64,000 bases of DNA from Xanthobacteraceae bacterium (lineage in GTDB: Bacteria > Pseudomonadota > Alphaproteobacteria > Rhizobiales > Xanthobacteraceae): NCBI GenBank assembly GCA_030037895.1, contig JASHPW010000016.1:1-64000 (forward strand), given 5' to 3'. The translations under genes were made by a program, and so were the position numbers. This document shows, in pieces, positions 1 to 64,000 of this stretch (its first letter is position 1; every line of letters starts with the position of its first letter). The notes under the pieces are model-generated. The model saw only the letters and a program-made list of their open reading frames with translations, was not told where the DNA came from and made no database searches.

Positions 1-525
1 GGATTGCCGCGCGCGGCCTGGGGGTCGGCGTTTGCCCATTTTGGCATCGGCCTCACGCTCCTCGGCATCGTCGCGGTGACCGCCTGGGGCGCGGAGCGCA
101 TTGCCATGGTGCGGCTCGGCGGCAGCCTCGATATCGCCCGGTTCCGGGTCACGTTCGACGGCCTGTTCAACCGGCCGGGGCCGAACTATCGCGACCTGGT
201 CGGCGCGTTCAGCGTGCGCCGCGCCGGCGGCGACCTGCTCGGCGTCATGCAGCCGAGCCGGCGCACCTTCCCGGCCCGCCACATGGCGGTCACCGAAGCG
301 GCGCTGATGCGGCGCGGCGCGAGCCAGCTCTACCTCTCGCTCGGCGACCCCAACCCCGACGGCTCCGTCGCCGTGCGGCTCTACTTCAAGCCCGAGGTGC
401 TGCTGATCTGGCTCGGCGCCGCAATGATGTTCATCGGCGGCGGCCTCTCCCTCTCCGATCGTAGGTTGCGCGTCGGCTCGCCCAGGCCGGCCCGGGCGAG
501 GGCGGCTATCGCGGCCAACATTTAA
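1..525 (+). CDS. ccmF: Cytochrome c-type biogenesis protein CcmF, C-terminal end (partial)
   Basis: This is the last 174 codons of a gene that begins before the window. CcmF is the inner-membrane heme lyase subunit that attaches heme to apocytochromes c in the System I pathway. The visible part starts with a membrane segment containing AHFGIGLTLLGI, typical of the last CcmF block, followed by a soluble periplasmic stretch with repeated arginine and YFKPEVLL, then a final membrane helix (LIWLGAAMMFIGGGLSL) and a short basic tail. The reading frame is open to base 1, so no start can be named. Assignment rests on the pattern of these last helices; the rest of the protein is not seen. Confidence 0.85.
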   Translation, partial: GLPRAAWGSAFAHFGIGLTLLGIVAVTAWGAERIAMVRLGGSLDIARFRVTFDGLFNRPGPNYRDLVGAFSVRRAGGDLLGVMQPSRRTFPARHMAVTEAALMRRGASQLYLSLGDPNPDGSVAVRLYFKPEVLLIWLGAAMMFIGGGLSLSDRRLRVGSPRPARARAAIAANI

Positions 526-556
526 CTCGGCGCCGCGAGCTGCGCCTCTTCGATGG

Positions 557-587
557 ACAAAAAATGCGGCGGCCGAAGCCGCCGCAT
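557..587 (-). terminator. Intrinsic terminator for the leftward transporter operon
   Basis: A perfect 10-bp inverted repeat, ATGCGGCGGC / GCCGCCGCAT with a CGAA loop, occupies 564-587. Read leftwards it is followed directly by a run of six T (558-563), so it fits a Rho-independent terminator for minus-strand transcripts coming from the MFS transporter genes. Read rightwards it could also stop transcripts of the ccmF operon, but without a U tract. Confidence 0.75.
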
Positions 588-614
588 CGATGATAGAGGC
601 TTGGCTCCTAATTA

Positions 615-712
615 GAGCATGATCCGGAAAAGTGGGAACCGGTTTTCCGAAAAGATCATGCTCCACCAGGAAGCCGGAGCGCAATCCGATTCAATGTGAA
701 CGGATTGCGCTC
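615..712. repeat. Dispersed palindromic repeat, copy A
   Basis: Two dyads in tandem. The first has outer arms GAGCATGATC / GATCATGCTC (615-624 and 654-663) and an inner pair CGGAAAA / TTTTCCG. The second has 12-bp perfect arms GAGCGCAATCCG / CGGATTGCGCTC (677-688 and 701-712). Elements of this form are widespread between genes of Bradyrhizobium relatives. Related copies lie at about 11926-12025 and 37759-37860. This copy ends exactly at the stop codon of the small transporter subunit and could fold in its 3' UTR. Confidence 0.8.
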
Positions 713-841
713 TTAGCGGAACAGCTTCATCGCGTTGATCAGAGTTTGTATCACGCCCAGTGTGAGCGGAATACCGACGAAGGCCCAAGCCAGCACGACT
801 TGCCATGTCGTCGTGCCGTTTTGCTGATGTGTATCAGGCAT
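713..841 (-). CDS. MFS transporter small subunit (42 aa)
   Basis: A 42-residue protein that starts MPDTHQQNG and consists mostly of one hydrophobic helix (VVLAWAFVGIPLTLGVIQT) ending in MKLFR. It matches the pattern of the small-subunit family found directly downstream of OFA-family MFS transporters in Proteobacteria. The start has a good ribosome site (AGGGGAG, 8 bases upstream). It lies 15 bases after the transporter stop codon in the same direction, so the two are almost certainly co-transcribed and the peptide probably packs against the transporter in the inner membrane. Its exact job is not known. It is too short for usual gene-length cut-offs. Confidence 0.85.
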   Translation of the reverse strand: MPDTHQQNGTTTWQVVLAWAFVGIPLTLGVIQTLINAMKLFR

Positions 842-856
842 GGCTGTTTCTCCCCT

Positions 857-2320
857 CTAGGCGCCGGCCGGCTTGCCGGTCAGGCGTGCCGCCACCGCTG
901 CGCCGGCTTCCGCCGCCGTAGCCAGAGCGGTATCGTCCTCGGGCCGCATATGGAAGCGATGATGGACCGCCTTGACCAGCAGGTTGCAGATGAAGCCGAT
1001 CACCAGCAGGCCCGCCATGATGTACATGGTGACGTTATAGGCCTGCGCCTTCGGCACGCCGTGGGTGACGTTGTACTGGCGGATGTAGTTCACCAGCACT
1101 GGTCCGAAGATGCCCGCCATCGACCACGCCGTGATTAGCCAGCCGTGAATGGCGCCGACATAGCGCGTGCCGAACATGTCCTTGAGGTACGCCGGCACGG
1201 TGGAGAAGCCGCCGCCGTACATGCTGATGATAATCAGGAAGCATAGCACGAACCCGGCCACGCTGCCGATCGCGCCCATATGGGGTACCGTGCAGTACAA
1301 CAGAAAGCCCAGCACCATGAACACGAAGTAGGTGTTCTTGCGACCGATGAAGTCGGACGTGGACGCCCAGAAGAAGCGGCCGCCCATGTTGAACAGGCTC
1401 ATCAAACCGACGAAGCCCGCTGCCGCAATCGGCGTCACTCGGCCCGGGAACATCTCCTGGCTCATGGCGGAGGCTTGGCCGATCACGCCGATGCCGGCGG
1501 TGACGTTGAGGCAGAGGATCCACCAGATCAGCCAGAACTGCGGCGTCTTCAACGAGTCATAGACGAAGACGTCGTTTTTGGTGATGAGCTTCTGCGCCTG
1601 CACAGGCGGGGTATAGCCTTCCGGCTTCCAGCCCGGCGCCGGCACCCGCACGACGAATGCGCCTACCACCATGAAGAAGAAATAGATCAGGCCCATGGTG
1701 ATGAACGTCGGGGCGACGCCGACGTGGTGTGCCGTCCTGTAGATGCTCATCAACCACACCGAGAGCGGTGAGGCGATGAAGGCGCCGCCGCCGAAGCCCA
1801 TGATGGCCATGCCGGTCGCCATACCCGGACGATCGGGGAACCATTTGATCAGCGTCGAGACCGGGGAGATGTAGCCGATGCCCAATCCGCAGCCGCCGAC
1901 TAAGCCATAGCCGAAATAGACAATCCAGAGGTTGTGGATGGAGACTCCGAAAGCGGCGATGAGGAAGCCGCCGGCCCAGCACAAAGCGGCGGTAAACATA
2001 GCTCGGCGCGGCCCGCCTTCCTCGACCCAACGGCCGAAAATCGCGGCTGAGAAACCGAGCACGAAGATTGCGATAGAAAAAATCCAGCCCAGCTCGGTGA
2101 GCTTCCAGTCGCCCGGCGCCGATTGCGTGATGCCGAGGAGCTTGGTCATCGGCAGATTGAACACGCTGAAGGCATAGGCTTGGCCGATGCACAGATGCAC
2201 GCACAAAGCGGCCGGCGGCACCATCCAGCGGTTGAAGCCCGGCTTGGCAATGGTCCGACTTCGATCCAGAAAGCCGAACAATCCCCCCGATGATGCTCGC
2301 GTCTGCTCCATCGCACTCAT
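857..2320 (-). CDS. OFA-family MFS transporter (oxalate/formate antiporter type)
   Basis: 487 residues with 12 predicted membrane segments. Sequence blocks such as HLCIGQAYAFSVFNLP near the N terminus, GGCGLGIGYISPVSTLIKWF and FPDRPGMATG in the first half, and GGGFSTVPAYLKDMFG in the second half are typical of the oxalate:formate antiporter (OFA) branch of the major facilitator superfamily. Substrate is likely a small organic anion (oxalate, formate or similar), but the sequence alone does not fix it. The start ATG at 2320 follows a GAGGAAACATA ribosome site. The 42-aa small subunit lies just downstream. The neighbouring decayed fdhD fragment hints at a former formate-related locus, which is inference. 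Confidence 0.88.
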   Translation of the reverse strand: MSAMEQTRASSGGLFGFLDRSRTIAKPGFNRWMVPPAALCVHLCIGQAYAFSVFNLPMTKLLGITQSAPGDWKLTELGWIFSIAIFVLGFSAAIFGRWVEEGGPRRAMFTAALCWAGGFLIAAFGVSIHNLWIVYFGYGLVGGCGLGIGYISPVSTLIKWFPDRPGMATGMAIMGFGGGAFIASPLSVWLMSIYRTAHHVGVAPTFITMGLIYFFFMVVGAFVVRVPAPGWKPEGYTPPVQAQKLITKNDVFVYDSLKTPQFWLIWWILCLNVTAGIGVIGQASAMSQEMFPGRVTPIAAAGFVGLMSLFNMGGRFFWASTSDFIGRKNTYFVFMVLGFLLYCTVPHMGAIGSVAGFVLCFLIIISMYGGGFSTVPAYLKDMFGTRYVGAIHGWLITAWSMAGIFGPVLVNYIRQYNVTHGVPKAQAYNVTMYIMAGLLVIGFICNLLVKAVHHRFHMRPEDDTALATAAEAGAAVAARLTGKPAGA

Positions 2321-2649
2321 TATGTTTCCTCCTGTGGAGTCTTTAACCTTCTTATGCAGTGCTGCTGCACTTTATTGTGTTCGGGCTTTGTGTCCAGCGC
2401 ACCTCCCACCCCGCTTGAGCGGGACATTCGATCGCCACACGGACCGGCCGGATCGAGTCCCGCATCTCCCGCCTCGCGAAAATCGCGACGCGCATCCGAG
2501 AGGGTACTCGAACTTTCTCTATAGCCGACGGTCCCTCAGGCGGCCTTCTCCGGGCTGTGGTTCGCCCGAGAACTCGCCAATTTGATTGGCCATGGAGGCG
2601 AGGAGCTTGTCAAGGCACGCTAGTTGCCGCCTCTTTGTTGCATTGTTTC

Positions 2650-3045
2650 ATGGTGCAATGCGAATATGCCGAGTTTTTTTATTCGGTTGCCGCGTGACCG
2701 GACGGGCGCGATCCCACAGTTTTCGGCCGTGGGCAGGAAGCCTGGGTCGGCACCGACACCGGGAGCGGCCCCCCAAGAGCGGCCGTTTTTACAACTATTT
2801 CCATCGGACGCGGCCCGTGAGCGGCACCACACCGTTGTGCCCGAGCACGCGGCCGCGCGTGACGGCGCCGACCAACTCGTCCAGCGCATGGTGCCGGCCC
2901 GCGTCCTCCCATATGGCAACGAGACCGGCGTCCGGCTGCCAAAATGTCGCAGCATGAACCGCGCCGGGTCTGCCGGTCGATGGTCCCGGCGGGGCGCGAG
3001 CACGCCCGGCATCCGCCATGATCTCGGTCGGCCTGAGGGCGCCCC
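2650..3045 (-). pseudogene. fdhD: Decayed fdhD fragment (formate dehydrogenase sulfurtransferase)
   Basis: One minus-strand frame (about 3040-2795) carries [25 protein letters not shown] and [17 protein letters not shown], which fit the conserved FdhD blocks around VHAAA and EDVGRHNALDK. The match then jumps frame to [16 protein letters not shown] (about 2755-2705) and perhaps again to ENCGIAP, as expected for the last third of FdhD. The N-terminal part with the essential CxxC motif is not found upstream. FdhD passes sulfur to the molybdenum cofactor of formate dehydrogenases; this copy cannot work. The rest of the 1-kb stretch 2321-3347 holds no other gene that I can support; the many overlapping open frames there are shadows. 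Confidence 0.6.
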
Positions 3046-3347
3046 TCGGTCGCGCATGCGCGTGAGTCCACATCTTGAGCGGCGGTTCGCCCGGCTCAAA
3101 CGGCAACGCCCGTGGCCTGTGCAAAGCAGGCCCGATGGTTGGCGGTCCTCGCCAAGCTTGGCGTCTGTCGCCGTGCAGGTGCCGGCGTTGCAACCGTCCC
3201 TTTGGCACGGAAGGGTTTTATAATGGCCTGTCCAATTTTATTGTCATGCGGCGGATATGCCTGGGCTCGGCAACCAATTCCCAGAGTGGAACGGCGCGTT
3301 GGCTTCTTTAAAGAAGAGGTCATTCATCGGACAGCAAGGAGCGAATA

Positions 3348-3785
3348 ATGGATGTGGTCGCGGAAATTCAGGCGGCGAAGGAGCTTTCTGAGGCGCTCGG
3401 CTGCATCGTGCGCGGCTTCGGCGCCGACACCGGCACGCTGCATTTGCTCGATGAGGACGGGCTGCTGCATCTGAAGGCACTCAGCGGGGAGTTCCCGCCG
3501 CCTGTGCTCGCGGTCATTCGCGAGATTCCGGTCGGCAAGGGCATGGCCGGCCTCGCTGTCGCGCGCGCGCAGCCGGTGGACGCCTGCAACATCCAAACCG
3601 ACACAAGCGGCGATGTGCGTCCCGGAGCCAAGACAACCGGCATGGAGGGAGCAGTCGTCGTCCCGGTGTTCGACGACACCCGCGTTGTCGGCGCGCTCGG
3701 CATTGCCAATCGCGGCGAGCGCGTCTTCAGCGAGGAAGAGAAGGCCGCGCTGATCGCCGCCGGACGGGCGCTCGCAGCGCGGTAG
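3348..3785 (+). CDS. GAF domain-containing protein
   Basis: A 145-residue protein made of one GAF domain: a helix, then GADTGTLHLLDEDGLLHLKA, the IPVGKGMAGLAVARAQPV block, and VVPVFDDTRVVGALGIANR followed by the final helix starting FSEEE. Stand-alone GAF proteins bind small ligands or sense redox or nitric oxide and often act on a partner enzyme. No output domain is present. A strong ribosome site (AAGGAG, 6 bases before ATG) fixes the start. It is the only rightward gene here and converges on the ebo genes 6 bases away. Ligand and partner are unknown. Confidence 0.85.
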   Translation: MDVVAEIQAAKELSEALGCIVRGFGADTGTLHLLDEDGLLHLKALSGEFPPPVLAVIREIPVGKGMAGLAVARAQPVDACNIQTDTSGDVRPGAKTTGMEGAVVVPVFDDTRVVGALGIANRGERVFSEEEKAALIAAGRALAAR

Positions 3786-3791
3786 AGTCGG

Positions 3792-4709
3792 CTATTCGAT
3801 CAGCATCCGCTCCTTGGCGCTGCGTTTGGTCTCGACGCGAGGCTCCTGGCCGCCGCGCAGCACCGAGTTGCCCTCGAACAAGGTGCGCTGATCGATCGCC
3901 GGCGGCGACAGCCAATGGCTTTCCGCCATCTGGCCGCCGGCGGCGAAGGCGGCGAGCGCGTTGTCGTAGGTCACGCGGCGCACGTGTTCCTCGGCGATGC
4001 CGCGCTCGCGCATGAGCTGGGCCGTCTTCGGCACGGCCAGCGGATCGGACACGCCCCAGTCGGCGCTGGAATTGATGAAGATAAGGTCGGAACCGTATTG
4101 CCGCACGATCTCGACCATCCGCTCGTTGCCCATCTTGGTGCGTGGATAGATCGTGAAGGCGGCCCAGAAGCCGAGATCGAGCACCTCGCGCACCGTCTCT
4201 TCATTGTTGTGGTCGACGATTACGCGGTCGGGCTTGAGCTTGTGTTCGAGGCAAACGGCCATCGAGCGCGACGTGCCCCGCTTCTTGTCGCGATGCGGCG
4301 TGTGAATCTGCACCAGCATGCCAAGCTCTTTGGCCAGTTCGAGCTGGGCGCGGAAATATTTGTCCTCGGCCGGCGTCTGTTCGTCGTAGCCGATCTCGCC
4401 GACGGCGACGACGCCCTCCTTGAGCAGGAAGCGCGGGAGAATCTCCATGACCGCCTCGGCGAGGCGCTCGTTGTTCGCCTCCTTGCTGTTGAGGCCGATG
4501 GAGCAGTAGTGGCGGACGCCGAATTGCGCGGCGCGGAACCGCTCCCAGCCCACCAAGGTCGAGAGATAATCGATATAGCTTCCGACCGACGTGCGCGGCT
4601 GGCCGATCCAGAAGGCCGGCTCGATGACGGCGACGACGCCCGCGGCCGCCATGGCCTCGTAGTCGGCCGTGGTGCGCGCCAGCATGTGGATGTGGGGATC
4701 GATATACAT
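3792..4709 (-). CDS. eboB: TatD-family metal-dependent hydrolase, EboB-like
   Basis: 305 residues of a TIM-barrel amidohydrolase of the TatD type. Metal ligands are visible: DPHIH at residues 4-8, Glu105 in AVGEIGYDE, His136 in QIHTPHR and His167 in VIVDHNN, with a late Asp in SADWG. TatD-like enzymes cleave phosphodiester or other bonds with two metals. The gene follows an EboA-domain gene by 15 bases and is the last of a leftward set with a UbiA prenyltransferase and an alkaline-phosphatase-type protein. This combination is the ebo cluster, in which the TatD-like member is EboB. The natural substrate of EboB is not established. Confidence 0.82.
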   Translation of the reverse strand: MYIDPHIHMLARTTADYEAMAAAGVVAVIEPAFWIGQPRTSVGSYIDYLSTLVGWERFRAAQFGVRHYCSIGLNSKEANNERLAEAVMEILPRFLLKEGVVAVGEIGYDEQTPAEDKYFRAQLELAKELGMLVQIHTPHRDKKRGTSRSMAVCLEHKLKPDRVIVDHNNEETVREVLDLGFWAAFTIYPRTKMGNERMVEIVRQYGSDLIFINSSADWGVSDPLAVPKTAQLMRERGIAEEHVRRVTYDNALAAFAAGGQMAESHWLSPPAIDQRTLFEGNSVLRGGQEPRVETKRSAKERMLIE

Positions 4710-4724
4710 TGTGGCACTCCTCCG

Positions 4725-5600
4725 TCAGCTCGGCGAGAGATGTTTCGCGGCGAGGCCCTCCCAGCTTATCTGGCCACCGCGGACCGCAGCCGCAAGAATC
4801 GGATCGCGGCTGAGAATGCTCGCGGCCTCGCCATGCGGGCTTTCCCCGAGCGCCAAGGCCGCGGCCTGGCGCTCGATCGGCGCGCCGCTGTCGAAGACGC
4901 GGGCGAGATCGTCGATGGCGGCTTTGTCGGCATGGTGGCCGACACCGCGCCAAAGCTCGTAGCTGACCGTCCTGCCGGCCGCCCAGCGTTCGTGCGCATA
5001 GTCGCACAGCATGCGGGTGAGGTCCCGATTCCAGCGCCGCTCCAAGCCCTCGATGGGATGAAGCGTGCTGCCGATGAAGAGGGCCTTCACCACCATCTGG
5101 TTCCAGCGGTGTTCGGAGAACTGCTCGGCGGGATAGGGATTGTCGTGCGCGACCGCCTCGAACACCGCCTTCATGTTGGTGCGCACGCCCTCGGCGGCGC
5201 GCTCGACGTAACGCGGCTGCTCGGGATAAAGCGGCAGCCCGCGATAAAAGGCGATCAGTTCGCCCACGTCTGCCGTGGCGAAAAGCTGCTCGAGGCGCTC
5301 GGCGAAGCGCGCGGCCGGTCCGCCGGCGGCGAGCAGCAGAAAGATGCGAGCGGCTTGGTCCAGGCTCCAGCCGGCCGGCCGCCAACCCGGACGCGCCGCT
5401 TCCGCCGCCGCGGTATCCGCGGCAGACAAAGCGAGGTCCGCCTTGCCGATGCGGCGATGCACCAAGCTGATCGCGAGAAAGAGCGCGCGATCGGTCGCGG
5501 CATCGCCGACCGCTAACGCTTGCGCCTCGAGCCAGTCCGCCGCGTCGCCGGGCAATTGCCGGCGCAGCCAGCGTTGCAGCAATTCCGCGGGCGTTGCCAT
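4725..5600 (-). CDS. eboA: EboA domain-containing protein
   Basis: A 291-residue soluble, mostly helical protein without known catalytic motifs. The middle carries EHRWNQMVVKALFIGSTLHP and LTRMLCDYAHERWAAGR, the signature stretch of the EboA family. I place the start at the ATG at 5600, which follows the TGA of the prenyltransferase gene with a single base between (TGA-A-ATG), so the two are translationally coupled; a longer start at 5633 would overlap the upstream gene by 32 bases. Ebo proteins were found in clusters that move a terpenoid or indolic precursor to the periplasm in cyanobacteria and other bacteria. The molecular role of EboA is unknown. Confidence 0.82.
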   Translation of the reverse strand: MATPAELLQRWLRRQLPGDAADWLEAQALAVGDAATDRALFLAISLVHRRIGKADLALSAADTAAAEAARPGWRPAGWSLDQAARIFLLLAAGGPAARFAERLEQLFATADVGELIAFYRGLPLYPEQPRYVERAAEGVRTNMKAVFEAVAHDNPYPAEQFSEHRWNQMVVKALFIGSTLHPIEGLERRWNRDLTRMLCDYAHERWAAGRTVSYELWRGVGHHADKAAIDDLARVFDSGAPIERQAAALALGESPHGEAASILSRDPILAAAVRGGQISWEGLAAKHLSPS

Positions 5601-5601
5601 T

Positions 5602-6498
5602 TCACGTCCCCGCAATGAAGCGCTGGAAGGCAAGGGTCAGGAGAAAGGCCGCGACCGCCGTGCCGGCGAGCAACGCGTGTCCCTGTCCCGCCATGAAGAG
5701 CCCGTCGAGCAGGCTGATGCCCGCGATCAGCGCCATGATGGCCCGCGGAACATCCGGCGCGCCAGAACGAAACAGGAGGGCGAGAGCCGCAACCACGGTG
5801 CCGAGCAACAGGAGATAAAGAACGAGCGCGGCGGCGCTCCCGGCCGCGAAGGGCACGCCATAGGCGAACGGCGCGGCGAGAAACAGGAGCGGCCACAGAT
5901 TCTCGACGCGCCGCAAGCTCTCCTGCTTGGCGACATAGGTGAGGCCGATCAGGTAACAAAGAGAGACGACGGCGGCGAGCAAGAGGCGCTCGGGCAGCGT
6001 TCCCGCGACCGCAAGTCCGGCGATGAGATAGACGAGGAGACGGCAGAGACCCATCAGCAACGGGCTGACGGGGTTGCCTTTGTGCCACCCGTCGTAGAGC
6101 ACGATCGCCGCCGCCAGCAGCGCGCCCGCGACCGGCGCCCGCCATCCCGTGCCCGCGGGCGTGCCGTAACCGAGGGCAAGGAGAAGGGCGAAGCCGCAGG
6201 CGAGAAGGCCGAAGCCGTAGGCAAAGACGGCCGCCGCCGTCGCCTCGCCGGCCGGGATCGGGCGATCCGGCCGGTTGCGCCGGTCGAACTCGCGATCGAA
6301 AGCGTCATTGAGGAACATGCCGGCGACGTAAAAAAGCGAGAGGGAAATAAGCACCAGTATCGCCGGCCGCGCCGTGATTGCCGCGCCGGAAAGCACGATG
6401 CCCGCCAGCACATTCGTCCACACCGTCGGCAGGTTGGAAACCCGCCCGAGGCGCAAGGCCACCGACCAGCTTATGCCGCCGAAAGCACTCCGAGCCAT
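5602..6498 (-). CDS. eboC: UbiA-family prenyltransferase, EboC-like
   Basis: 298 residues with eight to nine membrane helices. The first prenyl-diphosphate site is intact: NDAFDREFDR at about residues 64-73 (NDxxDxxxD), followed by NRPDRPIPAG. Such enzymes transfer an isoprenoid chain from its diphosphate to an aromatic or other acceptor within the membrane. The start at 6498 has a GGAAGAG site five bases upstream; the frame stays open to 6609 but that extension lacks typical features. It lies between the EboF-like gene and eboA in one direction. Acceptor and product are unknown. No gene for eboD (a dehydroquinate-synthase-like protein) or eboE follows, although both usually accompany eboC. 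Confidence 0.82.
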   Translation of the reverse strand: MARSAFGGISWSVALRLGRVSNLPTVWTNVLAGIVLSGAAITARPAILVLISLSLFYVAGMFLNDAFDREFDRRNRPDRPIPAGEATAAAVFAYGFGLLACGFALLLALGYGTPAGTGWRAPVAGALLAAAIVLYDGWHKGNPVSPLLMGLCRLLVYLIAGLAVAGTLPERLLLAAVVSLCYLIGLTYVAKQESLRRVENLWPLLFLAAPFAYGVPFAAGSAAALVLYLLLLGTVVAALALLFRSGAPDVPRAIMALIAGISLLDGLFMAGQGHALLAGTAVAAFLLTLAFQRFIAGT

Positions 6499-6650
6499 CG
6501 CAACTCTTCCATTAAGCAGCAGCTCATGGAAGGCGAGCGGCATACGCATTCCAGCAACTCCGCCGATGCAAGTCTTTTTCTCTTTGATATTTATCAGTGA
6601 ATCTAGCATCCGTGCTCCAGGCTGCCAAGCGACTTCGGATTTTGCGCGCT

Positions 6651-8039
6651 CTAACGCTTCTCCGTCGCGTCAAACAGGTGACGTAGGATCAGCGCCTTCA
6701 CCTCCGTCGCCGCGAGCGGCCCCGGCGGCAGCAAATCGGCGTCGGAGCCGATGAGCACCGGCCCGTCCGTCGCATCGTCAGTCGGCCGGCCGTGCGAACC
6801 TTTGACCAGCGTCGCGTCGAGCGGGATCACGTCCATGAGCGTGCGGAAACCGAGCGCGCGCTTGGCGAGGCGCCAGCCGATGCTCAGCGGCGGAAGGCGG
6901 ATGGAGGGATCGAGGAAGAGTTCCACCGGGTCGTAACCCGGCTTGCGGTGGATATCGACAGTGCGCGCGTAGTCGGGGGCTTTTTCGTCATCGAGCCAGA
7001 AATAATAGGTGAACCAGCTATCCGCGCGCGCGAGCGCCACAAGCTCGCCCGAGCGCGCGTGATCGAGACCGAATTCCGCCTTGGTCGTCTCGTCGAGCAC
7101 GCGCTCGACTCCGGGGAGAGCCGCGACGAGCGCCTTGACCTCAGCGATTCGTTCCTTCCCGGCCACGTAGACGTGGGCGATCTGGTGATCGGCGACGGCA
7201 AAGGCGGCGGAAGCGCCGGGGTCGAGCTGGTCGCGGCCGAGTTCCTCGCGCACCGCGATGAAACCGGCGCTGCGCAGGGCGCGGTTGATGTCGATCGGCC
7301 TCTTCACCGGCGTGATGCCGTATTCGGAAAGCACGATGATGCGCGCGCCGTCGCGTCGCGCATCCTCGATGATCTCGCCGCAGAGCGCGTCAACCGCGCG
7401 CAGATCGCGCGCCACTTGCGGCGCAGCGGGGCCGTCGCGTTGCAGCACGTAGTCGAGATGCGGCAAATAGACCAGTGTGAGGGTCGGCTTGTACTTTTGG
7501 CGAACATGAAGCGCGCTGCGCGCGATCCACTCGCTGGCGACGATGCCCGTCGCCGGCCCCCAGAAGCTGAACAAGGGAAAACGGCCGAAGCGCGCGGTGA
7601 GTTCGTCGCGCAATTCGCGCGGCGCACTGTAGCAATCGGGAATCTTGCGGCCGTCGGCGGGATAGAGCGGACGCGGCGTCACGCCGATGTCCGCGGTCGC
7701 GTACATATTGTACCACCAGAACATGTTCGCGCAGGTGAAGGCGCCGTCACGCCGCCGCGCCGCCTCCCAGACGCGCTCGCCCGCGACCAGCCGATTGGAC
7801 TGGCGCCAGAACAGCACCTCGGAGAGATCGCGGAAATACCAGCCATTGGCGACGACGCCATGCTCGCGCGGCAGAAGCCCGGTCAGGTAGGTGGTCTGCA
7901 CCGGGCAGGTCACCGCCGGGACGATGGTCGAGAGCTGGCGCATGGCACCCGTTGCCGCCAGCCGCCGCAGCGCGGGCGTATCGGGTCCGATCATCCGCGG
8001 CGTCAGTCCCACGACATCGATGACGATCAGCGGGCGCAT
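6651..8039 (-). CDS. Alkaline phosphatase superfamily phosphodiesterase, EboF-like
   Basis: 462 residues of the type I phosphodiesterase/nucleotide pyrophosphatase family. Two-metal ligands can be seen: Asp8 in VIDVVG, the nucleophile Thr44 in VTCPVQTTYLTG, LPREHGVVANGW, LPHLDYVLQ (Asp and His), VLSEYG, and ADHQIAH plus GSHGRP near the end. No signal peptide is evident, so it is probably cytoplasmic. In ebo clusters a protein of this family is EboF, and the downstream genes are eboC, eboA and eboB. It could cleave the diphosphate of an isoprenoid or nucleotide substrate, but that is inference. It begins 18 bases after the cytochrome gene, suggesting co-transcription. Confidence 0.78.
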   Translation of the reverse strand: MRPLIVIDVVGLTPRMIGPDTPALRRLAATGAMRQLSTIVPAVTCPVQTTYLTGLLPREHGVVANGWYFRDLSEVLFWRQSNRLVAGERVWEAARRRDGAFTCANMFWWYNMYATADIGVTPRPLYPADGRKIPDCYSAPRELRDELTARFGRFPLFSFWGPATGIVASEWIARSALHVRQKYKPTLTLVYLPHLDYVLQRDGPAAPQVARDLRAVDALCGEIIEDARRDGARIIVLSEYGITPVKRPIDINRALRSAGFIAVREELGRDQLDPGASAAFAVADHQIAHVYVAGKERIAEVKALVAALPGVERVLDETTKAEFGLDHARSGELVALARADSWFTYYFWLDDEKAPDYARTVDIHRKPGYDPVELFLDPSIRLPPLSIGWRLAKRALGFRTLMDVIPLDATLVKGSHGRPTDDATDGPVLIGSDADLLPPGPLAATEVKALILRHLFDATEKR

Positions 8040-8057
8040 GCAAGCTCGAAGGGCGCG

Positions 8058-8552
8058 CTATTTCTTGAGCGAGCGCACATAGGCCATGACGTGGAGAATT
8101 TGATCCTGCGTCAGGCGCTTGCCGAACGGCTGCATGGCGCCCGTGGCGCCGCCATAGACGATCTCGAACATGCCCTTGTCGGTGGTGAAACGCGGGTAAT
8201 GATGGGTGTCGCCGATCAAGCTCGGGCCGATGCGGCCGCTGCCGTCCGGCATGTGGCAAGCTTGGCAATAGGTCTCATAAAGATCCTTGCCCTCGGCGAG
8301 CGCTTGGGGGTCGCCCTTATAAGGGTCTTGGCCGGTCTCGTAGAACTTCTGCACGCCCTCGGTGATTTTTTCTCCGGGCAACAATTTGATTTCCAGCGGC
8401 CCGTTATCGATCGGGCTCGTGAATTGCGGCGCCCCTGCGGCGCCCGCGAGGACGACAAAGGAAATGCCGGCGGCCGAAGCCAGGAGCGAACGGACACTGC
8501 CGCGCAGGATCGCGAACCGAAGCGGCCGGCCGGGCATGCTGTTGGATTTCAT
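8058..8552 (-). CDS. Cytochrome cL-like c-type cytochrome
   Basis: 164 residues: an N-terminal export signal (basic start, then LLASAAGISFVVLAG, cleavage probably near GAAGA), then one class I heme site CQACH at 96-100 and a distal Met140 in GATGAMQPF. The blocks EKITEGVQKFYETGQDPYKG, IGPSLIGDTHHYPRF and TDKGMFEIVYGG resemble cytochrome cL (MxaG/XoxG), the electron acceptor of PQQ methanol dehydrogenases. Here it follows a PQQ sugar-dehydrogenase gene by 130 bases, so it probably takes electrons from that periplasmic enzyme. A strong hairpin lies between the two genes. Partner assignment is inference from position. Confidence 0.85.
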   Translation of the reverse strand: MKSNSMPGRPLRFAILRGSVRSLLASAAGISFVVLAGAAGAPQFTSPIDNGPLEIKLLPGEKITEGVQKFYETGQDPYKGDPQALAEGKDLYETYCQACHMPDGSGRIGPSLIGDTHHYPRFTTDKGMFEIVYGGATGAMQPFGKRLTQDQILHVMAYVRSLKK

Positions 8553-8615
8553 GGCTTTGTTCTAGCTCGCGGCAGCCGACAAAGCGAACGCGACGGCGCC
8601 GACCGCGGGATACGG

Positions 8616-8652
8616 CCCGCGGGCGCACCGGCTTTCCCGGCGCACCCGCGGG
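8616..8652. terminator. Strong stem-loop between the PQQ dehydrogenase and cytochrome genes
   Basis: Arms at 8616-8631 and 8637-8652 pair over 16 positions (CCCGCGGG at the base, CCGG at the top, two positions only as wobble on one strand) around a 5-base loop. There is no T run, so it may be an attenuator or an RNA-processing/stability hairpin that sets a lower level of the downstream cytochrome and ebo genes rather than a full terminator. Confidence 0.55.
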
Positions 8653-8682
8653 CAACGGACCAAGCGATGCCCGTGAGGGCGA

Positions 8683-10101
8683 TTACTTGACGGTGCGCGC
8701 GACCTCGGCGCCCGCCGGCACCTTGCTTGCATCCACCACGCGCCACAATGCGCCCACCGGGTTCGCCAACGGACCCTGGTCGGCGGTATAGAAGCAGTAG
8801 CAGTTGACCGCCACCACCGAGCCGTCTTCAAGGACGTTGCCGGCGGTGAACTGGAGCTGAGTCTGCTCCAACTCCTGCAATTGCCATTTTTTGGCGGCAT
8901 TGTCCCAGCCGACGCCCCAGAGCCGGCCGCTGCACCAGTCGCCGGCAAGATAGGCGCCGTTCAGAGGGGCGTAGTTGGCGACTCCCAGTCCGATCACCGC
9001 GCAACCGAAACCGGTCTTCTCCTTCGGCGCGTCGGGATAGGGCTGCTCATGCGGATAATTGGCGATCGGCAGCACGCCCACCTGCGGGCAGGTGGTATTG
9101 GGGCCGGTAATGGGGAAGCAGTGTGCTCCCGCGTTCAGGGACCAGCCGTAATTCTCCCCGCCCTTGCTGTCATGCGGCTGCCAGAAGATGTTTTCCCAAC
9201 TGTTCTGGCCGACGTCGGCGATGAACAGGTTGCCGGTCTTCTTGTCGAAATGGAACTGGTAAGGGTTGCGCAGCCCATAAGCCCAAATCTCCGGCTTGGC
9301 GCCCATTTTGATTTTCGAGAATGCCTCTTCGGTCACGCCGAAGAGGAACATGAGCCGGTTTCGTGCGGCTTGCGCGAACGGATTGTCGTTGGGCACGAGA
9401 TAGGGAATGGAGTCGTCGGGCACATGGACGTTGATGCGCAGGAGCTTGCCCCAGAGGACGTGAAGGTCCTGGCCGGCATTGAGCGGATCGCCTTCCCAGC
9501 CGCCGTCGCCGCGGCTGATGTAGAGATAGCCGTCGGGACCGAACTGAATCATGCCGCCGTTGTGGTTGTAGTAGGGCTGCGGAATGAGCATCACGATTTT
9601 GGCCGTCTTCACCACCTGCTCGGAGCTGACGACGTCCGGGCTGTTTGGATCGACGGTGACGCGCAGGATGACGCCGGCGCCGTTGAAGGGTAGAGACGAA
9701 TAATGGACGTAGAAATAGCCGTTCTTCTTAAAGTCGGGATCGAAGGCGATCGACCAGAGACCTTGCTCGACGAAACCGGTCTGCACCTCGTTGCCAAGCG
9801 GGTTGATCTTGGTCAGGTCGAGGAACGGCTTGGCCAACAGCTTGCCGTCCTTGGTCACGATGCGGACGCGCCCGACGCGCTCGCAGACAAAGATGCGGCC
9901 GCTGCCGTCGAAGGCCGATGCGACGCCCACCGGATCGTGCAGGCCGTCCGCGATCTTCACCAACGCGACCTTGGGATTGCCGGGCAGATGGCCGCCCGGA
10001 TAGGCAACTTCATCCCTCGATTTGGGAACGGTCTGGGCGCCCGCCGTCGACACCGCAAAGCAGATGGCCGCGACGGCGGCCATGGCTGTCATAACTCGCA
10101 T
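8683..10101 (-). CDS. PQQ-dependent sugar dehydrogenase (glucose/sorbosone dehydrogenase family)
   Basis: 472 residues, secreted to the periplasm by the signal MRVMTAMAAVAAICFAVSTAGA. The remainder is a six-bladed propeller of the soluble glucose/L-sorbosone dehydrogenase family: DPVGVASAFDGSGRIFVCER, EQGLWSIAFDPDF, the active-site region YYNHNGGMIQFGPDGYLYIS with GDGGWEGDPLNAGQ, and WAYGLRNPYQFHFD. The start at 10101 is fixed by a GGGAGG ribosome site 5-6 bases before the ATG; the open frame continues upstream to 10365 but that part is not protein-like. The enzyme would oxidise a sugar or alcohol with PQQ and pass electrons to the cytochrome cL-like protein encoded downstream. The substrate cannot be told from sequence. 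Confidence 0.87.
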   Translation of the reverse strand: MRVMTAMAAVAAICFAVSTAGAQTVPKSRDEVAYPGGHLPGNPKVALVKIADGLHDPVGVASAFDGSGRIFVCERVGRVRIVTKDGKLLAKPFLDLTKINPLGNEVQTGFVEQGLWSIAFDPDFKKNGYFYVHYSSLPFNGAGVILRVTVDPNSPDVVSSEQVVKTAKIVMLIPQPYYNHNGGMIQFGPDGYLYISRGDGGWEGDPLNAGQDLHVLWGKLLRINVHVPDDSIPYLVPNDNPFAQAARNRLMFLFGVTEEAFSKIKMGAKPEIWAYGLRNPYQFHFDKKTGNLFIADVGQNSWENIFWQPHDSKGGENYGWSLNAGAHCFPITGPNTTCPQVGVLPIANYPHEQPYPDAPKEKTGFGCAVIGLGVANYAPLNGAYLAGDWCSGRLWGVGWDNAAKKWQLQELEQTQLQFTAGNVLEDGSVVAVNCYCFYTADQGPLANPVGALWRVVDASKVPAGAEVARTVK

Positions 10102-10472
10102 AAATTCCTCCCCGATTAGGATTGCTGTTCTCGCGTCGCCCAACGCTGTCAATGATGCGATTGTCTGGTGCGAACCTCCCGTGGTTGTCGCTTGCGCGTT
10201 TGCAGACGTTTGCGTTCCGTCGTCTCCGGCCAAGCTCCGTTCGTCAGGGGATCGTCTGAGCGTGACACGGAATTTTAAACTGTCAAGACAATCGTGCGGA
10301 TCAGGCTCAGCATGCAAGCGGGAAGTTGGGTTTGGTGTTGCGCCGCGAACCATCCCGCAAATCAACCGCTGAAGGCGAAACTGCCGAGCTTGACGACGAC
10401 CGGACCGCCGGCGCCGCTGACTATGTGGCCACTTTGGGATCGACCCGCGCCGCTGGCATCACGGCCGGCGCG
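10102..10472. other. Intergenic stretch without a supported gene
   Basis: This 371-base gap should hold the promoter of the leftward PQQ dehydrogenase gene. On the minus strand a TTGACA box (complement at 10277-10282) is visible without a convincing -10 partner. No RNA or protein gene is supported. Confidence 0.4.
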
Positions 10473-10853
10473 TTAATCGTCGTATTTGAGGTAGGCGAAG
10501 CGCTGATCCTTTTCCGGCGTGCCTTCGAGCGCGCCGCCCTCCTTCGCCGGCCGCCAGTGAACGACGTCCTCGATCTTCTTCGCCAACTCGAAATCCTTGT
10601 CGGTGATGCCTTTGGCGGCGTGATTTTGCAGCCGCACCTCGACCCAATCATAGGAGGCGGCGATGTCCGGATGATGCCAGGCCGCCTCCGCCAAATGCCC
10701 GACCGCGTTGATGACCATCAGCGTGCCCTTCCAGCCATGGGTGCGGTACGTGCGACGTATCCAACCGTTCTCCAGGTGCCAATGCGACAAGTCGCGTTTC
10801 AGGCGCCGTTGAATCTCTTCATCCGAATAAGTTCGCTCTTTGCTGTCGGTCAT
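10473..10853 (-). CDS. 4a-hydroxytetrahydrobiopterin dehydratase family protein
   Basis: A 126-residue member of the pterin-4a-carbinolamine dehydratase (PCD/DCoH) family. The family pattern is seen in LSHWHLENGWIRRTY, the active-site HHPDI with the preceding His in GHLAEAAWHH, SYDWVEVRLQNHAAKGITDKD and the final helix. PCD enzymes recycle oxidised pterin for aromatic amino-acid hydroxylases; many bacterial members are thought to serve molybdopterin or other pterin metabolism instead. No hydroxylase gene is close by. The C-terminal 25 residues (after VVHWRPAKE) extend beyond the usual domain. The gene stands alone in a leftward orientation. Confidence 0.85.
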   Translation of the reverse strand: MTDSKERTYSDEEIQRRLKRDLSHWHLENGWIRRTYRTHGWKGTLMVINAVGHLAEAAWHHPDIAASYDWVEVRLQNHAAKGITDKDFELAKKIEDVVHWRPAKEGGALEGTPEKDQRFAYLKYDD

Positions 10854-11042
10854 GGGGCGCTCTCCGTTGCATCGTCAACCCGCGTTCAGATCGCCAACCG
10901 GCACGGGATGATCCAGTGTAGACCCGTATTTCCATTCGAAAAACATGGAGAGCGGAAATTTCGGGAGCCGGTGCACGCTCCAACGCGTTTGCCGGGGCTC
11001 GATTCCGTGACGCGGCTCGCGCTTGTGGCCGCGGCCGCGGAC

Positions 11043-11738
11043 TTAGCGGAGCTCGACTGCGATCGTGTAGAAATTATCGTGCGAGCACATCACCTTGAAC
11101 TCGCGTCGGTAACTCGAAAGGTAATCGTTGACGGCGCGGAATTCGTGCAACAGTTCGCCAAACTCGTCGAATATCAAGATCGCGCCCTTCGGCAAAACCG
11201 AATCCAGCTTGGTCAAGCAGTAAAGCGTTGACGAATAGAGGTCGCAGTCCAGGTGCACGATTATCCGGTTGTGTATCTTGAAGTTGGCGAGAAATCTGGG
11301 AAGCGTGTCCTGGAACAATCCGACGACGAATTCAATGCGCGAATCGGTTGTCGTCGGCACGCGGCCGCCGGTGTCGAAATGACCGCGCGTGAAATCGCCG
11401 TTCCAATCCTCCGGCAAGCCGGTGAAGCAGTCGAAGCCGAAGAATCTGCTGTCGGGCGATCCGTTCTGGTTGGCAAAATAGAAAATGCTGTGCCCCTGGT
11501 GCACGCCGAATTCCAAATAGTCGATTGGACCGGCAGACCGATCGGCAATGAAGGACCACATGGCTTCGCGGGTCGAAAACGACGGCACAGTTGAATTTTC
11601 CCGCGTAAAGCGATGCAACAAAGGCCGACGGTTTATCCTGTCGAGCATCGTGCTGTAGGGCATGTATCGGCCGTAATTGGCGATGAATGCATCCGACAAA
11701 ATGCGCCGGGTTCGCTTGGCGTGCTGGCGAAGTGACAT
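11043..11738 (-). CDS. TylF/MycF-type SAM-dependent methyltransferase
   Basis: 231 residues of a class I methyltransferase of the TylF family: SAM-binding motif YLEFGVHQGHSI, then FFGFDCFTGLPEDW, FVVGLFQDTLPRFL and the metal/substrate block IVHLDCDLYSSTLYCL with GAILIFDEFGEL. Members O-methylate sugars of macrolides and surface glycans using Mg2+. No glycan or antibiotic genes lie beside it, so the substrate is open. The first 40 residues are basic and may be a linker. The gene is isolated, flanked by a pterin dehydratase gene and the repeat copy B. Confidence 0.85.
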   Translation of the reverse strand: MSLRQHAKRTRRILSDAFIANYGRYMPYSTMLDRINRRPLLHRFTRENSTVPSFSTREAMWSFIADRSAGPIDYLEFGVHQGHSIFYFANQNGSPDSRFFGFDCFTGLPEDWNGDFTRGHFDTGGRVPTTTDSRIEFVVGLFQDTLPRFLANFKIHNRIIVHLDCDLYSSTLYCLTKLDSVLPKGAILIFDEFGELLHEFRAVNDYLSSYRREFKVMCSHDNFYTIAVELR

Positions 11739-11925
11739 GGCGCGACCCCGTTTGCTTGCCGGCCCGAAGAGGGGCTAAAACGCGACCCGGCGCCGGTTGC
11801 ACGCGCCTTTGCCGGTCCCTCGGCAGCGACAAAATTATCATGTCAAACGCAATGAGCGATTTTTGGACCGAAATTAACGTTAAGCCCGCGCAGCAAACCT
11901 CGAGACTCGGTGTCGCCGACGCATG

Positions 11926-12025
11926 GAGCGGGATGACTTATCTTCGCATCATGATCCCGCTCTCAGCTTTGTATTGTCGCGCGCCCGGACGGAAACCGGT
12001 TCCCACTTTTTCTCGACGCGCTCTA
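11926..12025. repeat. Dispersed palindromic repeat, copy B
   Basis: A dyad GAGCGGGATGA ... ATGATCCCGCTC (11926-11962) is followed by GGACGGAAACCGGTTCCCAC (about 11987-12006) and CGACGCGCTC. The second half matches the core of copy A in inverted form, and the whole unit matches copy C at 37759-37860. It sits between the leftward hyfB-like gene end and the methyltransferase start. Confidence 0.75.
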
Positions 12026-12072
12026 CGCCGCCGCTCCGGTTCCGGCTGTCGCTCGCGGGCGAGGCGCACCTC

Positions 12073-14223
12073 TCAAAGTAGTCTGGCACCGACGATGAGG
12101 GCGACCAGCATCGCTATCAGCACGTAAGCGGCATAGGCGTTCACGTGCCCCACCTGCATCCGTCGGACCTGGCCGGCGAGAGTGCGCAGGATGTCGATCG
12201 GCGGGTGCAGGACGAAACGGTCGATGATGTGGACTTCGGTATACTCGCGTTTGATCGCGGTGCGGAAGTGGGTGGCGACCGCCGCGGTGGTCTGTTGGCG
12301 CGCCGCCGGATTCAGCAGCGCGCCGAAGATGACGCGGACCGGATTGGAAAATCCCGTCGCCGTATATGTCAACTCCGGCGTCAGGTTGCGCAATCCGCCG
12401 TCCCAGGCGGCGCCACGCGCGAGCGCGCGCCGGCGCGTGAGCAAATTGAACACGATGAAAACCGCCGCGATGATAACGGCGAGCGCGACCGTCAGGTAGG
12501 ACGTGGACATCGCGAACACGACGGGGTTGCGCTCGCCGCCCCGGTGCAACACGACGAGACCGCGCCCGGGCAGAACGTCGTTGCCGACCTGCGCGCCGAG
12601 GTCGTGGAATTCGGACAAAAACGTCGGCGGCACCTTCTCTTGTTGCTGCGCGTCCGCAACGAAGAAGGGCGGCACCAGCGCGGTGGTGGCGCTGGCGTGA
12701 ATGAGCGGTATGGACGCACGATCGATCGCCGGTATGACATAGGTCGGCAGGACTCCGAGCGCGATGCATAAAACCGCGAGGATCGCCAGCGGCGCGCGGA
12801 TGCCGAATCGAGCCTCGGTTGCCGCCGCGGCGCCCGGCGAGCGCGACATGCCGAGGAATCCCATGGCGAACACCTTGACGAAGCAGGTGACTGCCAAACC
12901 CGCGGTCAGCGCCAAAAGGGCGCCGCAGATCGCAAACACGATCTTGATGGGCGTCGACGACAATACGGCGGAGCGCAGCACGGTCTGCAGCGTCAGCCAT
13001 TCGCTGACGAAGCCGTTGAACGGCGGCAGCGCCGCGATCGATAAGACGCCGACCAGGAAGAAAGCGCTGGTCCACGGCATCCGGTGAATGATGCCGCCGA
13101 GGCGATCGAGATCGCGGGTGCCGGTTCCGGCTTCCACCGCGCCCGTCCCGATGAACAAGAGCGCCTTATACACGGAATGATTGGCGAGATGATACAACGC
13201 CGCGATCAGCGCGATGGCCGCGACAACCCGGTGTCCCGCCGCCACGAAGACCATCGCGGCGCCGATGCCCGCGGTGACGATCCCCATGTTCTCGATGGTG
13301 CTGTGCGCCAGCAGCCGTTTCATCTCGCCCTGGATGGTCGCGTAGAGGATGCCGATCAGCGCCGAAAGGCTGCCGATCACCAGTACCACGAGCCCTGGTG
13401 CGGCTCCGATCGTCGGCGCCAGGTCGAGATTGACGCGGACAATTCCGTAGATGCCGAGATTGACGATCACCGCCGAAAGCAGCGCGGAAATGTTGGTCGG
13501 CGCCACCGGATGGGCGAGCGGCAACCAGCTGTTGACCGGGACGAGGCCGGCCTTCACGGCGAAGCCGAAGAACGACAGCAAGAAGATGACAAGCCGGAGC
13601 GCGTCGGGTATCGCGGGCGCGGCGGATCGCAACGCCGGGAAGCCGAGTCCGCCGGCGGTTCCGGCGGCCAATATGAACGCGATCGCCACCGCAACGGTCC
13701 CGGCCTCGCTCATCGCCAGCATGACGTAGCCGGCTCTGGAGCTTTCGGCGCGCTCGAACTCGTAATTGACCAAGAGATAGCTCGCGATCGTCATCAATTC
13801 CCATGCGACGAGGAAGGAGATCACGTCCTCGGCGATCAGCACGAGGACGATCGAAGCAAAGAGAACGTGGTAGAGGACGCAGAAATAGCGAAGGCTATGA
13901 TGGGCGAGGTACTTTTTAAGATAGGTGGCGGAGAAGATCGACACCGGCAGATAGACAAGGCCGGTGACGAAGAGAAAGAACGCCGAAAGTCGGTCGGCGC
14001 CGAAGGTGAGCGTCCCGAGCGTGAGGACCGGCCATAGCTCGACGTGAAATTCGCCGTCGGCAAGGAGGAGAATTGCGCCCGCAGCCAAAATGCAGAGGGC
14101 GGCAAGCGAGCCGACGGCCGCGAGCAGGACCGATAGCAGTCGCTGCGGGGCGACGACGGCGAAAGCCGCGCCGGCGGCACAGAGGATGAAGAACGCGGCA
14201 GAGAGTTGCGCGGCGATGCTCAT
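12073..14223 (-). CDS. HyfB-like antiporter-type membrane subunit of Ehr complex 1
   Basis: 716 residues with about 16 membrane helices, the large NuoL/HyfB-type subunit. Proton-path residues are present: Glu in FLVAWELMT, Lys in GFAVKAGLVPVNSWLPLAHP, Lys in IQGEMKRLLAHSTIENMG, and the HyfB mark TGTRDLDRLGGI. The start ATG at 14223 overlaps the TGA of the Fe-S subunit gene by four bases (ATGA), which fixes it; the frame extending to 14778 is a shadow of that gene. It is the last gene of the leftward operon and would form a distal ion-pumping arm. The second operon encodes a paralogue of 673 residues in the same last position. Confidence 0.88.
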   Translation of the reverse strand: MSIAAQLSAAFFILCAAGAAFAVVAPQRLLSVLLAAVGSLAALCILAAGAILLLADGEFHVELWPVLTLGTLTFGADRLSAFFLFVTGLVYLPVSIFSATYLKKYLAHHSLRYFCVLYHVLFASIVLVLIAEDVISFLVAWELMTIASYLLVNYEFERAESSRAGYVMLAMSEAGTVAVAIAFILAAGTAGGLGFPALRSAAPAIPDALRLVIFLLSFFGFAVKAGLVPVNSWLPLAHPVAPTNISALLSAVIVNLGIYGIVRVNLDLAPTIGAAPGLVVLVIGSLSALIGILYATIQGEMKRLLAHSTIENMGIVTAGIGAAMVFVAAGHRVVAAIALIAALYHLANHSVYKALLFIGTGAVEAGTGTRDLDRLGGIIHRMPWTSAFFLVGVLSIAALPPFNGFVSEWLTLQTVLRSAVLSSTPIKIVFAICGALLALTAGLAVTCFVKVFAMGFLGMSRSPGAAAATEARFGIRAPLAILAVLCIALGVLPTYVIPAIDRASIPLIHASATTALVPPFFVADAQQQEKVPPTFLSEFHDLGAQVGNDVLPGRGLVVLHRGGERNPVVFAMSTSYLTVALAVIIAAVFIVFNLLTRRRALARGAAWDGGLRNLTPELTYTATGFSNPVRVIFGALLNPAARQQTTAAVATHFRTAIKREYTEVHIIDRFVLHPPIDILRTLAGQVRRMQVGHVNAYAAYVLIAMLVALIVGARLL

Positions 14224-14984
14224 GCGGGCTCCGTCGTTCGCTGCGGCGGCGGCGACATCAATGCCGACGGCGGTTTTCTCTCCACCGCCAGGAGCAGGCC
14301 GTGCAGGATCGCCAAAGGCGGCGGCGGACATCCCGGCACGACCACATCGACCGGGATGATGCCGGCAGCACCGGCCGCGGCGGCAAAGCTCGGGCCAAAG
14401 ATGCCGCCGGAGGCGGCGCAAGCGCCGATGGCGACGACCCGCTTCGGCGTCGGCAGCGCCTCGTAGGTCTTGCGCAACGGCAATCGCATCGCGTCGGAAA
14501 CCGGGCCGGCGACCAGCAGAACATCGGCGTTGCGCGGCGTCGGCGTGGTGAAAATGCCCAAGCGGTGCATGTTGTAATAGGGATTGTTGATCTGCCGCGC
14601 CTCGCTCATGCAGGCGCCGCAGGCGCCGGCATCGACGAAGCGCACGTGCAGCGAGCGGCCGAAGATCTTGGCGAGCTTGCGCAGCGCCGGCTCGCCCGCA
14701 TACGCGCCCCACTCGAAACCCTGTTGCCATTCGGCCGGCTCGGCCACATCGCGCCGGCAACGGAAACAGTGGACGCAACGGCCGTGATCGACGGCGACGC
14801 CGCCATCCGCGCGCGCAATGGCCGCGGTCGGGCAGCGCGCGACAAGCTGCTCCGCCGCCGTCGTCGAATTCAGGCGCGTTCCGACCGGGCGGCCGGGCGA
14901 AACGCCCGGCGCATCGTCGCCCGCGCGGGGATAGTCGCTGCTTTTGATCCCCGAGAGTAGTCCTTTCAGCACCCAGTTCGCCAT
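14220..14984 (-). CDS. Fused ferredoxin + NuoB/HyfI-like Fe-S subunit of Ehr complex 1
   Basis: 254 residues. The N-terminal 90 residues hold four cysteines (51 in RCPTAA, then 70, 73 and 76 in CVHCFRC), enough for one [4Fe-4S] cluster. The C-terminal part is a NuoB/HyfI-type subunit with the proximal cluster ligands Cys122 and Cys125 (AGACGACMSE), Cys189 (GACAASGG) and Cys219 (PGCPPP). In the paralogous operon the two parts are separate genes with identical spacing of the four N-terminal cysteines. The start at 14984 (MANWVLKG) is 10 bases after the large-subunit stop; the longer frame to 15062 overlaps that gene. All cluster ligands are intact, so electron transfer is probably retained although the [NiFe] site is lost in the partner. 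Confidence 0.88.
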   Translation of the reverse strand: MANWVLKGLLSGIKSSDYPRAGDDAPGVSPGRPVGTRLNSTTAAEQLVARCPTAAIARADGGVAVDHGRCVHCFRCRRDVAEPAEWQQGFEWGAYAGEPALRKLAKIFGRSLHVRFVDAGACGACMSEARQINNPYYNMHRLGIFTTPTPRNADVLLVAGPVSDAMRLPLRKTYEALPTPKRVVAIGACAASGGIFGPSFAAAAGAAGIIPVDVVVPGCPPPPLAILHGLLLAVERKPPSALMSPPPQRTTEPA

Positions 14985-14994
14985 CGCACCGCCC

Positions 14995-16617
14995 CTATCG
15001 GTCGCACTCGGCGTTCGACAGGCCGAAACTCGCGAGGATGATCGGGAAGTCCTGGAACGCAAAATTTTCCGCCGCGATGTGGAAGCCGTGCCAGTTCGTG
15101 AATGAGGGCGGCGTCACCCGATAACGCGCGACCTTGCCGTCTTGGTCGAGCCGCAGCCAGTGGAAGGCGGCGCCGAGCGGCGCCTCGACGGCGGCAAGTG
15201 CGGCCCCGGCCCGCGGCCGAATTTGATCGAGGCGCACCGGGCCCTGCGGCAGTGACGACAGGACATCGTGGATGATGGCGACCGATTGCTCCGCCTCGCG
15301 GAACAGAACGCGCAGGCGCGCGTAACCGTCGCCTTCCTGCTCGACCGGAACGGAGAAATCGACGGCGCTGTAGGCGGCGTAGGGGAACAGCTTGCGGATG
15401 TCGCGCGCCACGCCGCAGGCGCGGGCGATCGGTCCGACCAGGCCGTAGGAGCGCGCATATCCATCGGCCACGACGCCGACCCCTTCGAGGCGGTCGAGGA
15501 AGCTCGAAGAGTAACGCAGCATGCGCAGCAGATTGCGTAATCCCTCCGCAATTTCCTCAACCGCGGCGACGAGATGGCGGCAATTCGGCTCGGCCGGATC
15601 GCAGGCAATGCCGCCCGGAACGACCGCGCCGAACAAATAACGATGACCGGTCGCTTCGCAGCTCAAACGCAGCAGGCTCTCCTCGATCAGCGCGGCCTGG
15701 CTGGTCGCCACCGCCAGCGCCGTCGAGTTGCAGATGCCGGTTATCGCCGCCGCGTGACTGCGCAGCCGTTCGAGTTCGGCAAGCGCGGTGCGCAAGGCGC
15801 GCGCGCGCGGCGGCGGCGCGACGCCGCAGATCGCCTCGACGGCTTGGCAGAACGCCAGTCCGTGCGCGAAGGCGGCGATGCCGGAGAAGCGCTCGGCGAG
15901 CAAAAGGGCGCGGTCGGCGGGCTGTCCTTCCGCGATCTTCTCGACGCCGCGGTACTTGTAGAAAAAGCGCGGAATGGTGCGGATCACGTCCTCGCCCACG
16001 GTTTCGAGCAGGAAGTGGGCCGACTCCGCGAAGTCGGAAAACACTGGCCCGACCGGCATCGTGAATGCGCCCGGGTCGACGACGACCGTCGGCGGCTCCC
16101 ACCTTGGATCGCGGGCTCTGGGGACAAAACGCGCCCTGGCGTCGAAGTCTCGGCGCATCGGATTGACGCCTTCCGGCCAGTCCTCGTGCAGGACGAATTC
16201 GCCGAGTCGCGGATGACCCTCGAACTTCAGTCCGAACAAGTCCTCCGTTTCGCGTTCGTGCCAATCGAACGAAGGACCATGGGCGAGGCCGACAAGGGAC
16301 GGAAGCGCCGATACGCCGGCATCGAGTTGCACGGCGACGTGGACCCAAGGCGAAGCGGCGTCCTTGTAGAAGACATAGGTCAGCGACCAGCCGGGCCGCG
16401 CCGTCTGCTCGACGATCAGCGTCGCGAAGATAAAATCGAGGTCCCGTGTGAGCCATTGGCAAACGTCGGGCAAGGTGTTGACGCCGCATTCGAGACGACA
16501 AAGGCGCGCGGCCTTGTCCTCGGTCGCGACCGCCTTGTCGGCCCACAGGCTCCGGCAAAGCTCGGCGAAGCTCGCCGAGCCGGCAGTATTGTCCGCGATG
16601 CGCTCGAGTACGGCCAT
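14995..16617 (-). CDS. HyfG/NuoCD-like large subunit without [NiFe] ligands, Ehr complex 1
   Basis: 540 residues. The N-terminal third is NuoC-like (SFDWHERETEDLFGLKFEGHP, about 119-137) and the rest is NuoD/hydrogenase-large-subunit-like. After FFYKYRGVEKIAEG the place of the hydrogenase motif RVCGICGFAH is taken by RFSGIAAFAH (243-252), and the C terminus reads FPIILASFGLSNAECDR where hydrogenases have DPCxxC. All four [NiFe] cysteines are therefore missing. This defines an energy-converting hydrogenase-related (Ehr) complex, which cannot bind the Ni-Fe centre. The ATG at 16617, seven bases after the upstream stop, is the best start. The electron partner or reaction at this site is unknown; quinone binding as in complex I is one possibility. 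Confidence 0.88.
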   Translation of the reverse strand: MAVLERIADNTAGSASFAELCRSLWADKAVATEDKAARLCRLECGVNTLPDVCQWLTRDLDFIFATLIVEQTARPGWSLTYVFYKDAASPWVHVAVQLDAGVSALPSLVGLAHGPSFDWHERETEDLFGLKFEGHPRLGEFVLHEDWPEGVNPMRRDFDARARFVPRARDPRWEPPTVVVDPGAFTMPVGPVFSDFAESAHFLLETVGEDVIRTIPRFFYKYRGVEKIAEGQPADRALLLAERFSGIAAFAHGLAFCQAVEAICGVAPPPRARALRTALAELERLRSHAAAITGICNSTALAVATSQAALIEESLLRLSCEATGHRYLFGAVVPGGIACDPAEPNCRHLVAAVEEIAEGLRNLLRMLRYSSSFLDRLEGVGVVADGYARSYGLVGPIARACGVARDIRKLFPYAAYSAVDFSVPVEQEGDGYARLRVLFREAEQSVAIIHDVLSSLPQGPVRLDQIRPRAGAALAAVEAPLGAAFHWLRLDQDGKVARYRVTPPSFTNWHGFHIAAENFAFQDFPIILASFGLSNAECDR

Positions 16618-16624
16618 GAGTCGC

Positions 16625-18064
16625 TCAGCCTCCCATCGCGCTCGCCGCCGCCTTGAGCAGATCATGCAGCGGCGCCGGCACGTAGATGCCGACGATCACC
16701 AGCGGGATGGCGGCAAGGACAAGCGTCAGCTTGCAGGAAATCGGCAACGCTGCTGCCTGCGCCTCATGTTCCGCCGCGCCGAACGCCATGCGGTTGACGT
16801 GCAGCATCACGGCGCAGAACGCGACCACGACGAGGAAACCGAGCAGTCCGACGACGAAGAATTGGCCGCTGGCCAGCCCGGCCTTGAGGATCACGAACTC
16901 GCTGACGAATACGGCGAACGGCGGCGCCCCGGCGATGGCGAAGCCGCCGGCCAAAAGCGCGATGGCCGCAAGCGGCGATGACCGGACAAGTCCGCGGACC
17001 GAGGCGATGTCCTGCGTGCCGACGCCAAGCACGGTCACGCCCGCGGCGAAGAAGCAGAAGGACTTGGCGATCGCGTGTCCGGTGATCTGGTAGGCGACGC
17101 CGAGATGGGCGTCGGCGCCGCCGAGACCGGCCGCGACGAGGATGATTCCCATGTGTTCGACCGTCGAGAAGGCGAACATCCGCTTGAAATCGCGGACGTA
17201 AATCAGAAGCAGCGTCGCAACGGTCACCGACACCAAGCCAAACCCTATGAACCAAGGTCGCGCGTCGAGGCCGGGCGCGCCGGCGACCACGGGAAATAGC
17301 CGCAAAATGACATAGAGCGCGGCGGTCGTTTCGACGCCGGAGAGCAGGGCGCAAATCGAGGCCGGCGCCTGGCTGTGCGCGTCCGGCAGCCAGGTATGCA
17401 TTGGAACGAGACCGACCTTGGTCCCGAAGCCAACCAGGATGAAGAGAAAGGCCGTCCACAACAGCACCGGCGGCATGCGCGGTGCCGCGGCGACGAGTCC
17501 CGGCCAAGTGTACGGCCCCGGCCCGGCGACGCGCGATCCCCAATAGAGAATAAGGAAGCCGAGCAGGGCGAGGACGGCGCCCAGCGTGGTGAGAATCACG
17601 TACTTCCACGCCGCTTCGAGCGCTTCCGGCGTGTCCTCGAAGCCAACGAGGAAGGCGGAAAGCAGCGTCGTCAACTCCACCCCGATCCACACCAGGGCGA
17701 CGTTGGCCAAAAGCGGCACCGAAAGCATCGAAAGAACGAACAAATTGTACAGCGCGTAATATTGCCGGACGTTCTTGCGGCCGTGCTTGGCGCTCTCGCC
17801 GATGTAGCCCCACGAGAACAGCGCGGCGGTGAAGCCGACGAAGGCCACCAACAAGAGCACCAGGGCGCCGAGTCCATCGCAGGTCAGCCATGCGCCCGAA
17901 GCGGCGACGTGTCCGCCGCGGGCGGCCTCCGCCGCGACCGTAAGCGCGAGCGCGAGAACGATTGCGGTCGCAAGGAGCGTAATCGGTGCGGCGAAGCGCC
18001 GGCCGAGCAGCAGCGACAAGCCGCTCGCCAGCAATGGGACGACAAGAATTGCGATGAGCTGCAT
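16625..18064 (-). CDS. HyfF/NuoN-type antiporter-like subunit of Ehr complex 1
   Basis: 479 residues with about 14 membrane helices. The ion-path residues of the Mrp/NuoM family are kept: Glu in WIGVELTTL, Lys in GTKVGLVPMHTWLPDAHSQAP, Lys in VRDFKRMFAFSTVEHMG and Lys in GHAIAKSFCFFAAG. It belongs to the HyfF branch by length and by gene position between the HyfE-like and large subunits. It starts seven bases after the HyfE-like gene and stops seven bases before the large-subunit start. It is a likely ion-translocating module of the membrane arm. Confidence 0.88.
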   Translation of the reverse strand: MQLIAILVVPLLASGLSLLLGRRFAAPITLLATAIVLALALTVAAEAARGGHVAASGAWLTCDGLGALVLLLVAFVGFTAALFSWGYIGESAKHGRKNVRQYYALYNLFVLSMLSVPLLANVALVWIGVELTTLLSAFLVGFEDTPEALEAAWKYVILTTLGAVLALLGFLILYWGSRVAGPGPYTWPGLVAAAPRMPPVLLWTAFLFILVGFGTKVGLVPMHTWLPDAHSQAPASICALLSGVETTAALYVILRLFPVVAGAPGLDARPWFIGFGLVSVTVATLLLIYVRDFKRMFAFSTVEHMGIILVAAGLGGADAHLGVAYQITGHAIAKSFCFFAAGVTVLGVGTQDIASVRGLVRSSPLAAIALLAGGFAIAGAPPFAVFVSEFVILKAGLASGQFFVVGLLGFLVVVAFCAVMLHVNRMAFGAAEHEAQAAALPISCKLTLVLAAIPLVIVGIYVPAPLHDLLKAAASAMGG

Positions 18065-18071
18065 GGGGCCC

Positions 18072-18743
18072 TCAATGATCCCGCAGCGACGCCAGTTCGC
18101 CGACCGATGTGGTGCCGAGACGCGTGTGGATGCGGCGAGTCAACATGCCGATGACGAGCGCGATCGCCGGCACGTCGACGGCGGCCGCCAGTTCGGCGAT
18201 CATCGGCAGGTTCGGAACGATCGCCGCGCCGGCAAAAAAAACGCCGTTCTCCACCCCGAGCAGGCCAAGGAGCTGCGGCACCGCCTCGCGTCGGGCCACG
18301 ATGGTGAAGGTGCCGAGGAACATCGCCGCGATGCCGAGCGGCAGGTTGATCCGCGCAAACGGCACGGCGGCCGTGCCGAGGAGCGGGGTGGCGACAACAT
18401 AGGCGAGGACGATGAGCACCGCGGCGATCAGCAAGGAACTCGGAATGTTCAGGACGCGTTCGATTTCCCGCGTGCGGTAGATTTCCGCGCTCACGGTGTG
18501 GCGCAGCAACCAGGGAATGAGCAGGGTCTTGGTCGCGATCGTGATCGCCGCGACCGCCAACAGATGGACGGAACCCTGCGCGATGCCGAGCAGCAGCGCC
18601 GAGAACGCCAGCAGCAGCGACTGCAGAATGAAAAGCTGCAGCGAAGCGAGGACTTGGCGGGTGGCGACGACACCAAGCGCCGTGAGCAGGAATAGCGCTC
18701 CCGTCAAAGCGTCCAGGGCGAACAAAACCGGCGAGCCGCTCAT
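18072..18743 (-). CDS. HyfE-like membrane subunit of Ehr complex 1
   Basis: 223 residues with six or seven membrane helices. The last third contains LGLLGVENGVFFAGA, the helix that carries the conserved Glu of NuoK/HyfE-type subunits, and it ends in a short soluble tail. The N-terminal half forms a further helical bundle typical of HyfE, which is longer than NuoK. It lies 10 bases after the HyfC-like gene. Expected role: linking the NuoH-like subunit to the antiporter-like subunits in the ion path. Confidence 0.85.
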   Translation of the reverse strand: MSGSPVLFALDALTGALFLLTALGVVATRQVLASLQLFILQSLLLAFSALLLGIAQGSVHLLAVAAITIATKTLLIPWLLRHTVSAEIYRTREIERVLNIPSSLLIAAVLIVLAYVVATPLLGTAAVPFARINLPLGIAAMFLGTFTIVARREAVPQLLGLLGVENGVFFAGAAIVPNLPMIAELAAAVDVPAIALVIGMLTRRIHTRLGTTSVGELASLRDH

Positions 18744-18753
18744 CGGTCCTTCC

Positions 18754-19704
18754 TCAAATTTCCGACAACCGGGTGATCACGGCGACAACGGAAATCACAA
18801 ACGCGGCCCCTATGAATTCGGTGATGCGAAAGAGGCGCAACTTGGCCAGGGACGATTCGATGTAAACCAGCACGAGCACGAAACAGAACATCTTGAACAG
18901 CACGAGCGGAATCGCGAGCAGCACCTCGCCGACGTCCGTTCCCTTCGCCAAGCCCCAGGGCGTCACCAGGACGTTGATGAATACGATGATGAGGACAAAG
19001 AACTTCATGGCGCCGGCCCACTTCATCAACGCGGCGCCGCGCCCGGAATATTCCAGCGATTTCGAATGGTCGATCATCGCCAGCTCGAAATGACCCGACG
19101 GGCTGTCGACCGGGATGCGTCCGTCCTCGGCAAGAATCAACATCAGGAACGCGATCAACAGCAGGATATGCGAGGGCTCGAAGAAATTCGCGATCGGCGT
19201 GACCCAGTGCGTCTGCACGATGTAGGGAATGGTGGAGCCGGCGACGAACGAGATGGTCAGGAACACCATGATGAAGACCGGCTCGGCGAGAAACCCGACC
19301 ATGCGGGTCCGGCTTGCGCCCATCGGTCCGTAAGGGTTGGCGGTGTCGACCGCGGCGAGACTGGCGAAAAAACCGCCGAGCGCGAAGACGAAGCCAACGC
19401 CGAGCATGTCGGCCATGAAGGCGAAGAACAACGGGTAGCGCGTCAGCACCGGAATGAGCAGAGCGACGAACACCGGCGCGGCAAAGGCCACATAGGGCGC
19501 GGCGCGGAATAGCCACGAACTATGCTCGGATACGATCTCGTCCTTATGCAGAAGCTTCCAGATGTCCCGGTAAGGCTGAAAGATGCTCGGTCCGCGTTTC
19601 GATTGAAGAATTTCCTTGAGTCGGCTCGTAACCCCTTCCACCAGGGGAGCGAACGCCACGACGACGAGGACCTGGATGATGTTGTAGACGATTCGCTCGG
19701 TCAT
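18754..19704 (-). CDS. HyfC/NuoH-like membrane anchor subunit of Ehr complex 1
   Basis: 316 residues with eight membrane helices. NuoH-family marks are LQSKRGPSIFQPYRDIWKLL, LAEDGRIPVDSPSGHFEL and MIDHSKSLEYSGRGAALMKW. In complex I this subunit forms the quinone pocket and couples it to the membrane arm. The start at 19704 (MTERIVYN) aligns with that of the paralogue in operon 2 and has GGAG ten bases upstream. First gene of the leftward operon, with a 5' leader of about 230 bases that contains a candidate fluoride riboswitch. Confidence 0.88.
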   Translation of the reverse strand: MTERIVYNIIQVLVVVAFAPLVEGVTSRLKEILQSKRGPSIFQPYRDIWKLLHKDEIVSEHSSWLFRAAPYVAFAAPVFVALLIPVLTRYPLFFAFMADMLGVGFVFALGGFFASLAAVDTANPYGPMGASRTRMVGFLAEPVFIMVFLTISFVAGSTIPYIVQTHWVTPIANFFEPSHILLLIAFLMLILAEDGRIPVDSPSGHFELAMIDHSKSLEYSGRGAALMKWAGAMKFFVLIIVFINVLVTPWGLAKGTDVGEVLLAIPLVLFKMFCFVLVLVYIESSLAKLRLFRITEFIGAAFVISVVAVITRLSEI

Positions 19705-19883
19705 GCGCGTGGGCTCCGAGCATACCCCGGGCGGCCGTCCGATATCCGGACGCACCCGCCTGCCGCGACGTTGCGGTCGCGGCAGCCATGACTGTCAAGT
19801 AAAGCGATAACCTCGGCGATCAACATCGCATCACTCGTCTCCCGACCTGGCTCCCACCTCCGCCCGGATCGTCAGATCGGGCG

Positions 19884-19936
19884 GCTGCAGGAGTCATCAT
19901 CCCAGGAGGGCGAGCGTGTGGCGGACCCCATCGCCA
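19884..19936 (-). promoter_or_regulatory. Candidate fluoride riboswitch (crcB motif) before Ehr operon 1
   Basis: Read leftwards the RNA has GGCGATGGGGTCCGCC (stem-loop; 19935-19920), an internal CCC/GGG stem, and ATGATGACTCCTGC (19898-19885). The loop GGGGU can pair with ACUCC to give the pseudoknot that defines the fluoride aptamer. It deviates from the consensus at a few sites (GGGATGATG in place of GGCTGATG). Directly 3' a perfect 7-bp hairpin CCGCCCG/CGGGCGG (19860-19884) could form part of the switch. A good sigma-70 promoter ends a few bases ahead of the aptamer. It lies about 180 bases upstream of the HyfC-like start. Confidence 0.75.
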
Positions 19937-19943
19937 AGTCGCC

Positions 19944-19972
19944 TATCTATGTAGCGCTTAGACCGTTGTCAA
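19944..19972 (-). promoter_or_regulatory. Sigma-70-type promoter of Ehr operon 1
   Basis: On the minus strand TTGACA (19972-19967) is followed after exactly 17 bases by TAGATA (19949-19944). Transcription would begin about at 19937, right at the 5' edge of the riboswitch aptamer, so the whole aptamer is in the leader. Confidence 0.75.
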
Positions 19973-20151
19973 ATCTCGATCGACCGCCTCTGTCCCATTT
20001 TCCCCATGAGATGAGACGGCGCTCTTTTAATTTTGGGTGGGACGGTATGAGGCAGCCTTAAACAGTATGCCGGCCGCGGAAATCTGCACGGGAGATAAGT
20101 GGAGTTTCCGCCTGGCGGCGGGCGAGATTGGCCCGCGAATCAGGAGCATCG

Positions 20152-20325
20152 ATGAGCAGGCGGGCACGCCGGACTCACATCCCGGCCTTCACGGCGAAGG
20201 CGGCACGTGCCGCCGTCGAGGGCGATCGGACCCCGGCGGAGCTTGCCGAGCAGTTCGACGCTCACCCCTCTCAGGTCACATCGTGGAATGGCGCGGCGAT
20301 GGCGGCCGTATCCGTGTCCTCTTGA
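20152..20325 (+). pseudogene. IS3-family transposase OrfA remnant
   Basis: The 57 residues from the ATG at 20152 read MSRRARRTHIPAFTAKAARA, then GDRTPAELAEQFDAHPSQVTSWN, the helix-turn-helix start of IS3-family OrfA proteins (usual pattern RTHSPAFKAKVALAA ... ELAEQFDVHPNQI..W). It loses similarity after SWN and stops early. No OrfB or intact ends are seen. The remnant lies in the intergenic region between the two divergent Ehr operons, only about 60 bases before the second riboswitch. Confidence 0.8.
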
Positions 20326-20380
20326 AAAACTTCAATTGGAACTGTAGTGAAACGATGATATGCGTATGCATATTTTATCC

Positions 20381-20442
20381 GCGATGAAGCTCGCGTAAGC
20401 TGTGCTGGATATTATCCCAGTGTGGGCTGATGGCTTCTGCCC
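20381..20442 (+). promoter_or_regulatory. Candidate fluoride riboswitch (crcB motif) before Ehr operon 2
   Basis: The element reads CGCGATGAAGCTCGCG (20381-20396), GTAAGCTG, a stem CTGG/CCAG, then GGGCTGATGGCTTCTGCC (20424-20441). GAAGC in the first loop pairs with GCTTC in the 3' strand, a compensated version of the pseudoknot seen as GGAGT/ACTCC in the other copies; conserved GATG and GCTGATGG are kept. The ribosome site AAGGGAG of the HyfC-like gene starts four bases after the aptamer, so control is probably at translation initiation. The ATG at 20430 is inside the aptamer. Confidence 0.85.
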
Positions 20443-20459
20443 AAAAGGGAGAAGCTTGC

Positions 20460-21410
20460 TTGACCTCGGTCGCATTGCAGATTCTGCAGAGCGCGATTGT
20501 CGTTATCTTCGCGCCGCTGTACGCGGGGGTGTTGGCGCGCGCGGAGGCGATCGTCCAATCGAAGCGGGGCCCGAGCGTCCTGCAGCCCTATTGGGACCTC
20601 GCCAAGCTGCTGCGCAAGGGCAGCGCCATCTCCGAAAATGCTTCGTGGATATTCCGCATAGCGCCTTTCGTCGCTTTTTCCTGTTATCTGACCGTTTCGA
20701 CCATTGTGCCGATCATCACCGATCAACCGCTGCCGCTGGCCTTTCTCGCCGACCTGATCGGCGGCGCATTCGTGTTGAGCTTGGCCGGCTTTGTGACCGC
20801 ACTTGCCGCGCTCGACACGGCGAGCCCGCTCGGCGGTCTCGGCGCCAGCCGAACGACCTGGATCGGCAGCCTCGCCGAGCCGGCGCTGATCCTCGTCTTC
20901 TTCACCGTCGCCGCGGTTTCACGGTCAGACAATCCATATTTTGAGAATCACACCGTCGCCGGCTCGATTTCCGCCTATTTTCTGCCAACGCATTTGCTCG
21001 GTGTGGTCGCGTTCTTCATGCTCGTTCTGGTGGAGAACGGGCGAATCCCCATCGATAACCCCACGGGCTCGATTGAGATTTCGATGATCGAGGAGAGCCG
21101 GGTACTGGAATACTCGGGTCGTGAGTACGCGATCATCAAATGGGACGGCTGGATGAAGCTGTTCCTGCTTTCGTCGATCTTCATGAACGTCTTTGTCATC
21201 CCCTGGGGGCTTGGGCATGCCGACTCGATCGCCGGCGGCGTCGAGGGCGCGCTGGCCTTGCTCGGCAAGCTTGTCGTTTGCGGGCTGGCAATCGTCGTTA
21301 TCGACTGTTCGTTCGCCAAGCTTCGCCTATTCCGTATCGCCGAGTTTATAGGCGCTTCATTCCTGTTCGCCTTGATCGGAATCGTGACCGGATATGTGAT
21401 CGGAAGATAG
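20460..21410 (+). CDS. HyfC/NuoH-like membrane anchor subunit of Ehr complex 2
   Basis: 316 residues with eight membrane helices and NuoH marks VQSKRGPSVLQPYWDLAKLL, LVENGRIPIDNPTGSIE and ESRVLEYSGREYAIIKW. I choose the TTG at 20460 as start because it follows the AAGGGAG site by eight bases, gives a protein aligning end to end with the operon 1 paralogue, and lies just past the riboswitch. The in-frame ATG at 20430 is part of the conserved aptamer 3' strand and has no ribosome site. First gene of the rightward operon. Confidence 0.87.
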   Translation: MTSVALQILQSAIVVIFAPLYAGVLARAEAIVQSKRGPSVLQPYWDLAKLLRKGSAISENASWIFRIAPFVAFSCYLTVSTIVPIITDQPLPLAFLADLIGGAFVLSLAGFVTALAALDTASPLGGLGASRTTWIGSLAEPALILVFFTVAAVSRSDNPYFENHTVAGSISAYFLPTHLLGVVAFFMLVLVENGRIPIDNPTGSIEISMIEESRVLEYSGREYAIIKWDGWMKLFLLSSIFMNVFVIPWGLGHADSIAGGVEGALALLGKLVVCGLAIVVIDCSFAKLRLFRIAEFIGASFLFALIGIVTGYVIGR

Positions 21411-21421
21411 GGGCGGACGCC

Positions 21422-22084
21422 ATGTCGACGGTGAATCAAGGATTGTTGCTCGACTTGCTGTCCGTAGCGATCCTGCTGCTGACGTTCGCCTGCCTCGGCT
21501 CGAAGCTCTTTGACCGTTACGTCGCATACTACGCGCTGCAGTCGATCGTGCTTTCCGTGGCGATTGCTCTTGTGGCGTTACGCCTCGACGCTTGGGACCT
21601 TTGGGCGCTGGCGTTGCTCACGTTTTTGATCAAAGGAATCGGCATCCCTATCGCCACGCGGCGTTACCTCATCGTCCGGCTCGAGCTGAAGCGGGATGTG
21701 GCGATCTCAACCGGAATCTCCACGTCACTCATAATCGGTGCGGTGCTGACTGCCTTCGCTTATTTCGCGACAAACCCTTCGAGTCTTCCGGGCGGCCTGG
21801 TCGCTTCCTCCTCGGTGCCGCTGTCCAACGCCGTTATCTTGCTCGGCGCGCTCTGCATGGTTGTGCGGCGGAACACCGTAGCGCAGCTTATCGGATGGTT
21901 GATTCTCGAGAACGGCGTCTTTCTTGGCGCCATCACGCTGGTCGCAACCTTTCCGTTCATCGTCGAGGCGGGAATCTTCCTCGATCTGGTCGCCGGCGTT
22001 CTGATTATGCTGACCTTGGTCTCGGGTCTCGCCCACCGTTTGGCGACGACAAATGCCAGCGAACTGCAGGAGCTTAGGGAATGA
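21422..22084 (+). CDS. HyfE-like membrane subunit of Ehr complex 2
   Basis: 220 residues, seven membrane helices, with IGWLILENGVFLGAITL carrying the conserved NuoK/HyfE Glu. Paralogue of the operon 1 gene in the same second position. The ATG at 21422 comes 11 bases after the HyfC-like stop, with GGGGCGG as ribosome site; the frame extending to 21140 is a shadow. The stop overlaps the next start (ATGA). Confidence 0.85.
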   Translation: MSTVNQGLLLDLLSVAILLLTFACLGSKLFDRYVAYYALQSIVLSVAIALVALRLDAWDLWALALLTFLIKGIGIPIATRRYLIVRLELKRDVAISTGISTSLIIGAVLTAFAYFATNPSSLPGGLVASSSVPLSNAVILLGALCMVVRRNTVAQLIGWLILENGVFLGAITLVATFPFIVEAGIFLDLVAGVLIMLTLVSGLAHRLATTNASELQELRE

Positions 22085-23550
22085 CGCTCACGTTGGTCAT
22101 CCTCGTCTGCTGCCTGCCGCTTGCCGGTGCGCTCGCGTCGATTCTCGGCGCGCAGGCGCGTGGCATTGGCATTGCGACCGCGGCCGGCGGCGCCGGCGCC
22201 CTTGCGGCGGCAATCGCGCTTGTCGCGCACATTCTTTCTCACGGGACCTATCAGGCGGCCGTCGGATTCGTGTACGTCGACCCATTATCGTCTTTCTTTG
22301 TAGTAACGGTCGCTATTGTCGTCGCGCTCGCGGGTCTCGGTTCGATCTCATACCTTTGCGCCGAGGAGGCGCATCGGGGACTGAGCCGGGTCCAAGTCCG
22401 CCTTTACGGAATCTTTTTTGGCTTCTTCGCGGCGCTGATGTTGGCCTCGCTGGAAACGGGCAACCTCGGTCTGGTTTGGGTTCTGGTCGAAGCGTCGACG
22501 CTGGCGAGTGCGGTGCTTGTCGCGATTGAAGGGCGGGCGACTTCGCTTGAGGCGGCCTGGAAATACATCATCATCAGTTCTTTCGGCGTCACGATTGCCT
22601 TGGTGGGAACCCTGTTCCTCTATTACTCGGCCAGCGTCCTCGACATCGTGCCGGATCAGCGGCTGACGTGGCCGATCCTCTTTGCGAATGCCGCCTCTCT
22701 TCAACCCGCCAGCGTGAAGTTTGCCCTGTTGCTGGCGATCATCGGCTATGGGACGAAAGTCGGCTTGGCGCCGATGCATACTTGGCTTCCGGACGCGCAC
22801 GCCGAGGCACCGAGTCCGGCGAGCGCGATGCTTTCGGCGGCCCTCCTCAATACCGGCATGTACGCCATCATCCGCTTCCAAGCGTTAACCGGCCCCCAGC
22901 TCGGCCGTTACGGGAGCGTCGTGCTTCTTGTTTTCGGCTTCGCATCAATCGCGATCGGAGCGCTGTTCATGGTCCGGCGCCGCAATTTCAAGCGTCTTTT
23001 CGCATATTCGTCGGTCGAGCACATGGGGATCATTGCCGTCGGGCTCGGTTTCGGCGGAGTGCTCGGCGTCTACGGTGCGCTTCTTCACACCCTGAATCAC
23101 GCGATCGGCAAGTGCACATTGTTCCTCGCCAGCGGCGAGGTCGTGCTCCGCTACCGGACGACGCTGGTAAGCGAAGTCGGGGGCATTCTGGGCCGTGCGC
23201 CCGTTATCGGCACAGTCATGCTCCTCGGGTCGTTGGCCATCCTCGGGTCGCCGCCGTTCGGTCTCTTCCTGTCCGAATTTACCATCGTAAGGGCCGGCTT
23301 TGTGAGGCAGGCGAGTCTTGGCTTTCTTTTGCTCGCCCTGCTGGCGCTCGCTTTTATCGGCTGCGCGCACACGGTGGCCGCGATGGTGCTGGGCAAGCCG
23401 CGCAATGAAACGCCGCCGGCCGCGGCGTCGCTTCGATCTGTCGGCGCCGTGCCTCTCGTGATCGGACTGGCCGCTCTTCTCCTCCTCGGGCTGTGGATTC
23501 CAGGCGATCTCAATACGTTGATCCTCAAGTCGATAGAGGCGATCAGGTGA
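22081..23550 (+). CDS. HyfF/NuoN-type antiporter-like subunit of Ehr complex 2
   Basis: 489 residues, about 14 membrane helices. Ion-path residues: Glu in WVLVEASTLASA, Lys in GTKVGLAPMHTWLPDAHAEAP, Lys in RRRNFKRLFAYSSVEHMG and Lys in LNHAIGKCTLFLASG. The first-helix Glu environment (VEAS) differs slightly from operon 1 (VELT). Overlaps the HyfE-like stop by four bases and ends ten bases before the large-subunit start. Confidence 0.88.
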   Translation: MTLTLVILVCCLPLAGALASILGAQARGIGIATAAGGAGALAAAIALVAHILSHGTYQAAVGFVYVDPLSSFFVVTVAIVVALAGLGSISYLCAEEAHRGLSRVQVRLYGIFFGFFAALMLASLETGNLGLVWVLVEASTLASAVLVAIEGRATSLEAAWKYIIISSFGVTIALVGTLFLYYSASVLDIVPDQRLTWPILFANAASLQPASVKFALLLAIIGYGTKVGLAPMHTWLPDAHAEAPSPASAMLSAALLNTGMYAIIRFQALTGPQLGRYGSVVLLVFGFASIAIGALFMVRRRNFKRLFAYSSVEHMGIIAVGLGFGGVLGVYGALLHTLNHAIGKCTLFLASGEVVLRYRTTLVSEVGGILGRAPVIGTVMLLGSLAILGSPPFGLFLSEFTIVRAGFVRQASLGFLLLALLALAFIGCAHTVAAMVLGKPRNETPPAAASLRSVGAVPLVIGLAALLLLGLWIPGDLNTLILKSIEAIR

Positions 23551-23560
23551 GCCATGTGTG

Positions 23561-25096
23561 ATGCCTGAAACGCTTCAACAAACGGACGCTCTCCAGCTCC
23601 TGCGCAATGCCGTGTCCTCGCTCGACGTCGTAAAGGCGGGCAAACCAACGATCGAGGTGCGGATAGCGGCTCATGACCTCAAGCGTGCCGCACAAAGCCT
23701 TAACCGCGCCACGTCGCGTTTTGCCGACCTCTTCGTGAGCGTCGAAGGTGATGGATTGGTGCTCCAACTCGTTTACGCCTTCGATAAAGACGCGACCTAT
23801 GTGGTGCTGTCCGCGCCGGTGGAAAACCATGAGTACGCGCTGCTGTCGGATATCGTACCCGCAGCTTTCATCGAAGAGTGTGAGGCGTTTGAGAAATTCG
23901 GCGTCCTGCCGCGCGGCGCGAAACCGCTGAATCGCGTCGTCATGCCGCCGCAGGCCGAGCTTGAGTTTCCGCTCTCCGGCGGCCACCGCCGCATTAAGCC
24001 CCGTACCGCCCGCGCCCGTCACTTCGTCCAAGGCGAGGCGTTCGAATTTCCCTTTGGGCCGGTGCGGGTCGCGGGGTGGGAGTCGCTCTATATGGGCCTC
24101 GTTACCACCGGCGAGGAGGTGCTCGATCTCTATCTCTTCCACTGGCACAAGCACCGGGGCATCGAACACCGCCTGAATGGCCTCGATCCGCAGCGCGCGC
24201 TCTTCTTGGTCGAGCGCGCCGAGGGCCTGTCGGCGGTGGGGAATGGTCTGGCCTTTTGTCGTGCCGTCGAAGCGATCGCGGGCGTTGAGCTGCCGGCCAA
24301 GGTCGCCTGCGCGCGGGCGGTGGCGCTTGAGCTCGAGCGACTGTACAACCACGCCGCCGCCATTGCGATGTTGTGCCAGACGACGGGACTGAATGTCGGT
24401 CAGGCGCAAGCAGAAATCGTACTCGAACAATTGCTCCGCCTAAACCTTGCCGCCTTCGGCCACCGCTACCTCTTTGGCATCCTCGCCCCCGGCGGCGTGC
24501 GACGCGGTCCCGACCGCGAGGCTGTGCGCATGCTGCTGCCGAACATCTGCGCCGAGCTGCGCCGCGTCGTCGATGCGCTATTGAAGACGAACTCGCACCT
24601 CGATCGACTCGAAGCGACAGGCATCGTGGACCATGAAACGGCGCGCCGCCTCGCGCTGGTTGGGCCGGTCGCGCGCGCCTCCGGCTGCGTTGTGGACAGC
24701 CGCACGGATCATCCCTTTGCACCTTATGACCAGCAGAAACCGCGCGTGCCGGTGCAGGAAGCCGGCGATGCGCTCGCCCGTATGCAGATCTTTGTTGCGG
24801 AAATCGATGAAGCCGAGCGGCTGATCGACCGCTTGGTCGACGAAGCCGATCAGGGGCAGACGGAATTCGGCCCCGCGCATGGCGCGGCCCTTGGTTGGGC
24901 CGAATCGCCGCGGGGAGAATCGCTTGTTTGGGTAGCGCTCAACGCCGACGGGAAAATCGTCAGCGCTCGTCTACGGCCGGCTTCGGTGCGCAATTGGCGC
25001 GCCTTCGATGATGCGGTTCGCGCTCAAAACGTGTTCACCGACGTGCCGATCATCGAGGCAAGTTTCTGGCTGACGGTAGCGGGATTCGCGCGATGA
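23561..25096 (+). CDS. HyfG/NuoCD-like large subunit without [NiFe] ligands, Ehr complex 2
   Basis: 511 residues. A reduced NuoC-like part (ECEAFEKFGVLPRGAKPLN, about 106-124) precedes the large-subunit domain. After FHWHKHRGIEH the motif that is RVCGICGFAH in group 4 hydrogenases reads RAEGLSAVGN (about 219-228), and the C terminus is DVPIIEASFWLTVAGFAR with no DPCxxC. The [NiFe] ligands are all absent, and at different replacement residues than in operon 1, so the loss is old or shared and both copies have drifted. A GTG at 23558 directly before the ATG is an alternative start. Stop overlaps the next start (ATGA). Confidence 0.88.
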   Translation: MPETLQQTDALQLLRNAVSSLDVVKAGKPTIEVRIAAHDLKRAAQSLNRATSRFADLFVSVEGDGLVLQLVYAFDKDATYVVLSAPVENHEYALLSDIVPAAFIEECEAFEKFGVLPRGAKPLNRVVMPPQAELEFPLSGGHRRIKPRTARARHFVQGEAFEFPFGPVRVAGWESLYMGLVTTGEEVLDLYLFHWHKHRGIEHRLNGLDPQRALFLVERAEGLSAVGNGLAFCRAVEAIAGVELPAKVACARAVALELERLYNHAAAIAMLCQTTGLNVGQAQAEIVLEQLLRLNLAAFGHRYLFGILAPGGVRRGPDREAVRMLLPNICAELRRVVDALLKTNSHLDRLEATGIVDHETARRLALVGPVARASGCVVDSRTDHPFAPYDQQKPRVPVQEAGDALARMQIFVAEIDEAERLIDRLVDEADQGQTEFGPAHGAALGWAESPRGESLVWVALNADGKIVSARLRPASVRNWRAFDDAVRAQNVFTDVPIIEASFWLTVAGFAR

Positions 25097-25419
25097 CGAC
25101 TTGGTTTTTCCGCGGTCTACGAAAAGGGGTCGCAACAACGCGCTACCCGGCCGCGCTCGACTCCTGGGCTCGCAAGCTGCCTTCGCCGCCCGCTTTTGAT
25201 CCTCGGCGCCTGACCGAGGCGCTCGCCGACCGAATTGTGGCTGTCTGCCCGAGCCGCGCGCTCCGCAGGGATGGACGCGAACTCGTGCTTGATCTTGGCG
25301 CCTGTACGGGCTGCGGCCTCTGCTTCGGCGAAGCCGTCAGGCCAAGTGGTGAATTCGAACTTGCCTCCCGTTCACGGCAGCGGCTGATCAAACGCATACC
25401 GATCGAGGGCCGGCAATGA
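25093..25419 (+). CDS. Ferredoxin-like [4Fe-4S] subunit of Ehr complex 2
   Basis: 108 residues with four cysteines (52 in VCPSRAL; 71, 74 and 77 in CTGCGLC), enough for a single [4Fe-4S] cluster. The spacing is identical to that in the N-terminal half of the fused Fe-S subunit of operon 1. It corresponds to a trimmed HyfH/NuoI-like protein: standard family members carry two clusters. Overlaps neighbours on both sides by ATGA, so it is translated in strict coupling. Confidence 0.85.
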   Translation: MTTWFFRGLRKGVATTRYPAALDSWARKLPSPPAFDPRRLTEALADRIVAVCPSRALRRDGRELVLDLGACTGCGLCFGEAVRPSGEFELASRSRQRLIKRIPIEGRQ

Positions 25420-25910
25420 GCGAAGAATACCGGCTCGCTGAGGAATTGAAACAGCGCTCGCTCGCCATCTTCGGGCGAAGCCTGCATATAAGAACGATCG
25501 ACACCGGCTCTTGCGCCGTGTGCGAGTCGGAGATTCGGTTACTGACGGCGCCGCACTACGATCTGCACCGGCTTGGCTTCTTCTTCACTCCGGCGCCGCG
25601 GCATGCCGACTTGCTGCTGGTGACCGGCCCGGCGGTCCGGGCGATGAATGAAGGTCTGGATAAGACCTACAAAGCCATGCCTGATCCGAAGATCGTCGTC
25701 GCCATCGGCGCTTGCGCCCTTGGCGGCGTCTATGATGAGGACGAGTTCGTTCACGGGGCCGTCGACCGGGTGATTCCGGTCGACGTTTATATTCCCGGTT
25801 GTCCACCGAGCCCTTTGGCGCTCCTGCAGGGCTTGCTTGTCGCCGTCGGCCGGCTCGAAGAGAAAGTCGCGACGCTGCGCTTCGATGAAGTCAGGGGAGA
25901 GCGCGCATGA
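25416..25910 (+). CDS. NuoB/HyfI-like Fe-S subunit of Ehr complex 2
   Basis: 164 residues. Proximal [4Fe-4S] ligands Cys33 and Cys36 (GSCAVCESE), Cys100 (GACALGG) and Cys129 (PGCPPSP) are all present. It lines up with the C-terminal part of the fused operon 1 protein. In complex I this cluster (N2) donates electrons to quinone at the interface with the NuoD and NuoH subunits. ATGA overlaps on both sides. Confidence 0.88.
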   Translation: MSEEYRLAEELKQRSLAIFGRSLHIRTIDTGSCAVCESEIRLLTAPHYDLHRLGFFFTPAPRHADLLLVTGPAVRAMNEGLDKTYKAMPDPKIVVAIGACALGGVYDEDEFVHGAVDRVIPVDVYIPGCPPSPLALLQGLLVAVGRLEEKVATLRFDEVRGERA

Positions 25911-27928
25911 CGGCGACAACGTTGCTGCTCCTCGGCGCCGCCTCTCTGTGGGCGGCCGCAGTGGTGCTTGCCGCCTTCGCATCGGTACGCTGGGGGCTTG
26001 CCGCGTCGGCGCTCGTTTCGGCCGTTGGCGGCGCGCTCGCCGCGGCGGGCGGGATCGTCGTCGCGATCAATGGTTCGGGCGTTGCCTGGGTGGTCGGGGC
26101 CAGCAACATCGTCGGCGCCGTGAGCCTGCGGCTTGATCCGTTGGCCGCGGTATTCGTCGTGCTGCTCGGCCTGGTCGCGCTCGCGATCGGGCTATTTGCT
26201 CCGCGCTACCACGAGCTTGGCCGCGGCAGCAGCTTTTACCTCTCCTCCTACAACCTGGCCCTGCTCGCCTCGCTCGGCATCCTCGTCGCCGGGAACGCAA
26301 CTGTGTTCCTTGCCGCTTGGGAGTCGATGACGTTGTTCAGCTACTTGTTGATCCTGCGCCACCATCGCCGCGTCGGCGTCGCCAAGGCCGCTTTCCTTTT
26401 CTTGGCGCTGGGAGAAGTTGGCTTCGTTCTCATTGTGGCGGCTTTTGCCGTTCTTGCCGCGAAAACCGGGACGCTCGACTTTGCCGCGATGGCGAGCCGC
26501 AGCCACGCCGTCCCGCTCGCCTGGCGCGGCGTCGTCTTCGTGCTGGCGTTGATCGGCTTCGGCTTCAAGGCCGGCTTGGTTCCCCTGCACATCTGGCTTC
26601 CCGAAGCGCACCCGGTCGCGCCGGCGGATGGGTCGGGATTCTTGTCGGGAATGATTATCAAGCTCGGAGTTTACGGGATAATGCTCTTCGTGTTCGAGCT
26701 GCTCGGCGGAGGGCCGGTCTGGTGGGGAGTGCTGACAACGTGCATCGGAGCCCTCACGGCCGTGATCGGCGTCCTCTACGCGGTGATCGAGCGAGATTTC
26801 AAGCGGCTGCTTGCCTACCACAGCATTGAGAATATCGGCATCATCGTAACCGCCACCGGCGCCGCTATGATCTTTGCTGCGGATGGGCAGAATGCTCTCG
26901 GGGCCTTCCTGCTCATCGCCGCGCTCTATCACGTGATAAATCACGGCACCTACAAGACGCTCCTGTTCATGGAGGCGGGCGTTATCGAGCATGTAACGGG
27001 GACTCGAGACCTCGACCTGCTCGGCGGGCTCATTCATCGGCTCAAAGTTTCGACGGTGATCAGTCTCATTGGCACGCTCGGGATCGCCGGGCTTCCGCCG
27101 CTGAACGGCTTTGTCAGCGAGTGGCTCGTTTTCCAGGGACTCTTTCAAGGCTTTCGCATCGAGCCGTTGGTCGGTGTCGTGATGGTGATCGCCGGCGCGG
27201 CCTTGGCGCTGTCCGGCGGTCTCGCGATCATGGCATTTGCCCACGCCTTTGGAATCGCGTTCCTCGGAATGCCGCGAAGCCAGGATGCTGCCGATGCCCG
27301 CGAACAGGGGCAGCCGATTCTCGGCCCCGCGGTGTTGGCGGCCGCTTGCATTGCGCTGAGCATTGGCGCTCCCGCGGTCGTGCTGACGCTCGATCATGTC
27401 ACCAAATCGGTGACCGGCGTCGAGTTGCAGCCCAATTTACTCATTGCAAACCTCGCCATCATACCCGCTTACACGGGCTTCTCCTCGTTCTCGCCGACCT
27501 ATCTGGCCGCCTTCTTGTTCTGCGTCGTCGCGGTGCCGCTGCTTATATATTTCCTCAGCCGGCCACGGGCCAACACGCGGATCGTTCCGGTCTGGGACGG
27601 AGGCATTCTCGCGTTCAAGGCCAGAATGCAATATAGCGGTACCGCGTTCGCCAATCCGGTGCGTGTCACTTTCGACCAACTGTATCGGCCCCGCGTTCAC
27701 GTCGAGCGCGCCTCGGACGATCCGGCCGGTCGCGCGGGGCCGGTGCATTATCGCTTCCGCGTATTGCCGCTGTTCCAGCTCTACCTTTACCGGCCGATCG
27801 TGCGCGCAGTGGACTGGCTGGCGGAGACGATCCGGCCCATCCAATCAGGTGACGTCAACTTGTATCTGCTCTACATCTTCCTTGTCGTTGTCGCTGCCTA
27901 TCTCATTCATATGATCGATACGTTCTAA
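25907..27928 (+). CDS. HyfB-like antiporter-type membrane subunit of Ehr complex 2
   Basis: 673 residues with about 16 membrane helices. Ion-path residues: Glu in FLAAWESMTLFSYL, Lys in GFGFKAGLVPLHIWLPEAHP, Lys in VIERDFKRLLAYHSIENIG, and TGTRDLDLLGGLIHR as in HyfB proteins. Last gene of the operon, 40 residues shorter than its operon 1 paralogue. No clear terminator follows; the next 220 bases lead to the promoter of the third riboswitch. Confidence 0.88.
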   Translation: MTATTLLLLGAASLWAAAVVLAAFASVRWGLAASALVSAVGGALAAAGGIVVAINGSGVAWVVGASNIVGAVSLRLDPLAAVFVVLLGLVALAIGLFAPRYHELGRGSSFYLSSYNLALLASLGILVAGNATVFLAAWESMTLFSYLLILRHHRRVGVAKAAFLFLALGEVGFVLIVAAFAVLAAKTGTLDFAAMASRSHAVPLAWRGVVFVLALIGFGFKAGLVPLHIWLPEAHPVAPADGSGFLSGMIIKLGVYGIMLFVFELLGGGPVWWGVLTTCIGALTAVIGVLYAVIERDFKRLLAYHSIENIGIIVTATGAAMIFAADGQNALGAFLLIAALYHVINHGTYKTLLFMEAGVIEHVTGTRDLDLLGGLIHRLKVSTVISLIGTLGIAGLPPLNGFVSEWLVFQGLFQGFRIEPLVGVVMVIAGAALALSGGLAIMAFAHAFGIAFLGMPRSQDAADAREQGQPILGPAVLAAACIALSIGAPAVVLTLDHVTKSVTGVELQPNLLIANLAIIPAYTGFSSFSPTYLAAFLFCVVAVPLLIYFLSRPRANTRIVPVWDGGILAFKARMQYSGTAFANPVRVTFDQLYRPRVHVERASDDPAGRAGPVHYRFRVLPLFQLYLYRPIVRAVDWLAETIRPIQSGDVNLYLLYIFLVVVAAYLIHMIDTF

Positions 27929-28115
27929 GATTGTCGCCCTGCGCTTTCCGATCGATACACTGCCTATTCGTGTGATTCGTGGCGGCGCCCGCGATTCGCA
28001 GCGGGCGAGGGCCGAAATTGAAGCGTTGCATTGCAATTTAAGAGACATTTTAAGGGGTGGCGATGGTTCCAGGCCGCGGTGGAAATGCGGGCGCGAGCCG
28101 AGCGTGTCCTCGGCC

Positions 28116-28144
28116 TTGCTCGAGCGAACGTGAACGCCTATCTT
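28116..28144 (+). promoter_or_regulatory. Promoter of the dynamin/NUDIX operon
   Basis: TTGCTC (28116-28121) and TATCTT (28139-28144) are separated by exactly 17 bases. Transcription would start near 28151, at the first base of the downstream riboswitch. The same arrangement is found ahead of the riboswitches at 19.9 and 32.2 kb. Confidence 0.6.
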
Positions 28145-28152
28145 CTTTGGCA

Positions 28153-28203
28153 GGGGATGGGGTTCCCCCTTCGACCGCCAAGAAAAGGCTGATGACTCCT
28201 ACC
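28153..28203 (+). promoter_or_regulatory. Candidate fluoride riboswitch (crcB motif) before the dynamin/NUDIX operon
   Basis: This copy is closest to the family consensus: GGGGATGGGGTTCCCCC, then GACCGCC, AAGAAAA, GGCTGATGACTCCTACC. GGGGT in the first loop pairs with ACTCC (one G-U) for the pseudoknot, and GCC/GGC forms the second stem. The end of the aptamer (CCTACCGC) can instead pair with GCGGTGGG at 28214-28221, an alternative hairpin that would break the pseudoknot. The leader is about 275 bases long before the first gene. Confidence 0.9.
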
Positions 28204-28226
28204 GCGATATCAGGCGGTGGGAACAT

Positions 28227-28253
28227 GCGTGGTCCTGCACACGCTCTTATTTT
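28227..28253 (+). terminator. Weak candidate terminator in the riboswitch leader
   Basis: GCGTG (28227-28231) pairs with CACGC (28240-28244) over an 8-base loop, followed by TCTTATTTT. The stem is short, but its position just after the switch hairpin fits a transcription-attenuation platform. Confidence 0.35.
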
Positions 28254-28427
28254 GCCCGATATCGCGCCTCCTGCGGCGCCGAGCCGCGAACTAAGGTTCC
28301 GCGATGATCGATCCGGCGGTTTCGTCATGTCTTTCACCCTGTGGCATGGAGCGGAAGCTCGCCTTGAGCGAGAGTGGTCGCGTCTCCATCGGTGTTGGCG
28401 GACGATAAGCACACGGAGGAGACCACG

Positions 28428-28850
28428 ATGAAGAATCTGGCGCGGCCTTCCTTCTTCCGTGTTTTCGATTTGCTGCTGGGCACGACCAATCCCGGCTTGA
28501 AGCTGTCGTCGTGGATGCATGACGGCGTCGCCTGGGAGCGCGAACGCCACAGCTTCACCGGTCCCAAACACGGCCAGACCATCGAGATCTTCACTCTCAC
28601 GCGGCCGGGAAAACACGGTTGGAGCGTCATGATCGTCAAGGAATATTGGTGGGTCGGCAAGGAAAGCAGGGCATTGAAGGCGGTGCGTTGGGCCAAGCCG
28701 ATCGACGGCGAGCGCGACGACATCATGCAATGGTTCCGTGCGCAGGAAGCCGCGCTCGACCACCAATTGGAGGTTGGAGCCGCGTCTTCGGCGGAGCATG
28801 CGAATGGCGCCGAGGACATCGAGATGTTCGATACTGCCGATGACGACTAG
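28428..28850 (+). CDS. Unknown 140-aa protein of a fluoride-riboswitch operon
   Basis: I do not recognise the family. The protein has a basic N terminus (MKNLARPSFFRVFDLLLGTT), a region rich in Trp and aromatic residues (WMHDGVAWERERHSFTGP, GWSVMIVKEYWWVGKESRAL), a helix (DIMQWFRAQEAALDHQ) and an acidic tail ending DTADDD. No signal peptide or membrane helix is evident. The start has GGAGGA seven bases upstream. It is the first gene after the riboswitch, and the dynamin-like gene follows within about 15-40 bases, so the two should act together, perhaps at a membrane. Function unknown. Confidence 0.8.
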   Translation: MKNLARPSFFRVFDLLLGTTNPGLKLSSWMHDGVAWERERHSFTGPKHGQTIEIFTLTRPGKHGWSVMIVKEYWWVGKESRALKAVRWAKPIDGERDDIMQWFRAQEAALDHQLEVGAASSAEHANGAEDIEMFDTADDD

Positions 28851-28891
28851 TCGGCAGGAGGAGTTTGGAAGGCAGGGGAGCTTGGAAGAAA

Positions 28892-30721
28892 GTGGATCGA
28901 ACCACGGATACGACGGCTCTGTCGCCGAGAGAGAGCGGCTTTGGCTCGGACGTTTTAAACGTGCTCGAGCGGGCCGGCAGCCTCCTTGCGTCCGCGGTTG
29001 GCGCAGACTCTCCGTTGCGTATCCGGCTGCTGGCGCTCACCGACCGTCTCCGGCACGAGCGGTTGCAGATCGCGGTGCTCGGTCAATTCAAGCGCGGGAA
29101 AAGCACGTTCGTGAACGCCTTGCTCGGGGCGCCGCTGTTGCCGACCGCCGTCGTTCCGCTGACCGCGATTGCGACCTTCATTGCCTGGCGCGAGCAACCG
29201 CTGGTCATTGTCCGGTTTATGGGCGCAAAGCCGCCGCAGGAATTCACCGTCAATCGGGCCGACGACATTCGCGACGTTCTTTTTCGTTTCGTGACCGAGG
29301 AAGCAAACCCGAAGAACGAACTCGGGGTTGAGCGCGTCGAGCTTTTCTACCCCGCCGCCATTTTGGCCGACGGCACCGTGCTGATCGATACGCCGGGTAT
29401 CGGCTCGACGCTCGCGCACAACACCGAGGCGGCGCTGCGGCTGCTGGCGGAGTGCGATGCGTCGCTGTTCGTCGTATCGGCCGACCCGCCGATCACCGAG
29501 GTGGAGCTCGGCTATCTGCGGCGGTTGAAGCCCAAAACCGGCCGCACGTTCTTTGTCGTCAACAAGATCGATTACCTCACCGGCGACGAACAACGGACGG
29601 TCGTAGATTTCCTGCGCAAGGTATTGACGGGTGAATCGTTTATCGATCCCGGAGCGCCGATTTTCGGCATATCGGCGCGTCTGGGACTGGCGGCCAAGCA
29701 GGAGCAAAATCGCGAGGCCCTGGAAAGGAGCGGCATAACGGAAATCGAGGACCATCTCGTCCATTATCTGGCAACGGAGAAAACGCGGTCTCTGCAGGAA
29801 GCGGTCAGGCGAAAGGCGGCGGACATCGTGGCGCAAGCGGGCGGCGAGATCGAGCTTTCCGCCAAAGCGCTCAAAATGCCGCTGCAGCAGTTGGAGCAGA
29901 AGTCGTCCGACTTTGCCCAGACGCTCCGTTCGATCGAGGCGCAGCGCTTGACGATCGGCGATCTTCTGGCCGGCGACCGGCGGCGCCTGGTCGGCGATCT
30001 CGAAGCGCAAATCCAGGGTTTGCGCGAAAGCGCATTGTCCCGGCTGACGCAGGTGATCGATGAAGGCTTGGCTCATGCGGAAACCGCGTGGGAAGAAAAG
30101 GTCAAATCGACGGTCTCCGCGGCTATCGAGCAGATCTTTGGCGACGCCAACGAGCGCTTCATCGAAGCATTCTCGCGGCAAGCGGGAGACATCCTTGCCG
30201 GTCACCGGCGGCGGATCGACGCGCTGGTCGATGACGTGCGCCGCACCGCGGCCGAGATGTTCGATGTCGTGTTCGCGCCCGAGGGCGAGCCGGAAGCCTT
30301 TCGGCTGCGGCAAGAACCGTATTGGGTCACGGAGCGCATCGCTTCGACGCTCATTCCCGACTTCGGCCGGCTGATCGACCGGGCGTTGCCCGCGGCGCTT
30401 CAGCGCCGCCGGCGCCGGACCCGCATCATCGCGGAGACGAATGAGCTGATCATACGCAATGCCGAAAGTCTGCGCTGGGCGATATTGCGCGGTCTCGATG
30501 AGACCTTTCGTGCCGCCGCCATGCAGATGGAGGAGAGGCTCGGCGACGCGCTCACTGCTACCAGGGGCGTCATCGAGGATGCCTTGGCGCGCCGCCGCGA
30601 TCGCTCATTTGCAACCGAACCGGCGCTCGATCGACTGCACCGCTCGCTGCAGGCATTGGCCGCGATCCGCGACGCGCTGCTGACGTCGGACCGAAGCATG
30701 GCCCAAGGAGCATCAATGTGA
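28892..30721 (+). CDS. Bacterial dynamin-like GTPase
   Basis: 609 residues. G-domain motifs: P-loop GQFKRGKST (about 64-72), switch Thr in VPLTAIAT, DTPGIG (about 166-171) and NKID (about 224-227). The long helical C-terminal part (residues 300-600) is rich in charged residues and resembles the stalk of bacterial dynamin-like proteins, which tubulate or repair membranes. A short hydrophobic patch lies near FRLRQEPYWVTERIASTLIPDFG and may be the paddle. The GTG at 28892 is my choice of start; a TTG at 28865 is possible. It sits in the fluoride-riboswitch operon between the unknown protein and the NUDIX gene, with which it overlaps by GTGA. A role in membrane protection during fluoride stress is inference. 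Confidence 0.87.
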   Translation: MDRTTDTTALSPRESGFGSDVLNVLERAGSLLASAVGADSPLRIRLLALTDRLRHERLQIAVLGQFKRGKSTFVNALLGAPLLPTAVVPLTAIATFIAWREQPLVIVRFMGAKPPQEFTVNRADDIRDVLFRFVTEEANPKNELGVERVELFYPAAILADGTVLIDTPGIGSTLAHNTEAALRLLAECDASLFVVSADPPITEVELGYLRRLKPKTGRTFFVVNKIDYLTGDEQRTVVDFLRKVLTGESFIDPGAPIFGISARLGLAAKQEQNREALERSGITEIEDHLVHYLATEKTRSLQEAVRRKAADIVAQAGGEIELSAKALKMPLQQLEQKSSDFAQTLRSIEAQRLTIGDLLAGDRRRLVGDLEAQIQGLRESALSRLTQVIDEGLAHAETAWEEKVKSTVSAAIEQIFGDANERFIEAFSRQAGDILAGHRRRIDALVDDVRRTAAEMFDVVFAPEGEPEAFRLRQEPYWVTERIASTLIPDFGRLIDRALPAALQRRRRRTRIIAETNELIIRNAESLRWAILRGLDETFRAAAMQMEERLGDALTATRGVIEDALARRRDRSFATEPALDRLHRSLQALAAIRDALLTSDRSMAQGASM

Positions 30722-31410
30722 CCCTTCGCCGACGCGCCCGAGGACGTTTGGCAATGCCGCGCGGCAAAGCCAAATCCGGCGATCCGACTCTCGTCATGCT
30801 TCTCGCCGACCCCGAAATCCGCTTGCTCATGCGCGCGGACAACGTCAATGAAGACGAGCTGCGGAATATGTTCAATAACATTTCGGTTCGGCTTCGCGAG
30901 GCAAGCGGCTCTCTAAAGAACAGAGGGCGACGGACGAAGGATGCCGGGACGCGCAAATACCGGCGCGGCGTCGGTATCATGCTTGTGAACGCGCGTACCG
31001 AGGCATTCATCGCCCGACGCAACGACGTGCCCGGAAAGGTCTGGCAGATGCCGCAAGGCGGCATCGACCGCGGCGAAACTCCAAGGCAGGCCGCATTCCG
31101 TGAGCTAAAGGAAGAGATCGGGACCAACAATGCGGAGATCATCGCCGAGAGCAAGCGCTGGCTCTATTACGACCTGCCCGCGGGCTTGGCGAAGCAGGCA
31201 TGGGGCGGGCGCTGGCACGGACAGCGCCAAAAATGGTTTGTGATGATGTTCAAGGGGAAGGACGCGGATATCAATCTCGCCGTCAAGGATCCGGAATTCG
31301 ACGCCTGGCGCTGGGTTCCGGTTCGTGAATTGCAAAGGCTCGCAGTCTCCTTCAAGAGGAAACTCTATGTGTCTCTACTCGGAGAGTTTGCGTCGATTTT
31401 TCGTGATTGA
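30718..31410 (+). CDS. NUDIX hydrolase, RppH-like
   Basis: 230 residues. The NUDIX box is complete, GGIDRGETPRQAAFREL then KEEIG (about 114-135). The core YRRGVGIMLVN, VWQMPQGG and WLYYDLP is that of RppH/diadenosine polyphosphate hydrolases, which remove pyrophosphate from 5' RNA ends or cleave Ap4A. An extra basic N-terminal region of about 75 residues precedes the domain and is absent from housekeeping RppH. The GTG at 30718 overlaps the dynamin stop; an internal ATG at 30754 (MPRGKAKSG) is possible. Last gene of the operon. Fluoride blocks metal-dependent pyrophosphate chemistry, which may explain the link, but this is inference. Confidence 0.87.
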   Translation: MTLRRRARGRLAMPRGKAKSGDPTLVMLLADPEIRLLMRADNVNEDELRNMFNNISVRLREASGSLKNRGRRTKDAGTRKYRRGVGIMLVNARTEAFIARRNDVPGKVWQMPQGGIDRGETPRQAAFRELKEEIGTNNAEIIAESKRWLYYDLPAGLAKQAWGGRWHGQRQKWFVMMFKGKDADINLAVKDPEFDAWRWVPVRELQRLAVSFKRKLYVSLLGEFASIFRD

Positions 31411-31450
31411 TCGCGACAAAGACCGATTGATATTTCTCCGGCTTCCTCAA

Positions 31451-32077
31451 TCAAGTCGGCCCGAGTCCGGCGAGGTGAGAGGTTTCGTTGATCCGTAGCA
31501 CCGCGGGCGTGTCTTCATTGAAGTCGATCTCGCTGATGCCGCAGGGCTCGAGGACGAGGCGCCAATACGCGGACAGCGGCTGATCGAGCACCTGCATCAG
31601 CAGTGCGCGATTGATGCTGTCGTGGCCGACGAGGACGACGACCTGGCCGCGATGGTGCGCCAGCACGTAGCGCCAGACATCGCCGGCGCGCGCGGCCAGA
31701 TCCTGAAGGGATTCCCCGTTCGGGAAGCGGAACAATTGCGGCATCGTCTGCCAAGTGGCGAACGACTTCGGGACGGCGCTCCTGATGTCTTCATACGTCT
31801 TCCACTGCCAATCTCCATAATCCAGATCGTTGAGCGGCCCAAGAACCTCGCTCGGGACGTTGCACGCTTCGGCAATCGCGGCTCCCGTCGCCACGCACCG
31901 ACTCATGGGGCTGGTGTAGACCGCGCGCGTCCGCCAGGACGCGGCGATCCGCCGGGCGCTCGCCCTGGCCTGGGCGACGCCCAAAGCGGTGAGCGGAACG
32001 TCGGCCCGCCCGCGGAAGCGCGGCGGCGCGATGCCTTCGACGTGCCCGTGGCGCGTCAGAATGATCTTGGTCGTCAC
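31451..32077 (-). CDS. Histidine phosphatase family protein
   Basis: 208 residues with the phosphoglycerate-mutase-like fold. Catalytic RHG is in LTRHGHVEG (residues 7-9 region), the acid in GPLNDLDYGDWQ, and the second His in VGHDSINRALL. The GTG at 32077 follows a GGAGG site by nine bases and places RHG at the usual distance from the N terminus. It resembles the alpha-ribazole phosphatase/PGM-like branch; its substrate cannot be assigned. It is convergent with the NUDIX gene and divergent from the fourth riboswitch operon, whose promoter lies 60 bases away. It may be part of the same stress island. Confidence 0.83.
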   Translation of the reverse strand: MTTKIILTRHGHVEGIAPPRFRGRADVPLTALGVAQARASARRIAASWRTRAVYTSPMSRCVATGAAIAEACNVPSEVLGPLNDLDYGDWQWKTYEDIRSAVPKSFATWQTMPQLFRFPNGESLQDLAARAGDVWRYVLAHHRGQVVVLVGHDSINRALLMQVLDQPLSAYWRLVLEPCGISEIDFNEDTPAVLRINETSHLAGLGPT

Positions 32078-32138
32078 TCCGTGGGTCCTCCGACGGCGCG
32101 GTCGCGCGCGATGCCCCATGCTCCGATCGACGCCCGCC

Positions 32139-32166
32139 TTGACGGCGGCACCTGGGCGTCTATATC
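32139..32166 (+). promoter_or_regulatory. Promoter of the MutS-like operon
   Basis: TTGACG (32139-32144) and TATATC (32161-32166) with a 16-base spacer. The predicted start of transcription (about 32173) is a few bases ahead of the riboswitch. Confidence 0.65.
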
Positions 32167-32177
32167 AAGATCGAGAC

Positions 32178-32225
32178 TGGGCATGGAGTCGCCATTATCT
32201 GCCGAAAAGGCTAATGACTCCTACC
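32178..32225 (+). promoter_or_regulatory. Candidate fluoride riboswitch (crcB motif) before the MutS-like operon
   Basis: The aptamer reads TGGGCATGGAGTCGCC (first stem-loop), ATTATCTGCC, GAAAA, GGCTAATGACTCCTACC. GGAGT and ACTCC form a perfect pseudoknot and GCC/GGC the second stem. It shares AAAAGGCTRATGACTCCTAC with the copy at 28.15 kb. The 3' strand is also the 5' arm of a competing hairpin (see the next entry). Confidence 0.87.
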
Positions 32226-32279
32226 GCGGATGGGCGCGGTAGGAGGGTCCGTGGGGGCCCGCCGCGCGGCGGGCTTTTT
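32218..32279 (+). terminator. Switch hairpin and intrinsic terminator of the fourth riboswitch
   Basis: CTCCTACCGCG (32218-32228) pairs perfectly over 11 bp with CGCGGTAGGAG (32235-32245), using the aptamer's own pseudoknot strand. A second hairpin GCCCGCC/GGCGGGC (32257-32274) is followed by TTTTT (32275-32279), a textbook intrinsic terminator. When fluoride holds the aptamer, the freed CGCGG arm could pair with CCGCG in the terminator stem and prevent termination. That mechanism is inference; the hairpins are seen directly. Confidence 0.8.
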
Positions 32280-32354
32280 GTTGGCAGGAGACCTCCCGCC
32301 GCAATCGGTCCGCGTCAACGTTGGACGAAGAGACGCGAGCGGACGAGCTGTAAC

Positions 32355-33983
32355 ATGGCGAATGCGGCAAACCCCGACATGCTCGACCGCGGCCGCGTGC
32401 GCCGGCCGGCTCCGTCAGCGGATCAGGCGGTGATGGAGAGACCCGAGCCGGCGGCCGTCATCAGCATTCTGTTCGAGCGGCCGGCCGACCGCGGCGGCGA
32501 CTCCCTCACCGCGCCCGCTTATTTTGTCAACCTCAATTGCGATCAGATCGTCGACGCCGTTACCGCCGGCAAGGACGAATACAATCTGAAGCCGTTCTTT
32601 TACGACTGTCTCACGCGCGTCGACGCGATCCGCTATCGTCACGAGGTGATGCGGGATCTCGAGAGCCAGTTCCTCTATGAACGCGTCATCGGCTTCGCCG
32701 CCAGCATGCGCGACATGCGCGAGCATCTCCGTCGCGCGCAAAAGATGCATTACAAGGAGCAGAGGCAGGCGTGGTTCCTGGACGCGGTCGCGATCTATTG
32801 CGCCGCCGTCGGCGGGTTCGCCGACGACCTCGCCGAGACGGATCTGAAATCCCGCGGCTTCCTGCGCTTGCGCGACTATATGGCGAGCTACGCCGGTTCC
32901 GCCCGCTTCCGGTCGCTTCTCTCCGCGACCAAGAAGCTTAAGGATGATTTGGCGGCGATAGAATATTGCGTGCTGGCAAAGGGGACGAGCTTTACCGTTT
33001 GCAAATATGAGGACGAGACCGATTACAGCGTCGAAGTCGAGGAAACGTTCGCGAAATTCAAGCAGGGCGCCGCCAGGGATTACCGGGTCAAGTTCCCGGC
33101 CAGCGAGGACATGAACCATGTCGAAGCCAAGATCCTGGAATTCGTCGCCAAATTGCATCCCGAAGTTTTCGTCGCCTTGGACGATTATTGCGCCAGAAAC
33201 GGCGATTTTGTCGACCGAACCGTCGCTGTCTTTGACCGCGAAGTTCAATTCTACATCGCCTATTTGGAACACATCGCCGTACTGACGCGCGCGCGGCTGC
33301 AGTTCTGTTATCCGCGCATGTCCGACAAGACCAAGGACGTCTATGCCTTTGACGGATTCGATATTGCGCTCGCCCACAAGCTCGTCGGCGAAGGCGGATC
33401 CGTGGTCTGCAACGACTTTCATCTTCAGGGTCAGGAGCGGATCCTGGTCGTGTCCGGTCCCAATCAAGGCGGAAAAAGCACCTTTGCCCGCACATTTGGA
33501 CAGATGCATTACCTGGCGAGCATCGGCTGTCCGGTGCCGGGCAGGGAAGCGCAACTTCTACTCTTCGACCAGATGTTCACCCATTTCGAGAAAGTGGAAA
33601 AGGTCGAGAACCTCCGCGGCAAGCTGGAAGATGATTTGGTGAGAATTTACGAGATTCTCAATCAAGCCACGTCGCGCTCAATCATCATCATGAACGAAAT
33701 TTTCACCTCCACGACGATTCAGGATGAGTCTTTCTTGAGCAAGAAGGTGATGGAGAAAATAGTGGAGCTGGACTTGATTTGCGTTTGGGTGACTTTCGTC
33801 GACGAATTGGCGTCGTTCGGACCGCAAACCGTTTCCATGTGCAGCATGGTCGTTCCGGAAAATCCGGCGTTGCGGACCTTCAAGGTGGTGAGACGGCCGG
33901 CCGACGGGCTTGCCTATGCCATGGCGATTGCTCAGAAGTACGGGCTGACCTACGACGCAATCACGGAGCGGATCAGGTCATGA
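32355..33983 (+). CDS. MutS-like ATPase 1 (MutS domain V protein)
   Basis: 542 residues. The C-terminal part has the MutS ATPase motifs: VVSGPNQGGKSTFARTFG (P-loop about 368-376), and Walker B IIIMNEIFTSTT (about 443-454), then a region like the MutS signature helix. The N-terminal 330 residues are helical, like the lever/clamp of MutS, without the mismatch-binding domain I (no FxE motif seen). It is therefore not a standard mismatch-repair MutS. The ATG at 32355 starts 75 bases after the riboswitch terminator. It overlaps the next gene by ATGA. The two MutS-like proteins probably form a heterodimeric ABC-type ATPase. MutS-like genes are among those reported behind crcB-motif RNAs. Confidence 0.85.
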   Translation: MANAANPDMLDRGRVRRPAPSADQAVMERPEPAAVISILFERPADRGGDSLTAPAYFVNLNCDQIVDAVTAGKDEYNLKPFFYDCLTRVDAIRYRHEVMRDLESQFLYERVIGFAASMRDMREHLRRAQKMHYKEQRQAWFLDAVAIYCAAVGGFADDLAETDLKSRGFLRLRDYMASYAGSARFRSLLSATKKLKDDLAAIEYCVLAKGTSFTVCKYEDETDYSVEVEETFAKFKQGAARDYRVKFPASEDMNHVEAKILEFVAKLHPEVFVALDDYCARNGDFVDRTVAVFDREVQFYIAYLEHIAVLTRARLQFCYPRMSDKTKDVYAFDGFDIALAHKLVGEGGSVVCNDFHLQGQERILVVSGPNQGGKSTFARTFGQMHYLASIGCPVPGREAQLLLFDQMFTHFEKVEKVENLRGKLEDDLVRIYEILNQATSRSIIIMNEIFTSTTIQDESFLSKKVMEKIVELDLICVWVTFVDELASFGPQTVSMCSMVVPENPALRTFKVVRRPADGLAYAMAIAQKYGLTYDAITERIRS

Positions 33984-35590
33984 AAGCGTTCCTGATGTAC
34001 CGCGACCGCGACTTTGATCCCGAGCAACTGCTGGTGCGCAGGGAAAAGGAGCTTCGTCATAGCAGGGGCAACCCGGATCAGGCGCTTGATCTGCAGCAGA
34101 TTTTACCGTGGAACGGCGAGGCGCTGAGGCAGGACCTCGGGCTGGACGTTTTGCTCAATGCCATGAGCCAGGGCGACAAGTTCATGTACGAGGTCGCCAA
34201 GGTGGCGATGCTCGCGAGCTTAACCGATGCGGACGCCATTCGCTATCGTCAACATATCCTCGCCGATTGTCTGCAGAACGAGCAGATTGTCAGGGAGCTT
34301 TTTCAGATCGCCATTGAGACGATCGAGAGCGAGAAGAAGAACTACTGGAGCTTCCTGACCCGTTACCCCGGCGGGATACTTCACCGCGCGGTTGACGTGC
34401 TGCGGCTGTTCGTCGGCATGTTGAGAAGGCTGAGAAATGTCGCGGACCAACACGCGGATAAATTCGAATCGGAGGGTTTTGCGCGGCTTTTTGCGATGCT
34501 GAAGAAGGAGCTCAGCGACGAGTATTTCGCGGCAATCGAGGGACATTTGAACCGGCTCAAATTTCGAAACGGGGTTTTGCTCAGCGCGCGATTGGGAAAG
34601 GGCAACAAAGGGAAAAGCCATGTGCTGCGCAAGCCGCACGAGGATCAGCGGTCCTGGCTGACGCGTCTCATCTCGGAACGGCCACCCTCCTATACATTTC
34701 ACCTGCATCCGCGCGACGAGGCCGGAACCCGGGCGTTGGCGGAATTGAGCGACCGGGGCGTCAATCTCGTGGCCAATGCTTTGGCCCAGTCGACCGATCA
34801 TATTCTCAGTTTTTTCCAGATGCTGCGCACGGAATTGGCGTTTTACGTCGGTTGCATGAATTTGTACGGCCAGCTCGTGCAGATGGGCGAACCGGCATGC
34901 TTCCCGGATTTTGCGCCGGCCGGCCAACGGCGATTGTCGTTTTCCGCTCTGTACGACGCGTCGCTGACCCTGAGCATGGGACGAAAGGTTGTCGGCAACG
35001 ACCTCGATGCCGACGGGACCGACCTGGTCATCGTCACCGGCGCGAATAGCGGCGGCAAATCGACCTTCCTGCGCAGCATCGGCCTCGCCCATTTGATGAT
35101 GCAGGCCGGCATGTTCGTGGCCGCCGAAGCGTTTTCCTCCGAACTGTGCGACGGCCTGTTCACGCACTTCAAACGCGAAGAAGACACGACAATGGAGAGC
35201 GGCAAATGGGATGAAGAACTCGCCAGAATGAGCGAAATAGTCGGCCGGATCAAATCCAATTCGTTGCTGCTGTTGAATGAATCATTCGCGTCGACGAACG
35301 AACGGGAAGGCTCGGAGATTGCGAGCCAGATCGTCACAGCGCTGCTGCAGCGGCGCGTAAAGGTATTCTTCGTCACGCATTTGTATCATTTCGCGCACTT
35401 CCTTTTTGCCCGCGGATCGAGCCGCGCGGTGTTCATGCGCGCCGAGAGGCGGTCCGACGGCACGAGGCCGTTCAAACTGATCGTCGGCGAGCCGTTGCAA
35501 ACAAGCTACGGCGAAGACCTGTATCGAGCGGTCTTCTCCGGCGATGGATCAAGAATGGCGCCGGCAAGGAGAGACAAAGCGGCGGTATAG
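33980..35590 (+). CDS. MutS-like ATPase 2 (MutS domain V protein)
   Basis: 536 residues. P-loop VTGANSGGKSTFLRSIG (GxxxxGKST about 354-362), Walker B LLLLNESFASTNE, and the His loop near FFVTHLYHFAHF follow the MutS ABC ATPase order. The N-terminal part is long-helical. It differs strongly from its upstream neighbour and also lacks a mismatch-recognition domain. Start ATG overlaps the previous stop. Together with MutS-like 1 and the HEAT protein it forms the operon behind riboswitch four. DNA or RNA target unknown. Confidence 0.85.
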   Translation: MKAFLMYRDRDFDPEQLLVRREKELRHSRGNPDQALDLQQILPWNGEALRQDLGLDVLLNAMSQGDKFMYEVAKVAMLASLTDADAIRYRQHILADCLQNEQIVRELFQIAIETIESEKKNYWSFLTRYPGGILHRAVDVLRLFVGMLRRLRNVADQHADKFESEGFARLFAMLKKELSDEYFAAIEGHLNRLKFRNGVLLSARLGKGNKGKSHVLRKPHEDQRSWLTRLISERPPSYTFHLHPRDEAGTRALAELSDRGVNLVANALAQSTDHILSFFQMLRTELAFYVGCMNLYGQLVQMGEPACFPDFAPAGQRRLSFSALYDASLTLSMGRKVVGNDLDADGTDLVIVTGANSGGKSTFLRSIGLAHLMMQAGMFVAAEAFSSELCDGLFTHFKREEDTTMESGKWDEELARMSEIVGRIKSNSLLLLNESFASTNEREGSEIASQIVTALLQRRVKVFFVTHLYHFAHFLFARGSSRAVFMRAERRSDGTRPFKLIVGEPLQTSYGEDLYRAVFSGDGSRMAPARRDKAAV

Positions 35591-36488
35591 CTTGATCGGC
35601 GCTAACGCGCCTGGGTTTGTCGCGGCAAAACGGATGAGAGGAGGGGCCGGTCGAGCGGCCGCCCCGGCGGAAATGAATCTCGCGAGCCGACAACACGACG
35701 TGGATCTGGCGATCGGCAAGCTCAAATCGCTCCACGATGGCGACGTTGGCGTCGTCGAAGTTGTCGCTTGCGGCGCCTCGGCGATTCCGGCCCTCCGTGC
35801 CATGCTGTTCCAACGCGAGGTGAGCGGCCTTTTTGATACGCGTTGTCGCGCGGTGGAGGCTTTGGCCGCTCTTGGAGCCGGCGATGTCCTGATCGAATAC
35901 CTGAACGTCGAGCATTTGGCCGCCGATCCGGTCGAGCGCCTCGGCGACGATGCCGTCATCAACGCCGCGGCGCGGGCGTTGGCAAAGACGCGTGAAGAGC
36001 GCGCAATACCGCTTCTGCTGCGGCTTGCCCGACGGCCCGCTCTCAGCGGCGTGATCGCGGCTTTGGGCGCGTTTGACCGCACTGAAGCGATCCCGGTGCT
36101 GATCGATGCGCTGGAGGACGATGCCAGCCGGCAATCGGCGCAATCCGCACTCAAGCGAATGGGCCGGACCGCGCGTCCGGCTTTGGTTGCGTCCGCGAAC
36201 TGCCGCTTGCCGACGCCCGATCGCGAGAGCGAATCGAGCCTGCGGCGACGGAGAAGCGCGCTCGCACTGTTGGCGGAGATCGGGCTGTCGCGCGAGACCT
36301 GGCCGGAAGTCCGCTCCCTCGTCCGGGACAAGGATGCGAGGATCGCCGTGCTGGCGTGCAAGCTCTGTCTCGCGCACGCCCCGACGCGCGAAAGACGCGC
36401 CGCCATCGGTCGCCTGAACGAACTGCTGCTCAGCGCGGATTGGATGCTGCGCCAGGAGATCGAAGCCTGTCTCGCTATTCACTCCTGA
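35544..36488 (+). CDS. HEAT-repeat protein
   Basis: Up to 314 residues of helical repeats: ACGASAIPALRAMLFQ, CRAVEALAALGAGDVLIEYL, AIPLLLRLARRP, AIPVLIDALEDDASRQSAQ and similar units of about 30-35 residues mark a HEAT/PBS-lyase-type scaffold. No catalytic residues stand out. The longest frame overlaps MutS-like 2 by 47 bases; the repeat domain proper begins near residue 44, so starts at 35634 or 35673 are possible and none has a clear ribosome site. Probably a protein-protein adaptor for the two ATPases, by position. Confidence 0.75.
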   Translation: MDQEWRRQGETKRRYSLIGANAPGFVAAKRMRGGAGRAAAPAEMNLASRQHDVDLAIGKLKSLHDGDVGVVEVVACGASAIPALRAMLFQREVSGLFDTRCRAVEALAALGAGDVLIEYLNVEHLAADPVERLGDDAVINAAARALAKTREERAIPLLLRLARRPALSGVIAALGAFDRTEAIPVLIDALEDDASRQSAQSALKRMGRTARPALVASANCRLPTPDRESESSLRRRRSALALLAEIGLSRETWPEVRSLVRDKDARIAVLACKLCLAHAPTRERRAAIGRLNELLLSADWMLRQEIEACLAIHS

Positions 36489-36518
36489 TTGCAAGCGGAA
36501 GGCGGGTTGTTTCGACCA

Positions 36519-37733
36519 CTATGCGGGATTTCGTCGCCGCGCCCGGCTGCCGACCCACATGAATATCGGCACCGCCGCGAGTTGCGTAACGGTGCAGAAT
36601 GCAATCACGGCCGGCAATGAGAGATCGTACAGGATACCGATCGCGGCGCTGCCGGCGAACCAAAATATCCCGTACGCAGCCGTGAACAGGCCGAATGCGA
36701 AGGCTCTGTGTCGAGCCGCGATCATTGGCGCCACCGCCGCCGGAATGATCGACTCGTGAACTCCCGTACCGAGCCCCCAAATCGCGGCTCCAATCAACGC
36801 CACCCAGAAGTTGCCGAGAAATACGAGCGGAGCGAACAGCGTTGACACCAAGGTCAACGCGACCAGGACAACAAATCCGAAGCGGTCGAACAGGCTGCCG
36901 AGCACGAGGGAGCCCGTCCCGCTGACCGCCATGGCGATGGCGTAGAAAACCGCTATCGCCTCGCCGGAAATCGTTCCCGTGCGGCTGAAATGGAAAGCAA
37001 TCAAGGGATAATCGGCAAAACCAGCCGCAACCAACACGGCGCCGGTCAAATAGATCCAAAACGAGATCGGCAGCCGCGAATCCGGTCCGCCACGCGGCGA
37101 GACGTCCAGATCTTGCGGCGTCGGATAGAGCGCACGCGCGAGCAGGACGAGGCTGAGATTGACAGCCGCAGGCGCGAACAGAACCGCGAAAGCGGTCCGA
37201 TAGCTTCTCTCGTGAGCCAGCACAGCGGCCACTGCGAGGGGGCCGACCACGGCGCCAAATTGGTCGAGCGCTTCATGCAAGCCGAACGTCCAGCCGTATC
37301 CGCCGATCCGCTTGCCGGCATGCGAGAGCATCACGTCACGCGGTGGATTGCGGATCGCTTTGCCGACCCGTTCGAGAACGATCAAAGCTGCCGCGGCGGG
37401 CCAACTGTGGGTCAGCGCCAATGCCGGCACGGAAGTCATTTGAACGACGTAGCCAACGATGGTGACCGTCCAATATCGGCTGGTTGCATCGGCCAATCGC
37501 CCGGATAACAGGCGAAGGGTGTATCCGAGCAGTTCGCCAAATCCGGTGATGACGCCGACCACGGTGCCGCTGGCTTGCAGCGTCGCGAGATAGGGACCGA
37601 TGATGCTGCGCGAGCCCTCATAAGTGAAATCGGCGAAGAAGCTGAGGATTCCGATCGTGACGACAAAACGAAGGGCGACACGCCGCGCATCTGCAACGTC
37701 TCCGGCTTTCGTCGTCCGCGCATTGTCTGTCAT
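36519..37733 (-). CDS. MFS transporter
   Basis: 404 residues with 12 membrane helices from the ATG at 37733 (MTDNARTT). Family marks are GILSFFADFTYEGSRSIIGPYL in the first helix, the loop GRLADATSRYW, and LERVGKAIRNPPRDVMLS, a signature of one MFS branch whose members are annotated only generally. The frame continues to 37871 but that part lies in repeat copy C and is not gene-like. It converges on the HEAT-protein gene (30 bases apart). Substrate unknown; a link to the fluoride genes is possible but not shown. Confidence 0.83.
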   Translation of the reverse strand: MTDNARTTKAGDVADARRVALRFVVTIGILSFFADFTYEGSRSIIGPYLATLQASGTVVGVITGFGELLGYTLRLLSGRLADATSRYWTVTIVGYVVQMTSVPALALTHSWPAAAALIVLERVGKAIRNPPRDVMLSHAGKRIGGYGWTFGLHEALDQFGAVVGPLAVAAVLAHERSYRTAFAVLFAPAAVNLSLVLLARALYPTPQDLDVSPRGGPDSRLPISFWIYLTGAVLVAAGFADYPLIAFHFSRTGTISGEAIAVFYAIAMAVSGTGSLVLGSLFDRFGFVVLVALTLVSTLFAPLVFLGNFWVALIGAAIWGLGTGVHESIIPAAVAPMIAARHRAFAFGLFTAAYGIFWFAGSAAIGILYDLSLPAVIAFCTVTQLAAVPIFMWVGSRARRRNPA

Positions 37734-37758
37734 TGTCGCCGCGCGCCTTTTGGTCGCT

Positions 37759-37860
37759 AAAGCGGGATGACTTATCTTCGAATCGTCATCCCACTTTAAG
37801 CTTTTGTAATTGTCGCGCGTCCGGACGGAAAACCGGTGCCCACTTTTCCTGGACGCGCTC
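37759..37860. repeat. Dispersed palindromic repeat, copy C
   Basis: Dyad AAAGCGGGATGACTTATC ... CGTCATCCCACTTT (37759-37797), then CGTCCGGACGGAAAACCGGT and CCCACTTTTCC (37817-37848), ending GGACGCGCTC. It matches copy B over nearly its full length and copy A in its second half. Stems are imperfect at the base, so this copy is somewhat eroded. Confidence 0.75.
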
Positions 37861-38034
37861 TCATCGGACACGAGGCGGGTTCCCTGCTTGCCGTGCGTCC
37901 GTCACGCCCCCGGAGCTGGCGGCGTTCGCGCCAATTGCGCCACACAGCTAATAGGCCGCCGGCCAGCACGCAAGCGCGCCAATGCGCTCACGTTTTCAAT
38001 TGCGAAGACTGATGCGGCCAACGGCGCCCGCGTC

Positions 38035-39657
38035 TCAATACACGTCGGTCTGATAACGGTGGTTGCTCTTCAGTTCGGCCAGGACAGCGGCCGCCTGTTC
38101 GCTGGTGCGTGCGCCGTGCGTGGCGATGATCTCGATCAGCGCGCGCTCGACGTCCTTGGCCATGTGCTGCGCGTCGCCGCAGACGTAGACATGCGCGCCC
38201 TCGGTGATCCACCGCCACACGTCGCGGCCGACTTCGGCCATGCGATGCTGCACGTAAATCTTCTGATCGGAGTCGCGCGACCAGGCGAGCGTCAGCCGCG
38301 TGAGCAGGCCGGCCGCCCGCATGCCGACAAGCTCATCCTCGTAGAAGAAGTCGTAATTGCATCGCTGATGCCCGAAAAACAGCCAGTTGCGGCCGGGCGC
38401 TTTGGTCGCCATGCGCTCATACAGGAAGGCGCGGAACGGCGCGATGCCGGTGCCGGGGCCGATCATGATGATCGGGATCGCCGGATCGGCAGGCAGCGCG
38501 AATTGCTGCGCCTTCTGCACATAGCCGCGCACCTTGTCGCCGGGCTTGACGCGGTCGGCGAGATAGGTCGAGGCGCAACCGAGCCGCAGGCGCGCGCCGG
38601 TCTTGTAGCGCACGGCATCGACGGTGAGCGCGAGGCGTCCGTCGTGCACGCGCGGCGAGGATGAGATCGAGTAAAGCCGCGGCTGCAGGGCGTCGAGCGA
38701 CTCGAGCAAGGCTTCGGGATCGGGCCGGAAGCTCGGGAATTTCTCGATCGCGGCCAGCACATCCAGCGTTGCCGCGTCGCCGTCGGGATCGTTGCCTTTG
38801 GCGAGCTCCTTGGCCTTTTTGCGCCGTTCGCCGCCGGTGACGTACGAGATAAGCTCAAACAGCATGTCCGGAGCCGCGCCGAGGCACGTGCCCTCGCGCA
38901 GCGCGTCACGCAAGGTGCGGCCGGCGATGGGAAAATCCGGCGGCGCGCCGACCGCGTCGATCACCGCATCGACCAGCTCCGGATCGTTGGTCGGGAAAAT
39001 ACCGAACGAGTCGCCGACAGCGTAGTCGAGACCGGTGCCGGAAATGTCGAACTCGACGTGCCACGTTTCCTTCTCTGAGCCCGGCTTGTTGAGCCGGGTA
39101 CGCGCAACGAAGGTGGCTGCGGCCGGATGATCGCGCGCGCGGCCGACGGCCGCTGCGGGAACGGGAACGACGGCCGGCATTGCGGCCGGTTCGGCCGCGG
39201 GCGCTTCCTTAGCGGACGGTGCGTCAAGCTCGACGTAGAGCGTTTTGAGCATCCGCGCGGTTTCCTTGCCGCCCGGAACGCATAAATTGAGCCGCTCCTC
39301 AGTCCCGCGAAATATCGCATTGGCGTAATCTTGGCAGTTGTAGCCGCACTGACCGCAGTCCTGCTGGCCCATTGCCGCCATCATGCGGCGAGAAAGCGGC
39401 CTGCCCTCGGCAAGCTTCATGCGTTCCGGGAGCGCGATGATGGGATCATGCCAGGGCGCACCGTCGTCGCGTGCTTCCGTCGCGGCGGCGGGCAAGCCGG
39501 CCAGCACGGCGGCCGATTGCTCCGGCGACAACGCGGTGAGGCCGCCATCGAGCGACAGCCAGCCGGCAAAGAAGCCATTGAGCCAGACGCGTTGCTCCGG
39601 CGTGAACGGCGCCGAGTCCGGAATGAGGCGCGGAAACGGCGCCGGCACCGTGTTCAT
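38035..39657 (-). CDS. Fe-S flavoprotein reductase subunit (sulfite/nitrite reductase alpha type)
   Basis: 540 residues. In place of a flavodoxin domain the N-terminal part has a small Fe-S motif, QQDCGQCGYNCQDYANAIF with a further Cys in LNLCVPGG (residues about 98-128). An Ala/Pro linker leads to a CysJ-type FAD/NADPH module: RLYSISSSPRVHDGRLALTV (FAD), IGPGTGIAPFRAFL (NADPH), GHQRCNYDFFYEDEL and VYVCGDAQHMAKDV, ending in the C-terminal aromatic Tyr. It should pass electrons from NADPH via FAD and the Fe-S cluster to the siroheme reductase encoded just upstream in the same direction (ATGA-type overlap of 4 bases). The context with a nitrite channel favours nitrite over sulfite. Confidence 0.87.
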   Translation of the reverse strand: MNTVPAPFPRLIPDSAPFTPEQRVWLNGFFAGWLSLDGGLTALSPEQSAAVLAGLPAAATEARDDGAPWHDPIIALPERMKLAEGRPLSRRMMAAMGQQDCGQCGYNCQDYANAIFRGTEERLNLCVPGGKETARMLKTLYVELDAPSAKEAPAAEPAAMPAVVPVPAAAVGRARDHPAAATFVARTRLNKPGSEKETWHVEFDISGTGLDYAVGDSFGIFPTNDPELVDAVIDAVGAPPDFPIAGRTLRDALREGTCLGAAPDMLFELISYVTGGERRKKAKELAKGNDPDGDAATLDVLAAIEKFPSFRPDPEALLESLDALQPRLYSISSSPRVHDGRLALTVDAVRYKTGARLRLGCASTYLADRVKPGDKVRGYVQKAQQFALPADPAIPIIMIGPGTGIAPFRAFLYERMATKAPGRNWLFFGHQRCNYDFFYEDELVGMRAAGLLTRLTLAWSRDSDQKIYVQHRMAEVGRDVWRWITEGAHVYVCGDAQHMAKDVERALIEIIATHGARTSEQAAAVLAELKSNHRYQTDVY

Positions 39658-41441
39658 TCGCCGCTCTCCGCCTCGGCGAGCCGGCGCAACGTCCCAACAT
39701 CATAGCGGCGTGCGAACGCCAAAAAGCTTTCCTCGCGCGATGTCCGATGGGCGAGATAAGCCTTGAGCATGCGCTCAATTTTCTTCGGTGTGTCGGCGGC
39801 CTTGACGTCGCGGTAGATTTCCTGACCGAGCGCGGCCTGCGGCCCGAAGCCGCCGCCGACATAAATGTGATAACCCTCGACCGCCGGGTCCTGCTCGTTG
39901 TCCTGCACTTTCGCGCCCAGGAGACCAATGTCGCTGACGTGATGTTGCGCGCAAGAATGGTGGCAGCCGGTAAGATGGATGTTGATCGGCCCATCGAGCG
40001 CAACGCGGCTTTCGCACCAGCTGACGATGTCCTCGGCGTGGCGCTTGGTGTCAGCGGCGGCAAACTTGCAGCCGACATTGCCGGTGCAGGCCACCATGCC
40101 GGCGCGGATCGGCGACGCGTCGGTGGCGAGGCCGAGCGTCTCGACGGCGGCGACCGCCGGTTCGATTTTGTCGTCGGCGATGCCCGAGAGCAGCAGGTTC
40201 TGCCAAACGGTGAGGCGGATATCGCCGTCGCCGGTCGTGCCGGCGATGGCGGCAAGACCGTGCATTTGCGCGACACTCATCTTGCCCACCGGCAGCACGA
40301 CGCCGATCCAGTTGAGGCCCGGCTGCTTCTGTTTGTGCACGCCGATATGCGCGGCGCGGTCGAATGTCGGCCGCTTGTGCAAAATATTCGCCGGAACGCG
40401 GGCGAGCTTGCGGCCGAGTCTCTCCTCGACCAGCTCGAGGTATTTCTCCAGTCCCAGTCCATCGATCACGTATTTGAGCCTCGCCTTGAGCCGATTGGTG
40501 CGGTCGCCATGGTCGATGAACACGCGAACGATCGCGTCCGCTATTTCGACGGCCGCCGCGGGCTTGACGACGACACCGGTCGGACGGGCGAAATCCTTGT
40601 GGCCGGTGGCGCCGCCGATGCGCAGCGCGAAATAAACGCCCGGCGCGACGCCGTGGCCGTCCGGGACGTCGACGGCCTGGAAGCCGATATCGTTGGTGTC
40701 TTCCAGCGCCGGCACCATCCCGGCGCCGTCGAAGCCGACGTTGAACTTGCGCGGAAGACCGTGGAGCGAACGGTCGTTGAGAACGTGGAAATGCCATTCG
40801 CGCGCATAAGGCCGCGTGTCGAGCAATTCCTGGGGATCGATGCCGGCGGTGGGCGTGCCGGTGACGTTGCGGATGTTGTCGGCACCGGAGCCGCGCGAGC
40901 ACAGGCCGAGGTCCTGGATCGCCTCGATCATGGCGACGGCATTCTTTGGTTCGATCTCGCGCACCTGCAGATTGGCGCGCGTGGTCACATGGGCATAGCC
41001 GCCGCCGTAGCGCTCCGCGAGATCGGCGACGCCGGCAAATTGCCGCGCGTTGAGGATGCCGTTGGGGATGCGCAGCCGGCACATATACGAATTCTGCGCC
41101 GGGGCGACGTAGAACAAACCATAAGAGCGCCAGCGGAAATTATCCGGCGGCTTTGGCGGCTCGTTGTTGCGCGCCTGCTCTTTCAGCTGCGCGTAGCCGT
41201 CGAACGGATTGAGCTCGCGTTTGAACTTTTCCTGGTCCGACAACTTGCCGCCGGCCGCGACGGCGCGATCTTGTGCGCGGATGGCCGCGGCATCGGGCCC
41301 GCCGGCCTGCGAATTTCTGGCGCCGGCGGCCGGATCGGCTCCATTCGGCGCGGCGCCCGCGCGCGCCGATTTGGCGATCTGCAACCCGGCGACGAAGCCC
41401 TCCAAATAGCGCTTTTGTTCCGGTTCAAAATCGCCCGACAT
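39654..41441 (-). CDS. Siroheme-containing nitrite/sulfite reductase, NirA family
   Basis: 595 residues. After an N-terminal extension the two half-repeats of the siroheme reductase fold follow: YMCRLRIPNG and HVTTRANLQVREI in the first, then the siroheme/[4Fe-4S] ligands ACTGNVGCKFAAADTKRHA and LTGCHHSCAQHHVSDIG in the second (two pairs of Cys). These enzymes reduce nitrite to ammonia (or sulfite to sulfide) with six electrons. Placement between a formate/nitrite channel gene and an electron-donor flavoprotein suggests assimilatory nitrite reduction. Stop overlaps the flavoprotein start. Confidence 0.87.
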   Translation of the reverse strand: MSGDFEPEQKRYLEGFVAGLQIAKSARAGAAPNGADPAAGARNSQAGGPDAAAIRAQDRAVAAGGKLSDQEKFKRELNPFDGYAQLKEQARNNEPPKPPDNFRWRSYGLFYVAPAQNSYMCRLRIPNGILNARQFAGVADLAERYGGGYAHVTTRANLQVREIEPKNAVAMIEAIQDLGLCSRGSGADNIRNVTGTPTAGIDPQELLDTRPYAREWHFHVLNDRSLHGLPRKFNVGFDGAGMVPALEDTNDIGFQAVDVPDGHGVAPGVYFALRIGGATGHKDFARPTGVVVKPAAAVEIADAIVRVFIDHGDRTNRLKARLKYVIDGLGLEKYLELVEERLGRKLARVPANILHKRPTFDRAAHIGVHKQKQPGLNWIGVVLPVGKMSVAQMHGLAAIAGTTGDGDIRLTVWQNLLLSGIADDKIEPAVAAVETLGLATDASPIRAGMVACTGNVGCKFAAADTKRHAEDIVSWCESRVALDGPINIHLTGCHHSCAQHHVSDIGLLGAKVQDNEQDPAVEGYHIYVGGGFGPQAALGQEIYRDVKAADTPKKIERMLKAYLAHRTSREESFLAFARRYDVGTLRRLAEAESGE

Positions 41442-41465
41442 GGCTCCCGACCTCGGCGGATTGGA

Positions 41466-42293
41466 TCACTCGGCTGCGACGCGCGCCGCCAGCGGCAATG
41501 ATTCCGTCTCCCGCGGCTTGTGCGTGAGATAGATGGCCAAGCCGGTGAAGATGAAGCCGCCCGCCAGATTTCCGAGCGTGACCGGAATCTGGTTACGGAA
41601 CCACCAGTCGAACAGCGAGATCTTGGCGCCGAGCATCATTCCCGTCGGGATCAGGAACATGTTGACCACGGAATGCTCGAAGCCCTGCGCGAAGAAGATG
41701 AAGACCGGCATCCAGGTGGCGGCAATCTTGCCGACCGTGGAATTGCTGGTCATGGCCGCGACGATGGCGAGACAGACCATCCAGTTGCAAAGAACGCCTT
41801 TGACGAACACGGTGATCATGCCGCTAAAGCCGAAGGCGGCGTAGCCGATGGTCTTGGCCTCGGCGATGGAAACGATACGCGCGGCGACGCCGACAACCGG
41901 CGTGTTGCCGAAATTGGTCAGCGCAATGACGAGCAGCGCGCCGTAGACGACGCTGCCGATCAGATTGCCGACAAAGACATAGCCCCAGTTCGCCAGCATC
42001 AAGCCGCCGTTTTTTTCGTTGCCGAGAAGCGCAAGCGGCAAGAGGCCGAAGCTGCCGGTCACCAGATCGAATCCGAGAAGGACGATGAGCGCCAGACCGA
42101 CCGGGAAAATAAGCGCGCCGACCAGCGGCTGACCGGTCTGCACCGTGCCGGTGACGGCGAGGCTCGTCGCCGCGGCGAGAATTGCGCCGGCAAGTGCGCC
42201 GCGCACGATGAGATCGAAAGGCGCCAGCGCAAGTTTGCGGCGCCCAGTTTCCAGCATGGCGGCCGCAACATCGGTGGGTTTGATGTAATCCAT
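41466..42293 (-). CDS. Formate/nitrite transporter (FocA/NirC family)
   Basis: 275 residues, six membrane helices in the FocA/NirC channel fold: DLVTGSFGLLPLALLGNEK, GNLIGSVVYGALLV, FVKGVLCNWMVCLA (a family hallmark), FIFFAQGFEHSVVNMF and LGNLAGGFIFTGLAIYL. The conserved pore His in GFEHSVVNM is present. First gene of the leftward operon with the siroheme reductase 24 bases on, so nitrite import is the likely task. The upstream 280 bases hold a short AT-rich patch (42385-42415) that may contain the promoter. Confidence 0.87.
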   Translation of the reverse strand: MDYIKPTDVAAAMLETGRRKLALAPFDLIVRGALAGAILAAATSLAVTGTVQTGQPLVGALIFPVGLALIVLLGFDLVTGSFGLLPLALLGNEKNGGLMLANWGYVFVGNLIGSVVYGALLVIALTNFGNTPVVGVAARIVSIAEAKTIGYAAFGFSGMITVFVKGVLCNWMVCLAIVAAMTSNSTVGKIAATWMPVFIFFAQGFEHSVVNMFLIPTGMMLGAKISLFDWWFRNQIPVTLGNLAGGFIFTGLAIYLTHKPRETESLPLAARVAAE

Positions 42294-42573
42294 GTCTGTC
42301 CTGCTCGCGCGAGGATGGCTCGTCCTAACCGCTGGACGAGGCGATCATCCTGCAAAGCAGCAAATTTCATGCCTAATTCAAGATGCTGATTTTGTTACAT
42401 AAAAAATAACATGGCGTTCGGATTCAATGTTCCCTTGCGCATTGCGAAAGCAAGCGTGTCGATTTTTTGTGCATAACCTTTCACGGCGAAGCCGGGCCGA
42501 TGACATCGTTTCGGTTACGCAATTTTGCCGGCCGATCTATCGGCGCAAGCGGCACAATCGATGGCGGCCGAAC

Positions 42574-42774
42574 TCACCTGGGTTTGCCGGGAACCTTCAT
42601 GCCCTTCTTTCTCGCCTTGGAGAGACCGATGGCGATCGCTTGTTTGCGGCTTTTCACCCTGCCGGCCCTGCCGGCCTTTCCGCTCCTCGCGGTGCCGCGC
42701 TCGTAGCGGCGCATCTCGCTTTCGACCTCTTTGCCTGCGCCGCGGGAATATCTTCGCTGTCTCTTCTTGGCCAT
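42574..42774 (-). CDS. DUF6496 domain-containing protein (66 aa)
   Basis: A small, very basic protein with MRRYERGTARSGKAG and KSRKQAIAIGLSKARKKG, the repeated pattern of the DUF6496 family found in many Proteobacteria. The high Lys/Arg content suggests nucleic-acid binding, but no function is known. The upstream sequence has AGGAGAAACACATG, a good ribosome site. It stands alone. Confidence 0.82.
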   Translation of the reverse strand: MAKKRQRRYSRGAGKEVESEMRRYERGTARSGKAGRAGRVKSRKQAIAIGLSKARKKGMKVPGKPR

Positions 42775-43094
42775 GTGTTTCTCCTAACAGATAATAGTCG
42801 CGACCGGATCTGAGTCCACCGGCACAACAACGATCGAAATCAGGATGACGCGAGCGACCGTATCAACATAAGGCGGAAAATACGAGGCGTCGGCCGCCTT
42901 CCTATCAACCTTCATGCCCAATATACCCCTTCGCTGACGGCCGGAACCTCAACCTCTGGTCGCTCCATTGGTTCCCGCCGTGAAGCGAGCCGACGCGCCG
43001 GGATGCCGGTGCCGGCGAAGTCGGATGGCCGCGGGAACCGGGAATCCGGTTGATGCGTTGAGCGTGCGGCTGCGGGGCGACCGGAAGACAAGCT
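42775..43094. other. Intergenic stretch without a supported gene
   Basis: About 320 bases between the divergent DUF6496 gene and the gluconate-dehydrogenase-type operon. It must contain both promoters. I see no RNA gene, repeat or convincing regulator site. Confidence 0.4.
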
Positions 43095-43823
43095 GTGTAT
43101 CGGCTCGATCGTCGACAGCTTCTCGGCTCCAGTGCCATAGCGCTCCTGCTGGGTTCGGAGACGGCGCGGGCCGCTATCGTGAAAGGCGGCTTGCCCTGGA
43201 AGCCCGGATCGGGCGATCCCCCCGCGGCGGTTACGCCCGGCGGCTGGCGCTATTTCACGGCGCAGGAGGCGGCGACCGTGGAGGCGTTTGTCGATCGTCT
43301 CATTCCGGCCGACGTGCTGACGCCAGGCGGCAAGGAATTGGGTTGCGCCGTGTTCATCGACCGGCAACTCGCCGGCCCGTATGGCCGCTTCGAGGGCCAC
43401 TACATGACCGGGCCGTTTCAGCAGGGGACGAAGCAACAGGGTCCGCAATCGCCGGTCACGCCGGCGCAGCATTATCGCCAAGCTTTGGCAACGCTCGACG
43501 CCGCCTGCCGCAGCAAATTTGGCGGCAAGGTTTTCGCCGATCTCTCCGACGATCAGAAAGACGAAACGATCAAGGGTCTCGAGGACGGCTCGCTCAAGCT
43601 CGGCGGCACGGACGGCCGGGAGTTTTTCAAGCTCATCCTCAAGGACACGCAGAACGGCTTTCTCGCCGACCCGATCTATGGCGGCAACAAGGACATGGCG
43701 TCGTGGAAAATGATCGGCTTCCCCGGCGCGCATTACGATTACCGCAATTGGATCGACCGTCACAACCAGCGCGTTGCGCTGCCGCCGGTCGGCATCAACA
43801 ACCACCCGGACTGGTCGCAATGA
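43095..43823 (+). CDS. Gluconate 2-dehydrogenase subunit 3 family protein
   Basis: 242 residues. A Tat-type signal (RLDRRQLLGSSAIALLLG, cleavage near TARA) is followed by the subunit 3 domain: YFTAQEAATVEAFVDRLIPAD, LGCAVFIDRQLAGPYG and GFLADPIYGGNKDMASWKMIGFPG. In this enzyme class subunit 3 is a cofactor-less chaperone/partner that escorts the flavin subunit through the Tat system. GTG start with GGAAGA six bases upstream. First gene of a three-gene operon. Confidence 0.87.
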   Translation: MYRLDRRQLLGSSAIALLLGSETARAAIVKGGLPWKPGSGDPPAAVTPGGWRYFTAQEAATVEAFVDRLIPADVLTPGGKELGCAVFIDRQLAGPYGRFEGHYMTGPFQQGTKQQGPQSPVTPAQHYRQALATLDAACRSKFGGKVFADLSDDQKDETIKGLEDGSLKLGGTDGREFFKLILKDTQNGFLADPIYGGNKDMASWKMIGFPGAHYDYRNWIDRHNQRVALPPVGINNHPDWSQ

Positions 43824-43881
43824 GCGGCATGGATGACATTTGCGCCGGCGCGGGCCTGCGCGATTTGTAGCGGACCGAACA

Positions 43882-45660
43882 ATGGCGCTCCGGCTACCCC
43901 GCAAAGACGTGGTCATCATCGGGCTGGGATGGACCGGCTCGATTCTCGCCCACGAGCTGTTGCAAGCGGGCCTCGACGTGGTGGCGATCGAGCGCGGCCC
44001 CTGGCGCGATACGGCGACCGACTTCCTGATCTCCTACGCGCAGGACGAACTGCGTTATCGGCTGCAACACGATCTGTTCCTGCGGCCGTCGCAGATTACG
44101 GTGACGTTCAGGAACAACGCCGGTCAAACGGCGCTGCCGGTGCGCAGTTGGGGCGCCTTCATGCTCGGCAACGGCGCCGGCGGCGCCGGCGTGCACTGGA
44201 ACGGCGAGACGTGGCGCTTCCTGCCGACCGACTTCGTCCTGCGCAGCCATTTGACGCAACGTTACGGCGCCGACTTTCTGCCGGCGGACATGACCATTCA
44301 GGACTGGGGCGTCACCTTCGACGAGCTGGAGCCGCACTACGATCGTTTCGAATATTTGTGCGGCACGTCGGGGACGGCCGGAAATCTCCAAGGCAAAATT
44401 CAGGAAGGCGGCAATCCGTTCGAAGGCCCGCGCTCGCGGCCTTATCCGACGCCGGCGCTGAAGCAGGGTTACGGCCATGCGTTGTTCGCCCAGGCGGCGC
44501 GCGAGCTGGGCTACAAGCCGTTTCCGCAGCCGGCCGGAAACTTGTCGCAGCTCTACACCAATCCGCTCGGCGTCACCCTCGGCCAATGCACCTATTGCGG
44601 CTTCTGCGAGTGGTTCGGCTGCGCCAATTATTCCAAGTCCAGCCCGCAGACGACGATCCTGCCGGTGCTGGTGCGCAATGCCAATTTCGAAGCGCGCACG
44701 TACTGCGAGGTCACCCGCATCAATCTCGACCGCTCCGGCAAATGGGCGACCGGCGTGACTTACGCCGATGCGTCGGGCACCGAGTACGAGCAGCCGGCCG
44801 ACCTCGTGATCCTGTGCGCGTTCCAACTCTTCAACGTCCAGCTGCTGCTGCTCTCGGGCATCGGCAAGCCGTACGATCCGGCAAGCGGCGAAGGTCAGAT
44901 CGGCCGCAACTTCACGCACCAGACCCTGTCGTCGGCGCTCGGGTTCTTCGACAAGGACAAATACAACTTCAACCCGTTCGTCGCCGCGGGCGCCATCGGC
45001 ATGTGCATCGACGAGTTCAACGGCGACAATTTTGATCACGGCCCGCTCGGCTTTGTCGGCGGCGGCTATATCGGCCAGGTGCAGACCAACGGCCGGCCGA
45101 TCGAGACCACGGCGGTGCCGCCGGGCACGCCGGCCTGGGGCTCGAAGTGGAAAGAGGCGCTGCGCGACAATTATCTCAGCACCGTCAATTGCGGCGCCGC
45201 CTGCCACGGCTCGTTCTACAGCTATCGCGACGTCTATCTCGACCTCGATCCGACCTACAAGGACCGCTTCGGCCGGCCGCTCCTGCGCATGACCATCGAT
45301 TTCCACGACAACGAGCTGAAGATGAGCGCCTATCTCACCGACAAATACGCCGAGATTCTCGCGCGCATGGGCGCGAAGCAGGTGGTCAAGCAGCCGCGCA
45401 AAGGCCCCTATGACGTCACCCAGTACCAAACCTCGCATCTGTGCGGCGGCGCCGTCATGGGCGACAATCCGGGCAACAGCGCTCTCAACAGATATCTGCA
45501 AAGCTGGGACGTCCCCAATCTGTTCGTGCAAGGCGCATCGGCCTTCCCGCAGAACGCCGGTTATAACCCGACCGGCACTGTCGGAGCGCTGGCGTTCTGG
45601 TCCGCCGCTGCGATCCGCTCGCAGTACCTCAAGAAACCGGGCCCGCTCGTGCAGGCGTGA
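43882..45660 (+). CDS. GMC-type flavin dehydrogenase, gluconate 2-dehydrogenase large-subunit family
   Basis: 592 residues. FAD-binding VVIIGLGWTGSILAHELL at residues 10-27; a cysteine-rich motif GQCTYCGFCEWFGCANYS as in flavin/Fe-S (3Fe-4S) sugar dehydrogenases; GMC C-terminal signature HLCGGAVMGDNPGNSALN and GASAFPQNAGYNPTGTVGAL with the catalytic His/Asn region. It oxidises a sugar acid, alcohol or sorbitol-like substrate in the periplasm (exported with subunit 3) and passes electrons to the triheme cytochrome encoded next. Start at 43882; the upstream frame from 43840 is not typical of the family. Confidence 0.88.
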   Translation: MALRLPRKDVVIIGLGWTGSILAHELLQAGLDVVAIERGPWRDTATDFLISYAQDELRYRLQHDLFLRPSQITVTFRNNAGQTALPVRSWGAFMLGNGAGGAGVHWNGETWRFLPTDFVLRSHLTQRYGADFLPADMTIQDWGVTFDELEPHYDRFEYLCGTSGTAGNLQGKIQEGGNPFEGPRSRPYPTPALKQGYGHALFAQAARELGYKPFPQPAGNLSQLYTNPLGVTLGQCTYCGFCEWFGCANYSKSSPQTTILPVLVRNANFEARTYCEVTRINLDRSGKWATGVTYADASGTEYEQPADLVILCAFQLFNVQLLLLSGIGKPYDPASGEGQIGRNFTHQTLSSALGFFDKDKYNFNPFVAAGAIGMCIDEFNGDNFDHGPLGFVGGGYIGQVQTNGRPIETTAVPPGTPAWGSKWKEALRDNYLSTVNCGAACHGSFYSYRDVYLDLDPTYKDRFGRPLLRMTIDFHDNELKMSAYLTDKYAEILARMGAKQVVKQPRKGPYDVTQYQTSHLCGGAVMGDNPGNSALNRYLQSWDVPNLFVQGASAFPQNAGYNPTGTVGALAFWSAAAIRSQYLKKPGPLVQA

Positions 45661-45670
45661 AGACAGTGAC

Positions 45671-46906
45671 ATGATGCGCGGGCTCCTGCTCGGCGTGGTG
45701 ATGACTTTCTCCGCCGCCGGCGCGGCTCTGGCGGCCGGCGTCGATCGGCAGGACTTCTCTCAGATCGAACGCGGCCATTACTTGGCCATCGTCGGCGACT
45801 GCGCCGCCTGCCATACGTTGCCCGGCAGCGGTCACGAAATGGCGGGCGGGCGCGCCATCGAAACGCCGTTCGGCGAGCTCATGGCGCCCAACATCACGCC
45901 GGATCCGCAGACCGGCATCGGCGCCTGGACCGACGAGGAGTTCATCGACGCCCTGACAAAGGGTACCGGGCGCGGCGTCGCGCGTCTTTATCCGGCCATG
46001 CCCTATACCTATTACACCAAGCTCACCCGCGACGACGCTTTGGCGATCCGCGCCTATCTCAATACCGTTCCGGCCGTGAGCAACCCGGTGCAGGCGGATC
46101 AGTTGCCCTTTCCGTTCGACATGCGCTGGACCATGGCGGTTTGGGACCAACTCTTCTTCAAGCCGGGACCGTTTCATCCGAACGCAAATAAAAGCGCGGA
46201 ATGGAACCGCGGCGCCTATCTGGCCGAGGGACTCGCCCATTGCGGCATGTGTCACACGCCGAAGAATGTCCTCGGCGGCGACAAGACCGGCGAGCGCCTC
46301 AAGGGCTATGCCCTGCAGGGTTGGTTTGCTCCCGATATCACCAATGACCCGCGCCGCGGGCTCGGCGGCTGGTCGGTCGATGACGTCGTCGCTTATCTCA
46401 AGACCGGCCACAATCGGACCGGCGCCGCGACCGGGCCGATGTCGGAAACACTCAATCTGTCAACGTCGCACATGAGCGATCCCGATCTCAAAGCGATCGC
46501 GGTTTATTTGAAGGACCAAGCCGGTCCGCAACCGGATCCGCCGCCCGCTCCTGACCGGGCGATGATGACGACCGGCGCAAAAATCTACGCCGACGAATGT
46601 TCCAGCTGCCACACGCCGGACGGCAAGGGCATTCCCGGCCTGGTCCCGGCGTTGAACGGCTCGCCGGCGGTGCAACAGGTCGATCCGACCACGCTGTTGC
46701 GCGTGGTTTTGCGCGGCGCGCGCAGCGTCGGCACCGCGCCGGCGCCGACCGCGGCGGCCATGCCGCAATTCGGCTGGATATTGACGGACGACCAGGTCGC
46801 CGCCGTCCTCACCTATATCCGCAATGCCTGGGGCAATGCCGCGCCGCCGGTGAGCGCGGGCGCCGTCGGCAAAGCACGGCAGTCCTTCGTCGAACGCAGC
46901 GATTGA
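45671..46906 (+). CDS. Triheme c-type cytochrome subunit of the flavin dehydrogenase
   Basis: 411 residues with signal peptide MMRGLLLGVVMTFSAAGAAL and three heme sites: CAACH (GDCAACHTLPG), CGMCH (AHCGMCHTPKN) and CSSCH (DECSSCHTPDG). This is the layout of the cytochrome subunit of gluconate-2-dehydrogenase and alcohol-dehydrogenase complexes, which hand electrons to quinone or cytochrome oxidase at the inner membrane. It begins 10 bases after the flavin-subunit stop. The first Met of the pair MM is taken as start. Confidence 0.88.
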   Translation: MMRGLLLGVVMTFSAAGAALAAGVDRQDFSQIERGHYLAIVGDCAACHTLPGSGHEMAGGRAIETPFGELMAPNITPDPQTGIGAWTDEEFIDALTKGTGRGVARLYPAMPYTYYTKLTRDDALAIRAYLNTVPAVSNPVQADQLPFPFDMRWTMAVWDQLFFKPGPFHPNANKSAEWNRGAYLAEGLAHCGMCHTPKNVLGGDKTGERLKGYALQGWFAPDITNDPRRGLGGWSVDDVVAYLKTGHNRTGAATGPMSETLNLSTSHMSDPDLKAIAVYLKDQAGPQPDPPPAPDRAMMTTGAKIYADECSSCHTPDGKGIPGLVPALNGSPAVQQVDPTTLLRVVLRGARSVGTAPAPTAAAMPQFGWILTDDQVAAVLTYIRNAWGNAAPPVSAGAVGKARQSFVERSD

Positions 46907-46930
46907 GCCCATTCTCATCCTCGGCGTTCG

Positions 46931-47029
46931 TCAGCCAAAAGAGATGACGTGGACGACGACCAACGCGACGATGATCGCGGCGGACCGAGGCAAATTTACG
47001 CTATCCGACGATTGAGCGTCCCTTAACAT
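46931..47029 (-). CDS. Possible 32-aa single-helix membrane peptide
   Basis: A short frame reads MLRDAQSSDSVNLPRSAAII and continues with a hydrophobic stretch ending HVISFG. The hydrophobic C-terminal half could cross the membrane. No ribosome site is evident. It lies in the gap between the cytochrome and cupin genes. Evidence is weak; codon use is compatible but the length gives little power. Confidence 0.22.
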   Translation of the reverse strand: MLRDAQSSDSVNLPRSAAIIVALVVVHVISFG

Positions 47030-47098
47030 TGGCGATCCGGCGCGCGCGTGCTTGAATGGCGCGAGCCGCGAATAAACCATGCGAGGAGCAAGCGTCCG

Positions 47099-47548
47099 AT
47101 GACCGCGATGACGCCGGGAATCACCAAGGCCGGGACCGGAATAGACGGAATCGTCTGGAACATTCTCGGCCAGACCTACGTGCCGAAGCAGGTCTGCGAG
47201 AACTCCTTCTCCTGGCACGCCACGTTTCCGCCCGGCACGTTCGTTCCGCCGCACATCCATCCGACCCAGGACGAGTTTATCTACCTGCTCGACGGCCGCT
47301 TCGACCTCGTCCTCGAAGGCCGCGAGTTCGTGGCTACGACCGGCGATCTGATCCGGCTGCCGATGCAGATCCCGCACGGCATCTTCAACAAGTCCGACCA
47401 GACCGTGAAATGCTTCTTCTGGGTGACGCCGACCCGCAAGCTCTACGACCTGTTCTGGGCCATTCACAGCATGAAAGAGCAGTCGCCGCCGGAAGTCGTG
47501 GCGCTCTCGGCCAAGCACGAGGTGATGTTCCTGCCGCCGCCGGAATAG
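47099..47548 (+). CDS. Cupin domain-containing protein
   Basis: 149 residues forming a single cupin barrel. Motif 1 PPHIHPTQDEFIYLLDGRFD supplies two His and a Glu, and motif 2 GDLIRLPMQIPHGIFN supplies the last His for a bound metal. Small cupins of this kind are sugar isomerases, dioxygenases or ligand binders; the substrate cannot be told. ATG at 47099 with AGGAG ten bases upstream. It may belong functionally with the preceding dehydrogenase operon, but 190 bases separate them. Confidence 0.85.
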   Translation: MTAMTPGITKAGTGIDGIVWNILGQTYVPKQVCENSFSWHATFPPGTFVPPHIHPTQDEFIYLLDGRFDLVLEGREFVATTGDLIRLPMQIPHGIFNKSDQTVKCFFWVTPTRKLYDLFWAIHSMKEQSPPEVVALSAKHEVMFLPPPE

Positions 47549-47688
47549 AGGGATCGTCATTGCGCGGAGCAAGCGCCGCGGCGAAGCAATCCGGACGCCG
47601 CGATCGAATCCGATGACTCCGCGGCGCGCGTCATCGGGCCGGCCGCTTCGGGCCGAAGCCGTCGGCGCGCGATGACGCAGTTCCGCGC

Positions 47689-48060
47689 TCACCGGCCGGC
47701 GGCCGAAATTATCGGCCACGCCGTCAGCATCGGCAGCGGCTCGCGCCGTATCTTCCATTCCAGATGCGTCGCTGGCGGGACGCGCCGCGCTCCGCTGGCC
47801 ATCACCTTTTTCCCCGCTTCGAGCTGCCGCGCCTGTGGAACGCACGGCAGCGCGCGCAACAAACACTTCGCCGACTCGCCGAAGCAGCGCCGATGACGGC
47901 GGCACTTCTTGTTGCGGCAGGCGCGCCAGAGCCGGAGCACCTCGCAATAGAGCCGCCACGTCGCCGCATGCGCCGCGTCGGCGAGCGCAAGGCCCGCTTC
48001 GATCGATCGCCGCTTGGTGAATTCCTTCTCGCCGGGCGCTTGCGGTGACGGTTTCGGCAT
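47689..48060 (-). CDS. Conserved-looking 123-aa Cys/Arg-rich hypothetical protein
   Basis: From the ATG at 48060 the protein has a basic N terminus, then ADAAHAATWRLYCEVLRLWR, ACRNKKCRRHRRCFGESAKC and LLRALPCVP. Six cysteines fall within 30 residues and are surrounded by Arg/Lys, so a zinc- or Fe-S-binding knot that contacts nucleic acid is conceivable. GGGAGA eight bases upstream is a good ribosome site. The longer frame to 48408 looks random. I recall such hypothetical proteins in Bradyrhizobium relatives but no function. It stands alone. Confidence 0.6.
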   Translation of the reverse strand: MPKPSPQAPGEKEFTKRRSIEAGLALADAAHAATWRLYCEVLRLWRACRNKKCRRHRRCFGESAKCLLRALPCVPQARQLEAGKKVMASGARRVPPATHLEWKIRREPLPMLTAWPIISAAGR

Positions 48061-48733
48061 CCCACGAGTCTCCCGTGTTTTCCGCGCCGGCCTTCGCGGC
48101 GCCGCGGCGCGCATCCCTCTCCCCGCGTGCCGGCAGAGATGAATTGAACGGCATGCAGCGTTCTCGCGGCGCGGCGGCGTCCGAGTTTTGCGGCACGGCG
48201 ACGAAAAAAGCTCCGGGCCAAATCCCGTCCGACGGCGCCGGCGGTGGGACCGGCCTCCGTCTCGATCACGCCCGACCAATAAATCAGGATGGCGAAACGC
48301 CGACAGACGCGTAATCTTCCGTCCGCATCGACCGGATGCGGTCGCGCGCCGAGACGCGGCGCGCTCGCCTGTCGGCGTTCCACCGCGGCGCTTGCGGCAG
48401 CGACCCAACGCCGCCGCTCAGCTCCAGAACGCGCTTCCTGGGACGCGGCCTTCCCCGGGCGTTACCCGAGGCGGACCTGTCCCCAGTCCAGCGACAAGGT
48501 CGCAGACCGGTCATCGTGCCGGCCGGGCGTTGTTCCCGAAGCCGCCCGGGAGCGGCGGTGACGAGCCGCCGCCCGCGGGAACCGCTCCCGCTCCGGCAAG
48601 CCGGCGTCACCGGCCGCCGTCCTGTATGTGAGCGGGATTCCTTGCCGACGTAACTGAAATAGGGACATGTGTCAAGGAAAATGTGACGACGGCGCGGCGA
48701 CCATCCACTACGCTTGCTCGCTACGCGCTGTAG
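48061..48733. other. Long stretch without a supported gene
   Basis: About 670 bases with very high GC and open frames in several phases, none of which looks like a protein family. It may be decayed coding sequence. No CRISPR, tRNA or IS ends were found. Confidence 0.4.
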
Positions 48734-48811
48734 CCCGCATGAGCGACAGCGACATGCGGGAACGACCGCGCGGCCCGATCGCCGCTCCCGGATATCGTTG
48801 CGCTCATCCGG
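48734..48811. repeat. Palindromic REP-like repeat next to the broken toxin gene
   Basis: Two dyads: CCCGCATG/CATGCGGG (48734-48741, 48753-48760) and CCGGAT/ATCCGG (48788-48793, 48806-48811). The second, read leftwards as CGTAGCCGGATGAGCGCAAC, matches a short repeat common in rhizobial genomes. The toxin remnant ends exactly where this repeat begins. Confidence 0.65.
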
Positions 48812-48871
48812 CTACGTTTGCTCGGCAAAGCGCTTACCAAGATCGCGATCGGTGAAATAGACAAAGCTCAA
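48812..48871 (-). pseudogene. Truncated PIN-like toxin (VapC45 type) remnant
   Basis: Starting at a TTG that overlaps the antitoxin stop, the frame reads LSFVYFTDRDLGKRFAEQT and stops. SFVYFTDRDLGKRF is the usual N terminus of DUF5615/VapC45-type PIN-like toxins paired with DUF433 antitoxins, including the first catalytic Asp. The remaining approximately 100 residues are missing, replaced by the palindromic repeat. Confidence 0.75.
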
Positions 48872-49569
48872 GCCGCCCGCTCATAAAGGATTGCTTGTTC
48901 GATTTCCGACGGCCCCAGATCGTAGTCGGCGGCGAGAGCGGCGACGGTCTCTCCCGCGTCGATGCGCTCCGCGATGGTCGATGTCGCGATGGCTTTGCGC
49001 ACCACCACCGGCCGACCGAACGCGATGCGCGGATCGATGACGATCGGGCGTGCCTCGCTTGGCGCCACAGCGGACAGGAACGGGTAGAGCCGCACCGGAA
49101 ATTTGGACGCGTCCCACTCGACCCGTTGCAAATGCTCCTCAAAGAGCCGGCGCATGGCAAGCTGGCCGGACGCCGAGAGTTCGATCAGCTCGCCATAGCG
49201 GTCGAGGAAGAGGCGGCCGGCTTCGGCACGCAATTCCGGCCGCAGCAAGAGTCGCGGAATGCCGAGGCTTTTCTCGGCGTAGGCAAGCGCGCCGCGCAGC
49301 GCCTTGACCGGCACGCCGTGCTCGGTGCGCAGCGCGCGCAGCACATGCGCCTCGATCAGGTTCGCGAACGAAAGGAGCGGCGGTCGCCGCGACGCCGGCC
49401 GAATTAGTGGCGGAAATTGGCCGCTGCCCTTGGCGGTCGGGTATTGGCGGCCGAGCACCCACGACCGCAACGTGGCCGCGGGCAGCCGCAGGTAACGCGC
49501 GGCTTCGGCAAGCGTATAGGCGGCGGACTCTCGGTCGTTGAAGGCGGCGTTCCTGTGGTTCGCGCTCAT
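48868..49569 (-). CDS. DUF433-type antitoxin, VapB45-like
   Basis: 233 residues. The N-terminal part carries a MerR/HTH-like helix pair (YTLAEAARYLRLPAATLRSWV) and the C-terminal 60 residues the DUF433 domain: IVIDPRIAFGRPVVVRKAI, TIAERIDAGETVAALAADYD and IEQAILYERA. Such proteins are DNA-binding antitoxins for PIN-like toxins of the VapC45 group. The toxin gene that should follow is cut to 19 codons, so this antitoxin is an orphan. ATG at 49569 preferred over the TTG at 49590. Confidence 0.82.
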   Translation of the reverse strand: MSANHRNAAFNDRESAAYTLAEAARYLRLPAATLRSWVLGRQYPTAKGSGQFPPLIRPASRRPPLLSFANLIEAHVLRALRTEHGVPVKALRGALAYAEKSLGIPRLLLRPELRAEAGRLFLDRYGELIELSASGQLAMRRLFEEHLQRVEWDASKFPVRLYPFLSAVAPSEARPIVIDPRIAFGRPVVVRKAIATSTIAERIDAGETVAALAADYDLGPSEIEQAILYERAA

Positions 49570-49761
49570 GTCCGCATAATAGCGAAACAACAGCGAATCA
49601 TGACCAATATCTTATGTCGGCGCCGGAGATTGTGAATGCAACGGCGGTAGCGCCTAAATCAGTCTTGCAAAACAGGCAAATGTGATATGTCCCCTATAGA
49701 CAATTAGAACAAACCATAGTGCAGTAAATATATTCCCGGTTGCCGGGGTTATGGAGAGTTC

Positions 49762-50627
49762 ATGGCCAGAAAATGTCAGAATCAATGGCTATTCCCCGAC
49801 GAAGATACTTGTCTTGAACACCTTATGCGGGTTCGCTTCGGCGAGCGCCTGACTTGCTTCAAGTGCCAGAAGCAGGCGACTTATTACCGGGTCAAAAATC
49901 GCCGCTCGTATGTGTGCGAGCGCTGCGGCTATCAGGTCTATCCGACTGCCGGAACGCCGTTCGAAAGCACCCGGACGCCGCTGCGGGACTGGTTCTATGT
50001 GATGTTCCTGTTCTGCGCTTCGCGGAATGGCGTCGCCGCCAAAGAGGTGCAGCGCCAGCTTGGCGTCACCTACAAGACAGCGTGGCGCATGTGCAATCTG
50101 ATCCGCAAGTACATGGGCTACGTTGACGGCGACTATCCAATCGGCGGTCCAGGCAAGACAATAGAGGCCGACGAAACTTTTATCGGTGGCCGCGATCTCG
50201 ACAGTGCGCCGGATGACAAGGCCGTCGTGAATGGTTGAGCGCGGTGGCGATGTACTAACGCGGCATATGCGCAGTCGGAGCCACCACGACGTACTGCCGC
50301 AAATGGTTTGCTTCGTTAAAACCCGGTTCCAAGGTTTACACGAATGATCGACGCGGCTACCAAGCGTTGACCGAACGCCACGGCTATGAGCACGAAGCGG
50401 TCAATCACTCGGCGAAGGAATATATGCGCGGCGACGTTCACACGAGCACGATCGAGGCGTTTTGGGCGAACATGAAACGGGGCATTAGCGGGACTTACGT
50501 TTGGGTTTCGAAGAAGCACTTGCAGACTTACCTGCGCGAGTTCGAGTATCGCCATAGCCTGCGCCGGACCCCTTATCTGATGTTCGATTGTCTCTTACAT
50601 GTTTTCCCGAAGGTTCGGGTTGGGTAG
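49762..50627 (+). pseudogene. IS1595-family transposase, broken by two frameshifts
   Basis: Three pieces in three frames add up to one transposase. Piece 1 (49762-50238) has zinc-ribbon pairs LTCFKCQKQ and YVCERCGYQVYP and the DDE start IEADETFIGG. Piece 2 (about 50229-50346) reads MVERGGDVLTRHM. Piece 3 (about 50310-50627) has KPGSKVYTNDRRGYQALTER, HEAVNHSAKEY, the region STIEAFWANMKRGISGTYVW and LRRTPYLMFD. The order and spacing are those of an intact IS1595 (ISPna2/ISNwi1-type) transposase. The element looks inactive. The flanks become AT-richer on the right. Confidence 0.87.
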
Positions 50628-50685
50628 CCATCGCGCGTAGGAGGCGATCAAAGCGCTGCATGATTTTGCTGTTTAGCATGGCGTT

Positions 50686-51525
50686 CTATCCCAGGGAATT
50701 CCTAAATGCATCAATGCGCTGCCGGGTTTGAGCGAGCCAGTTGCGAAAGGCACTATCGCTGTTTAGAAGATTTTGCAGCGATGGCCTCATATTTCCCATC
50801 ATCTGGGCAATCAGTCTTTGATCATTATATTTGCGGGCAAGTTCCATTGTGGAAATTCTGTCACGAAATTCATTTACACTTCTCTGTAATATGGAAAGCG
50901 GATTGGTGTTCACATCTAGCGAAAGCTGCAAAATTGTTTTCATTTCGTGGGCATATGTTTTCTGCTTTTCCATGAATCCGTCGTCATCAAATAGAGACCG
51001 ACTAAAAACGGAAGTGGAATTTGTCAATGCATCAAGTTGTCCTTTTAACGCGATGATGTCAGGGGTCCTCTGTTGTCCCACATCGATAACTTGTTGGTTC
51101 CATGTAGCGACGAACGTTTGGGTTTTTCTAACGATGTCATCAGCATTGGTGTTAAGTATTGCCGAAAGGTCCGTGAGAGCATCCGCTAATTCGTCTTTGT
51201 TTCGTTGAGAATAGAACTTTCGCGGCGGCGTAACAGTTGTTGGTTGCGCTATTGCCGGTGCTTTTGGCGAGGGAAAAGCGGAGTGTAGCCCGAGACCGTA
51301 GGAGGCACCGGCAATAGCGAGCGCGGCGATTACAAGACAAGGCACTATGAAATACCACGATGCCATGCCAAGCTGTCCGGAGGCCCTTTGTCGGCGGTGC
51401 CAACTGATAGTCCATGCTATCGTCACGGCCACCGCTATGGCGAGGCCGCTCATTCCGGTGGGCGTAAGTAGCTCGGCCACCCAACTGGCGAGCAGGTTGG
51501 CAATAAAATCCCAGACAAACGGCAC
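50686..51525 (-). CDS. Unknown membrane-anchored protein
   Basis: 279 residues; family not recognised. Two membrane helices in the first 85 residues (GMSGLAIAVAVTIAWTISW and WYFIVPCLVIAALAIAGASY) are followed by a soluble part with long helices and few charged clusters (residues 110-279), likely coiled. GTG start with AAGGAG eight bases upstream. The base composition is lower in GC than the surroundings, as in the next two genes, suggesting a transferred segment bounded on the left by the IS1595 remnant. Confidence 0.72.
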   Translation of the reverse strand: MPFVWDFIANLLASWVAELLTPTGMSGLAIAVAVTIAWTISWHRRQRASGQLGMASWYFIVPCLVIAALAIAGASYGLGLHSAFPSPKAPAIAQPTTVTPPRKFYSQRNKDELADALTDLSAILNTNADDIVRKTQTFVATWNQQVIDVGQQRTPDIIALKGQLDALTNSTSVFSRSLFDDDGFMEKQKTYAHEMKTILQLSLDVNTNPLSILQRSVNEFRDRISTMELARKYNDQRLIAQMMGNMRPSLQNLLNSDSAFRNWLAQTRQRIDAFRNSLG

Positions 51526-51808
51526 TCGCGTGTCTCCTTCAGCCAGATCCCAGGGCTAGTAGGGGCACGCGCGAAAATATCACAGCATTGGTAATTGTTC
51601 CAGGGGGATATATAGGGACCATCCAACTTGAGAACAAAACAGGAACAATGTAAAATGCGGCTATGTGGAGTGCGACAAAGCACCACGATGCATGGAGTCT
51701 GAGGCAGGACAGCACACTTGCGCGTGATATGTGCCGCGTTCGGAATGCAAAGTTTACGACGTTGAGTGCGTCATCTACGCTTGCATGATTCGCAGTGGGA
51801 CGGGCTTG

Positions 51809-53107
51809 ATGATGAAGCACAGTCACGAGTTTCGTGATCCCATTCACACGTTCATCTCGATGCGGACAGACGAGCGCAACATCGTAGATTCGCGGCCATT
51901 CCAGCGACTCCGACACATCCATCAACTTGCCATGACGTATCTCGTATATCCGGGCGCCACGCATAAGCGATTCGAACATTCGCTTGGAGTAATGCATCTC
52001 GCATCACGAATTTTCGACGTTGTGACTGCTGCGAATAACATCATAGATGAAAGCGTACGGCGAATTTTTCCGGATGATGACACCAAACGCTATTGGAAAT
52101 CAGTGCTGCGTGCGGCCGCGCTCTGTCACGATCTCGGTCATCTTCCTTTTTCTCACGTAGGTGAAAAGAATCTACTTCCAGATGGCTTTGATCATGAGAA
52201 GCTAACGAAAGATATCATCTACAGCCCGGAGATGGAGGATATCTGGAAGGCAATGAAGCCGCCACTGCAGAGCGATGACATCATAAAATTGGCCGTCGGC
52301 CCTGAAAAGGCGGAACCGCTGGAATTAGATAGTTGGGAATCAATACTCGCAGAAATCATCGTTGGTGACGCCTTTGGTGCCGATCGTATGGATTACCTCC
52401 TGCGTGACTCTTTTCATGCCGGTGTTGAATACGGTAAGTTTGATCACAACCGGCTAATCGAAACGCTCCGTATTCTGCCCTCCGCACATGTAGGAAGTGA
52501 CGAACCCGCGCTTGGGCTGGAGTCGGGTGGATTGGAATCCTCTGAAGGACTGATGGTTGCTCGTCATTTTATGTATCAACAGGTGTATTTTCACCATATA
52601 CGTCGTATCTATGACATACACTTGAAGGATTTTCTTCAAAGCTGGCTACCGGAAAAGAAATTCCCCATAAGGGTAGAACGGCATCTCAAGATCACTGATG
52701 CCGAAGTGTTGGCCGCAATACGTAAATCATACGCTTCCCCCAAGGGGTCAAATTACCTGCTAGCAAAGCGGCTGGAATGCCGGGAGCATTTTCGTAGATT
52801 TTATTCTGCTTTGCCGGGAGACAAGCAAGGGGGCAAACTCCGGCCAGGCGAAGTGATCGCGAAGGCAGCAGAACAGAAGTTCGGCTCAGATGCGATTCGC
52901 TATGACCGCGTTCCACCAAAGATTTCCGCACCGAATTTTCCTGTTAGAAGATATGACGGAAAAATTGAATCTTCGCTGAAGCTCTCGCTCATTCTTGAGA
53001 AGCTTCCGGTCGTAGAAATAGAAACCGTCTACTGCGACAAGGCGATTTTCGACGACGCAGAGAAATGGCGAGATGAGAACGCTGCCAAACTTCTGAGCTT
53101 GCAATAG
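51809..53107 (+). CDS. HD-domain phosphohydrolase (SAMHD1/YwfO-like)
   Basis: 432 residues. The HD core is plain: FQRLRHIHQLAMTYLVYPGATH, then RFEHSLGVMHLA with the first His, AALCHDLGHLPFSH (HD), and later GDAFGADRMDYLLRDSFHAG with the final Asp. This is the dNTPase-like branch that includes SAMHD1 and bacterial YwfO. Such enzymes hydrolyse dNTPs or related nucleotides; some defend against phages. Start taken at 51809 (MMKHSHEF) as the first block of the family begins there; the frame opens at 51731. Followed after 10 bases by a YwgA-like gene. Lower GC than neighbours. Confidence 0.85.
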   Translation: MMKHSHEFRDPIHTFISMRTDERNIVDSRPFQRLRHIHQLAMTYLVYPGATHKRFEHSLGVMHLASRIFDVVTAANNIIDESVRRIFPDDDTKRYWKSVLRAAALCHDLGHLPFSHVGEKNLLPDGFDHEKLTKDIIYSPEMEDIWKAMKPPLQSDDIIKLAVGPEKAEPLELDSWESILAEIIVGDAFGADRMDYLLRDSFHAGVEYGKFDHNRLIETLRILPSAHVGSDEPALGLESGGLESSEGLMVARHFMYQQVYFHHIRRIYDIHLKDFLQSWLPEKKFPIRVERHLKITDAEVLAAIRKSYASPKGSNYLLAKRLECREHFRRFYSALPGDKQGGKLRPGEVIAKAAEQKFGSDAIRYDRVPPKISAPNFPVRRYDGKIESSLKLSLILEKLPVVEIETVYCDKAIFDDAEKWRDENAAKLLSLQ

Positions 53108-53117
53108 GAGGGGGATC

Positions 53118-53681
53118 GTGGAACGTTTGTCATATAGCCTCAAATGTGTGGTGATTTTGGATCTCATAAAGAGACTCCGCGATAACGGAAGTTGGTGCGG
53201 AGAAACCCATGTTCAGAAGGCAATGTTTATTGCGCAGGATTTGGCTAATGCCAACTTTGGCTACAAATATATAATGTACAAGCATGGCCCTTATTCATTT
53301 GATCTGACAAACGAACTAGCAGGAATGCGCGCGGCCAAGATTATCGATTTCGAATTTCGTCGAGCGGAATATGGTCCAAGTATTTTTATGACAGCGTTCG
53401 GGGATCGAATCTACAGCCTCCATGAGGAAGAAATTCAGCGCTTCAAGAAAATCAACGGATTTGTTGCTGACTGGCTTTCTGCGAGTGACGTCAAACATTT
53501 GGAGAGGCTTGCAACCGCGTATTTTATCACTAGCAAAAATCCTCGCATGCCAGTTTTGGAGCGGGCGAAGAAGATAAATCTGCTTAAGCCACACGTTGAT
53601 ATTATTTCAGCTGAGGAAGCTGTACGAACCGTGGACCAGAAAAAAGAGGAAGCTAAACGTCAACTGACAATTGCAGCATAA
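53118..53681 (+). CDS. YwgA-like protein partner of the HD hydrolase
   Basis: 187 residues. VVILDLIKRLRDNGSWCGET, HVQKAMFIAQDLANANFGYK and MYKHGPYSFDLTNELAGM resemble the YwgA family, whose gene in Bacillus lies next to the HD protein YwfO. Family members have no known reaction. A very strong ribosome site (AGGAGG) precedes the GTG start. The conserved pairing with an HD hydrolase across phyla suggests a two-component unit, possibly a nucleotide-depleting defence or control module (inference). Confidence 0.7.
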   Translation: MERLSYSLKCVVILDLIKRLRDNGSWCGETHVQKAMFIAQDLANANFGYKYIMYKHGPYSFDLTNELAGMRAAKIIDFEFRRAEYGPSIFMTAFGDRIYSLHEEEIQRFKKINGFVADWLSASDVKHLERLATAYFITSKNPRMPVLERAKKINLLKPHVDIISAEEAVRTVDQKKEEAKRQLTIAA

Positions 53682-53715
53682 TGTTCAGCGTTGAGCATTA
53701 CTCTAGCAAACCCTG

Positions 53716-54057
53716 TCATCCATCCAGCAGCTTCGTCACCAACGTATCGATGCGCTTGGCGATGCCGGCGGCGGCGAGGGCCTCGCGCACGCGGCGGCGG
53801 GCGGTCTGGAAGTGGAGATTGTCAGGAATTACGACTTTGGCTGCGACTTTTTCCGCTTCGGCGCCAGCAGCGGCAAGCTCGGCGTGCGGCGCGTTCTTGG
53901 TGTCGAAGCGCGGAATCGGCAGCGTGAACATCACCTTGTCGAAATCGCGCGCGCCCCATTGGCCACGAGCTTGGCGAGCGACGATTCTTTTTCTTGCCGC
54001 CTCGCCGTTCAATGTAGTGACCAAGTATCGACCTTCATCCGCAGAATTTATCGACAT
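53716..54057 (-). CDS. Small hypothetical protein, probably the C-terminal remnant of a larger one
   Basis: 113 residues beginning MSINSADEGRYLVTTLNG, then GARDFDKVMFTLPIPRFD, a helical part AELAAAGAEAEKVAAKVV and the end RRVREALAAAGIAKRIDTLV. It reads like the tail of a longer multidomain protein, without a start region of its own. I cannot name the family. It returns to high GC, unlike the genes to its left. It may be a pseudogene fragment at the border of the AT-rich patch. Confidence 0.4.
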   Translation of the reverse strand: MSINSADEGRYLVTTLNGEAARKRIVARQARGQWGARDFDKVMFTLPIPRFDTKNAPHAELAAAGAEAEKVAAKVVIPDNLHFQTARRRVREALAAAGIAKRIDTLVTKLLDG

Positions 54058-54202
54058 TCAATAATTGGTATGTTCAATTATTGCTCGGTCATCGTTGAGA
54101 GTTGTCGCGCATGGCAATGGACCTGAAGCCGCGTAGACAATTCGGTTTGGCGAGACCGCGCGGGCGTTTGGCCACATTGAAACGAGGACGCATCAGAATC
54201 GC

Positions 54203-55090
54203 TCATTCGGCGGCTTCGGCGGTGGCAAACCCGCCGGCGGCGCACGCGAGAAACGCGCGCAGCGCGCTGGAGGCGAAGCCCTCGCGGCGGCGGATGAAGA
54301 CCGTATCCACCACCGCGTCCGCCCGCGGCAGTTTATGCACGCTGACGCGCCCGTTCCCGCCCGTTTTGCCGACCAGGGCCCGCGGCAATAGGCTAATTCC
54401 AAGTCCGGCGCCGACGCAGCCGAAGATCGCCTCCAGCGTGCCAAACTCCAACTGGCGTTGCACCGCGATGCCGCGGCGCGCCAGAAATGCTTCGAGCATT
54501 TGCCGGTAGGAACAACCGGCGCGGAGCACGACGGTTCGCACCTCGCCGGCCTTCAGCACCGTGTCAAGGGACGGAATATGCGGCGCCGCCAGCACGACCA
54601 GCTCCTCACGAAACATCACCTGCTCCTCCAGCGCCGGATGAGCCACCGGACCGCAGACAAAGGCCCCGTCAAGCCGCTGCTCCAACACCTCGCCGATCAA
54701 CTCGCGGGTCGTGGCGGTGTGCAGCACCAGATCGACCTCGGGATTGTCCGTCGCATATTGCGCCAGGAGCGGCGTCAGGCGCAGCGCGGCGGTCGTTTCC
54801 AGTGACCCGATGGCGAGCACGCCGCGCGGCGCGCCGTCGTCGCGAGCCGCCCGCCGTGCATCGGCCAAGAGCCGGGCCGCCCGGTCCGCATAGGGCAGCA
54901 GGCGCCGTCCCGCGGGCGTGAGCGAAACACCGCGGCCGTGCCGCTCAAACAGCGCGCAGCCGATATCCGCCTCCAGCGCCTTGATATGAGCCGTAACGTT
55001 GGATTGCACGGTATGCAGCTCAACGGCCGCTCTCTTCATGCCGCCCGTGCGCGCCACCGCTTCGAAGATTTTCAGATCGCTCGTATCCAT
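54203..55090 (-). CDS. LysR-family transcriptional regulator
   Basis: 295 residues. N-terminal winged helix-turn-helix: DTSDLKIFEAVARTGGMKRA, HTVQSNVTAHIKALEADIG and LFERHGRGVSLTPAGRRLL. The C-terminal effector domain contains RGVLAIGSLETTAALRL and GLGISLLPRALV. ATG at 55090 follows GAGGAGG. It is divergent from the YbfB-like transporter gene, with a palindromic site in between, so it most likely controls that gene and itself. The effector is unknown. Confidence 0.88.
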   Translation of the reverse strand: MDTSDLKIFEAVARTGGMKRAAVELHTVQSNVTAHIKALEADIGCALFERHGRGVSLTPAGRRLLPYADRAARLLADARRAARDDGAPRGVLAIGSLETTAALRLTPLLAQYATDNPEVDLVLHTATTRELIGEVLEQRLDGAFVCGPVAHPALEEQVMFREELVVLAAPHIPSLDTVLKAGEVRTVVLRAGCSYRQMLEAFLARRGIAVQRQLEFGTLEAIFGCVGAGLGISLLPRALVGKTGGNGRVSVHKLPRADAVVDTVFIRRREGFASSALRAFLACAAGGFATAEAAE

Positions 55091-55121
55091 CGCGGCCTCC
55101 TCTGATATCTTGAAAACTGAT

Positions 55122-55142
55122 CGATTATATCTCAAGTAATCG
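55122..55142. promoter_or_regulatory. Candidate LysR operator in the divergent promoter region
   Basis: CGATTA-N9-TAATCG forms a perfect 6-bp dyad with a T-N11-A core typical of LysR-type binding sites. It is in the 89-base gap between the LysR gene and the transporter gene. A second looser dyad CTTGA ... TCAAG overlaps it (55110-55136). Confidence 0.6.
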
Positions 55143-55179
55143 TTTTTCAAAATCGTCCTGTTGCCATATCCCTGCGGCC

Positions 55180-56352
55180 ATGCAGGCTCAAGCCAACCCC
55201 GCCGGTGATGCCGAACGTCGTCGAACGGAAGCCATTTTGACCGCGCTTGGCGGGTCGATCGCCTTGGCCGCCGCGCTCGGTATCGGCCGGTTCGTCTACA
55301 CGCCGATCCTGCCGCCGATGGTCGAGGCGCTGGGGCTCACCACATCGGCCGCCGGCCTGATCGCTTCCGCCAATTTTCTCGGCTATTTGATCGGCGCCCT
55401 GGTCGTGGCGATGCCGATCCTGCGCGGCTCTCGACGGCTCTGGCTGCTCGGCGCGCTCGTCGTCAGCGCGATGACGACCGGCGGCATGGGTTTGACGCGG
55501 ACGCTGGCGCTGTTCTTGATCCTGCGTTTCGCCGGCGGCGCCGCGAGCGCCTTTGTGCTCATTCTGACAACGGCCTTGGTGCTGGAGCGGCTCGCTGAGA
55601 CCGGCCACGTCGGCTTGACCTCGCTGTGCTTCGCCGGAGTCGGAATCGGCATCGCCGTTTCCGCCGTGCTCGTGGCGGCGATGCTGAACGCCGGCGCGTC
55701 TTGGGACTCGCTGTGGCTCGCGAGCGGCGCCCTGTCGCTCGTGGCCGCGCTGGCGGTGGCGGCGCTGCTGCCGAGCCGCACGATGCCGCCGCGACCCGGC
55801 AACGGCCAAGCGCGACCGGCGACCGATCGCGGCTTGATTCGCCTCGTCGCCGCTTACGGCCTTTTCGGCTTCGGCTACGTGATTACGGCCACCTTCCTGG
55901 TCGCGATCGTGCGCAGCGCGCCGACAATTCGCGCGCTGGAACCGGTGATCTGGGTCCTGTTCGGCCTCGCGGCCGCACCCTCCGTCGCGGTGTGGACGCG
56001 AATCGCAACGGCGCTTGGCATGTCCCGGACGTTTGCGCTGGCTTGCGTGATCGAGGCGGCCGGCGTGGCGGCGAGCGTTGCCTGGCCAAGCGAATTCGGC
56101 GCCTTCGTCGCGACCGTCCTGGTCGGCGGGACATTCATGGGCCTGACGGCTCTCGGCCTCTGGCGCGCCCGCGCGCTGGCGCGGGGCGATCCGCGCCGCG
56201 TCCTCGCCTCTATGACCGGCGCATTTGGCTTCGGCCAAATCGTCGGTCCGGCATTCGCCGGCGTGGTGTCGGACCGGTTGGGCAGCTTCACCGTGCCATC
56301 GATGACCGCGGCGATCGCTCTGCTTGCGGCTGCGGCTCTTGCGTCCGGATGA
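55180..56352 (+). CDS. YbfB/YjiJ-family MFS transporter
   Basis: 390 residues, 12 membrane helices. GIGRFVYTPILPPMVEALGL in the first helix region and SAAGLIASANFLGYLIGALV next are hallmarks of the YbfB/YjiJ branch. Members export or import unknown compounds. Divergent LysR gene upstream; the next gene is convergent. Ribosome site is weak. Confidence 0.86.
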   Translation: MQAQANPAGDAERRRTEAILTALGGSIALAAALGIGRFVYTPILPPMVEALGLTTSAAGLIASANFLGYLIGALVVAMPILRGSRRLWLLGALVVSAMTTGGMGLTRTLALFLILRFAGGAASAFVLILTTALVLERLAETGHVGLTSLCFAGVGIGIAVSAVLVAAMLNAGASWDSLWLASGALSLVAALAVAALLPSRTMPPRPGNGQARPATDRGLIRLVAAYGLFGFGYVITATFLVAIVRSAPTIRALEPVIWVLFGLAAAPSVAVWTRIATALGMSRTFALACVIEAAGVAASVAWPSEFGAFVATVLVGGTFMGLTALGLWRARALARGDPRRVLASMTGAFGFGQIVGPAFAGVVSDRLGSFTVPSMTAAIALLAAAALASG

Positions 56353-56379
56353 TGTCCGCCGGCCGGGATCGAAATCGCC

Positions 56380-57624
56380 TCACGCCGCCTTGTTGACCTG
56401 CTCGCGGGCATAACCGGCGGTGGACGCGTAGCCGCGCACGATCGCCTTGCGCTGCTCGAACGAGAGCACGTCGTCGATGTTGCTGAAACCGTCCGGCGCC
56501 CGTTCTTCGACCGCGTCGATGACGCCCTCCGGGCCGCCGCGGCGATTCATGCGCACGATCTCCGCGGTCATCGGCAGCCGCGCCTGCTCATAAAGCCACA
56601 GCGCGTGCACCGCATGCTCGCCGTCCGTGAGCCGGTCGGCGAGGAAGCGCGCGTCGAGGATCGCCTGCGAGGCGCCGTTCGAGCCCACCGGATACATCGG
56701 ATGCGCCGCGTCGCCGAGCAAAGTGACGCGGCCGTGGCTCCAGCGCGGCAACGGATCGCGGTCGCACATCGGATATTCCCAAAACTCGTTGGTCGCCTCG
56801 ATCAGGGCGCGCGCATCCACATACGGGAGACGGAAGCGTTGCACGTGCGGCATCAGATCCTCGAAGCGGCCCGGCCGCGACCAATCCTGCTTCTGCGGGA
56901 TCGGCATGGAGGCGTCGCCGACCCGGCCGACCACCGCCCAGTTGGTCAGCCGCCGCTCCGGCCGCGACCCTTCGGCGATCGGATAGATGACGAGCTTGGC
57001 GGCAAGCCCGCCGGCGATCACCATCGAGCGCCCGGTCAAAAAGGCCGGCCACTCGACGGTGCCGCGCCATAGCATCAGGCCGTTCCAGCGCGGCGGGCCC
57101 TCATTGGGATAAAATTTTTCGCGGACCAGCGAATGGATGCCGTCGGCGCCAATAAGCGCGTCGCCGCGCGCGGTCGCCCGATGCGCGCCGCCGCGGTCGA
57201 AGAAATAGGCGGTGACGCTGGCGTCGTCCTCGGTGAACGAGCCGAGGCGGCAATTGAGATGGATGCGCGACTCGCCGAGCCGCGCGCGCACCGCCTGGTA
57301 GATCACGCCCTGGAGCCGGCCGCGGTGGATCGAGAATTGCGGCACGTCGTAGCCGGCGTCGAGCCCGCGCGGCTCGCGCCAGATCTCCTGACCGAACCGG
57401 TTGGTGTAGAACAGCTCGTAGGTGCGGATCGCGACCGCGTCGAGGCGCTCAAGGAGGCCAAGCTCGGCCAGTTCCTTGATGGCATGCGGCAGCGTATTGA
57501 TGCCCACGCCGAGTTCGCGGATCGCGTCCGCCTGCTCGAAGATTTCACAGTCGATGCCGCGCGCATGCAGCATCAGCGCCGTTGTGAGCCCGCCGACGCC
57601 GGCCCCCGCGATAATGACCTTCAT
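56380..57624 (-). CDS. Flavin-dependent oxidoreductase (PhzS-like monooxygenase)
   Basis: 414 residues of a class A flavoprotein monooxygenase. FAD-binding GxGxxG in MKVIIAGAGVGGLTTALMLH, DG motif in GDALIGADGIHSLVRE, and GD motif in LLGDAAHPMYPVGSNGASQA. The overall pattern resembles 5-methylphenazine-1-carboxylate 1-monooxygenase, but related proteins act on many aromatic acids; no phenazine genes are present here. ATG at 57624; the frame running on to 58431 is a shadow of the mmsB gene. Same direction as the valine catabolism genes, about 135 bases after mmsB. Confidence 0.85.
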   Translation of the reverse strand: MKVIIAGAGVGGLTTALMLHARGIDCEIFEQADAIRELGVGINTLPHAIKELAELGLLERLDAVAIRTYELFYTNRFGQEIWREPRGLDAGYDVPQFSIHRGRLQGVIYQAVRARLGESRIHLNCRLGSFTEDDASVTAYFFDRGGAHRATARGDALIGADGIHSLVREKFYPNEGPPRWNGLMLWRGTVEWPAFLTGRSMVIAGGLAAKLVIYPIAEGSRPERRLTNWAVVGRVGDASMPIPQKQDWSRPGRFEDLMPHVQRFRLPYVDARALIEATNEFWEYPMCDRDPLPRWSHGRVTLLGDAAHPMYPVGSNGASQAILDARFLADRLTDGEHAVHALWLYEQARLPMTAEIVRMNRRGGPEGVIDAVEERAPDGFSNIDDVLSFEQRKAIVRGYASTAGYAREQVNKAA

Positions 57625-57761
57625 GACCGAATCCCCACGCCTTCCCCTCCCGTCCTTCCCGGCAGAAGGGGAGGGCAGGAGAGGGCGCGGCCAGTGTGCC
57701 GCGGACAAGCAAAAATGCAATGATTTGCCGCCGGAATGGTTATGGCGGCCGGCGCCGTGCG

Positions 57762-58652
57762 TCAGCGGTTCGCCGACCGCTCGCGAACGAAGTTGATGAT
57801 CGCGGAGAAATCGAAGGCGGCGTGACCTGCTTGCGCGAAGTGCTGGTAAATCTCGGCGGCATGCGCCCCGAGCGCGGTCGCGGCCTTGACCGATTGCGCG
57901 GCCTCGCGGGCGAGATTGAGATCCTTCAGCATCAAGGCGGCGGCGAAGCCCGCTTTGTAGCCGTTGTTCGCCGGGCTTGCCGGCACCGGCCCCGGCACTG
58001 GGCAATAGCTGGTCAGCGACCAGCATTGCCCGGAAGACGCCGAGGCGACATCGAACAGGGCCTGATGCGACAGGCCGAGCTTCTCGCCCAGAACGAACGC
58101 CTCGCTTACCGCGATCATGGAGACGCCGAGGATCATGTTGTTGCAGATTTTCGCCGCCTGGCCATTCCCCGCCTCGCCGCAATGCACGACGCGCTTGCCC
58201 ATGCGCTCCAGGAGCGGCTTGCCGCGCGCGAACGCGTCCGCGGCGCCGCCGACCATGAAGGTGAGCGTTGCCGCCTTGGCGCCGCCGACGCCGCCGGAAA
58301 CCGGAGCGTCGAGCGATGCGACGCCGCGCCCGGCCGCGAGCGCGTGCGCCTTGCGCGCGCTCGCCACGTCGATGGTCGAGCAATCGATGAACAGCGCCCC
58401 CTTCTTCGCGGCCGGCAGCACGTCGGTCCACACCGAGAGGACGTGCTCGCCCGCGGGCAGCATGCTGACGACGATCTCCGCGTCCGCGACCGACCGCTTG
58501 GCGCTCGCGGCAATCTCAACTCCGGCTGCAGCTGCAGCCTGGCGCGAAGCCGGCACCAGATCGAAGCCCACGACCCGTTCGCCCGACTTGACGAGATTGG
58601 CGGCCATGGGCGCGCCCATGTTCCCCAAACCGATGAATCCGATGGTCGGCAT
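57762..58652 (-). CDS. mmsB: 3-hydroxyisobutyrate dehydrogenase
   Basis: 296 residues. NAD-binding TIGFIGLGNMGAPMAANLVK at the N terminus, substrate motif DAPVSGGVGGAKAATLTFM, catalytic Lys region GNGQAAKICNNMILGVSM (Lys170 region) and a C-terminal KDLNLAREAA helix. Converts 3-hydroxyisobutyrate to methylmalonate semialdehyde in valine degradation. It ends the operon with the acyl-CoA dehydrogenase and the hydratase/hydrolase-type genes; spacing to the previous gene is 12 bases. Confidence 0.9.
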   Translation of the reverse strand: MPTIGFIGLGNMGAPMAANLVKSGERVVGFDLVPASRQAAAAAGVEIAASAKRSVADAEIVVSMLPAGEHVLSVWTDVLPAAKKGALFIDCSTIDVASARKAHALAAGRGVASLDAPVSGGVGGAKAATLTFMVGGAADAFARGKPLLERMGKRVVHCGEAGNGQAAKICNNMILGVSMIAVSEAFVLGEKLGLSHQALFDVASASSGQCWSLTSYCPVPGPVPASPANNGYKAGFAAALMLKDLNLAREAAQSVKAATALGAHAAEIYQHFAQAGHAAFDFSAIINFVRERSANR

Positions 58653-58664
58653 GTGCGTTCTCTT

Positions 58665-59732
58665 TCAATCCTCGAAACTCAGCTCCAGCCCGCCGAGCGG
58701 ACGAAAATGACGGTCGACGATAGCCGTCGTGACGTCTTCGAGCTTGTCCGGGCGCCAATGCGGATTGCGGTCCTTGTCGATGATGGTGGCGCGGATGCCT
58801 TCGATGAAGTCATGGCCGGCGATGCAGGCGAGAGCGATCCGGTAATCCTGCTGGAAGCTCTGCTCGACGCGCGCGAATGATACCGCCGCACGAATGTTTC
58901 GCAATGCGACCTTGAGCGAGGTGGGCGACTTCGTCCGCACGCCGGCGAGCGCCGCCTGCGCCTCATCGGCGCCGTCCGCGCGCAGTCGATCGATGATGCC
59001 GTCAACGTCGTTGGCGCCGAAGCAGCCGTCGATCCATCTCCGTGCCGCGGACAGCCGGTCGGGGCCGGGCGAAACCGACATGTCCTGCAGTCGGGCCCGC
59101 ACGTCGTGCGCCGTGCGACAATCGGCGAGAGCCGAAGGAATGTCGGCAAGCCTCGCCGCGGGAACGGTGACGTCGGCAAGGCCGCAATAGATTGCATCCG
59201 CCGCGCCCAGGCGATTGCCGGTCAGCGCCAGATAAGTGCCGACATGCCCGGGCGCGCGCGCCAACAGATAGGATACGCCGACATCGGGAAAGAAGCCGAT
59301 CCCGACTTCCGGCATGGCGATTGCGGAGCGCTCGGTCACGACGCGGTGCGCGGCGTGCGCCGAGAGGCCGACGCCGCCTCCCATCACCGTGCCGTCCATG
59401 ACCGCGACCACCGGCTTCGGATAGCGCGCGATCAATGCGTCCAGACGGTATTCGCTCGCCCAGAACTGCGCCCCGAACGGCGTCCCGGCCTTCGCCGCAT
59501 CGTAGAGCGCGCGCAGGTCGCCGCCGGCACAAAATCCGCGCTCGCCGGCGCCGTCCAGGAGCACCGCGCCGACATCGGGGTCCGCGGCCCACGATCGCAG
59601 CAACGCCGTCATGGTGACGGCCATGTCCAGCGTCAGCGCGTTCAATGCCACCGGCCGGTTCAGGGTGATCCGCCGCAGCGCCCGCTCCGCTCGAACGACG
59701 ACATCGCCGTCGTGAAGAACCGCTGCGCTCAT
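58665..59732 (-). CDS. 3-hydroxyisobutyryl-CoA hydrolase-type enoyl-CoA hydratase/isomerase family protein
   Basis: 355 residues, longer than ordinary enoyl-CoA hydratases (about 260) and matching HIBYL-CoA hydrolase. Oxyanion-hole motifs are GERGFCAGGDLRALYD and MGGGVGLSAHAAHRVV; MPEVGIGFFPDVGVSYLLAR contains the Glu and Asp expected for the hydrolase. It would cleave 3-hydroxyisobutyryl-CoA between the acyl-CoA dehydrogenase and MmsB steps. ATG overlaps the acyl-CoA dehydrogenase stop (ATGA). A separate crotonase for the hydration step is not seen here. Confidence 0.87.
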   Translation of the reverse strand: MSAAVLHDGDVVVRAERALRRITLNRPVALNALTLDMAVTMTALLRSWAADPDVGAVLLDGAGERGFCAGGDLRALYDAAKAGTPFGAQFWASEYRLDALIARYPKPVVAVMDGTVMGGGVGLSAHAAHRVVTERSAIAMPEVGIGFFPDVGVSYLLARAPGHVGTYLALTGNRLGAADAIYCGLADVTVPAARLADIPSALADCRTAHDVRARLQDMSVSPGPDRLSAARRWIDGCFGANDVDGIIDRLRADGADEAQAALAGVRTKSPTSLKVALRNIRAAVSFARVEQSFQQDYRIALACIAGHDFIEGIRATIIDKDRNPHWRPDKLEDVTTAIVDRHFRPLGGLELSFED

Positions 59733-60895
59733 CGCCCGACCAGGCTTCTGGCCACGATGAGGCGCATGATCTCGTTCGTGCCTTCGAGAATCTGGTGCAC
59801 GCGCAAATCGCGCACGATCTTCTCGATGCCGTATTCGCTGAGGTAGCCGTAGCCGCCATGCAGTTGCAGCGCCTGATTGGCGACGTCGAAGCAGGTGTCG
59901 GTGACGAAGCGCTTGGCCATGGCGCAAAGCGCGGTGGCGTTCGCGTCGTCGCGGTCGAGCGCCGCGGCCGCGCGCCAGAGGAACGCGCGCGCCGCTTCGA
60001 GCCCGGTCGCCATGTCGGCGAGGCGGAATTGCAGGGCCTGGAATTCATCGAGACGTTTGCCGAAAGCGCGGCGCTCCTTCATGTAGGCGAGCGTCTTGTC
60101 GAGCGCCGTTTGCGCGCCGCCAAGCGAGCAGGCGGCGATGTTGAGCCGGCCGCCGTCAAGCCCGGCCATGGCGATCTTGAAGCCGATGCCTTCCTCGCCA
60201 AGCCGGTTGCCGGCCGGGACGCGGACGGTCTCGAACATGACGGCGCGGGTCGGCTGGGCATTCCAGCCCATCTTGCGTTCGTTCGCACCGAGCGAGATGC
60301 CCGGCGTATCGCCCGGCACGACGAAGGTCGAAATCCCGGACGGCCCGGCGCCGCCGGTGCGCGCCATCACCACATAGAGGTCGCCGGCGCCGGCGCCGGA
60401 GATGAATTGCTTCTGCCCGTTGAGCACGTAATGATCGCCGTCACGCTCGGCGCGCGTGGCAAGCGCCGCCGCATCCGAGCCCGCGCCCGGCTCGGTCAGG
60501 CAATAGCTGGCGAGAAGCTCCATGGTGCACAGCTTCGGCAACCATGTCCGCCGCTGCTGCTGCGACCCGTAGGTGTCGATCATCCAGGCGGCCATGTTGT
60601 GGATCGACATGTAGGCCGCCACGGTGGGACATCCGGTCGCAAGCGCCTCGAAGATCAAAGCCGCGTCCAGCCGCGACAGTCCCGAGCCGCCCACGTCCTC
60701 GGCAATGTATACCCCGCCCATGCCGAGGCCGGCGGCCCGGCGCATCTCGGCCACGGGAAAGTGCTTGGTTTCGTCCCAGGCCAGCGCGTTTGGCGCAAAG
60801 ACTTCGCCGGCGAAGGCGCGGGCCATGTCGCGGACCGCGATCTGGTCCGGATCGAGGGAGAACCGGTGTGAAACGGCTGAGGAGGGATCGAGCAT
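59729..60895 (-). CDS. Isobutyryl-CoA dehydrogenase-type acyl-CoA dehydrogenase
   Basis: 388 residues. Acyl-CoA dehydrogenase marks: ASYCLTEPGAGSDAAALATRA, NGQKQFISGAGAGDLYVVMAR, FGKRLDEFQALQFRLADM and LHGGYGYLSEYGIEKIVRDL, with the catalytic Glu in ILEGTNEIMRLIVAR. Position before a HIBYL-CoA hydrolase and mmsB points to isobutyryl-CoA as substrate (valine pathway). First gene of the leftward operon. Confidence 0.88.
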   Translation of the reverse strand: MLDPSSAVSHRFSLDPDQIAVRDMARAFAGEVFAPNALAWDETKHFPVAEMRRAAGLGMGGVYIAEDVGGSGLSRLDAALIFEALATGCPTVAAYMSIHNMAAWMIDTYGSQQQRRTWLPKLCTMELLASYCLTEPGAGSDAAALATRAERDGDHYVLNGQKQFISGAGAGDLYVVMARTGGAGPSGISTFVVPGDTPGISLGANERKMGWNAQPTRAVMFETVRVPAGNRLGEEGIGFKIAMAGLDGGRLNIAACSLGGAQTALDKTLAYMKERRAFGKRLDEFQALQFRLADMATGLEAARAFLWRAAAALDRDDANATALCAMAKRFVTDTCFDVANQALQLHGGYGYLSEYGIEKIVRDLRVHQILEGTNEIMRLIVARSLVGR

Positions 60896-61217
60896 GGGGT
60901 GTTGCCCAGCCGGCCAGCCAGCGAGAGCCCGGAAGACCCCTGGGAGTTACGACCAAAGATGATTGAGCTTAACCTGTGAATAGCATTGTCGTTTTCGCCC
61001 AGCAATGCGAGAATTCAGTGGTCCGGTTGGGCGAATACCCATTATCCTGATGATCCTCATGTGGGGCGACGGAGGGCGGTTGCGCACTGTTGCGGGGGCA
61101 GGGCGCCTTGCCGGGGTGGCGCGGCGCCCCCTTCGTACAATGCGCCGACGTCATCCGTTGCCAATCGGTGCGTTTTTTCGCTACGCATTTTCCTGCAAGT
61201 AGCGCTGGAGCAAGCCC
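60896..61217. other. Divergent promoter region without a supported gene
   Basis: 322 bases between the leftward valine operon and the rightward acyl-CoA synthetase operon. No operator or RNA element stands out. Confidence 0.4.
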
Positions 61218-63194
61218 GTGTCGTCAATCAATCCCGCCCTGGATACGATGCCCAAGCTCCTGATCCACAATGCCGGCGTGATCGGCGGGCGACCGGCGAT
61301 CCGCCACAAGGACTTCGGGATTTGGCAGACCTGGACGTGGTCGGAGATGCTCGAGGAGGTTCGCGCTTTCTCGGTCGGGCTCGACGAACTGGGATTAAAG
61401 CGCGGCGACAAGTTCGCCATCATCGGCGGCAACCGCCCGCGACTCTATTGGGCGATCTGCGCCGGGCAGGCGCTCGGCGCCGTGCCGGTGCCGGTCTATG
61501 CCGACGCCGTGGCCGAGGAGATGGCCTATGTGCTGGCGCACGCCGAGGTGACGCTGGCCGTGGTCGAGGACCAGGAGCAGGTCGACAAGATCATCGCGAT
61601 CTCCGATCGGCTGCCGCAGCTCGGGCGCGTGGTCTATGACGAGCCCCGCGGCCTCAAGGATTACGACCACGCCCGCTTGATCGCGTTCGAGGACGTGCAA
61701 CGCCTCGGCCGCAAGAAGCTCGCCGGCGACGCCGGGTGCTTGCGGCAATGGGAGGCGGCGGTTGCCGCGGGCAAGGGCGGCGATCTCAGCATCATCCTCT
61801 ACACGTCGGGAACGACCGGCCGTCCCAAGGGGGTGATGCTCACTTATGAGAACGCCATCGTCTCCGCGCGCAACGCCAACGCCTTCGACAATCTCGGCCG
61901 GGACGAGGAGGTGATCGCCTATCTGCCGCTGGCATGGATCGGCGATCACATTTTTTCTTACGTCCAATCCTATGTCGCCGGCTATTGCGTCAATTGCCCG
62001 GAGACGCCGGACACGGTGGTCGAGGATCGGCGCGAGATTGGCACGACCTACGCGTTCGCGCCGCCCCGGGTCTATGAGAACACGTTGACATTGACGATGG
62101 TGCGGATGGCGGACGCCGGCGCGTTCAAGCGCAAGCTGTTCGATTTCTTCATCGCGGTGGCGCGGCGCTGGGGCGAGAAGATCCTCAATCGCGAGAAAGT
62201 GCCGCTGGGCGCCCGGGCGCTCTACGGCATCGGCAACCTTCTGGTCTACGGGCCGCTCAAGAACCGGTTCGGGCTGTCGCGCATCCGCGTCGCCTATACC
62301 GCCGGCGAGGCGATCGGCCCGGAAATCTTCCGCTTCTGGCGCGCCGTCGGCCTCAATCTGAAACAGCTCTACGGACAGACCGAGGCGTCGGTCTATGTCA
62401 CCGCGCAGCCGGACGGCGAGATCGACGCCGAGACCGTCGGCAAGCCCACGCCCGAGGTCGAGGTCAAGATCGCCGAGAATGGCGAGGTTCTGTTTCGCTC
62501 TCCCGGCGTGTTCGTCGGCTACTACAAGGATCCGGACAAGACGGCCGAGGTGCGCACGCCGGACGGCTGGGTGCGGACCGGAGATGCCGGATTCTTCGAT
62601 TCCAAGACCGGCCACTTGAAGATCATCGATCGCGCCAAGGACGTCGGCCGGCTCAACGACGGCACGCTGTTGGCGCCGAAATATGTCGAGAACAAGCTCA
62701 AGTTCTATCCGAACATCCGCGAGGCGGTGGCGATCGGCGCCGGCCGCGATTTCGTCTGTGCCATGGTCAACATCGACCTGACCGCGGTGGGCAGCTGGGC
62801 CGAGCGGAACAACGTCGTCTACAGCTCGTATCAGGAGCTCGCCGGCCATCCGCGGGTCTACGACATGATCGCGCAGCACATCGACGAGGTGAATCGGTCG
62901 TTGGCTGAGGAGGGGGTCATGGCCGGCGCCCAGATCCGGCGCTTCCTCGTGCTGCACAAGGAGCTTGATGCGGACGACGGCGAACTCACGCGCACGCAAA
63001 AAATAAGGCGCGGCTTCATCACCGAGCGCTACGCTCCCCTGGTCGAGGCGCTCTACGGCGGGGCGACGACGGCGGATATCTCGACGGAAGTCACCTTCGA
63101 GGACGGGCACAAGGGCGCCATCGCGGCGCGCGTGGCGATCCGCGACATGAAACCTTATGCCGCGCGCGCCGCGAAGATGGAGCGCGCGGCATGA
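61218..63194 (+). CDS. Long-chain acyl-CoA synthetase-type AMP-binding enzyme
   Basis: 658 residues. ANL superfamily motifs: P-loop IILYTSGTTGRPKGVMLTYE, A5-like LYGQTEASVY, DGWVRTGDAGFFD and KTGHLKIIDRAKDVGRLNDG. It lacks the last catalytic Lys domain of classical form but has a long C-terminal domain as in the FadD15-like branch (usually around 600-650 residues). It makes acyl- or aryl-CoA with ATP. GTG start with GGAG seven bases upstream. It overlaps the LivG gene by four bases; such synthetase plus branched-chain ABC clusters take up and activate organic acids. Confidence 0.87.
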   Translation: MSSINPALDTMPKLLIHNAGVIGGRPAIRHKDFGIWQTWTWSEMLEEVRAFSVGLDELGLKRGDKFAIIGGNRPRLYWAICAGQALGAVPVPVYADAVAEEMAYVLAHAEVTLAVVEDQEQVDKIIAISDRLPQLGRVVYDEPRGLKDYDHARLIAFEDVQRLGRKKLAGDAGCLRQWEAAVAAGKGGDLSIILYTSGTTGRPKGVMLTYENAIVSARNANAFDNLGRDEEVIAYLPLAWIGDHIFSYVQSYVAGYCVNCPETPDTVVEDRREIGTTYAFAPPRVYENTLTLTMVRMADAGAFKRKLFDFFIAVARRWGEKILNREKVPLGARALYGIGNLLVYGPLKNRFGLSRIRVAYTAGEAIGPEIFRFWRAVGLNLKQLYGQTEASVYVTAQPDGEIDAETVGKPTPEVEVKIAENGEVLFRSPGVFVGYYKDPDKTAEVRTPDGWVRTGDAGFFDSKTGHLKIIDRAKDVGRLNDGTLLAPKYVENKLKFYPNIREAVAIGAGRDFVCAMVNIDLTAVGSWAERNNVVYSSYQELAGHPRVYDMIAQHIDEVNRSLAEEGVMAGAQIRRFLVLHKELDADDGELTRTQKIRRGFITERYAPLVEALYGGATTADISTEVTFEDGHKGAIAARVAIRDMKPYAARAAKMERAA

Positions 63195-64000
63195 GAGCGC
63201 CCTCCTCGCGCGAGGTGAGGCTCGGCGAGGCGCTGCTCGCGGTGGAGAACGTTTCGCTCGCGTTCGGCGGCGTGCGCGCGCTGACCGACGTGTCGTTCGA
63301 CATCCGCAAGGGCGAGATCCGCGCCATCATCGGGCCGAACGGCGCCGGCAAGACCTCCATGCTCAACGTCATCAACGGCTTCTACCCGCCGAATACGGGG
63401 CGCATCACGTTCAAGGGCGAGGCGCGCACAACCATGCGGCCCTATGCCGCGGCATTGGGCGGCATCGCGCGCACGTTCCAGAATTTGGCGCTGTTTCGGG
63501 GAATGACCACGCTCGACAACATCATGGCCGGGCGCGCGCTCAAGATGCATCGCGGCTTCTTTTGGCAGCTCATCCGCCACGGTCCCGCGCTGCGCGAAGA
63601 GGTCGAGCATCGGCGCCGGGTCGAGGAGATCATCGACTTTCTCGAGATCGCGGCCATCCGCAAGGTCCAGGTCGGGCGCCTGCCCTACGGCCTGCAAAAA
63701 CGGGTGGAGCTTGGTCGCGCCCTCGCCATGGAGCCGGACCTCCTGCTGCTCGACGAGCCGATGGCCGGCATGAACCTCGAAGAGAAGGAGGACATGTCGC
63801 GGTTCATCCTCGACGTCAACCAGCAATACGGCACGACGATCGCCTTGATCGAGCACGACATGGGCGTAGTCATGGATCTGTCCGATCGCGTCGTCGTGCT
63901 CGATTACGGCCGCAAAATCGCGGACGCCACGCCCGATGAGGTCAAGTGCGACAAGAACGTGATCCGGGCCTATTTGGGCGAGCCGCACGGGATCAGCGCA
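63191..64000 (+). CDS. livG: Branched-chain amino acid-type ABC transporter ATP-binding protein (LivG-like), partial
   Basis: 270 codons visible; the gene runs off the right end of the window. Walker A GPNGAGKTSMLNVINGFY, Q-loop GIARTFQNLALF, ABC signature (degenerate) RLPYGLQKRVELGRALA and Walker B LLLLDEPMAGM with IEHDMGVVMDLSDRVVVLD. The LivG type binds the inner side of a LivHM permease. The ATG at 63191 overlaps the acyl-CoA synthetase stop. The signature reads LPYGLQKRVE in place of LSGGQ, which is usual for this synthetase-linked subgroup. Confidence 0.87.
   Translation, partial: MRAPSSREVRLGEALLAVENVSLAFGGVRALTDVSFDIRKGEIRAIIGPNGAGKTSMLNVINGFYPPNTGRITFKGEARTTMRPYAAALGGIARTFQNLALFRGMTTLDNIMAGRALKMHRGFFWQLIRHGPALREEVEHRRRVEEIIDFLEIAAIRKVQVGRLPYGLQKRVELGRALAMEPDLLLLDEPMAGMNLEEKEDMSRFILDVNQQYGTTIALIEHDMGVVMDLSDRVVVLDYGRKIADATPDEVKCDKNVIRAYLGEPHGISA

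Follow-up and report, generated by a model that had tools for sequence, protein, structure and literature searches.

Genes A and B, adjacent in a putative fluoride island of a Xanthobacteraceae bacterium, represent on their sequences a separate and normally paired branch of the MutS family that is blind to mismatches by the known route and set apart from MutS1, MutS2 and KamC, the proteins compared. The two proteins probably form a heterodimer, a complex suggested by their co-occurrence, translational overlap and joint inheritance, and a fluoride riboswitch lies directly upstream of gene A. It has been known since 2010 that genes called 'mutS' occur under the crcB/fluoride motif (PMC2864571). 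What is new, as far as the open literature searched and a comparison with MutS1, MutS2 and KamC can indicate, is that they probably belong to a MutS branch of their own, paired and mismatch-blind, in which the ATPase sites are altered. No functional paper on MutS and fluoride was found in that literature.

The A-B pair and its place in the MutS family

The pair lies within the window, the whole stretch of 64,000 nucleotides analysed here, as follows.

32355-33983, + strand: gene A, MutS-family ATPase of 542 amino acids
Motifs of A: Walker A GPNQGGKST at residues 368-376; GK at 422-423; Walker B Asn447-Glu448 (33693-33698); VTF481 replacing TH
33980-35590, + strand: gene B, MutS-family ATPase of 536 amino acids
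Motifs of B: Walker A GANSGGKST at residues 354-362; GK at 408-409; Walker B Asn433-Glu434 (35276-35281); TH466-467 retained
Residues 193-246 of B: basic clamp-like region

A first-pass annotation of this DNA had described tandem genes with an ATGA overlap that encode very different MutS ATPase cores, and on both points it was right. Its coordinates for the locus are also correct. The ATGA at 33980-33983 is common to the 3' end of gene A and the start of gene B, and the two proteins share only 22% identity over 438 aligned columns, though they are clearly paralogues over nearly their full length (hhalign, 1.6e-41). Homologues of B were found at 80 loci (46-71% identity) in about nine phyla, namely Pseudomonadota, Bacteroidota/Ignavibacteria, Chloroflexota, Acidobacteriota, Actinomycetota, Spirochaetota, Verrucomicrobiota, Bacillota and Acetothermia. 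The closest relatives of the window locus are Hyphomicrobiales/Xanthobacteraceae metagenome genomes, and since a close B was present in 6 of the 20 searched genomes of the same genus, the window genome counted, the distribution of the locus is patchy.

In the homologous loci, wherever the contig allows it, gene A almost always lies directly 5' of gene B in the same orientation, an adjacency conserved far above chance. The two genes overlap in 67 of 72 pairs, by 4 nt in 64 of them and by 1 nt in 3, and the distance matrices of A and B correlate with r = 0.86. One old duplication giving rise to a heterodimer would be the simplest reading of these relationships. The obligate heterodimer that had been proposed at first is therefore upheld as to the pairing and is probable as to the complex, but the word 'obligate' goes a step further that can only be inferred, and an intact A is absent from three loci, where either B occurs without A (L022) or just the C-terminal part of A is present (L036 and L037). 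A family of about 180 amino acids without a Pfam match is encoded near B in several loci (L036:10029-10595; also L022, L034, L037, L052 and L062), and in L022 its member stands upstream of B, where A is absent. L073 and L082 are overlapping stretches of one Actinomycetes contig that carries two tandem A-B pairs. A natural A-B fusion, for which L083 (Pannonibacter carbonis) was a candidate, was rejected, as gene A of this locus contains a one-base frameshift near its end (L083:8400-9000), whether real or a sequencing error.

Pfam PF00488 (MutS_V) was the sole MutS domain matched in A (2.2e-19) and B (3.3e-21), and with scores of 70.6 and 76.6 bits, respectively, against a curated cut-off of 30.2 it places both proteins in the MutS superfamily. 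This domain was found in all 142 homologues tested (68 of A and 74 of B), and the models for MutS_I, II, III, IV, KOW and Smr had no match in any of them. In the homologues Walker A is preceded by a stretch of no more than some 310-380 residues, which leaves no room for domains I and II in addition to the core. The absence of a mismatch-recognition domain had been claimed at the outset, with a canonical MutS domain I named as the find that would speak against the whole view; a search for it in the 142 homologues gave no match, and the predicted folds agree. The AlphaFold models were confident (pLDDT 88.0 for A and 86.7 for B; pTM 0.85 each), and Foldseek matched them to MutS, MutS-beta and MutS2, with best E values of 5e-19 for A and 2e-18 for B.

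Among these, MutS2 is closest in domain make-up. A core and ATPase without domains I and II is the arrangement of MutS2 and, according to Pfam and the predicted folds, of A and B as well, neither having a mismatch-recognition or connector domain. However, the C-terminal KOW and SMR domains of MutS2 were unmatched in the 142 homologues, A and B scored 63.2 and 72.9 bits against the 400 of the MutS2 equivalog, and MutS2 is a homodimer whereas A-B would be a heterodimer from two genes. Differences also extend to the Walker-B Asn, the trans Gly-Lys and the fluoride riboswitch of the A-B branch. With MutS1 and the eukaryotic MutS-alpha and MutS-beta, A and B have in common the ATPase domain and overall core fold, and the two eukaryotic complexes are asymmetric heterodimers as A-B may be. 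Unlike them, A and B have altered ATPase motifs, and the domain I and connector domain II that define MutS1 are missing throughout the 142 homologues; scores against the MutS1 equivalog TIGR01070 were 69.7 (A) and 63.7 bits (B) versus 641.7. In a tree of ATPase domains A and B formed sister clades (0.995), apart both from MutS1 (0.97) and from a clade of MutS2 and KamC (0.976). A defence system was also considered and rejected, since PADLOC gave weak ATPase matches only and no A homologue was found in phage records at 1e-30.

Fluoride riboswitches and mobile islands

The riboswitches and related elements of the window are these.

32170-32230, + strand: aptamer of the fluoride riboswitch (RF01734) that immediately precedes gene A
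32218-32279, + strand: expression platform, from sequence, fold and repeat scan
28144-28208, + strand: strong fluoride riboswitch (46.9 bits), upstream of a small-gene/dynamin/NUDIX operon
19881-19944, - strand: weaker riboswitch match (33.1 bits, below cut-off)
20371-20446, + strand: weaker riboswitch match (26.0 bits, below cut-off)

The aptamer before gene A, which is on the same strand and ends 125 nt from the start of the gene, scored 32.5 bits, just under the Rfam gathering score of 34 (E 1.7e-7), and 26.1 bits with model R1; zero chance occurrences of its core pattern are expected in the window. An 11-bp inverted repeat of the platform (32218-32228 / 32235-32245) overlaps the 3' strand of the aptamer, which can thus form a helix with downstream sequence, and beyond it comes the terminator, a G+C-rich hairpin (32257-32274) with T5 on its 3' side. 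With a covariance model built from 14 fluoride riboswitches, some of which came from sites upstream of A, 46 of 75 loci had a riboswitch no more than 520 nt before gene A (median distance 78 nt), against 3.7 expected from the density of hits. Rfam alone gave direct sites above cut-off in L012, L014, L034 and L058, and the pattern search by itself found sites in 24 loci, with many more added by the covariance model. The link to fluoride that had been suggested for this locus is thus supported, in the window and well beyond it. A reading in which the distant riboswitch at 28144 alone accounts for this link was rejected, given the separate riboswitch of gene A.

The two weaker matches point outwards, each preceding a divergent cluster (12073-19755, - strand, and 20430-27928, + strand) of complex-I/hydrogenase-4-like membrane genes that are NuoH-, 4L-, antiporter- and 49/30-kDa-like. 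Two further riboswitches above the Rfam cut-off are present in the same genome (G000:C47:21330-21389 and G000:C71:113-172).

Other genes near the pair in the window are as follows.

28428-28850, + strand: unknown 140-aa gene, island neighbour
28865-30721, + strand: dynamin-like GTPase, island neighbour
30718-31410, + strand: RppH-like NUDIX protein, island neighbour
31451-32119, - strand: histidine phosphatase (phosphoglycerate-mutase-like), recurrent island member
35544-36488, + strand: HEAT-repeat protein gene (HEAT_2, 6e-9), start uncertain

The order riboswitch, 140-aa gene and dynamin recurs in L006 and L007, and the 140-aa gene occurs also in L009, L046 and L061. A scaffold role for the HEAT protein, and with it a heterotrimer, had been proposed in the first-pass annotation and finds no support here. 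HEAT homologues occur in 6 of the 80 loci, at variable distance, on either strand and in half the cases beside the dynamin-like gene, so that HEAT was rejected as a core part of the pair and is better regarded as an accessory island neighbour. Its overlap with B (35544-35590) is itself doubtful: alignments with homologues begin no earlier than about residue 47-57, which makes Met44 at 35673 just as plausible a start.

Across the 80 loci the flanks examined contain enolase in 28, CrcB in 18, MFS, dynamin-like GTPase and DUF190 proteins in 15 each, a PGM-like phosphatase in 14, complex-I/formate-hydrogenlyase-like genes in 8-14, pyrophosphatase in 10 and a Na+/H+ antiporter in 9. A fluoride marker was present in the flanks examined of 67 loci; short or truncated contigs account for at least six of the other 13. 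The pair was also found on 48 plasmid records, among whose hosts are Klebsiella, Citrobacter, Enterobacter and Rhodococcus; of the 48 records, 21 were typed as conjugative. On Enterobacter and E. coli plasmids a unit of riboswitch, antiporter, uspA, A and B adjoins one of P-type ATPase, crcB, gpmA and eno, which on the E. coli plasmid is followed by uspA and a gene for a DHHA2-domain protein. The wastewater plasmid p027_SK3a of E. coli 027_SK3 (L145) carries a large fluoride island in which the A-B pair is accompanied by exporter genes and three annotated fluoride riboswitches. With a pair-bearing island on an E. coli plasmid, the role of a MutS ATPase against fluoride becomes testable in a standard laboratory species.

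Of the same island type is the operon of Enterobacter cloacae FRM, with its riboswitch, eno, uspA, ppaC, gpmA, crcB and cation ATPase, for which fluoride resistance has been shown experimentally (PMC5533749). It differs in having no A-B pair, which in the islands on plasmids of E. coli and Enterobacter is located beside these genes. FRM is highly resistant without A-B in its island, and the pair is therefore at most accessory there.

Altered ATPase sites and possible function

Changes in the ATPase sites set A and B apart from the other MutS proteins compared. In both subunits the Asp-Glu of Walker B is replaced by an invariant Asn-Glu (A N447-E448, B N433-E434), and the trans signature Ser-Thr by a nearly invariant Gly-Lys (A G422-K423, B G408-K409). 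A alone has also lost a conserved His, having VTF where MutS1, MutS2, KamC and B have TH or SH. In MutS the Walker-B Asp is a ligand of Mg2+, and switching that depends on Mg2+ is weakened without it; fluoride, for its part, acts via Mg2+ complexes. A tie between the Walker-B Asn and the Mg2+ complexes of fluoride is therefore conceivable. The natural absence of this Asp from both subunits corresponds to the change engineered in E. coli MutS D693N (PDB 3k0s). The region between the helical arms, in which the clamp-forming residues were assigned from secondary structure alone, is basic in B (residues 193-246; mean net charge +4.9, positive in 95% of homologues) and neutral in A (-0.2). This suggests that B may contact nucleic acid or ribonucleoprotein, although as evidence of binding such a charge is weak. 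Of the action on RNA, ribosomes or DNA structures that the first-pass annotation had put forward, the basic region tilts the balance towards nucleic acid without being proof.

We propose, with a confidence that falls a little short of even, that A-B is a heterodimeric MutS branch, induced by a riboswitch within a mobile fluoride-resistance island, which acts as an ATP-driven clamp on nucleic acid or ribonucleoprotein; the nature of the substrate is the weakest step. Binding of intracellular fluoride to the leader RNA would keep the terminator from forming; A and B would then be translated in coupled amounts and assemble into an asymmetric ring resembling the MutS2 core. The basic clamp region of B would contact the nucleic acid or ribonucleoprotein, with A as a neutral partner, and ATP binding at the two modified sites could close or remodel the clamp while depending little on tightly bound Mg2+. 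Such a switch might keep working while fluoride poisons ordinary Mg-dependent phosphoryl-transfer enzymes, and the clamp would release or protect a complex stalled under fluoride, acting beside export (CrcB, CLC), pH control (antiporters) and enzyme replacement (enolase, pyrophosphatase, PGM). More tentatively, and on balance doubtfully, the sites of this asymmetric clamp may have been rebuilt, through the Walker-B Asn and trans Lys, to work or be gated amid Mg-fluoride and so to free fluoride-trapped complexes, be they the ribosome, a nucleic-acid enzyme or a metabolic enzyme. If this is true, the A-B clamp would give fluoride resistance an arm devoted to repair, in addition to export and target replacement.

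There are four rival explanations. It is conceivable, though rather unlikely, that the A-B ATPase is an enzyme-reactivating chaperone which restores inhibited metabolic enzymes, chiefly enolase, by dismantling the dead-end Mg2+-fluoride(-phosphate) complexes in which they are caught. Enolase is a classical target of fluoride (PMC11139923) as well as the most frequent neighbour in the islands, and a MutS-family ATPase, KamC (NF052383), is named as an enzyme reactivase, that of lysine 5,6-aminomutase. KamC is like A and B in being a short MutS-family ATPase, and its profile matches them weakly (45.5 bits for A and 74.6 for B, versus the 300 of NF052383), but its Walker B and trans motifs are canonical, its partner is a small P-loop protein and not a second MutS, and it falls in a clade with MutS2; a KamB/KamC-like pair was rejected on these grounds. 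In a first search of the phylum of L026, KamC gave only background matches under the cut-off. Moreover, many loci have no enolase in the flanks examined, the only enolase of the window genome is on another contig, and by supplying a spare enolase the islands offer an alternative route to the same end.

A MutS2-like ribosome rescue, in which A-B docks on fluoride-stalled ribosomes and splits them with ATP, we consider unlikely. The MutS2 ATPase splits collided ribosomes (PMC10897456), and a likeness of function could be read from the MutS2-like core of A and B, from the Foldseek match of A to ribosome-bound MutS2 (7qv3) and from the lack of any MutS2 in the window genome. Yet KOW and SMR, by which MutS2 is recruited to collisions, are absent from the homologues of A and B, the tree does not group them with MutS2, and MutS2 requires hydrolysis and its Walker-B region, where Walker B is altered in A and B.

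Quite improbable is DNA repair, a role in which A-B would recognise mispairs or DNA damage produced under fluoride and to which the gene annotations point. Repair is also the reading given to crcB-motif RNAs upstream of 'mutS' genes in the accessible passages of Weinberg 2010 (PMC2864571). Those MutS-annotated genes under a fluoride riboswitch very probably encode the same proteins as A and B, and the pair structure, domain loss and ATPase changes do not appear in these passages. The family resemblance to MutS and the basic clamp-like region of B would fit repair, but MutS_I to IV are unmatched in all 142 homologues, and a canonical MutS1 is encoded elsewhere in the window genome (C73) and altogether in 16 of the 19 pair-bearing genomes checked, this one included. 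Such coexistence makes a partnership with classical mismatch repair unlikely. MutS1 was unmatched in the other three, the Actinomycetota L058, L075 and L079, all of which have the A-B pair. The many database entries that read 'DNA mismatch repair protein MutS' are accordingly misleading.

Finally, it is very improbable that the pair is a passenger of fluoride islands with no role of its own against fluoride. The 13 marker-less loci and the resistance of FRM without the pair would suit this explanation, but six or more of those loci are short or truncated contigs, and a passenger would hardly retain a riboswitch directly upstream of A in so many loci from many phyla.
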